This document shows, piece after piece, positions 1 through 30,508 of a stretch of DNA of 30,508 nt. The notes under the pieces were generated by a model that saw only the letters and a list, made by a program, of their open reading frames with translations, searched no databases and had not been told where the DNA came from. The stretch comes from a virus, in IMG/VR virus record IMGVR_UViG_3300006802_000343, positions 1 to 30,508 of that record; one strand, written 5' to 3'. The position numbers and the translations under genes are program-made. Position 1 is the stretch's first letter, and every line of letters begins with the position of its first letter.

Positions 1-1
1 A

Positions 2-181
2 CGGGACGACCATCTGCTAGATGCGCTAAGATATGTTGTAATGAGCAGACCGTATATGCCTAAGGCACCAGAGAATAGAAAAAAACTTGACAGATTACAA
101 GAAAGTATGATACAAGACCAGCAACGAGCAGCAACTAGAAAGAAAACTAATAAAAGTGAATTCGGTGGAATTTACAGATAG
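2..181 (+). CDS. terL: Terminase large subunit, C-terminal end (partial)
   Basis: Only the last 59 codons are in the window; the frame is open to the left edge and stops with TAG at 179-181. The readable start includes DDHLLDALRYVVM, which resembles the last acidic motif of the terminase nuclease domain (aspartates followed by DALRY). The rest is a basic, glutamine- and lysine-rich tail. In the family this protein is the packaging motor ATPase and the nuclease that cuts concatemeric DNA at the portal. The portal gene about 1 kb downstream fits. The ATPase domain lies outside the window, so the call rests on the terminal motif and gene order. Confidence 0.75.
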   Translation, partial: RDDHLLDALRYVVMSRPYMPKAPENRKKLDRLQESMIQDQQRAATRKKTNKSEFGGIYR

Positions 182-530
182 GGAAACAATGTTACGCAAG
201 ATGAACCCAAGTAGAAAATCGGGCAAAATAGTGGCAAAAACTCAGCCGTTTAAACCAGATAAATCTAAAGGTAAATATAAAGAAGCAATGAAACGGGTTA
301 TAGAAAATCGCGGCAAAGCAATACCTAAGCCTATGCCTAAACCTCCTAGTGGTGGCAAGTATGGGCCTATAGGCAAAAAGCCCGGTAAACCCGGTAAGCC
401 TGTTAAGATTCCGGCTGATAAAGGACGACCTGTTTCAGGACGACCTGTTTCTGGTATGCCCGGTATGACTTATCGCAACCAGAAGCAGCGCGTAATGGCT
501 AGGTTAAAGAAAATGAACGAGAACGCCTAA
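156..530 (+). CDS. Small basic protein of unknown function
   Basis: 124 residues from GTG at 156, or 113 from the in-frame ATG at 189. The first overlaps the terminase end by 26 bases; the second begins after it. Neither has a convincing ribosome binding site, so the start is open. The product is very rich in lysine, proline and glycine (for example GKKPGKPGKPVK) and carries a duplicated GRPVS encoded by a 15-base tandem repeat near 423-452. No hydrophobic segment is visible. Its stop overlaps the next start as TAATG. The charge suggests nucleic-acid binding or a minor virion component, but that is inference; I recognise no family. Confidence 0.7.
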   Translation: MNSVEFTDRETMLRKMNPSRKSGKIVAKTQPFKPDKSKGKYKEAMKRVIENRGKAIPKPMPKPPSGGKYGPIGKKPGKPGKPVKIPADKGRPVSGRPVSGMPGMTYRNQKQRVMARLKKMNENA

Positions 531-907
531 TGCGGATTGCCGAAAGCGTACCTGCTTTTTGTTCTGCCTGTTATGGACAAGAACCTGATGCTATCTATGT
601 AGATTTTGAGTCTGCGTGGGACGGCCCAATTATTGATGATGCCAACGGCATGAAAATTAGTATTGATGATTTAGTTATTTGTGAGAGATGTCTTTTAGCA
701 GCGGCTAATCTTAAAGGCTTAGATGCCACTAAAGATTTGCGTGAAGAAAATTTAGAACTTGGCGTATTAGTCGAAAAGTTAGAAGAAAAAATTAAAGAAA
801 AAGATATGATGATTAATGATTTAAGCCACACCGTAAGTACTTTGATTAAAAATCCTGTGGAGCGGAAAAAGGGTCGGCCTAAAACCATAGTGCCTGAGAC
901 TGCTTAA
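530..907 (+). CDS. Zinc-ribbon and coiled-coil protein
   Basis: 125 residues starting at an ATG that shares its A with the preceding stop (TAATG). The N-terminal half has two CxxC pairs, CSAC near residues 11-14 and CERC near 51-54, separated by a segment with WDGPIIDD and IDDLVICE; together these look like a four-cysteine zinc site. Residues about 70-105 are charged and heptad-like and probably form a coiled coil. The C-terminus is basic (KKGRPK). Proteins of this look are common between terminase and portal in actinobacterial phages, though their role is not established. The stop overlaps the next start (TAATG). Confidence 0.72.
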   Translation: MRIAESVPAFCSACYGQEPDAIYVDFESAWDGPIIDDANGMKISIDDLVICERCLLAAANLKGLDATKDLREENLELGVLVEKLEEKIKEKDMMINDLSHTVSTLIKNPVERKKGRPKTIVPETA

Positions 908-1137
908 TGTACGAAGCACTTTTAGGCATAATGGTTCTTGGCTTTATTGGCAATAACTTAGTTTGGCTTTTATATCTTCGTAAATATCAAAAAGATGTGG
1001 ACGAGCAGATACAAACTTTGTTAAACCGAATTCAGGCTCCGACTTACATAACGCCAGTAAAGACAGACAAAAAAGAAAGTCCTAAACGGCCCTCAATGCT
1101 TGACGACCAATATTTGACCCTGAGTATGAGGCCGTAG
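907..1137 (+). CDS. Membrane-anchored small protein, apparently frameshifted near its end
   Basis: The 76-codon frame begins at an ATG sharing a base with the previous stop. Residues about 4-24 are a hydrophobic helix followed by basic residues, so it probably sits in the membrane with a charged tail inside. The frame closes at TAG 1135-1137. The -1 frame, open from about 1103 to TAA at 1182-1184, reads as good protein (FDPEYEAVGKINPDH) and ends in the TAATG overlap with the portal start that this phage uses elsewhere. One extra T in the run at 1113-1115 would join the two parts into about 92 residues. Either a sequencing or real indel, or an unusual frameshift, is likely. Function is unknown. 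Confidence 0.6.
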   Translation: MYEALLGIMVLGFIGNNLVWLLYLRKYQKDVDEQIQTLLNRIQAPTYITPVKTDKKESPKRPSMLDDQYLTLSMRP

Positions 1138-1183
1138 GTAAAATTAATCCTGACCACATCGAAAATCACAGAAACGGTAATTA

Positions 1184-3151
1184 ATGGCTGACCTTACAGT
1201 AAAAGAACTTAATGGACTTCTTGCTAAATCAAAAAACGCTAAGTCTCGGCTCCAAGCAGATTGGTTTCTTAATCTTTCTTATTTTGCTGGCGACCAATGG
1301 GTATTTTGGAATAACGGTCGCATAGATAAACCGCGTTTACCTGATTGGCGCGTTACGCTAACAGATAACCGTATTATGCCTGTAGCCTTGTCGCGGGTTG
1401 CCCGTAAATTAAAAAATCGTCCTGTTTTCGTCGCTACTCCATTTAGCGCAGATGAAGAAGATTTATCTGGTGCTGAACTTGCCGAAAAAATTTTACAATA
1501 CGATTGGCAGCACCTTAATCTTAGTGACAAATTACACTTAGTACAGTTATGGTCAGAACTTACAGGGGCAGGATTTTGGAAAATATATTGGGACTCTACT
1601 AAGGGCGATAAAGCAGAATATGTTATGGCAGATGATAAGCCATATCGTGACCAAAGCGATAAACTTGTTACCCGTGACCGCATACAGGAGTTAGGTTTAA
1701 ACGACCTCGTAGAACAGAAACAGTTACAAACTAAATCTATTGCTCGCGGTGATATTACAGTAGATGTATTGTCTCCGTTTGAGGTTTTCCCTGACCCGCT
1801 TGCTACTTACATACATGACGCTGAGTGGGTTATTGAGGAAAAAGTACGCTCCAAAGAATATGTAAAAACTAAATATGGGATTGACGCAAAAGAGGACGCT
1901 GATGCTCCTATTGGCGTGGCTGAGTCTCGTATGTTTACAACTGGTTCGGGAGATGAAACATATAAGGGCGTAGCCGTTAGAGAATATTATGGTAAACCGT
2001 CTGATAAACACCCTGATGGTTTATGGGCGGTTTGGATTAACGATAAAATTGTCAAACATGAGCCTCTTAGTAATTCTCCTTATATGGATTGCCCCTATGT
2101 TATGTTTAGATGCCAGCCTATTCCGGGGCGCTTTTGGCCTACCTCTGTAACTACTCAGTTACGCGGCCCTCAGACTGACCTTAATAAGATTAAGTCTCAG
2201 ATTCGTGAGAACGCTATTCGTCTTGGTAATGCGTCGGTAATGATTAGTCGCCAAGCCAATGTAGATTATACAGGTATTCCCGGCGAGGAAATTTTCTTTG
2301 ATGATACACTTCCAAATTCTGTCCCACAATTCTTACGGCCACCCGACCTTCCGGCTTATGTGTTACAAGAAATTGACCGTATTGAGGCATCTATTCAGGA
2401 GATTAGTGGACTCCATGAAGTGTCTAAGGCTTCCGTCCCAGCAGGTGTTACAGCGGCCTCTGCTATTAATTTATTACAAGAGGCTGACGATACACGGCTT
2501 GGGCCGGAAATTACTGATATGGAGACTAGCCTTGCGTATGCGGGTAATCTTATTCTTAAACTAAGGGCTAAATTTAATGATGATAATCGCATGATTCAGA
2601 TTGCGGGTGAAGATGGAGATTGGGATATCTTTGAGTTTAGAGGCACAATGCTGAAAGATAATACCAATGTAGAGGTACAGGCTGGTTCTGCTATGCCTAG
2701 GTCTAAGGCTGCTAAACAGGCTGCTATGACTGAAATCTTTAATATGGCTATTCAGTACGGTATGAACATTGACCCGCGCCAGATTCGTAAATTCCTTAGG
2801 GATTATGAGGTTGGCGGTCTTGATAAATTGTTCGCAAATGTTACGCAAGATGAACAGCAAGTGGTTAGAGAAAATAGAAAACTCTTACGCGGGGAAGCAA
2901 TTGATATTAATGATTGGGACGATGATGATTTCCATATTGCGGCCCACGAAGATGAACAAAAATCACGCAGGTATGAACGGGCAGATGAAGCGGCTAAAGC
3001 AATATTCCAAGCCCATGTTAATGCTCACCGTGAGCGTAAAGTACAGCAGATAGACGCGCAGGCTATGAGTCCACCTCCCGGCATGGAATTAGCACCACCA
3101 CAGATGCCTCAAATGATTCCGCCACAAGGTAATCCTAATGCCCCTCAGTAA
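1184..3151 (+). CDS. Portal protein (podovirus / P22-like type)
   Basis: 655 residues, ATG at 1184. Portals form the dodecameric ring at one capsid vertex through which terminase pumps DNA and to which the adaptor attaches. Support: N-terminal FAGDQW segment; DNRIMPVALSRVARKLKNRP; the central block PGRFWPTSVTTQLRGPQ followed by LNKIKSQIRENA; and GVTAASAINLLQEADDTRLGP leading into a long helical region, all typical of P22-type portals. The C-terminus is proline- and methionine-rich (PPPGMELAPPQMPQM), probably a flexible tail. Length and position, after terminase and before scaffold and capsid, fit. The next gene starts inside its last codons. Confidence 0.85.
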   Translation: MADLTVKELNGLLAKSKNAKSRLQADWFLNLSYFAGDQWVFWNNGRIDKPRLPDWRVTLTDNRIMPVALSRVARKLKNRPVFVATPFSADEEDLSGAELAEKILQYDWQHLNLSDKLHLVQLWSELTGAGFWKIYWDSTKGDKAEYVMADDKPYRDQSDKLVTRDRIQELGLNDLVEQKQLQTKSIARGDITVDVLSPFEVFPDPLATYIHDAEWVIEEKVRSKEYVKTKYGIDAKEDADAPIGVAESRMFTTGSGDETYKGVAVREYYGKPSDKHPDGLWAVWINDKIVKHEPLSNSPYMDCPYVMFRCQPIPGRFWPTSVTTQLRGPQTDLNKIKSQIRENAIRLGNASVMISRQANVDYTGIPGEEIFFDDTLPNSVPQFLRPPDLPAYVLQEIDRIEASIQEISGLHEVSKASVPAGVTAASAINLLQEADDTRLGPEITDMETSLAYAGNLILKLRAKFNDDNRMIQIAGEDGDWDIFEFRGTMLKDNTNVEVQAGSAMPRSKAAKQAAMTEIFNMAIQYGMNIDPRQIRKFLRDYEVGGLDKLFANVTQDEQQVVRENRKLLRGEAIDINDWDDDDFHIAAHEDEQKSRRYERADEAAKAIFQAHVNAHRERKVQQIDAQAMSPPPGMELAPPQMPQMIPPQGNPNAPQ

Positions 3152-3284
3152 GTATGATGAATGGCTTGGTGGAAAGGGTGCTGCTAAAAAGTTAATGACA
3201 GCGTTAGTAAAAGAATACGGCGAAGAAAAAGCAAAGCAAATTTTCTACGCTAAAGTAAACATAGCAAAACGAAAGAGTAAATAA
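3138..3284 (+). CDS. Small basic conserved phage protein
   Basis: 48 residues starting at ATG 3138 inside the end of the portal gene (14-base overlap) and stopping at TAA 3282-3284, which shares its last A with the next ATG. The core reads GGKGAAKKLMTALVKEYG then EEKAKQIFYAKVN. This pattern, a glycine-lysine start, a YG-E-K turn and a terminal FYA motif, occurs in small proteins of many tailed phages near the portal or head genes, with no settled function. The tight coupling on both sides supports real translation. Confidence 0.6.
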   Translation: MPLSKYDEWLGGKGAAKKLMTALVKEYGEEKAKQIFYAKVNIAKRKSK

Positions 3285-3565
3285 TGGCAAAAGAAAAAAA
3301 AGAAAAAAAGAGTAAGAAGGCCGCAAAGCCTGTTACGCATATTGATTCTACTAATGCGCGTGATGATTTAGATGCGCGTGTAGGCCACTTTGTTCAGGCT
3401 GTAAATGGTGAGCATCAGGGACGCTACGGTGTGCTTGATTCTGTTGCTACGGTAGGTACTGACGGTTATCCGTCTAGTGTAGTAGTTGTAACCCGCGATG
3501 ATGAAAATGAATACATTGTGGTTGACTATGCTGATTTAGTACCTGCTGAGGCTGGTGAGCGATAA
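3284..3565 (+). CDS. Small head-region protein with KOW/SH3-like core
   Basis: 93 residues, ATG overlapping the preceding stop (TAATG). A very lysine-rich start (about 18 residues) precedes a compact domain: VGHFVQAVNGEHQGRYGVLD, then SSVVVVTRDDENEYIVVDYADLVPA. The GEHxGRYGV turn followed by beta strands resembles a KOW or SH3-like barrel, and similar proteins lie between portal and scaffold in actinophages. A role as a head decoration or connector accessory protein is plausible but unproven. Its stop overlaps the next gene's ATG. Confidence 0.65.
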   Translation: MAKEKKEKKSKKAAKPVTHIDSTNARDDLDARVGHFVQAVNGEHQGRYGVLDSVATVGTDGYPSSVVVVTRDDENEYIVVDYADLVPAEAGER

Positions 3566-3816
3566 TGACAGCAGATGAATTTTACCGTTCTCTGCTTAGT
3601 CTTATCGAAAACGCGCCTGATGGTGTAGACCAAGAAGTACTAGACCATCTTACTGCTGCTTCTGATTCATTAAATGATTCTATGGACGAAGGTATTAGCC
3701 CCGGTCAACAGGCCGCTAAAGAGGCTATGCCAGAAGATGCCGAAGAAGATATGAACGAAGGTGAGTCTTATGAGTCACCCGGTAAAGAAGCCGCTATACA
3801 GGCTACACAAAAATAA
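3565..3816 (+). CDS. Acidic small protein upstream of scaffold
   Basis: 83 residues from an ATG overlapping the previous stop. It is strongly acidic and has an internal approximate duplication in the second half: an MDEG-ISPG-QQAAKEA segment followed by MNEG-ESPG-KEAAIQA. The scaffold gene downstream also begins with MDEG. No membrane segment or catalytic motif is visible. Its place between portal and scaffold suggests a head assembly accessory, but I cannot name a family. Confidence 0.65.
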   Translation: MTADEFYRSLLSLIENAPDGVDQEVLDHLTAASDSLNDSMDEGISPGQQAAKEAMPEDAEEDMNEGESYESPGKEAAIQATQK

Positions 3817-3950
3817 GCAACAATTACACATTAATTTAGTAAGCATTGATAGTTTCACAACAAGACTAGGCCAAGGACTCCTAATAAGGCCAAGGCAATA
3901 ATGTACAGCCGTTTAATTAGGATATAAGTTACAGCCGGAAAGAGAATGAC
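3817..3950 (+). other. Untranslated gap before scaffold, with short repeats
   Basis: This 134-base stretch is one of the few real gaps in the + strand block. It holds two copies of GGCCAAGG (3869-3876 and 3888-3895), with a third inside the scaffold gene at 3987-3994, and two copies of ACAGCCG (near 3905 and 3932). No convincing hairpin or sigma70 promoter is seen; TATAAG near 3924 lacks a matching -35. The repeats may be a protein-binding or regulatory site for scaffold and capsid expression. That is inference. Confidence 0.3.
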
Positions 3951-4760
3951 ATGGACGAAGGAACTAGCGTACAGCCTGAGGATAACGGCCAAGGCGTAGA
4001 GACTTCACAAGAATCTAGCCCATTAGATGAATTATATGATTTATCTGGTGTGCCAGATGAACAGAGGCCACATATTGAGCCAATCCTCCAAGATGTTCAG
4101 CGGAATGTAAATTCTAAGTTTGAGCAGGCGGCGGATTATCGTAAACAATGGGAACCATATGAGGAATTAGGGGTAAATGAAGTAGACCCCGCCTTAATGG
4201 AGGAATTGCTTGCGATTGCTGAAATTGCTGACGATGAAGAAGCCCTACGAGAGTGGTGGCAAGGATTAGGTAGCGAAAGAGGTTGGGCAGAGAACAATTT
4301 GGATTCAGAAGAAGATGATTTTGACTTTGATGATGATAATGAGTTTTCTACCGCTGACCTTAAGCAGTTACAAGAATCTATCGAACAAGCAATAGAAGCA
4401 AAAACGGCACCATTATTTGAGAAAGAGAGAGAAAGGGAGCAGGAGCGTTTATTGGCAGAAGCCGATAGAGAGATTTCTACAAAACTTTCTCAACTTAAAG
4501 AAGAATATGGAGAGTTTGACGAGCAGGCAGTTTGTAAGTTGGCTCTTTCCTATGATGATGAAGATGCGATAGAAAAGGGTTTTGAGGATTACAAGAATCT
4601 GATAAAATCGGCGCAAGATGGTGTATTTGAGTCTAAAAGTGATGCTCCGGCACCACCAGAAGGCTCCGGCGTTGCTGACACTACTCCTGCGAATATCACA
4701 TCATTTTCAGACGCAAAATTGGCCGCTGTGGAACGAATTAAAGCAAACAATCAACAGTAA
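3951..4760 (+). CDS. Capsid scaffolding protein
   Basis: 269 residues, ATG at 3951. Scaffolds guide capsid protein into a procapsid and then leave or are degraded. Sequence features fit: highly acidic, helical and coiled-coil, without enzyme motifs. DVQRNVNSKFEQAADYRKQW near residues 48-67 is the kind of segment seen in tailed-phage scaffolds, an aspartate-rich stretch lies near 120-132, a long glutamate/arginine/lysine helix spans about 140-200, and the C-terminus has a short conserved-looking helix (FSDAKLAAVERIKANN), often the capsid-binding end. It lies 12 bases before the major capsid gene. Confidence rests on composition and position. Confidence 0.8.
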   Translation: MDEGTSVQPEDNGQGVETSQESSPLDELYDLSGVPDEQRPHIEPILQDVQRNVNSKFEQAADYRKQWEPYEELGVNEVDPALMEELLAIAEIADDEEALREWWQGLGSERGWAENNLDSEEDDFDFDDDNEFSTADLKQLQESIEQAIEAKTAPLFEKEREREQERLLAEADREISTKLSQLKEEYGEFDEQAVCKLALSYDDEDAIEKGFEDYKNLIKSAQDGVFESKSDAPAPPEGSGVADTTPANITSFSDAKLAAVERIKANNQQ

Positions 4761-4772
4761 AGGTAATTTACA

Positions 4773-6011
4773 ATGGCTACACAGACATTGGCTACCGCTG
4801 ACGCAATCTTAAAGGACTTGTATGTTGGGCCTATTGTTGAGCAGTTAAACAATAAGACCTATATGCTTGACCAGATTGAGCGCGACAGCGATTCGATTGA
4901 CCATACTGGTCGTCGTGCGGTTGTTCCCGTCCATACCTCGCGTAACCGAGGACGCGGTTCGCGTGGTTCTAATTCCACGCTTCCCGTCGCAGGTAAGCAG
5001 GCATGGCAGGACGCAATCGTAAACATTAAGTATCACTACTACGCAATTGAGGTAGATGACCCGGCTATCGCCGCCACCAAGAACAATGAGGGTGCTTTCA
5101 TTAATGTTCTTGATGCGGAGACTAAGGGCGTTGCTCAGGATATGCGTAAGGACATTAACCGTCAGGTATTTGGTACTGGCGATGGTAGGTTGGCAGCCGT
5201 TCGTGCCAGTTCCGCCGTTGCTTCTCCGCAGGTGGTTAATGTTACTACTGATGTTCAGTACATTCAGGTTGGCGATGTTGTAGATGTTCTCGTCGCTGCT
5301 ACTGGCGCTACCACTAACGGTGTTGTTGGTGCTACGGTTACTGCGCGTGATACCACCGCAGGTTCCGAGACTATCACTATTGACACGGCGTTAGCAGGTA
5401 CGGTTGGTACTACCTATGCGGTGTATCTGACTGGTTCTAGGAGTCAGGAAATGGACGGACTTAGGAACATTGTTTCTTCGTCGCGTACTCTCCACTCCAT
5501 TGACTCGTCTACCGCTGGTAATGAGTTCTGGAATTCTAAGGTAACTGCCGTTGGTGGCGTTGCTGGCGAGAGTTCCTTCACTAAATTGCTTGACGATGTT
5601 GCTCAGAATGGTAACGGAGAAGTTGATGTTTTTGTTACTACTCGCGGCGTTCGTCGTCGGCTTGCTGACTCGTATCAGTCCACCAAGCGTTTTAATGACG
5701 CTAAGGCCGTTCAGGTTCATGGTGGTTACACGGCAATCCTCGTTAATGAGGTTCCTGTCGTTGCTGATGATGAGGCTCCTAAGGGCTATGCCTTTGGTAT
5801 CAACAAGGATTCGTTCCGTTGGTTCCAGCAGGAGGGGCCGGGTTGGTTACAGCAGAAGGATAGCGGCATTTTTCATCTGAAAGATGGTGCTACCGCTGGT
5901 GGTAAGGTCAATGTATGGCAGGCGTGGTTTAAGTGGTACTCCGCGCTTGGTTGCGTTGCTCCTAACCGCAACGGTGTCCTTACTGGTTGTACTGACGACG
6001 CAGCAGCCTAG
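4773..6011 (+). CDS. Major capsid protein (HK97 fold)
   Basis: 412 residues, ATG at 4773 preceded by AAAGG. It forms the icosahedral shell. Support: an N-arm, an early beta segment (RAVVPVHTSRNRGRGSRG), the spine-helix region with DAETKGVAQDMRKDINRQVFG, a beta-rich insertion at about residues 155-220 (GDVVDVLVAATG, TITIDTALAG) probably inserted in the core, and a late segment with FFQQEGPGW-like and WQAWFKWYSALGC. Length and place after scaffold and before a terminator are usual. Codons are richer in C and G at third positions than in neighbouring genes, typical of a very highly expressed gene. Confidence 0.88.
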   Translation: MATQTLATADAILKDLYVGPIVEQLNNKTYMLDQIERDSDSIDHTGRRAVVPVHTSRNRGRGSRGSNSTLPVAGKQAWQDAIVNIKYHYYAIEVDDPAIAATKNNEGAFINVLDAETKGVAQDMRKDINRQVFGTGDGRLAAVRASSAVASPQVVNVTTDVQYIQVGDVVDVLVAATGATTNGVVGATVTARDTTAGSETITIDTALAGTVGTTYAVYLTGSRSQEMDGLRNIVSSSRTLHSIDSSTAGNEFWNSKVTAVGGVAGESSFTKLLDDVAQNGNGEVDVFVTTRGVRRRLADSYQSTKRFNDAKAVQVHGGYTAILVNEVPVVADDEAPKGYAFGINKDSFRWFQQEGPGWLQQKDSGIFHLKDGATAGGKVNVWQAWFKWYSALGCVAPNRNGVLTGCTDDAAA

Positions 6012-6032
6012 TTAGTAAACTAGTGTAAGATT

Positions 6033-6067
6033 AGGGGGGGTTTAGGAAATACCTAGCCCCCCCTTTT
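6033..6067 (+). terminator. Intrinsic terminator after major capsid gene
   Basis: Seven G (6034-6040) pair with seven C (6057-6063); inside, TAGG (6043-6046) pairs with CCTA (6052-6055) around an AAATA loop. TTTT follows at 6064-6067. Placed 22 bases after the capsid stop and before the next gene, it fits a partial or full stop that raises capsid transcript level relative to tail genes. Confidence 0.85.
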
Positions 6068-6076
6068 CTACTTAAT

Positions 6077-6475
6077 ATGGAAATAAAACCAGCGACAATT
6101 GACCAAATCATTAAAGGCCGCAACGGTAAGCGTGTGGTCATTACTAATGATGTTGGAGATGTTGCTCGCCAGATTAAAGAAGTAAGTCCTGACTTAGAAC
6201 TACATTATAATGAAACGGCACAATATTTTGTAGTCGTACAAAAGCATGAAAATGGAGAACATTTAGTTACTACGGCGCAAGAACTAGATGGTAGTATTGT
6301 GGAGCGTGTGAAACAAATAACAAACCCACAGTATAATTTTGATATAGAAGCGGCTAAAATAGAAAAGGCTGAAAAAGAGGCTATGGAGAAACGACGCAAA
6401 GAGCATATTGGTGAAGTAGGTGAACGCCTAGCGCATGGTTTTCGTAAAGACCTTAACATTAAGAAGAACTTTTGA
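6077..6475 (+). CDS. Unknown protein, first gene after the capsid terminator
   Basis: 132 residues, ATG at 6077, just past the terminator. The N-terminal half is a small alpha/beta region (KRVVITNDVGDVARQIKEV); the second half is highly charged, with lysine/glutamate repeats around residues 93-115 that look like a long helix, ending in a basic tail. No membrane segment or enzyme motif is seen. Genes here in podophages often encode head completion or connector accessory proteins, but I do not recognise this one. Its TGA overlaps the TTG start of the next gene. Confidence 0.7.
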   Translation: MEIKPATIDQIIKGRNGKRVVITNDVGDVARQIKEVSPDLELHYNETAQYFVVVQKHENGEHLVTTAQELDGSIVERVKQITNPQYNFDIEAAKIEKAEKEAMEKRRKEHIGEVGERLAHGFRKDLNIKKNF

Positions 6476-7098
6476 GTACGCTACTAGAAATAACAAATAA
6501 AGTTTTGTCTTACGGATTTTCGTCTGCTCGCTACTTAGACGATGTTCAGGACTGGATTAATGAAGCGCAGGGATACATTGTTAGACAGGCAAACATTCCT
6601 GCTGCTAATACCGTACACACTTTTAGTGTAAGTTTAGGGGATAATTCTTATACTTTGCCTTCTGATTTCGCAAGAATTATAGATGTATATGTAGAAAACG
6701 AAGAAGATGTATTAGAAGAAATTTCTATTAATGATTTTGATGGCCTTGACCCTGACGATAGAGGTACGCCAATTGTTTATATTGTTATTGGAAATGTAAT
6801 GTATTTTGCGCCTACGCCTGATAACACATATACAATTAAAATGCGTTACTACAAACTTCCAGCAACTATGGACGCTAATGATACACCAGAAATACCCGAG
6901 CAATACCAATACTTGTTAGAAACATATGCGTTACATAAAGCATTTCGCAGAGAGTCCGACTTTGAGGCATCACAGTTTTATCGCAATCAGTTTTTCGAAG
7001 ATTTAGCACGACTCAAAGGAGAACTACATAGAAATACGAGAGCCGTACCCGGACAAGTTAAAGGTACATGGCATGGATTTCCACCTTATTACGAATGA
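6472..7098 (+). CDS. Head-tail adaptor protein (podophage type)
   Basis: 208 residues from TTG at 6472, overlapping the previous stop. Adaptors sit below the portal ring and join it to the tail hub. The sequence matches the common podophage adaptor layout: an N-terminal helix with INEAQGYIVRQANIP, a beta segment with YTLPSDFARIIDVYV, an Asp/Gly/Pro turn (DRGTPIVYIV), MYFAPTPDNTYTIKMRYYKLP, then TPEIPEQYQYLLETYALHKAF and a long C-terminal helix. The order adaptor then hub is standard. The end overlaps the next gene as ATGA. Confidence 0.75.
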   Translation: MSTLLEITNKVLSYGFSSARYLDDVQDWINEAQGYIVRQANIPAANTVHTFSVSLGDNSYTLPSDFARIIDVYVENEEDVLEEISINDFDGLDPDDRGTPIVYIVIGNVMYFAPTPDNTYTIKMRYYKLPATMDANDTPEIPEQYQYLLETYALHKAFRRESDFEASQFYRNQFFEDLARLKGELHRNTRAVPGQVKGTWHGFPPYYE

Positions 7099-8603
7099 GG
7101 GGCCGTCCATACATATTTAGTAATTTGGGGCGCGGTATTAATTTAGAAGCCGCGCCTTATGCTATTTCAGAAGGTCAAGCCCGTAATGGTCGTAATTTTC
7201 ATACCTCTCCTGTAGGCACTATTACTAAGCGTAACGGTTGCGTTACACATTCTACCCCGGACGCTGCTTTAACTTCCTTATTTCCACTACACACTTCTAC
7301 GCGTTATTTAATAGGAGCAGGAAGCACAAAACTTTATAAAATTGCTACAGATGGAACCGTAAGCGATTTAAAAACAAGTTTGACTAATAATAAACGATGG
7401 GAATTTGTACAGGCTCCAACTAGCGGTGGGCAAGGGCCGCTGTGGGGTTTAAACGGGACAGACACGCCGCAACAATGGGACGGTAGTGCTGCTACTTCTA
7501 GTAACTGGACTGCGGCATCGGGTACTTTACCCAATGGAAAATATATTGCTTATCATAACAACAGGATTGCGATTGCTGGTACTTCTAGTAATCCTTCTCG
7601 TTTATATTTATCAGCATTAGTAGACCCTGCTGGTTCAGTAGATGGTGCGCGTAATTGGTCTACGCCTGATGCTGTCACTATTGATTTTGACCCTAATGAT
7701 GGACAAGAAATTACGGCAATTGGCAAAGTTGGCCCATATCTACTTGTTTTTAAGCCACGCAAAACCTTTCTTGTTACTGATACTGACAATGGAAGTTATC
7801 GTGTGCTTAATTCAGAAGTTGGTTGTAGCGCAAACAGAACGGTTACAGAGACTTCGAACGGCACTTACTTTTTAAGCACAGAAGGTGCTGTATATGTAAC
7901 AAATGGTACTACTATGACTGATATAAGTGGAGATATTCGCCCTGTCTTAGCCGCCATACCCGGAACATCGGTGTCTTACGCTTGCGGAATTTTTTATGAC
8001 CAAAAGTATTATTTAAGTATTCCTCAAAGCGGTAACACTTGTGAACTTATTTGTGAGTTTGATTTAGCAACTAATACTTGGTGGCTTCACGCAATTCAGT
8101 TTACTTCGTCTATTGTAGGGGCTGTAACGCAATTTGCCATATTAGAACCTAGTGGAAGCAACATATTATATGGAGCATTAGATGGCACCGCTAAAGTCGC
8201 AGAAATGTTTAAGAACGCAACATTCCAAGATTTTGATAATAATTATGTTGCTTATTGGAATGGCCCTTGGTTATCATTTGGTATGCCCCATCTCCGCAAA
8301 AATCTTAGAGAAATTCGCGTAGATGGATTAGGTCAATTTGATGTTTATACACAAAATAGTTTTTCGACTACAGAATCAGCACAAGAGACTACATTTTGGG
8401 AAGTAGCAACAGAAGGTACTACTTTTGGCGGTACAGGAGACTTTGGCGGCACAGGGACTTATGGAGATTCAGCAACTATTACCGAACGCAGATATTACAC
8501 CCCCGGAGTAGGTCGCGTGTGGAGTGTTCAGTTTAAAAGTACCAACAACGAAGATTGTCAAATTTACTCATATACTTTAGCACTAGATACAAGGAGAGAT
8601 TAA
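7095..8603 (+). CDS. Tail hub / nozzle-like structural protein
   Basis: 502 residues from ATG 7095, chosen because it makes an ATGA overlap with the adaptor stop; an in-frame ATG at 7068 would overlap the adaptor by 31 bases. It begins RGRPYIFSNLGRGINLEAAP, passes into VGTITKRNGCVTH, and continues with repeated beta-strand units containing W, G and D (QQWDGSAAT, LVFKPRKTFLVTDTDNG, CEFDLATNTWWLH). This is the pattern of beta-propeller hub proteins such as P22 gp10, which extend the tail below the adaptor. The family match is by pattern and order only. Confidence 0.6.
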   Translation: MRGRPYIFSNLGRGINLEAAPYAISEGQARNGRNFHTSPVGTITKRNGCVTHSTPDAALTSLFPLHTSTRYLIGAGSTKLYKIATDGTVSDLKTSLTNNKRWEFVQAPTSGGQGPLWGLNGTDTPQQWDGSAATSSNWTAASGTLPNGKYIAYHNNRIAIAGTSSNPSRLYLSALVDPAGSVDGARNWSTPDAVTIDFDPNDGQEITAIGKVGPYLLVFKPRKTFLVTDTDNGSYRVLNSEVGCSANRTVTETSNGTYFLSTEGAVYVTNGTTMTDISGDIRPVLAAIPGTSVSYACGIFYDQKYYLSIPQSGNTCELICEFDLATNTWWLHAIQFTSSIVGAVTQFAILEPSGSNILYGALDGTAKVAEMFKNATFQDFDNNYVAYWNGPWLSFGMPHLRKNLREIRVDGLGQFDVYTQNSFSTTESAQETTFWEVATEGTTFGGTGDFGGTGTYGDSATITERRYYTPGVGRVWSVQFKSTNNEDCQIYSYTLALDTRRD

Positions 8604-9521
8604 GTGGGAACTATTAACCCCTCAATACCAACAGTAGGTCAACCAAACTCTACAGAAGATGTAGATATTCGTGATGGTATGACTACTATTCGTGATGAGA
8701 TTAACGGAAATCTTGATAACGCTAACATTAAAAATGCCGCAAATATTGCCGGTTCTAAGTTAGCAGATAACTCTGTTGCGCCAAGCAAATTAACTAATGG
8801 CACCGCAGGCCAGTTGCTTATTGCTAATGCTTCTGGAATAGTTACTTCTACAACCGTTACTGGTGATGTAACGATTAACAGTTCTGGCGTAACTGAAATT
8901 GGCGCAGGCGTAGTTGGCACTACTGAAATAGCCGACGATTCTATTAATCACGATAAAATGACTAATAACTCAGTCAATACAGACGAGTTACATAACAGCG
9001 CCGTAACTACAGCCAAAATTGCTGATGATGCGGTAACTGCTGATAAAATCGCAGATAACGCGGTTGTAACTGCTGGTATTTCTGATAATACAATTACTGC
9101 TGCTAAAATTAAAGCAGATGCGTGGACTTCTTATACTCCAACTTGGACTGCTCTTTCCACTAATCCAACTCTAGGAAATGGTACTCTTACTGGTTATTAT
9201 ATCCAATTAGGTAAAACTGTATTTTTTAGAATACAATTAGCGTTTGGTTCTACTACTACGGCTGGTAATGGCAATTGGTCATTGACCCTTCCGACAACTC
9301 AAAATCACCCTAATTTATCTCCTATTGGTAATGTGATGGTTTCTGATGCTAGTACAGCAACCTATTCATTTGGTACTGCTGTAACTACAATTAGTGCTTT
9401 AGGTGGTGGAGCAGATAAATTTATTTCTTATGTTGGTAGTAATCCAATTGGTACTGGTAGCCCTTGGGCTTGGGCAACTGGTGATTCTTATAGTATTACT
9501 GGTACTTATGAGGCCGCATAG
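8604..9521 (+). CDS. Tail fibre protein with hydrophobic-heptad repeats
   Basis: 305 residues, GTG start directly after the previous stop. Residues about 45-172 are built of repeated units such as ITAAKIKADA, VTADKIADNA and VNTDELHNSA, which in phage fibres form a long trimeric shaft. The C-terminal part (about 173-305) starts WTSYTPTWT and contains NPTLGNGTLTGYYIQLGKTV, a beta-rich tip module found on many fibre proteins and presumed to bind the host surface. Its stop overlaps the next GTG start. Confidence 0.75.
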   Translation: MGTINPSIPTVGQPNSTEDVDIRDGMTTIRDEINGNLDNANIKNAANIAGSKLADNSVAPSKLTNGTAGQLLIANASGIVTSTTVTGDVTINSSGVTEIGAGVVGTTEIADDSINHDKMTNNSVNTDELHNSAVTTAKIADDAVTADKIADNAVVTAGISDNTITAAKIKADAWTSYTPTWTALSTNPTLGNGTLTGYYIQLGKTVFFRIQLAFGSTTTAGNGNWSLTLPTTQNHPNLSPIGNVMVSDASTATYSFGTAVTTISALGGGADKFISYVGSNPIGTGSPWAWATGDSYSITGTYEAA

Positions 9522-9859
9522 TGCCAATTAAAGACCCAAAAGGCGGATTGACAGCAGAAGGACGCGCTTATTTTAAGCGTAAAGAAGGTGCTAATTTAAA
9601 ACCCGGTGTAAAGAACTATTCTAGTGCGAGTTTTGCTGACAAAAAACGATGGGCTAATTGGGCTACTAGGTTTGCTGGTCGCTCCGATATACCGCCTCTT
9701 AAAAAGCCGAATGGAGAACCCACACGCTTTGCGCTTATGTTTAGGGCGTGGGGTGAACCTGTACCTACATCTGTATCAGCAGTTAAATCTGTGGCTAGAA
9801 AAGCACAAGCACGAAAGCAAACTTTGAGAGATAAAACTAATGGCAATAGTAACACCTAA
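9521..9859 (+). CDS. DUF6321-like phage protein
   Basis: 112 residues from GTG 9521 (overlapping the preceding stop). The order [68 protein letters not shown] and a basic C-terminal helix matches, from memory, the small DUF6321-type proteins of cyanophages and other environmental phages. Function is not established; the basic composition and neighbours suggest a minor virion or DNA-associated role. It overlaps the next gene by 20 bases in another frame. Confidence 0.65.
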
Positions 9860-11042
9860 TACTCCTGAGCAAATTGGTGAACTTTTATTAATAGAAGTAA
9901 ACGGTCGGCTAGATAGCGATAATTTTAGCCAAACAGTTTGGGATAAAATTAATGAATTAATTGCTGCTTCTGGTGGTAGTTATACAGTTTTAAATGGTGC
10001 TGGTGCGCCTAGCGCAGGTTTAGGTGCTGATGGTGATTTTTATATTGACACATCGGCAACCGCAATTTATGGGCCAAAGACCGCAGGTGCGTGGGGTTCT
10101 TCTACTAGCCTAATTGGGCCTACAGGACCTACGGGGGCAACGGGAGCGACAGGGGCTACTGGCGCTACGGGAGCAACAGGGGCTACGGGGGCTATTGGCC
10201 CTGCTGGTACTGATGGTAAAACAATTTTAAATGGTACTTCTAATCCTACTAGTGGGACAGGAGTAGATGGAGATTTTTATATTAACACTTCTACTAGCAC
10301 ATTATTTGGGCCAAAAGCATCTGGAACTTGGCCTGCTGGTGTATCGCTAATTGGACCTAGTGCGTCTGCTCCCACAGGCGCTATGTTACAGTATGCTGGT
10401 ACTACCGCTCCATCAGGTTATTTGTTATGTGATGGGTCTAGTGTATCTACAACAACTTATGCTGATTTATACGCTATTATAGGCTATACTTATGGTGGCT
10501 CTGGTTCATCGTTTATGCTTCCTGACCTTTGTGGTCGTGTGCCTATAGGTGCTGGTACTGGTGCTGGCCTTACAGCAAGAACCCTTGCTGCTACAGGAGG
10601 TGCGGAAACTCACGCATTATCTACCGCAGAATTAGCAAGCCACAATCACGGAACTACTAATACTTTGTCGGTCGCAAGTCATAATCACGGCGCAACTGGT
10701 TTAACATTTACAGGTACAGCAGGTACGACTGATGATGAATCTTCGCATACACACGGCGCTGGTAGTTATCTTACTCAGTTCCAAAGCGTTACAAATACAA
10801 CCGTAACTGGTTCTGCGGGACGCTTAGCAACTGGTACTGGTGTAAATAGGGCTGTATCTGGTACTTCTGGTGCTGGTTCTGCTCATAACCACTCATTTAC
10901 TCCTAGCGGTACATTAGGCGGTAATACTGGTGATTCAGCACCTTCTTTAACTGGTTCACTTTCTATTGATAATGCTGGTAGCGGAAACGCACACAATAAC
11001 ATTCAGCCGTTTCTTGTGCTAAACTATATAATTAAAACCTAG
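9840..11042 (+). CDS. Collagen-like tail collar fibre
   Basis: 400 residues, ATG 9840. Order: an N-terminal helical region; a beta module (about 50-90) ending SLIGP; a Gly-X-Y collagen-like stretch (93-122); a second copy of the beta module (about 126-170), also ending SLIGP; and a Tail_Collar-type domain from about 178 with [40 protein letters not shown] and histidine motifs (ASHNHG, SHTHG, AHNHS). The last lines up with collar and fibre tips of many phages, where histidines can hold metal. It probably works as a trimer in host attachment. The second module copy suggests internal duplication. Confidence 0.8.
10116..10206 (+). repeat. Collagen-like GAT-coding tandem repeat
   Basis: About ten 9-base units, mostly Gly-Ala-Thr, with Gly-Pro-Thr at the start and Gly-Pro-Ala at the end. 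Codons vary between units (ggggca, ggagcg, ggggct), so protein sequence rather than DNA is conserved. Repeat number can change by slippage and would alter fibre length. Confidence 0.85.
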
Positions 11043-11049
11043 GTGAAAA

Positions 11050-11865
11050 ATGGCAACTAACAACGACTCCCAAGCAGAACTAGCAGCAAAAATAGCAGAA
11101 AACAGGTCAAGCCCTACAGGGATAGCGGCTAATACTTTTTCTGTTAATCAAGACCCACAACCGCCTAACTCTGACCAAGGCGTAACTAATAATGCTAACT
11201 CACAGTCTAGTACTTCTGGTGGTGTAGACAATCAATCAATAACACCTAATAATAATTATAGTTCGAATAATAATCAAAATGAGCCATTTTCTTCTTACAT
11301 GCCAGAAACAGGTAAGCCTGACCCTAGGGACTCTCAGTATTGGCGAGATGTAATTCGTTTAAACTTTGACCGCAACACACAAGAAAACAATCTTAGGTTA
11401 CAGTCGGTTTACGCTCAAACTGATTTTGAGAAGGCTAACTCAGATTTAGGTAGGCAACAAATACGCGATAGATTAGCCACTAAGATAGCATCGTCTAAGA
11501 GCGGTAATTTATTTAGTTCTGTATCGCAAGAAAATCTTGGACAGTTAGAACAAGGTTATTTTAACCAGCGTTCTGATTTACAGCAAACATATCAGCGTGA
11601 AGAAGCATCTAGACAAGCCATTAGGGACGCGCTCGCACAGGGCTATACTATTGATGAAGCAGCCGCATTAGCAGCCGCGATTGATAGAAAAGCACAAGCC
11701 GAATTAGACCAACCAAGCCCATATCAAACACCTACTACTAATACTAATACCGCAGACACAGGGCCAAATTGGGATACACTTCTGAATCAAGCATTAAAAA
11801 ATCTATTTCCTAAACCTAAACCTAACAAAGGCAAGGGTAAGGGCAAAGGTAAAGGTAAAAAGTAA
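11050..11865 (+). CDS. Internal virion / structural protein, Asn-Gln rich
   Basis: 271 residues, ATG 11050, with AGGTG seven bases upstream. Residues 1-95 are low complexity, rich in N, S, Q and T; the middle (about 95-205) is helical with many Q, R and E (LRLQSVYAQTDFEKANSDLG); the end is an extreme basic tail (KPKPNKGKGKGKGKGKK). No signal peptide or enzyme motif. The low-complexity start and polybasic tail fit a virion protein that contacts DNA or is ejected with it; its place before larger internal proteins supports that. The stop overlaps the next ATG (TAATG). Confidence 0.65.
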   Translation: MATNNDSQAELAAKIAENRSSPTGIAANTFSVNQDPQPPNSDQGVTNNANSQSSTSGGVDNQSITPNNNYSSNNNQNEPFSSYMPETGKPDPRDSQYWRDVIRLNFDRNTQENNLRLQSVYAQTDFEKANSDLGRQQIRDRLATKIASSKSGNLFSSVSQENLGQLEQGYFNQRSDLQQTYQREEASRQAIRDALAQGYTIDEAAALAAAIDRKAQAELDQPSPYQTPTTNTNTADTGPNWDTLLNQALKNLFPKPKPNKGKGKGKGKGKK

Positions 11866-13013
11866 TGGCAAAAGATAAAAAAAATAAGAAAAAAATAAAT
11901 CCTGTATACAGTCCTTTAACCCAATTACAGGGTAAAACTTTGCGCCGTTTTGTTAAGGCTATTACTAATTTAGAATACAAACCTCAAGTAAATGCGGTTA
12001 ATCAGCAAATAGGTGCCTTAGATACGCAAAAACAAAATACTACCGCTAGTCTTGGCGCTTTAGGCACTCAGGCTACAGGTAATATTAGTTCATACTATCG
12101 TAGCCTTGCGGAAGCAGAAGCGGCTAACGCTGCGCGTCAACAAGAGTTAGCACAGCGTTCTCAACAGCAAACAGCATCTATGACTCAGCAAGCCGCTAAT
12201 GCGGTACAGCAAGCAGCACAAAACGCTAATGCGCAGTTAAGACAAGACTCTGGTGCTAGGGACGAATTACAGGCTATGGTTGCTGAACAACAGTCTAGAC
12301 AAGCCCGTGAAGCACAGGCTATCCAAGGTTCTAACACCGCTCAAAACACTAATTGGCAAGGTTTACAGCAAGCACTTGCCGCGTCAAATCAAACTAGGGG
12401 AAGTGAAAACTTAGTAAATACTCAGCGTCAAAGTATGAGTGATATTACTAAGGCTACTGCGGCTTTTAACGATGAAATCGCTGCTGCTATGGCTAGACGC
12501 GCAGGGCTTAAAGGTGAGGCTGCTGCTGCCTTTATTAAGAATCTTTATCAGGCGCGTGGTGCGGAGCGTGAATTTAATCTTGGAGTACGCGCACTTAAGT
12601 CTAAAAATGCGTATAACAAGACTCAAGTTAAATTACAAAAAATGCGTAATGCCCAGCAAGATGAAAACAACTCAGCGCAAATGTATATTGCCGACAGATA
12701 CAGTAGTGCTAAAGAATATGCTGCTGACCGCAACGCTGAAATTCAGGCACTTTATGGGCAGAAAAAAGATACTGACCGTTGGCGTGAAGCCTTTAGCCAT
12801 ATTCGCGGAGACTTTGGCTATGGTGGTAAAAATGCTCAAAAGGCTGCCTCGTCAAAAAGCAAGCGTCTTATTATTGACGGCTTAATTAAAAAGTACAGTT
12901 TTTCGTGGGGTGCGGCTAATAAGGCTTATAGCACTTGGCTTCGTAAATACAATAAAAAACGGGGCTATGGTAAAGGTGGAGCATTTGGCCCTGCCTCTGG
13001 TCGCCGTAGTTAA
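11865..13013 (+). CDS. Internal virion protein, Ala-Gln coiled coil with terminal GYGKGGAFG
   Basis: 382 residues, ATG overlapping the previous stop. A lysine-rich start (KDKKNKKKIN) precedes a long alanine/glutamine helix region (about 65-240), which resembles T7 gp14-like ejection proteins in composition. The C-terminal 17 residues contain GYGKGGAFG at 367-375, then PASGRRS. The same nonapeptide stands near the N-terminus of the next gene product and of the hydrolase at 18597. Probably packed inside the capsid and released at infection; function by composition and order only. Confidence 0.65.
   Translation: MAKDKKNKKKINPVYSPLTQLQGKTLRRFVKAITNLEYKPQVNAVNQQIGALDTQKQNTTASLGALGTQATGNISSYYRSLAEAEAANAARQQELAQRSQQQTASMTQQAANAVQQAAQNANAQLRQDSGARDELQAMVAEQQSRQAREAQAIQGSNTAQNTNWQGLQQALAASNQTRGSENLVNTQRQSMSDITKATAAFNDEIAAAMARRAGLKGEAAAAFIKNLYQARGAEREFNLGVRALKSKNAYNKTQVKLQKMRNAQQDENNSAQMYIADRYSSAKEYAADRNAEIQALYGQKKDTDRWREAFSHIRGDFGYGGKNAQKAASSKSKRLIIDGLIKKYSFSWGAANKAYSTWLRKYNKKRGYGKGGAFGPASGRRS
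12963..12989 (+). repeat. GYGKGGAFG module, copy 1 (C-terminal)
   Basis: Encodes GYGKGGAFG seven residues before the stop of the 382-residue protein. Codons differ from the other two copies at several third positions, so protein sequence is what has been kept. Confidence 0.85.
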
Positions 13014-13015
13014 TT

Positions 13016-16000
13016 ATGCCGGGGCCGACTTATGGTAAGCGGTTAGGTAAAAAAACTAATCGCAAACAGAAGAAATCAAGAAAAGCATTAGGCTATGGCA
13101 AGGGCGGTGCTTTTGGTGACGGTCGTCTTAGCACTCAACGCAGAAAAGAACGCTCAGGTAAGGGCGCATATAGTTATGTAGGAACTTACAAAGGTTCTGG
13201 TAAAGACGCTGCTAAAGGTGTATCAAAAGCCAAGAGACAGCGTAGGTCTGCTAAATCAATTTATAAAGCAACGCAATTAAAGCGTCAGCGTGATTTAGTA
13301 AGTGGTAAAAGTAGCCCTGCCCCAATTAGTAGCAGAGGCTATGAGGCTCGCTACGGAATAGATACAGAAAAAACAGAACGCAAAGAAATACAGCGTTATA
13401 AAAAAGAAAAAACATTAGTAGGTCGTGGTAAAAATTTACGCGCTATTTTAGGCCCAACTACTACGCCACAACAGTTAAGTTATAGGGCCAAGTTTGCTAA
13501 AGATATTAAAACTTACAAAATACGAGATGCTGAAATTACTCGTTTAGAAGATAGCGTAAAGTCTTATGACAAACTTATTAAAAAAGAAGAAGAACGCAAA
13601 AAAAATGTTATAACAGACAAAGAGTTAACAGACTATTTTGAGGCAGGTATATTTAGTTCTGCTCAAAATGTTCCCGAAGAAATTGTTAAGAATAAAAATG
13701 CTCGGCTTACTTATATTCGGGCTAGAAGGGCTGAGGATAGGGCTGAATTAGAACGACTACTTACTCGTCGCGCTCGCGGTAGAGTTACTAAATTTTCTCG
13801 TCGTTTAGTAGATGTTCCTAGGACTAACCCTGAAAAACAAAAAAGACTTTCTGAAAAAATTGACCGTTTTGAGAAAGAGGCTAAATGGCGTAGTAATACC
13901 AATAAACCTAGGTTAGAAAAAAAACGCGAAGAACGCCTAAAAGACGAAGCCCGTTTAAACCTTTCTAAGACGGTTGTTACCTACCGCAAGCGGCTTGACC
14001 AAGAACTTAGAGATTTCTTTGAGACTGCCATTAAGGTTTCTGATGGGAAAACAAAGCGCGACCTTATAGATGCCTATGGATTAATTAAGGTAAATAAACA
14101 CCCGTCTCCACCTACAGTATTAATGGCTGCCTCTAAAGCACTTAATGACAGCATTGGCGGTGGCATGAGGACTAACAAAGTTCATCCACTTGTTACAAAA
14201 TTAAATAAAACTACTAATGAATTAATAGGTTATGAAGAAGCGGCAAAAAGTTATGGATTAAATTTTGCTGAACAATTTTTATCATCGCCCGCACAAACTG
14301 GGCTTATTGCTATTGATTTAGTTTCTCTTGGTGGAGTTTTTAAAACACCTCTTAAAGCAGGAGGTAAATTAGCATTAAAACTTACAGGAGCAAGGGCATT
14401 GGGTCGTGGAGTAAGGGCGGTAAGTAAGGCCACCGCTAGAGGCGTTAAGAATAGGTCTGAAAGACTAGCAATTCGAGAAGGTTTGGCAAAATCTGGTTTA
14501 TCTGGTCGTCGTGGCGGAAAAGTTAAGTCTGAGGTTGGTAAAACAAATAAAATTGTAGACCCAGATAAGATTACTCCTAAGGCTACTGGTCAAGCCGCTG
14601 CTAAAAATGAAAAGGTCGCAGATGAGATTATTCGGTCTGCTGCTACCGACGATATAAAGACTGCTGCTGACGCTGCTATAGATGCTCAACGCGCAGGTAA
14701 AATGGGAAATATTTCTGATGAACTTGCCAATAAAATAGATGAACTTGCTAAATACCAAGATGAAGTCGCAAGGCGTGTTAGCGAAAATCCACGCGCTGCT
14801 GGCGCTATGAGTCGTAAGTTAAATCGTTTACGCGAAGATTTAGCAACACAATTACTTAAAGAAGAACAGTTTGCTCGTAGAGGCTTACAGGCTCCTTTAA
14901 AAAATACTCGTTACATGCTAGATGAGGCGGGGGCATTAAGTCAAACAAGTCTTAAGCGTCTTGGTGCTCGCTACAAGTGGCCTTTAAGACTTGGCGTATC
15001 TGGCGTAATTACTAGTGCTTCTGTAGACGAAGTGGTTACTGGCGGAGAAATTACTAATAACTTTTTAATAAACGCTAAGGATTTAGCATCATCTGTGCCG
15101 TATGCCTTGGTAGAGACAGGCAAGATGGTAGGAGATGTTGTTTTAAACCAAGACACTGACCGTGTTTCGGCGTTTTGGGATTATATGGTAAATCACGATG
15201 CTGTTTTTTTGGCTTTCCAAGGTAGGTGGGACGAAGCAAAAAAATCTGCTAAAGAACGACCATTAGATGCGTTATTAATGATTGGTGGTGTTTATGGCGC
15301 GGTAGGTAGAGGCATTGGCACAGCGGCAAGAGGTGCTGGAAGGTTTGCGCGTGTTGATTATACAAAATTACCAGATGGTAATTATAGGCTTGCTGACGGT
15401 ACAATTAGTAATAAAAAACCTGAACGCGGCTATAACGCTACGCGAAATCCAGAAGAATTAAAAGACCAACTTAATCAAGCAAAAAGCACTACTAGTAGAA
15501 ACTTAATGAGAATTGGTCATGTTGGCTCGCAATTACGCCGTCCTTTACCACTAGTTTTTGATGATAGTCCTCAATTAATTAATAGAAGGCTATCACCTAA
15601 CATTATAACCGCACAAGCACAAAAGTTTGTTGATAACCGCAGTTTAGCCAAAATTAAGGCTATCCAAGCAAAGGCTGATGACGGTATTTCGCTTACAAAA
15701 CAAGAAGAAAAGAAGTTACTTGCTCATCAACTAGAAGTTGAGAATAATGCTAACGCATTATACAGGGATTTAATAGACCATACTTGGGCTAGGCTAAACT
15801 TAACCAATAGAGCAGAAGTGTCTAAAATTGAGTCGGCAATTAACGATATTGCCAATGACCTTACAAAATCACCTGCTAGGGGAGGGCTAGGTAAAGATGC
15901 TCATTTAGCACTTAGACCACTTGCTTCTGGTGAGTTTGGCGGGCCAGCCCAAGTAGTTGCTAATTTAGAAAAAGCACTTGCTGATGTAAAAAAATGGCGT

Positions 16001-16351
16001 AAGAATTGGCTTAAAAAAGAATCTTACAATCAAAGTAGTCCATTTTATCGTGCTGCTGGCGAAACACAAAAATTGTTTGAGAAATTACTAGAAAAACCTG
16101 AGATATTAACTGACCCTAAAATGTGGGAAGCAGTTAATAAGTTAGGTGATGTAATTAATCCACTAGAGGACGCCCTTGTAAGACAGGGATTGTTATTACC
16201 TCAACAGCGTGATTTTGCTCCGTTAGTTCCTTATGCCGTTCGTGTTATGGGCGCTAAATCTATTAAGGCTAAGAATGGTCAGATTCGTTTTTATATAGAT
16301 AAAAATCTGCTAAAAGCGCGACGGGTGAAATGGGCGAAAGAAATTTCTTAA
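13016..16351 (+). CDS. Very large internal virion protein, N-terminal portion
   Basis: 1111 residues, ATG 13016, two bases after the previous stop. The first 70 residues are strongly basic and hold the shared module (25-61). Long charged helices follow (about 130-310), then hydrophobic or amphipathic stretches near 425-460 (AQTGLIAIDLVSLGG), 660-690 and 755-785 (LLMIGGVYGAVGRGIG), and a soluble helical end. Size, basic start and patchy amphipathic helices resemble T7 gp16-type ejected proteins, which cross the cell envelope. No lytic motif is evident. It overlaps the next gene by 22 bases in the -1 frame, and the two may be halves of one protein. Confidence 0.65.
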   Translation: MPGPTYGKRLGKKTNRKQKKSRKALGYGKGGAFGDGRLSTQRRKERSGKGAYSYVGTYKGSGKDAAKGVSKAKRQRRSAKSIYKATQLKRQRDLVSGKSSPAPISSRGYEARYGIDTEKTERKEIQRYKKEKTLVGRGKNLRAILGPTTTPQQLSYRAKFAKDIKTYKIRDAEITRLEDSVKSYDKLIKKEEERKKNVITDKELTDYFEAGIFSSAQNVPEEIVKNKNARLTYIRARRAEDRAELERLLTRRARGRVTKFSRRLVDVPRTNPEKQKRLSEKIDRFEKEAKWRSNTNKPRLEKKREERLKDEARLNLSKTVVTYRKRLDQELRDFFETAIKVSDGKTKRDLIDAYGLIKVNKHPSPPTVLMAASKALNDSIGGGMRTNKVHPLVTKLNKTTNELIGYEEAAKSYGLNFAEQFLSSPAQTGLIAIDLVSLGGVFKTPLKAGGKLALKLTGARALGRGVRAVSKATARGVKNRSERLAIREGLAKSGLSGRRGGKVKSEVGKTNKIVDPDKITPKATGQAAAKNEKVADEIIRSAATDDIKTAADAAIDAQRAGKMGNISDELANKIDELAKYQDEVARRVSENPRAAGAMSRKLNRLREDLATQLLKEEQFARRGLQAPLKNTRYMLDEAGALSQTSLKRLGARYKWPLRLGVSGVITSASVDEVVTGGEITNNFLINAKDLASSVPYALVETGKMVGDVVLNQDTDRVSAFWDYMVNHDAVFLAFQGRWDEAKKSAKERPLDALLMIGGVYGAVGRGIGTAARGAGRFARVDYTKLPDGNYRLADGTISNKKPERGYNATRNPEELKDQLNQAKSTTSRNLMRIGHVGSQLRRPLPLVFDDSPQLINRRLSPNIITAQAQKFVDNRSLAKIKAIQAKADDGISLTKQEEKKLLAHQLEVENNANALYRDLIDHTWARLNLTNRAEVSKIESAINDIANDLTKSPARGGLGKDAHLALRPLASGEFGGPAQVVANLEKALADVKKWRKNWLKKESYNQSSPFYRAAGETQKLFEKLLEKPEILTDPKMWEAVNKLGDVINPLEDALVRQGLLLPQQRDFAPLVPYAVRVMGAKSIKAKNGQIRFYIDKNLLKARRVKWAKEIS
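13088..13198 (+). repeat. GYGKGGAFG module, copy 2 (N-terminal, extended)
   Basis: Encodes residues 25-61: LGYGKGGAFG, then a G-R-x-S-T-x-R-R-K-x-R-S-G segment and YxYVGTYKGS. This 37-residue pattern recurs at 18618-18728 with about three-quarters identity by eye. Confidence 0.85.
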
Positions 16352-18597
16352 CACCAGAAGATATACGCGCACACATGCGGGCTAATGGTTTTGAGAATGA
16401 CCCTATTTTCTTTTCTTCGCTACCAACAGTATTACCAGACAGCAATACAACTCACGCGGCTACATTAAACTCTCTTGGTAAAACATATAACGCTTCTACT
16501 GCCGGAGATTTAATTGCTCGCTTTGGTCACGATTTAAGTTTTGAGAATGTAAAACGAAGTGCTATTAGCGTTAAACTTAATCTTAACAAACAGAAAATAG
16601 AAGAATTTATTTTACAGAGAACTCTTGTCGGCGATACTAACGGCAAACTTTTTAAAACTGCCGCAGAAGCAGAAAAATTTTACCGAGATAATCCCGGTCG
16701 TTTCCCTGTAGAGATGGAACTGTGGGCCGTAGATGTTACAAGTGACGCAATTAAACTAGGCGAAACTATTAACAAAGCGAGTGACCTTGACCATACAAGC
16801 CCAATTATTACAGACTTAAATGAATACCTAAGAACTGATGCCGCAAATGTAGATTATTTAGGACTCCAACAGTCGCGCATGAAAGCGTTAAAAGATTTTA
16901 AAAACAGTAACAGCGAAGCAACTTATGGTGTGCGTGTTGGATTAATACCTAAGGCCGTCGCAAACCGACTTCGTTCTCACGCAAAAGTAGATAGTTTTAT
17001 TGCTGAAAATGGTGGGGGTAGGTTTTTTAACACTTTAACCCGTGAATTTAAAGCCTCGGTGTTGCCATTCTCAATTGCTTGGCATACAGGTAATATGGTA
17101 GATATGGCTTTGCGTATGTTATTTGATGGTGTAAATCCAATTGATTACGCAACTGGTTTAAAGTTAAGAAAATATCTTAAAGAAAACTACCCTGAGGTTT
17201 ACGACGCAGTATTAATCGAAATGGGAGGTGGACACTTAATTAGTGCTAAATCTTCATTGGTTCGTGGTAGTAGGAAAGATGGTGGGTTTTTCCAAGAAAA
17301 TAAGCCGATTGGGGCGTTAAGTTCTCCTAGGCCAAAACGATTTGGTTCATCCGCTAAATTACAACCTTATGAGCGTCGTATGTTAGATGCTAGTGAAAAG
17401 ATTTTATACCAGATTAGACCTGACCAGCAGTTATTTCGCAGATATAAAGATGCTGCTGAGTTTGGATTTAGATTTGGAGAGTTTATAGAAGAACGAGTAA
17501 GATTTGCTACCCTTGGTAAATATGGTCGTCAACAGTTAACTGACCTTGGAACTAGTTGGTTTAAACATGCCCGACTGACTAATGAAGCAATCGAAAAACT
17601 TGCTTTTAATTTAATGGACGAAAATCTATTAAAACAGGTTGCTAAGTCTACAAATAAAGTATTAGGTGATTATACAAATATGAGTCCAAGGTTACGCGGG
17701 CTTGTTAGGACTGTTGTGCCTTTCGGCTTATGGTTACGCGCTTCTGCTACTTGGCTTGTTACGCTTCCATATAACTATCCTGTTAAATCAGCATTTGTAG
17801 CAGGCATGGCAGGATTAACAGAAGAAGAACGCCGTTCATTTGGTTTGTCTGTATTTGGCAATAATGTTGTCCCTAATTATTTACTTGGCGCTATCCCTGC
17901 TTCGGCTTTACCTGATAAATTAATTCCGGGCAAGCAATATGAAATAGACCCTATTTCTGGTGAGCGTCAAGAAGTTTACTTAAGAACTTCTAACTATACT
18001 TCCTTTGGCCCTTATTACGATTTAGGAGATTTAGCAAATTTTGTTTTTCCTTGGTGGAACAGTTTATTTAATGTAGCGGCAAGTGGTATTGATTGGACAG
18101 GTAGTGTAATGCGTAAACCTAATGGTGAAAAATTAAGTGACAATGAAAGAGTTGGTTTGGCTCTTTACGGTTTAATGGAAACCTATTTTTATCCAATGAG
18201 TTATATTCATTCGCTACAATTAGGTGGTCGGCCTTCTACTACTTCTACTCCTTGGTCGCCACGCAGAGATTATCGTTTTTATGGGCCACAGAACACTCCG
18301 GGCGAAATTGTTATTTGGGAAAAATATTTTGGTAAGTCATGGGATTTAATTAATCCATCAAATCGTCAAGGACTTGGTGCTAGATTCTTTAACCCATTTA
18401 GAGGAATTCCTTACAAGCCAACTACTAAGCCTGAAAAAAATAGAGGTATAAGCAGTTATACAAGCAGGGCTTTGGGCAGCAGTAATTTACTTGGTCAAAC
18501 TAAAAAGCGTGTAAGCGGCAGAGAGTGGCGCTATATAGACCCTGAGCAAAACAAAAAAAGCAAGCAAAAAGACGACCCTTTTGATAATTATAGATAA
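16330..18597 (+). CDS. Large internal virion protein, possible continuation of the upstream gene
   Basis: 755 residues from ATG 16330, 22 bases inside the preceding gene. It begins MGERNFLTPEDIRAHMRANGFENDP, which reads like the middle of a domain rather than a start. Later come SVLPFSIAWHTGNMVDMALR (about 255) and a hydrophobic stretch near 465-530 (VRTVVPFGLWLRASATWLV, YLLGAIPASALPD), suggesting membrane interaction during ejection; the end is basic. Upstream, the frame has no good ribosome binding site. One added A in the run at 16334-16336 would fuse it to the upstream gene (about 1,865 residues). Either arrangement gives large ejected proteins. Confidence 0.65.
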   Translation: MGERNFLTPEDIRAHMRANGFENDPIFFSSLPTVLPDSNTTHAATLNSLGKTYNASTAGDLIARFGHDLSFENVKRSAISVKLNLNKQKIEEFILQRTLVGDTNGKLFKTAAEAEKFYRDNPGRFPVEMELWAVDVTSDAIKLGETINKASDLDHTSPIITDLNEYLRTDAANVDYLGLQQSRMKALKDFKNSNSEATYGVRVGLIPKAVANRLRSHAKVDSFIAENGGGRFFNTLTREFKASVLPFSIAWHTGNMVDMALRMLFDGVNPIDYATGLKLRKYLKENYPEVYDAVLIEMGGGHLISAKSSLVRGSRKDGGFFQENKPIGALSSPRPKRFGSSAKLQPYERRMLDASEKILYQIRPDQQLFRRYKDAAEFGFRFGEFIEERVRFATLGKYGRQQLTDLGTSWFKHARLTNEAIEKLAFNLMDENLLKQVAKSTNKVLGDYTNMSPRLRGLVRTVVPFGLWLRASATWLVTLPYNYPVKSAFVAGMAGLTEEERRSFGLSVFGNNVVPNYLLGAIPASALPDKLIPGKQYEIDPISGERQEVYLRTSNYTSFGPYYDLGDLANFVFPWWNSLFNVAASGIDWTGSVMRKPNGEKLSDNERVGLALYGLMETYFYPMSYIHSLQLGGRPSTTSTPWSPRRDYRFYGPQNTPGEIVIWEKYFGKSWDLINPSNRQGLGARFFNPFRGIPYKPTTKPEKNRGISSYTSRALGSSNLLGQTKKRVSGREWRYIDPEQNKKSKQKDDPFDNYR

Positions 18598-20315
18598 TGG
18601 CACTTAGTAGAAAACAACTTGGCTATGGTAAGGGTGGCGCTTTTGGCGGTGGTCGCGCTAGCACTACTCGCCGTAAACAACGGTCTGGTCGTGGTACTTA
18701 CAAATATGTTGGTACTTATAAAGGTTCTACACGCGATGCTCAAAATATTGAGTCTGGACGATTAGGTGCTGTTACCAAGGGCGCACCACCAGAAGTGGTT
18801 AGATTAAAGCGTCAGGCCGCTAAACAGATTGGCGCGTTTAAACAGGCTCAACGAGTAGTCTCAAAGTTTGGCAAAACTGTGACAGGCCCGCTTACGGAAG
18901 GTCAAAAAATATTTATTAATACAGTTGCTAAAGAGACAGGTTTATCACCTCGCGTTATTGCCGCACAAGTTTTAGCCGAACAAAGCGGTAGTGCTGCTAC
19001 TCAAAGAGAAGCAGAAGGTAATCATAACTGGCTTAATATTGGATACTTTGATAGTGGCCCTGACCCTAGCATTACAGGAGATAAAGGTTGGTCTAATCCA
19101 CGCACCGCTGGTAAACTTACCGCACAGTTTTTTAAAGGTAAAAAATTTGGCGCATCTGCTGGTATTAAGAACATTGTAAATACTCGCGGCCAATCAGATG
19201 CCGCACAAATAAACGCAATCGTTAATAGTGGTTGGGCATCATCTGGTTATGGTGGAACTTTACAAGGTACTTATAGTCAGGTTGGAGTTAAAAATAAAAA
19301 TACTAAAAAACTACGCCAAGCAAAGAAAACTTTATTAGAACAAAAGAAAAATCTAAGTCGTAGTGGCTTAGATGTTGCTAAGGTTGCTGGCGCTAGCAGA
19401 GACTCTCTTAAACTCAAAGGCCCATATGACGGTTCTAGGGCTATGGTAAGTCAATTGTTAGGGCAGAAGGTCAAAGGCGATAAGGAAGCCGGACACAGCC
19501 CTACGGGGTATCATTCAGTAGCAGGTGCCTATGCTCAGGACATTGGAAGTGCTGGTGGTAACGCTAGTGAAGGAGAAGCGGGTCTAGGATATAACCAGCA
19601 AACACTTAATAAGATTGTCAATAATCTTCGCAAAAAGGGAGCCAAGGTTAGTGACTTAGAGTTAGGTGATAATTGGTCTGGTACAGTTAAAGGATATGAT
19701 ATTGAGTTAATAACTAAACTACATGGTAGTGGTTATCATATTCATCTTGGCGCTAAATGGAATGGCGCTCCTACGAGCGGGGGTATTGTTAGCGGCGGTT
19801 CAGCAGGTAGTACTACTGGTGGAGCAACGGTAGTTAGTGCTAAGGCTGGTGTTCGTAACAATCGAATTATATCTAGAGATTTAAGTGGAGAAAAATTATT
19901 GGCATTTGTAAACTCACTTAATCTTAGTGATACAGATAACAGTATTTTTGATACTAATATTAACCCTTTTGCCCTTAAACAAGTGAGCAATCAAAAAACT
20001 GGTAAAGTATCGTCTGTAAAGGTTGCTCGTAAAAAAGGAGCGGCTTTACAAATAGCAAAACAAGGCGCAGATAAATTTGGCGTTATTATTACATCTACTA
20101 CTGGCGGTAGTCATGTTCCCGGTTCTTATCATTATTCGGGCCGAGGTGTAGATGTGGCGGGAAGTGCTAAACAAATGCGAGCATTTTTTAATTGGGCTAG
20201 TAGATACAAACCTACTGAATTATTTTATGACCCAATTGGTTACTATTGGAAAAACGGTAAAAAGGTGAAAGGGAGCATCGGCGGTCACTCCGACCATGTT
20301 CATATAGCACTATGA
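18597..20315 (+). CDS. Virion-associated peptidoglycan hydrolase with three enzyme-like domains
   Basis: 572 residues, ATG overlapping the previous stop. Order: shared basic module (8-44); a glucosaminidase/lysozyme-like domain at about 97-225 with TGLSPRVIAAQVLAEQSG and GNHNWLNIG (E128 a candidate acid); an M15-like metallopeptidase pattern at about 295-390 (GYHSVAGAYAQDIG, then GYHIHLG); and a second at about 480-572 (SYHYSGRGVDVAGS, then GGHSDHVHIAL), with H512, D519, H567 and H569 as likely zinc or catalytic residues. The second pattern is more canonical than the first. Such proteins open the cell wall at infection. The stop overlaps the first lysis gene (ATGA). Confidence 0.72.
   Translation: MALSRKQLGYGKGGAFGGGRASTTRRKQRSGRGTYKYVGTYKGSTRDAQNIESGRLGAVTKGAPPEVVRLKRQAAKQIGAFKQAQRVVSKFGKTVTGPLTEGQKIFINTVAKETGLSPRVIAAQVLAEQSGSAATQREAEGNHNWLNIGYFDSGPDPSITGDKGWSNPRTAGKLTAQFFKGKKFGASAGIKNIVNTRGQSDAAQINAIVNSGWASSGYGGTLQGTYSQVGVKNKNTKKLRQAKKTLLEQKKNLSRSGLDVAKVAGASRDSLKLKGPYDGSRAMVSQLLGQKVKGDKEAGHSPTGYHSVAGAYAQDIGSAGGNASEGEAGLGYNQQTLNKIVNNLRKKGAKVSDLELGDNWSGTVKGYDIELITKLHGSGYHIHLGAKWNGAPTSGGIVSGGSAGSTTGGATVVSAKAGVRNNRIISRDLSGEKLLAFVNSLNLSDTDNSIFDTNINPFALKQVSNQKTGKVSSVKVARKKGAALQIAKQGADKFGVIITSTTGGSHVPGSYHYSGRGVDVAGSAKQMRAFFNWASRYKPTELFYDPIGYYWKNGKKVKGSIGGHSDHVHIAL
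18618..18728 (+). repeat. GYGKGGAFG module, copy 3 (N-terminal, extended)
   Basis: Encodes residues 8-44 of the hydrolase, matching copy 2 along its length (LGYGKGGAFGxGRxST, RSGxGxYxYVGTYKGS). The following sequences are unrelated, so it behaves like a mobile or conserved N-terminal tag. Confidence 0.85.
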
Positions 20316-20530
20316 CAAACGAACACCATGAAACAATTGCGTTTAGAGTTAACACATTAGAAGCAGATGTTAGAGAATTACGCGCTGTAAACGAACGAAT
20401 TGACAACATAGAAAAAGATTTAGAAGGCATTAATTCTAGCGTTACAAAAATAACTTGGACTATAATGGCTTTTGCTTTTACTATGAGTACATCGGCTGTT
20501 GCTTTGATTGTGGCGCTAATTCAGAAATAA
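20312..20530 (+). CDS. XhlA-like coiled-coil plus membrane protein (lysis cassette)
   Basis: 72 residues, ATGA overlap with the hydrolase gene. Residues about 8-48 are a heptad-like helix (VNTLEADVRELRAVNERIDN) and about 49-70 are a hydrophobic helix (IMAFAFTMSTSAVALIVALI) with a basic end. This layout matches the XhlA/hemolysin family often found beside phage endolysins, so a holin or holin-assisting role is likely. Its TAA overlaps the next start. Confidence 0.6.
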   Translation: MTNEHHETIAFRVNTLEADVRELRAVNERIDNIEKDLEGINSSVTKITWTIMAFAFTMSTSAVALIVALIQK

Positions 20531-20622
20531 TGAGCAGCAGGGTTTACATGTTGGCTTGGACTTCATTCCAATTTGCTATACTTGTAATGACAGTAGAATT
20601 AATTTCTTACTTAGTGAGGTAG
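20530..20622 (+). CDS. 30-residue membrane microprotein
   Basis: ATG 20530 shares its A with the previous stop; TAG at 20620-20622 lies two bases before the next ATG. It encodes one hydrophobic helix, about residues 7-28 (MLAWTSFQFAILVMTVELIS), with arginine near each end. A second in-frame ATG at 20548 would give 24 residues. A small holin or antiholin is plausible from the context. Translation is supported only by tight spacing and the clear membrane helix. Confidence 0.5.
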   Translation: MSSRVYMLAWTSFQFAILVMTVELISYLVR

Positions 20623-20624
20623 AT

Positions 20625-21125
20625 ATGGCTAAATTTCCTAAAAGCAGACTTGCCAACAACCATCGTTGGCGTAAATACTGGAAACACCCTTACAGTTTTC
20701 GGGCGCGTCATTCACGCAAGTTTAAAAAGTTTTGTTGGTCGCGTGGATATGTAAGCCCTAATTTTACTCGCGCTGAGTGGGCGTGTAGTGACGGTACGCC
20801 TGTGCCATATAGGTTACGCAAGAACGCTCAACGGCAAGCATTTAATTTAGAGTTAGTTCGTCATAAGTTAGGTGACAGACCTATTGGCGGCATTTCTTAT
20901 TATCGTACATCGTCTTATAATAGACAGATTGGTGGGGCAACTGCTAGCCGTCATGTTTATGCTGACGCTACTGATTTTTCAGTAGAAACTGTTACTCGCT
21001 TTGGCCGGAATAAATTTTTAGCGGTTGCTGAAAAAGTTTATGGCAGAGGTGGAGTCGGTAGTTATCCTAGTGGTAGCGTTCATTTAGACTCTCGCGGTTA
21101 TCGTGCTAGATGGAACTCTTGGTGA
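20625..21125 (+). CDS. Endolysin, zinc D,D-peptidase of family M15 (M15A type)
   Basis: 166 residues from ATG 20625, chosen because GAGGT lies seven bases upstream; a TTG at 20556 is in frame but weak and would swallow the microprotein gene. The first 45 residues are basic. The catalytic domain has FTRAEWACSDG, then SRHVYADATDF (H110, D117), GGVGSYP and SVHLDSRG (H153, D155), the usual M15 zinc pattern. It should cut peptide cross-links in peptidoglycan late in infection. No signal peptide is visible, so it needs a holin. It overlaps the next gene by 16 bases. Confidence 0.82.
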   Translation: MAKFPKSRLANNHRWRKYWKHPYSFRARHSRKFKKFCWSRGYVSPNFTRAEWACSDGTPVPYRLRKNAQRQAFNLELVRHKLGDRPIGGISYYRTSSYNRQIGGATASRHVYADATDFSVETVTRFGRNKFLAVAEKVYGRGGVGSYPSGSVHLDSRGYRARWNSW

Positions 21126-21670
21126 AAAAAGCAATACAAATAGAAATACGCTTGTTAAAGCGCAGAATTGCTAAACTGCGTGATAAACTTAAAAGCCTTA
21201 GAAAGCGTACACCAAAAGGTATTAGTATTCAGACTTTAAAATTTGTTGCTGGATACGAAGGATTTTTTGCTACGCCTTATAATGACCCCGCAGGATTCGC
21301 TACGATTGGCTTTGGTCATCTGCTTGGGCTTAGGCCAGTTACAAAGGCTGATAGGCAGGAATGGGGAAGGATTACTAGGACTCAAGGCTATCAGATATTG
21401 CGAAAAGATTTAGCGGGCGCTGACGCGGCTGTGAGAAGGCTAGTCAAGGTTCCTCTTACGGCAAACCAACTATCGGCGCTTACTTCATTTGTTTTTAATG
21501 TTGGCGTAGGGGCGTTTACTGACAGCACTTTACTACGGTATCTTAATTCCGGGGAGCCTTCTGCTAAGGTTGCCAATGAGTTTGGTAGGTGGGTTTATGC
21601 CGGAGGTAAAAAACTTCCGGGGCTTATCAGACGACGAGCAGACGAAGCAGCATTGTTTCTTAAAAAGTAA
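21110..21670 (+). CDS. Endolysin, GH24 lysozyme
   Basis: 186 residues from ATG 21110. GTG at 21122 is an alternative giving a GTGA overlap with the M15 gene; neither has a strong ribosome binding site. Residues 1-35 are a basic helix. The lysozyme domain starts about residue 38 and has the E-x8-D-x5-T triad typical of T4-like lysozymes: E50, D59 and T65 in GYEGFFATPYNDPAGFATIG, then LTANQLSALTSFVFNVG and RRRADEAALF. It cleaves the glycan strand. The M15 and GH24 enzymes next to each other attack different bonds. Confidence 0.88.
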   Translation: MELLVKKAIQIEIRLLKRRIAKLRDKLKSLRKRTPKGISIQTLKFVAGYEGFFATPYNDPAGFATIGFGHLLGLRPVTKADRQEWGRITRTQGYQILRKDLAGADAAVRRLVKVPLTANQLSALTSFVFNVGVGAFTDSTLLRYLNSGEPSAKVANEFGRWVYAGGKKLPGLIRRRADEAALFLKK

Positions 21671-21679
21671 GGAGATAAG

Positions 21680-21844
21680 ATGAATAGGTTGGCTGTGTAT
21701 CGTAAAGCGGTTGTTGCCGTAGTAGGCGCTGCCGTTGCTATCGCCGTTGCTTTTGGCGTAGAGGTAGATAGCAAGGTTCCTGAGGCTATTATTGCCGTTG
21801 CTACCGCAGCGTTAGTCTATCTGGTTCCTAACTCGCAGGGATAA
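21680..21844 (+). CDS. Holin-like small membrane protein
   Basis: 54 residues, ATG 21680, with a strong ribosome binding site (AAGGAGAT ending two bases upstream). Two hydrophobic segments: about 7-26 (YRKAVVAVVGAAVAIAVAFG) and about 35-50, ending LVYLVPNSQG. The YxVPN end after a short second helix is common in small actinophage proteins annotated as holin or membrane proteins. Its position right after two endolysins supports that. The stop overlaps the next ATG. Confidence 0.62.
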   Translation: MNRLAVYRKAVVAVVGAAVAIAVAFGVEVDSKVPEAIIAVATAALVYLVPNSQG

Positions 21845-21945
21845 TGTTTTCTCTAGATATAGCAGGGCCGCTAGTCACTTGGCTAGTGGTTACTGCTGTT
21901 ATCTATTCAGTACTTGTAATCTATAACAGGAGAAATCGTGGGTAA
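21844..21945 (+). CDS. 33-residue membrane microprotein
   Basis: ATG shares an A with the previous stop (TAATG). It ends TAA 21943-21945, eight bases inside the next gene. One hydrophobic helix at about 8-26 (PLVTWLVVTAVIYSVLVIY) is followed by a basic end (NRRNRG). The codons near its end also form the ribosome binding site (AGGAG) of the next gene. A holin partner is possible; this is inferred from context. Confidence 0.5.
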   Translation: MFSLDIAGPLVTWLVVTAVIYSVLVIYNRRNRG

Positions 21946-23131
21946 AAATAAATATAATTGGCCTAGTGATAAAGAAGTAATTAAAGGTGTTGAGGCTTTC
22001 GGCATATCGGGTTATGCTAAAAAAATTGGTGTTCCACGAACGACCTTAAGTAGTTACTTAGAAAGACTAGATATAGATGTAACTAAGGTCAAAAAAAATA
22101 TTAAGCCTACAAACCTTGATGAAGAAGTATCAGAAACAGAGATACTTAAGGAAAGAGTCAAGGAACTAGAGGCTGCCCACAGAAAAGAACGCAAGTCTGC
22201 TGTTATGGACGAGCGTATTACGCAGGCTGTTGTAGATGCTACTGAGAGAGTAAAACCTCAATATAAACCCGCTCCGTATCGTAAGTCGAAAAAAGAAGAA
22301 CATGAGTTTGTTCTGCTTTGGTCAGATACCCACGCGGGAGAAATTGTAAGTGCTGAGGAAACAAATAATATCAATACTTACGATTGGGATATAATGCTAA
22401 AAAGAATGGACAACATTAAAGAGTCTATTCTTTCATATCAAGAAAACCGACCTTACAAAATTAAGAAACTTAACATTCTTGGTCTTGGGGATATGCTAAG
22501 TGGGAATATCCACGCGGAGTTAGAGGCAACTAATGAGATGCCACTAGCAGAAGCAACCGTACAGTTTGGAGTAGATAACGCGCATTTTGTAGACTCTCTC
22601 CATGAGTATTTCCCTGAGATACACTTTGCGGGAATAGTAGGGAATCACCCTAGGGCGCATAAGAAGCCTTGGTTTAAACAGGGCTATGATAACGCAGATT
22701 GGACGGCATACAACATTAGTCGTCTTATTTTAAAACATCGCAAGAATATTACTTTTGATATACCAAAAGCATCACAGAATTTAACTATGGTTGCTAATCG
22801 GTTTAGGATATTAAGTTTTCACGGAGATAATGTGCGTAGCACTATGCCCGGTGTTCCTTGGGGCGGAATTATGCGTAGAGTTAATGCTTTACAAGCCGCA
22901 TACACTTCACAACGCAAATCTGTAGATATGTTTGTGTGTGGGCATTTTCATAGCGCGGCGTTAGTCCAGTCGGACGCGGGCCAGATTGCCGTGAATGGTT
23001 CGGTTAAAGGTGTAGACGAGTTTAGTCTTAAGTCATTTGGAGGTGGTAGGCCACCACAACAACTGTTACTTACTTTTCACCCTAGGTATGGGCTTACTGA
23101 TGTTTCTATGCTTGATTTGGATAGACCATGA
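21938..23131 (+). CDS. Calcineurin-like metallophosphoesterase with N-terminal HTH
   Basis: 397 residues from GTG 21938, with AGGAG six bases upstream. Residues about 10-45 look like a helix-turn-helix (ISGYAKKIGVPRTTLSSYLER). A coiled stretch (65-110) follows, then the phosphoesterase domain with DTH (130-132), GLGD (182-185), GNH (235-237), FHGD (294-297) and GHFH (335-338), which together supply the two-metal site. It could act as a nuclease or phosphatase on DNA; the HTH suggests a DNA substrate. Its placement in the lysis block is unexplained. The stop overlaps the next gene (ATGA). Confidence 0.78.
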   Translation: MGKNKYNWPSDKEVIKGVEAFGISGYAKKIGVPRTTLSSYLERLDIDVTKVKKNIKPTNLDEEVSETEILKERVKELEAAHRKERKSAVMDERITQAVVDATERVKPQYKPAPYRKSKKEEHEFVLLWSDTHAGEIVSAEETNNINTYDWDIMLKRMDNIKESILSYQENRPYKIKKLNILGLGDMLSGNIHAELEATNEMPLAEATVQFGVDNAHFVDSLHEYFPEIHFAGIVGNHPRAHKKPWFKQGYDNADWTAYNISRLILKHRKNITFDIPKASQNLTMVANRFRILSFHGDNVRSTMPGVPWGGIMRRVNALQAAYTSQRKSVDMFVCGHFHSAALVQSDAGQIAVNGSVKGVDEFSLKSFGGGRPPQQLLLTFHPRYGLTDVSMLDLDRP

Positions 23132-23496
23132 GCGAGCGTAGTAATCAGTTCGAATGGGATTTTTTGGAGCAGGTTCTTAAACTTGCCGGTTACTCTGGTT
23201 ATGAAGAATTTAGTCGCTCTGTTATGGAACGGCTTAGCAAAGGTGAACAAGAGTATGGCCGCAATACTTTTTTCCATAAACCATTAGCAAGAGAAGTTAT
23301 GGAAGAAGCATTAGATATTGCTGGTTGGGGTACGCTATGGGTCGAACAGATAAATTGGTATGAGAATGAACATAGACTTAATAGCGATGTAAGTCAGAAT
23401 ATAAAATTATTAATTGCTGAGGCTGGCGCTCACGCTGTTAGGGCATATGTTCTTTGTCGTGGCGCAAATGACTTACTTACAGAAAACCTTAGATAA
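23128..23496 (+). CDS. Possible all-alpha nucleotide pyrophosphohydrolase (MazG-like)
   Basis: 122 residues, ATGA overlap with the previous gene. It is helical throughout. MERLSKGEQEYG followed by LAREVMEEALDIAGW resembles the metal-binding EExxD helix arrangement of MazG or dATP/dGTP pyrophosphohydrolase-like proteins in phages, which remove nucleotides that interfere with replication. The match is short and the second metal helix is not obvious, so the assignment is weak. It is the last + gene before the direction changes. Confidence 0.45.
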   Translation: MSERSNQFEWDFLEQVLKLAGYSGYEEFSRSVMERLSKGEQEYGRNTFFHKPLAREVMEEALDIAGWGTLWVEQINWYENEHRLNSDVSQNIKLLIAEAGAHAVRAYVLCRGANDLLTENLR

Positions 23497-23522
23497 CGCT
23501 GCTGCCTTAGGCTCTAAGGTTT
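23484..23522. terminator. Candidate bidirectional terminator at convergent junction
   Basis: A perfect 10-base inverted repeat, AAACCTTAGA (23484-23493) and TCTAAGGTTT (23513-23522), with a 19-base loop, overlaps the end of the last + gene. On the - strand it is followed by TTTTC, on the + strand by GGTTG, so it suits the - strand transcript of the tRNA better. The U tract is short. Confidence 0.45.
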
Positions 23523-23575
23523 GGTTGTATGAAATACTTTTTTATCTTTACTTCACACACGCTGAAAACGATTAA

Positions 23576-23647
23576 TGCCCTTGGTAGGATTCGAACCTAC
23601 AACCTTGGGATTAAAAGTCCCCTACTCTACCATTGAGTTACAAGGGC
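23576..23647 (-). tRNA. tRNA-Lys(UUU)
   Basis: Reads on the - strand as a full cloverleaf: 7-base acceptor GCCCTTG/CAAGGGC, D arm ACTC-AATGGTA-GAGT, anticodon arm with loop CTTTTAA (anticodon TTT), T arm GTAGG-TTCGAAT-CCTAC, discriminator A. The first anticodon-stem pair is a G-A mismatch. No CCA is encoded. It should read AAA and AAG codons, which are very frequent in the lysine-rich phage proteins here. It is transcribed after the recombination operon, at its end. Confidence 0.93.
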
Positions 23648-23663
23648 TATGGGATTAAAACTT

Positions 23664-23761
23664 GGCCCCTGTAACGGCTCCTAACGACCTCCGAACAAGT
23701 CCCGAAGGGTAACCCCGCCGAAACTGCCGGAAGCCGTTAGAACGCCGCTCAGGGAACTGCC
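23664..23761 (-). ncRNA. GC-rich structured segment, candidate non-coding RNA
   Basis: There is no gene at 23648-23776. Nested complementary arms are present: GGC/GCC (23664-23666, 23759-23761), CCCTG/CAGGG (23667-23671, 23750-23754) and TAACGGCTCC/GGAAGCCGTTA (23672-23681, 23729-23739, one bulged A). Read on the - strand, the interior contains CTTCGG in CCCTTCGGG, a stable tetraloop. It sits between the 81-residue gene and tRNA-Lys in the - strand transcript. Base composition is clearly more G+C rich than its surroundings. It could be a free RNA, a processing element, or captured host sequence. The strand is inferred. Confidence 0.45.
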
Positions 23762-23776
23762 ACGCCTACGGACTGT

Positions 23777-24022
23777 TTAAATGGCCGCAAATTCCGTATC
23801 TTCATCAGAAGGGAACTCAATATAGGCCATACTCACCGCAAGCAGGTGGTCATAGTCTCCACTAGTCGCTTGTTTCATGTATGACTCTACTACTTCTTCG
23901 TCATTACCTACTTGCCTTAGTCCCTGCGATACGCGACTCATAATAGCGAACGCATTACCATCTTCGCCTACCAATGGAACTTTTGGCTTAATTAAATTAT
24001 TTGGTACATCTATATTGCTCAT
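23777..24022 (-). CDS. Conserved small phage protein
   Basis: 81 residues, start at 24022. The core, VGEDGNAFAIMSRVSQGLRQ followed by YMKQATSGDYDHLLAVSMAYIE, belongs to a recurrent small protein of many unrelated tailed phages (GxDGNAF...ATSGDYDHLL) whose function has not been assigned. Helical, with an acidic C-terminus. It is the last protein of the - strand operon. Confidence 0.7.
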   Translation of the reverse strand: MSNIDVPNNLIKPKVPLVGEDGNAFAIMSRVSQGLRQVGNDEEVVESYMKQATSGDYDHLLAVSMAYIEFPSDEDTEFAAI

Positions 24023-24033
24023 TATTTCCTTTC

Positions 24034-24264
24034 TTAGTTATCTGTGTCTTTTAGTGTGGCGTAGATTTCTAATTGCCGCAATATATCGTCGGCTTCTCTT
24101 AACCGTGAGGTAAACTCTGAATATGAACTAACGATTTGGTCTAGCACCTCTACCTCTGTGTAGTGTTCGCCCATAGCGGCACGAAAATTATTTACTACTT
24201 CTTCTAATTGTTGGGTATCATCTGTATTGACTTGTAGCGTTAATACAATTACTGTTTTATCCAT
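24034..24264 (-). CDS. Small helical protein of unknown function
   Basis: 76 residues from ATG 24264, overlapping the resolvase gene by 8 bases. A short beta start (KTVIVLTLQV) precedes glutamate/aspartate-rich helices that may form a coiled coil (LEEVVNNFRAAMGEHY, FTSRLREADDILRQLEIYA). No motif recognised. Confidence 0.6.
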   Translation of the reverse strand: MDKTVIVLTLQVNTDDTQQLEEVVNNFRAAMGEHYTEVEVLDQIVSSYSEFTSRLREADDILRQLEIYATLKDTDN

Positions 24265-24703
24265 TGATTTGTCCTATCTGTACGACAGTTTTGGGCGATT
24301 GTGAGTATTTCTTAACAATTCCTGTATACATTACGATTTGCTTATCATCGCTAATCGCAACACCTTTAAGCCCATCTTTTAAAGGTTTCAGTAAGTTGTC
24401 AAGGTCTTTATTACCTATGACGAATTCTGGCGCACTATCTTTAAGCACATCAGAATATTTGCCTGTGCGATAGTCAGATTTACGGTAAGGAAAATAAAAC
24501 TCTACTGAAATCCATACCATAATACCGTTACCAAAATACGGTCTTTCTTCTTCTGGTACTGCGTTGGCTGCGTATTCGTGTATTGTAAATACGCGCTGGC
24601 TATGTGCCTTTGGCCTATACGCCGTACCTGAACTTCTGTTAAACTTTAACTGGCTACCCGATATTGGTTCACCGGGAACTTCCAACCTTAAAGTTTCTTT
24701 CAT
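24257..24703 (-). CDS. RusA-like Holliday junction resolvase
   Basis: 148 residues, start at 24703. The RusA family cuts four-way junctions as a dimer. The sequence has the N-terminal beta region with LEVPGEPISGSQ, then the key segment NKDLDNLLKPLKDGLKGVAISDDKQIV, with acidic residues D100, D102 and D119/D120 and a later lysine (K131 or K132), as in RusA. Length is slightly above the usual 120. Its neighbours are an HNH nuclease and, further up, SSB and recombination proteins, so it probably resolves replication or recombination intermediates. The start lies 35 bases inside the HNH gene. Confidence 0.8.
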   Translation of the reverse strand: MKETLRLEVPGEPISGSQLKFNRSSGTAYRPKAHSQRVFTIHEYAANAVPEEERPYFGNGIMVWISVEFYFPYRKSDYRTGKYSDVLKDSAPEFVIGNKDLDNLLKPLKDGLKGVAISDDKQIVMYTGIVKKYSQSPKTVVQIGQING

Positions 24704-24983
24704 TTTTATCTCCTGTGATAATTCTATATGCTCTGGCTATTCCTACTAGATTGACTGCGTGTACTTCTTCTGCTCTAGATAGAATAGGTAAAATATCCAA
24801 GATATGAGAATCGTATGCGCTATGGCAACTACGGCATAAAGTAATGATGTTATCTGCTTCCATATCACCACCTAATGAACGGGCGATAATATGGGCAGGG
24901 TCTAGTATCTGTGTGTCAGCGCAAGCCCGACACATTCCCTCATCTTTTACTTTTTGCTTTGCTGCTGTCCAATCTCTTGCCAC
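24669..24983 (-). CDS. HNH endonuclease
   Basis: 104 residues from GTG 24983. The motif is complete: C18/C21 zinc pair, LDPAHIIARSLGG (H31), N45 in ADNIITLC, and C50/C53 followed by H54 (CRSCH). The rest is short and basic. Small free-standing HNH proteins in phages may work in packaging, recombination or as homing enzymes. Position in the recombination operon, overlapped at both ends, suggests it is part of that operon and not an inserted element, but this is not certain. Confidence 0.82.
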   Translation of the reverse strand: MARDWTAAKQKVKDEGMCRACADTQILDPAHIIARSLGGDMEADNIITLCRSCHSAYDSHILDILPILSRAEEVHAVNLVGIARAYRIITGDKNERNFKVGSSR

Positions 24984-25104
24984 CAGCGCACTCCCAACTA
25001 CAATAGCGGTAACTACTTCCCGACCGTCTAAAAAACGGAATGGAAAGTAGTATGCCGCAATTGCCGCATTTATTTGCCTTGGTACTTTTGGATTGTTTTA
25101 ACAA
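24940..25104 (-). CDS. Zinc-ribbon microprotein overlapping HNH gene
   Basis: 54 codons from TTG 25104 to TGA 24940-24942, lying across the end of the 58-residue gene and the start of the HNH gene in another frame. It contains CGNCG (cysteines 13 and 16) and YCSWEC (35 and 39), a two-pair arrangement typical of short zinc ribbons, and a basic tail. TTG is the only candidate start and has no clear ribosome binding site. The regular cysteine pattern is the main support. Confidence 0.45.
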   Translation of the reverse strand: MLKQSKSTKANKCGNCGILLSIPFFRRSGSSYRYCSWECAGGKRLDSSKAKSKR

Positions 25105-25246
25105 GGTTATCTAGTTGTTCTGTTTTAATATCTACTACTTTTGTTTCTTTACTGTTAGGGTTAGTAGAATCAGAACAATAGAATGTAATGTATGATGTAT
25201 TATCGTCGCGCTTACCGACTGATATTTGTGTCGCTAAGTAGGTCAA
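25070..25246 (-). CDS. Small protein following SSB
   Basis: 58 residues from TTG 25246, overlapping the SSB stop as TTGA. It has a beta-like N-terminal half (YLATQISVGKR, TSYITFYCSD) and a helical, lysine-rich end (IKTEQLDNLVKTIQKYQ). It fills the space after SSB with the coupling used in this operon. No family recognised. Confidence 0.55.
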   Translation of the reverse strand: MTYLATQISVGKRDDNTSYITFYCSDSTNPNSKETKVVDIKTEQLDNLVKTIQKYQGK

Positions 25247-25668
25247 AATGGAATATCCTCGTCATCGCTAGGAATACTAGGTGGGTCTGCCGCTTCTGCC
25301 TTTAATGCTTCCATATCTGGCTTTTGCGTAGCATTGGCCCGTCCTAAGAACTGAACGGAATCTGCCACGATAACTACGCGGCTATTAATGCCCCCGTCCT
25401 TAGACTCCCATTTCTGCCATTCTAAGCGACCGCTAACTGCGACACCAGAACCCTTCTCTAGATACTTCGCGCAATTGTCAGCGAGTCCTGCCCATGTATT
25501 TACTTGGAAATAGTTAGGCTTGGACTCCCACTTGTCGCCCTGTTTAAACGAACTGTTCACGGCAACCCGCATCTCACATACGCTTTTGCCTGTGCCTGTT
25601 TCTCTTAACTCAGGCTCACGGGTAAGATTGCCTGTAATTACTACATGGTTGATATTATTAACTGCCAT
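25243..25668 (-). CDS. ssb: Single-stranded DNA-binding protein
   Basis: 141 residues, ATG 25668. The OB fold is clear: NHVVITGNLTREPELRETG, VCEMRVAVNSSF, YFQVNTWAGLADNCAKYL, GSGVAVSGRLEWQKWESKDG and SRVVIVADSVQFLG. A flexible linker ends with DDEDIPF, the acidic tip that recruits other replication proteins. It coats single strands during replication and supplies DNA for the Rad52-like and RecB-like proteins upstream. The start shares a base with the previous stop. Confidence 0.95.
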   Translation of the reverse strand: MAVNNINHVVITGNLTREPELRETGTGKSVCEMRVAVNSSFKQGDKWESKPNYFQVNTWAGLADNCAKYLEKGSGVAVSGRLEWQKWESKDGGINSRVVIVADSVQFLGRANATQKPDMEALKAEAADPPSIPSDDEDIPF

Positions 25669-26027
25669 TAGCCTAGCCTTTCGTGTAATTTGATAGCAGA
25701 CTGAACATTGGAACGGGTAACATCGTAGACCTTAAAGATACGGTCAAACGCTTCTACCTGTGCTTTAGCCACAGCCAACCGACTAACTAACATATCCTCT
25801 TTCTCAATAAGCAAGTCAATCTTTTGTGTCCTTTCGGATACAGAAGATATATTACTCAACTTATCGGCGTGTTCCTCTGCGGCCCTAGCCCTAGCCAACT
25901 CTAAGTCTGCTTTAAGCACTACTGCGTCCTTAGTGGCCTTAGCCCAAGGCTGCCATATTTTTGCCAACTCTGTGTTAATACGCTCTAACTCATTAACACA
26001 GGCTGACGGATTATCTAATAAACTCAC
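25668..26027 (-). CDS. Coiled-coil protein between nuclease and SSB
   Basis: 119 residues, start at 26027 in an ATGA overlap with the RecB-like gene, stop in a TAATG overlap with ssb. Almost all helical, with heptads in about 40-100 (VLKADLELARARAAEEHADK, LIEKEDMLVSRLAVAKAQVE). Probably an accessory of the recombination proteins, from position; no family recognised. Confidence 0.6.
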   Translation of the reverse strand: MSLLDNPSACVNELERINTELAKIWQPWAKATKDAVVLKADLELARARAAEEHADKLSNISSVSERTQKIDLLIEKEDMLVSRLAVAKAQVEAFDRIFKVYDVTRSNVQSAIKLHERLG

Positions 26028-26863
26028 TTCTTTTTCCTTCCATTTGGATTAGCCGCACGAACCAACTCACGCTGCTTATAATATTCGACCAATGGTGCGA
26101 ATATCTGAAAGTTAGCATACGATACGGTCGTTTGATACTTAGGTTTATTATCCTTAGCAGGCCCAATGCCTACGACTACTCGCTCGTCAATAGGACTACC
26201 GCCCATAGCATTAGTGTAGGCTTCGGCATATGCTTCTACCTGCGGCAAATGCTGGTCGGCATAAACTGTGCCTTGATTATTCGTCTTAAAGTCAATCAGG
26301 CAAGTCTTACCCGTAAGGTCAGTATGACGCTTACGCGGCGGGTGCTTTGAGATAACTGCTAAAGCATCAAAAGTACCAGCATAACCTATACCGGGGTGAA
26401 CTATCTTTTGTTCGGACTCTAAAAATACCGGCTCATAATCCTCTAGCCACGCATAGATAGAATTGATAAACGGTTCTTGCTCTGGTGGCACATTAGGCTC
26501 AGGCTTGTTATTAGCAACCGCTTCTACCCATTCGTGAACAATAAGCCCACGATTACCACCATCATTTTTCTTAGACTCAATATCCTTGCCGTATGTTTTT
26601 ATCTCATTGGCTAGTAAGTCAGGAGTAGTATTTAGTACATAGTCCTGAATATCATTGAGTTTCTTAGCGGCGGTTGCTTCTTGCTGTAGCACATACAACG
26701 CGCCTTCGATACCAGACTTGTAAGCCCAAGGCGTGATAGCAGGCTTATCAAGAACGCTACCTATAATAGTCGTAACCGATGGATATTTCTGACCGTCATA
26801 CTCATAACAACGGTCAGCGCCTTCATCAATTACATGAGTAATTTCATCTTGCTTTATGTTCAT
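26024..26863 (-). CDS. RecB-like PD-(D/E)XK exonuclease
   Basis: 279 residues, ATG 26863. Motifs in order: PSVTTIIG near 28, RGLIVHEWVEA (H110), a VFLESEQK strand (E149/E151), YAGTFDALAV (D166), CLIDFKTN (D191, K193) and QVEAYAEAY (Q208). This is the layout of the RecB or Cas4-like nuclease domain seen in phage recombination exonucleases. Next to a Rad52-like annealing protein it most likely resects double-strand ends. No helicase part or cysteine cluster is visible. The start overlaps the stop of the 26-residue microprotein. Confidence 0.82.
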   Translation of the reverse strand: MNIKQDEITHVIDEGADRCYEYDGQKYPSVTTIIGSVLDKPAITPWAYKSGIEGALYVLQQEATAAKKLNDIQDYVLNTTPDLLANEIKTYGKDIESKKNDGGNRGLIVHEWVEAVANNKPEPNVPPEQEPFINSIYAWLEDYEPVFLESEQKIVHPGIGYAGTFDALAVISKHPPRKRHTDLTGKTCLIDFKTNNQGTVYADQHLPQVEAYAEAYTNAMGGSPIDERVVVGIGPAKDNKPKYQTTVSYANFQIFAPLVEYYKQRELVRAANPNGRKKK

Positions 26864-26940
26864 TTGCTGTTTGCTCCTATTGCGATTGACAGTAAAATAA
26901 ATGACAGTATAAATACTCCTAGTATAATGTCATTTTCCAT
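26860..26940 (-). CDS. 26-residue membrane microprotein in recombination operon
   Basis: ATG at 26940 shares a base with the annealing protein stop (TAATG) and its TGA overlaps the next ATG (ATGA). GGAGG lies seven bases before its ATG. It encodes MENDIILGVFILSFILLSIA and a short GANSK end, a single hydrophobic helix. The exact fit between two genes and the strong ribosome binding site argue for real translation. Its role in a DNA-recombination operon is unclear. Confidence 0.6.
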   Translation of the reverse strand: MENDIILGVFILSFILLSIAIGANSK

Positions 26941-27485
26941 TATGCTACCTCCACTACGGGGCCAAATTTCTTAATGCCCTCATCTTCTAACCATTTCTTA
27001 TACTTAGTATTAAGTGCTTCTTCTGCTTCTGGTGTGAGATACGCAGGCTTACCTGCCTTATTCTTTTTAAGATATTGAGTATCACCTTTTGACTCTGGAA
27101 CCCAAGTCGTAGGCTGCGCGTATAGACTCACACCTATACCGAACTTAACTGCGGCTCGTTTAAACGCATCTGAGTACATGGCTTTCAGACCACCCATATC
27201 ATCATTGGCTTGTTTAGTGCCAATATCACACACTCTAAACAGACTATCATTAATAGTGGTAAGCAAGGTACATTGGATACCATGCTGGTCACCTAGGGTG
27301 ATGGGCGTATAACTATCCGACCAATAACCCGGCACTAAATGATTAAGCCGTTCAGAAACATGGCGAGCATCAATATAGTAAACTACTAGCGCCGAGTTAG
27401 CGGTCGTTACTTGTACCCTGCTAAGAACTACATCAGCAGGAAACGGCCTACGGCACTCATTAATAAATTCATTAAAATCTTTCAT
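26940..27485 (-). CDS. Rad52/22-like single-strand annealing protein
   Basis: 181 residues, ATG 27485 with AAAGGAG five bases upstream. The family hallmark is MYSDAFKRAAVKFGIGVSLY (103-122), after MGGLKA, preceded by a beta-rich part with GYWSDSYT and GIQCTLLTTI. Such proteins form rings that anneal complementary strands. A RecB-like nuclease, SSB and RusA in the same operon give a full strand-annealing recombination set. The C-terminal third is lysine-rich and may bind partners. It overlaps the regulator gene by 14 bases. Confidence 0.82.
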   Translation of the reverse strand: MKDFNEFINECRRPFPADVVLSRVQVTTANSALVVYYIDARHVSERLNHLVPGYWSDSYTPITLGDQHGIQCTLLTTINDSLFRVCDIGTKQANDDMGGLKAMYSDAFKRAAVKFGIGVSLYAQPTTWVPESKGDTQYLKKNKAGKPAYLTPEAEEALNTKYKKWLEDEGIKKFGPVVEVA

Positions 27486-27690
27486 TATACTCCTTTATAT
27501 CTATTTTCGCGTTTTCGTTTTCTAGGAACTTATAAAGCGCCTCCTCCACGATTGAGCGAAGGCTACGCCTATCTCTTAACTTCTTTAACTTAACGGCTTC
27601 CCACAGGTCTTTACGAACCCATATTGTATGAGGACTTGCGCCTTCTAACTCACCTTTAAGTTTTCCTTCTACTTCTTCTAGTGGTGTCAA
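27472..27690 (-). CDS. Ribbon-helix-helix (CopG/Arc-like) regulator
   Basis: 72 residues from TTG 27690, with a GGGGGTG ribosome binding site. The N-terminal third is acidic. Then HTIWVRKDLWEAVKLKKL forms the expected strand and first helix, and SLRSIVEEALYKFLE the second helix, of the ribbon-helix-helix fold. Such dimers bind short palindromes and often repress their own operon. A perfect palindrome lies 28 bases upstream of this gene. It is first in the recombination operon, so it probably controls it. Confidence 0.68.
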   Translation of the reverse strand: MTPLEEVEGKLKGELEGASPHTIWVRKDLWEAVKLKKLRDRRSLRSIVEEALYKFLENENAKIDIKEYNERF

Positions 27691-27717
27691 TTTTCACCCC
27701 CTTTTATGTGTATACAG

Positions 27718-27736
27718 ATTGTTTACTATAAACAAT
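27718..27736. promoter_or_regulatory. Perfect palindrome, candidate operator
   Basis: ATTGTTTA-CTA-TAAACAAT: 8-base arms with a 3-base centre. It lies 28 bases before the regulator start. On the - strand a possible promoter overlaps it: TTGTTT inside the palindrome and TATACA 15 bases downstream. Binding of the ribbon-helix-helix protein here would block that promoter. Confidence 0.55.
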
Positions 27737-27769
27737 GTTATCACACTCCCCGGACGGAATAAATCCAAG

Positions 27770-27814
27770 AAAAGGAAAAGCGGGGCGACAAGTGATAAGA
27801 CTTGCCAACCCCGC
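27770..27814 (-). terminator. Intrinsic terminator of the small RNA/leader
   Basis: On the - strand GCGGGG (27814-27809) pairs with CCCCGC (27785-27780); inside, CAAG (27804-27801) pairs with CTTG (27792-27789). TTTTCCTTTT follows (27779-27770). The stem is G+C rich with an internal loop. Confidence 0.7.
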
Positions 27815-27863
27815 CAATCCCTAGGAGGATACTAATGAACAACGCAGCCCGTTTTACGGGACT
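27770..27863 (-). ncRNA. Candidate small RNA or attenuated leader
   Basis: Bounded by a good promoter and an intrinsic terminator, this - strand transcript would be about 94 nt. Expected parts: a 5' hairpin CCCGT-AAA-ACGGG (27847-27859), an unpaired linker containing TTCATTAGTATCCTCCTAGG, and the terminator hairpin. The linker is the exact complement of a model ribosome binding site and start codon (AGGAGG, six bases, ATG), so it could pair with mRNA start regions or even rRNA-like targets. Alternatively this is the leader of the recombination operon, with read-through under control. Ends are predicted only. Confidence 0.5.
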
Positions 27864-27876
27864 AGAACCATTGTAG
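27835..27876 (+). CDS. 13-codon mini-ORF with an ideal ribosome binding site
   Basis: AGGAGG at 27823-27828, a six-base spacer and ATG at 27835 give a near-perfect start; it encodes MNNAARFTGLEPL and stops TAG 27874-27876. It lies opposite the candidate small RNA and contains a CCCGT/ACGGG hairpin. No + strand promoter is clear. It may be a leader peptide, a decoy, or merely the complement of the small RNA. Confidence 0.25.
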   Translation: MNNAARFTGLEPL

Positions 27877-27899
27877 CATATGGCGCGGCGGTAAGTCAA
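27870..27899 (-). promoter_or_regulatory. Sigma70-type promoter
   Basis: On the - strand TTGACT (27899-27894), an 18-base spacer, and TACAAT (27875-27870), with TGC just before the -10. Each box matches five of six consensus bases. It overlaps the dnaB stop codon and points toward the small RNA and recombination operon. Confidence 0.65.
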
Positions 27900-29137
27900 C
27901 TTGTTACTTCTTCGAACCGCAGGTGCTTGTTATTAAACATCGCGTCTGCCTTTCCTAGCATACCGCTACGGGCCTTAGCGAGGTAGAGGGTGCTAGAAGG
28001 TTGCGGGTCGCCGCTGGTCGGGTCTTGCTCTCTATACACGAACATCACATTATCCGCGTCATTTTTTAACATACCCGACCCTCTAATATCTCTTGTTACA
28101 GGGCGTGGTCTAGTAATATCATTTACTCTACCCTCGTTGAGATGAACCGTCGCAATTACATGACAGTTAGCGGTTTTAGCAACACGATTTAATAGCCTAC
28201 TAATTCTTGCTAACTCTAATTCTGATTCATAATCGAACAGATGAAGAACATCTACGGCTACCACATCAAACTCTCTATTGCGAATATCGTAAGATAGTTC
28301 TTCTATGCTCCAACCAGCACAAGGCGTTATCGAAAAAGGCAAACCATCTTTAAGAGTCTTATCAATGCTAGCCTGTTCCTCTAAGGTAAGATTAGATGCC
28401 ATAATCTTATGAGTAGGAATACCCGTCTTTCGGGCGACTACCCTTACAACTCTTTCTTGATGACTCATTTCATTCATATAAAGATGAGTCCTTAAACCTT
28501 GGTCTGAAAATGCCTGTAAGAATTGGTCTACGACTACGCTTTTACCGTGACTAGTCCAACCTCCAACAATGGTCATTTGCTGGCGGCGAAATCCTCCACC
28601 TAAAACTTTATTGAGTTTGTTAAATGGTAACTTAAATACTTCTGCTTGGTCGCCTTTCAGATACTCCTTAAATTCTTCTGCTAGGCGTTTCGCGTCGTAA
28701 TAAGAGTCATTACTCGTAGCGGTATCTTGGTCAAGCGAACGAGCCTTTACATATCGCTCAAAGTCTCTAACTTTTACGGCTTCTATTGCCTCTAGCGAAG
28801 CACGACCCCTTACGCGCCATTTCTCTAATTCGATTAAACGCTTAGCAAAGTGCTTTATCGCACCAGACTCTTTCTTAGCAGCGTTTAATGTTCTAGCGTA
28901 ATCCGCTACCTCAGATGGTAGGTCAGAACATACAAGGTCTAGTGTAGCAGGTGTCCCTTGTTCATATAGGGCAAGCATACGATGATAAATTTTTCTGGTG
29001 CTATCGTAGAAAAAAGTATCTGGTTTAAGTTTAAAGTCTTGTAGGACAGCCCCTAGTTTATTGGGGTCATGGAATAGTGCGGCTATAAATGCTTCTTCCA
29101 CACCTTTATCTGCGCTTTCTGCTATGCTAGTATCCAA
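27896..29137 (-). CDS. DnaB-type replicative helicase
   Basis: 413 residues from TTG 29137 with AAGGAG six bases upstream. An N-terminal DnaB-like helical domain (about 10-105, VEEAFIAALFHDPNKLGAVL) is followed by a linker and the RecA-like motor (165-413): Walker A GWTSHGKS (193-200), catalytic E223 in YMNEMS, Walker B VVAVD (D296), HLNEG sensor, and RDIRGSGMLKNDADNVMFVY near the end. It unwinds DNA at the phage fork as a hexamer. It starts 11 bases from the divergent + gene. No primase domain is attached. Confidence 0.9.
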   Translation of the reverse strand: MDTSIAESADKGVEEAFIAALFHDPNKLGAVLQDFKLKPDTFFYDSTRKIYHRMLALYEQGTPATLDLVCSDLPSEVADYARTLNAAKKESGAIKHFAKRLIELEKWRVRGRASLEAIEAVKVRDFERYVKARSLDQDTATSNDSYYDAKRLAEEFKEYLKGDQAEVFKLPFNKLNKVLGGGFRRQQMTIVGGWTSHGKSVVVDQFLQAFSDQGLRTHLYMNEMSHQERVVRVVARKTGIPTHKIMASNLTLEEQASIDKTLKDGLPFSITPCAGWSIEELSYDIRNREFDVVAVDVLHLFDYESELELARISRLLNRVAKTANCHVIATVHLNEGRVNDITRPRPVTRDIRGSGMLKNDADNVMFVYREQDPTSGDPQPSSTLYLAKARSGMLGKADAMFNNKHLRFEEVTS

Positions 29138-29148
29138 TTTTTCTCCTT

Positions 29149-29724
29149 ATGACCGACAAGAAATTACCATCACTAAAAGCCAATGCTCAGACAGAAGTTG
29201 GCACTACTCTTAGAGACTTTTCTATCGAAGATGTAGAACTTGCCTTGCGTATGCTTGCTTATCACGGCACTAGTTACTCCAAGGTTTCTACTATTCTTGA
29301 CAAAGAATATCAACTTTCTGTACATTCTAATACTTTAAAGCGTTGGGCAACGGTTCAGTTTGCCAATAAATATGCTGCGATACAGCAGGAATTAGATACT
29401 CAGATTTCCAATAAATTGTCAGGTGAACTAACTGATATAGCCCTACAAGCAACGGACTTACAAAAAGAGGTAATAAATACTCTTTCACACAATTTAAGTG
29501 ACTTAGATACAAAAGACCTTTCCGTTACTGCTAAAAATTTATCGTCTGTTATTAATCCAGCAATTGAGAAAACTCAACTGCTTAGGGGTAAACCAACGCA
29601 ACGAACAGAATCTAAAGATGCTGAAAAAATTATTGCTAAACTTGCTGAGATGGGCTTAGTAAAAAACCCTGAAAAATTAGATATAGAAATTACTGATGCT
29701 GAAATTGTAGAAGAAGATGATTAG
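29149..29724 (+). CDS. HTH protein, possible terminase small subunit
   Basis: 191 residues, ATG 29149, 11 bases from the divergent helicase start. Residues about 25-70 form a helix-turn-helix (YSKVSTILDKEYQLSVHSNTLKRW); the middle (80-150) is helical and could oligomerise; the end is acidic (ITDAEIVEEDD). This layout fits small terminases, which recognise phage DNA and load the large subunit, but also other HTH regulators. It is a single + gene among - genes; if the genome circularises or continues beyond the window, its distance to terL is unknown. Confidence 0.5.
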   Translation: MTDKKLPSLKANAQTEVGTTLRDFSIEDVELALRMLAYHGTSYSKVSTILDKEYQLSVHSNTLKRWATVQFANKYAAIQQELDTQISNKLSGELTDIALQATDLQKEVINTLSHNLSDLDTKDLSVTAKNLSSVINPAIEKTQLLRGKPTQRTESKDAEKIIAKLAEMGLVKNPEKLDIEITDAEIVEEDD

Positions 29725-29726
29725 CC

Positions 29727-30032
29727 TTACTCATAAATGCGGAACTGCTTTACTTCACCGATATACATTAAGAACTTGCGTTTATCTTCGGTTACAATCT
29801 GTAAAGCCCACCCTTTAACTCCGTCGTAAGATACTGAGCCGTCGAAGAAGCCATCAAAATAACCATCTTTGTTGGCACCGCTTACAGGGTCACCTGCTTG
29901 TAAATACATAGGCATACCATCTTTAAATGTAATAGAAACTGATAAACGCCCATAAGGTTTAGGGCGTGTACTACTCATTACCTCCCGACCAATCCGTTTA
30001 AACTCATCGGGGTTTAAGCGTTGTGCCATCAT
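29727..30032 (-). CDS. Small beta-rich protein of unknown function
   Basis: 101 residues from ATG 30032, or from the adjacent ATG at 30029. It ends two bases from the convergent + gene. The start is helical and basic; the rest is beta-like (RLSVSITFKDG, DGYFDGFFDGSVSYDGVKGW, KFLMYIGEVKQFRIYE). A compact barrel or beta-sandwich is likely. I do not recognise a family. Confidence 0.6.
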   Translation of the reverse strand: MMAQRLNPDEFKRIGREVMSSTRPKPYGRLSVSITFKDGMPMYLQAGDPVSGANKDGYFDGFFDGSVSYDGVKGWALQIVTEDKRKFLMYIGEVKQFRIYE

Positions 30033-30148
30033 ACAGGGTGACGGTTGGTGCCTAGCCTACGGCGTTTCGTAACTTTACCCATTTTGCGACCCGGCCCTTT
30101 TGCCGGACGAGCATGAAAGCGATACTTCTTATTTTTAATTGCTTTCAT
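30029..30148 (-). CDS. 39-residue very basic protein
   Basis: ATG 30148 and TGA 30029-30031, with ATGA-type overlaps on both sides. The sequence is almost all K, R, G and H (KNKKYRFHARPAKGPGRKMG, KRRRLG), so it should bind nucleic acid. The exact overlaps with both neighbours support real translation. Confidence 0.55.
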   Translation of the reverse strand: MKAIKNKKYRFHARPAKGPGRKMGKVTKRRRLGTNRHPV

Positions 30149-30372
30149 TGTCCCTTTTTTCGCAGGGCGTTATGATAGGCCGTATGACACTCACGGCACC
30201 ACGAAACTGTTTGTCCAGCCGGACGCGGCTTGCTACCATCTACATGATGCTTAACGGTAGCAGAACGCTTTTTACACTTAGGGCATAGACCGTTAGCAGG
30301 TTTATCCCGCTGCTGACGCTTCCATACACCCCACTTGCTAAGGGCTTTTTCAGGTTTCCTTGGTCTTGCCAT
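30145..30372 (-). CDS. HNH-like zinc protein
   Basis: 75 residues from ATG 30372, with TAGGA just upstream. A basic start precedes CPKC (30-33), a VKHHVDG segment (histidines 46-47) and WCRECHTAYH (C59, C62, H63). This is the zinc frame and first histidine of HNH enzymes, but the expected central asparagine before the second cysteine pair is not seen (it reads TVSW), so activity is doubtful. It may be a small nuclease or only a DNA-binding protein. Confidence 0.6.
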   Translation of the reverse strand: MARPRKPEKALSKWGVWKRQQRDKPANGLCPKCKKRSATVKHHVDGSKPRPAGQTVSWCRECHTAYHNALRKKGQ

Positions 30373-30427
30373 TTCCTACATAGTAGCAAACGGGTCGGAC
30401 GGAAACTTGTTTAAGGTAAACTTACCT

Positions 30428-30508
30428 CTAGCCTCTAAGCAAGTCTCGCTCTAGGTCGGCAATATGCGCTTCTGCCATAGCAACCTCTTTGAGCAAGTCC
30501 TCAATCAA
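30428..30508 (-). CDS. C-terminal fragment of a coiled-coil protein (partial)
   Basis: An open frame enters from the right edge and stops at TAG 30428-30430. The 26 visible residues (IEDLLKEVAMAEAHIADLER then DLLRG) form an acidic, heptad-like helix. Its beginning is outside the window. Function unknown. The 55 bases after it, before the HNH-like gene, carry a 12-base palindrome GGTAAACTTACC (30415-30426) and nothing else I can name. Confidence 0.5.
   Translation of the reverse strand: MIEDLLKEVAMAEAHIADLERDLLRG

Follow-up and report, generated by a model that had tools for sequence, protein, structure and literature searches.

A compact unit on the minus strand, flanked by the gene for a DnaB-like helicase and by a recombination operon, is made up of a promoter, a 5′ hairpin, an open linker complementary to ribosome binding sites and an intrinsic terminator. 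With moderate confidence, and on the basis of sequence and predicted folds, we read it as a stand-alone small RNA (sRNA) gene whose linker would pair with the starts of early phage genes and lower their translation. The unit belongs to a 30.5-kb virus record (IMG/VR IMGVR_UViG_3300006802_000343, positions 1–30,508) that was analyzed at its full length and is called the window below. The features discussed are listed in Table 1.

Table 1. Features of the RNA locus and of the genes considered with it (positions in the window)
Feature	Position	Strand	Basis or remark
Promoter TTGACT-18-TACAAT with TG extension	27870..27899	−	TTGACT 27899–27894, TG-C, TACAAT 27875–27870
Predicted RNA of about 94 nt	27770..27863	−	Ends inferred from promoter (start about 7 nt past the −10 box) and terminator (end in the T-run)
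5′ hairpin CCCGTAAAACGGG	27848..27860	−	Sequence and folds
Single-stranded linker, proposed seed	27822..27844	−	Fold; complementarity tests
Intrinsic terminator, GGCGGGG...GCCCCGC stem and TTTTCCTTTT	27770..27815	−	Stem 27815–27780; TTTTCCTTTT 27779–27770
AGGAGG-6-ATG and 13-codon ORF MNNAARFTGLEPL (rival reading)	27823..27876	+	Sequence
Perfect palindrome ATTGTTTA-nnn-TAAACAAT (ATTGTTTACTATAAACAAT)	27718..27736		Single copy; downstream of the terminator, upstream of the 72-aa gene
DnaB-like replicative helicase	27896..29137	−	phrog_19, E 1.5e-55; TIGR00665
72-aa ORF, gene 1 of the recombination operon	27472..27690	−	Ribbon-helix-helix-like by eye only
Erf/Rad52-like annealing protein	26940..27485	−	phrog_1097; PF04098
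81-aa gene, last of the early genes; family without known function	23777..24022	−	phrog_1933, E 3e-21

The portal protein of the window is P22/SU10-like in a family search, with about 26% identity to Arthrobacter and Microbacterium phage portals; with several IMG/VR contigs, the identity reaches about 50%. Because of this resemblance, the window is likely to come from a phage of Actinobacteria. Late genes occupy the plus strand, while the helicase, Erf/Rad52, exonuclease, SSB, HNH and RusA genes lie on the minus strand; "early" and "late" are labels that follow from gene content and strand. A tRNA-Lys (TTT; 23576–23647, minus strand) closes the early operon. Family and structure searches gave no match for the 72-aa ORF, and its structure model is poor (mean pLDDT 56). 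At 29137–29149, the starts of the helicase gene (minus strand) and of a 191-aa gene (plus strand) are separated by 11 bp. The 191-aa gene is probably that of the small terminase subunit; in L135 and L140, its relatives are found upstream of the portal gene. Directly after the likely major capsid gene lies a very strong terminator (GGGGGGG...CCCCCCC TTTT; 6034–6072, plus strand). One IMG/VR contig (L143, IMGVR_UViG_3300007234_000141) is 99.86% identical to positions 1–17730 of the window, stops short of the RNA locus, and carries just upstream a gene that is likely to be the large terminase.

The −35 box of the promoter overlaps the helicase stop codon, and the unit therefore lies in the helicase 3′ UTR. 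By its match (10/12) plus the TG, this promoter is the best in the window; by chance, one as good should occur about 0.6 times in the whole window and about 0.0015 times per 150 nt of one strand, although promoter-like sites taken together are not enriched (9 found against 8.5 expected in shuffles). In a scan of the window, it was also the only one followed by a terminator-like hairpin within the next 250 nt. The terminator, with a stem of about −22 kcal/mol (−21.8), ranks within the top three hairpin/T-run sites of the window by strength. From these two elements we infer transcription and both ends of an RNA of about 94 nt, which is predicted to fold into the 5′ hairpin, an open linker and then the terminator. 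Its fold is 4 sd better than those of shuffled sequences, an advantage due chiefly to the terminator. At the sequence level, the element thus combines a promoter of its own with an intrinsic terminator, as an sRNA gene does, and it encodes no conserved protein, since the overlapping frame has neither a family nor a meaningful homolog. That frame is P-loop-like (GIGGVGKS, 33–52 aa; FISILLGIGGVGKS, 27741–27841, minus strand), lacks a ribosome site and gave hits only at E = 7; we took it as chance. A 12-nt match between the terminator 3′ arm and the ssb coding sequence, which lies inside the strong stem, was also taken as chance.

In the finished RNA, 21–24 nt are left between the two hairpins. 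Bases of this linker are mostly 0.9–1.0 unpaired (lowest 0.76), with lower values at 27822 and 27844. Within it, CATTAGTATCCTCCT (27837–27823, minus strand) is the exact complement of AGGAGG-6-ATG. The initial annotation had described a promoter, a 5′ hairpin, a linker that is the exact complement of AGGAGG-spacer-ATG and a terminator, and each of them was found where it had been placed on the minus strand. The pattern AGGAGG-N4-8-ATG has one copy in the window, on the plus strand at the RNA locus; 0.57 copies are expected per window (both strands) and about 0.0009 per 95-nt element.

We then compared the pairing of the linker with the 13 early (minus-strand) starts, as called from our own ORFs, against several controls. 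The mean duplex energy, which leaves out RNA chaperones and cotranscriptional folding, is −13.2 kcal/mol. Composition shuffles of the linker reach −9.4 kcal/mol on average and shuffles keeping TCCTCCT −10.6 kcal/mol, and in neither set is any of the 400 as good. Native 23-mers of like composition give −9.1 kcal/mol (0.3% as good) and antisense sequences of random strong ribosome sites −9.9 kcal/mol (1.3% as good), while the reverse complements of real starts reach −11.1 kcal/mol at best (0/34 as good). Among 12,194 native 23-mers sampled window-wide, the linker ranks 14th (top ~0.1%), and several of those that outrank it are the literal antisense of the same early starts. Along the RNA, the signal peaks at the linker. 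As the linker was picked for its anti-ribosome-site look, these statistics are in part post hoc. The initial annotation had suggested checking the pairing of the linker with mRNA starts; on the phage starts, this gave the early excess but no excess over controls for the late (plus-strand) starts, and once the cost of opening is counted the early genes, taken together, lose their advantage over the late ones (Mann–Whitney P 0.25). The seed is accessible and complementary to early starts beyond chance, more weakly so when accessibility of the starts is included.

After accessibility, the best site is at the 81-aa gene (−14.6 kcal/mol versus −9.3 for the next), where both AGGA and AUG are paired with the linker. 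A site as good is obtained with 2% of core-kept shuffles, 2% of native 23-mers and 6% of mononucleotide shuffles (P about 0.02–0.06). At the TTG/UUG start of the helicase, GGATACTA is complementary to the linker with 8 exact pairs (GGAUACUA, just past the UU of UUG). This match has a P of 0.024 for the helicase alone and of 0.42 over all starts, for which a longest match of 8 bp is unremarkable; the start costs 9.3 kcal/mol to open, leaving a total of −6.6. The helicase start is a possible self target of the RNA, judging from this complementarity.

Relatives in which to follow the conservation of the unit, as the initial annotation had suggested, were sought at several levels, and the region itself had none in phages, IMG/VR or bacterial genomes. 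An Rfam covariance search returned the tRNA only, the RNA matching neither RoxS/RsaE nor any other family. No close relatives were obtained through the helicase, Erf, exonuclease or 72-aa proteins in IMG/VR, through the helicase in GTDB genomes, or through DNA in phages, and a degenerate hairpin–linker pattern had no match in IMG/VR. The portal relatives match neither the RNA region nor the helicase and Erf. Scanning their DNA gave no unit of like type with a promoter and a strong terminator, which is weak evidence since several are fragments and from high-G+C hosts.

Other readings of the locus were weighed against these data. On the plus strand, the reverse complement of the linker, AGGAGGATACTAATG, is a perfect ribosome site, and the same 15-mer starts an ORF of at least 40 aa in 111 of 120 loci in virus contigs. 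As this is a usual gene start there, the plus strand must be taken seriously: AGGAGG-6-ATG might start an ORF of 13 codons, or a leader peptide, within a long late-ward transcript, to which the minus-strand RNA would be a cis antisense. We consider this very unlikely. A strong plus-strand promoter-like site is present at 26901–26928, but no good one was found close upstream, the ORF has 13 codons only, and the linker does better on early starts than the reverse complements of all 34 other starts, a result not expected if the site were simply a gene start. The site at 26901–26928 is part of an overlapping divergent pair (26901–26933; plus ATGACA-16-TATAAT, 11/12; minus ATGACA-16-TATACT, 10/12), of which the minus site precedes the exonuclease start by 43 nt and the plus site would run antisense through erf.

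The two remaining readings concern the minus strand. The promoter at 27899 could drive the recombination operon from the 72-aa gene and erf onward, with the terminator acting as an attenuator and the linker covering the 72-aa ribosome site upon read-through. Strand and gene order agree with this, a search from 27870 to 27690 gave no further consensus promoter, and the read-through fold pairs the CCTCC region of the linker near AAGGGGGT of the 72-aa gene. The linker can also pair with the terminator 5′ arm before the 3′ arm exists. However, this weak early alternative reaches −14.6 against −37.8 for the finished fold, so that a stable antiterminator is not evident; moreover, the region has neither an Rfam riboswitch or leader match nor a leader peptide with a ribosome site. 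Downstream of the terminator, the palindrome, a possible operator of the next operon, and TGTATACA offer a possible place for a separate regulated promoter. An attenuated leader of this kind is a minor possibility, which we nonetheless take seriously; the initial annotation had named it, along with an antisense to the plus-strand mini-ORF, as an alternative. It is unlikely that the hairpin does no more than terminate the helicase operon, the promoter being fortuitous or of no importance and the linker an ordinary piece of 3′ UTR. A terminator is expected after the helicase stop in any case and promoter-like sites show no excess as a class, yet the best promoter of the window sits just upstream and only ~0.1% of native 23-mers pair as well as the linker with early starts.

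The preferred reading is thus a stand-alone sRNA gene in the helicase 3′ UTR, which would have its own promoter and share the helicase terminator. The RNA would hold its linker single-stranded between the two hairpins, and the linker would pair with early phage mRNAs around their Shine–Dalgarno sequences and start codons, with the 81-aa gene as the best candidate target and possibly the helicase, exonuclease and RusA genes. Such pairing may lower early-gene translation and act as a brake or feedback on the replication and recombination genes. The initial annotation had proposed a trans-acting RNA that blocks translation starts: sequence statistics favor a discrete promoter–terminator unit with an exposed anti-start linker, and the linker suits early starts better than arbitrary anti-ribosome-site sequences do, while transcription, action in trans, pairing in the cell, the direction of regulation and the targets are predictions. 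We regard as rather improbable the broader idea that one generic anti-start linker brakes many targets throughout the early operon by blocking their translation starts, leaves late genes alone and so aids the early-to-late switch. To our knowledge, targets are known for few sRNAs of Actinobacteria phages. Should the RNA be made and act as a brake on early genes, phage replication and recombination genes would provide a compact and testable example of control by RNA, and the succession of promoter, hairpin, anti-start linker and terminator would be a simple layout for finding others.

Several known RNAs resemble the predicted one. Those of the MicX type are 3′ UTR sRNAs with their own promoter (PMC9438474), and OppZ and CarZ of Vibrio are autoregulatory RNase E products working with Hfq (PMC7398697). 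Like them, the phage element would be an RNA gene at an mRNA end with a terminator common to both and possible pairing with starts of its own operon; for an OppZ-type start in the parental operon, the helicase UUG would be the candidate (8 bp, P 0.024; −6.6 kcal/mol after opening at 9.3). Unlike the Hfq-dependent OppZ and CarZ, it has its own predicted promoter and is known from sequence alone. RoxS, FsrA and CsfG of Bacillus (RsaE group) use a C-rich stretch to pair with mRNAs, including Shine–Dalgarno regions (PMC8216469). An exposed C-rich stretch is predicted here as well, for the same use, whereas they are host genes to which the phage RNA has no sequence or Rfam match.

Among phage RNAs, the antisense RNAs c4 (P1/P7), sar (P22), and OOP and PreS (lambda) are also short, and several of them block a ribosome site or start (PMC12197685). 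In contrast to c4, sar and OOP, which have one known partner gene each, the present RNA has predicted targets only and is unrelated in sequence. The D29 63–64 intergenic RNA (PMC5712189) and the Rhodococcus phage WC1 RNAs (PMC10986025) are, like ours, intergenic RNAs in Actinobacteria phages; according to the accessible parts of these reports, they were detected by RNA-seq, have no known function and are not described as having an anti-start linker, while the RNA here is predicted. In cluster K mycobacteriophages, start-associated sequences are 13-bp repeats found at many starts (PMC3203893). They likewise suggest that a shared RNA or protein factor may read starts, but exist in many copies, whereas the linker sequence is single in the window. 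Set beside these systems, the predicted RNA would be a fresh case, unrelated in sequence, of an already known type of RNA.
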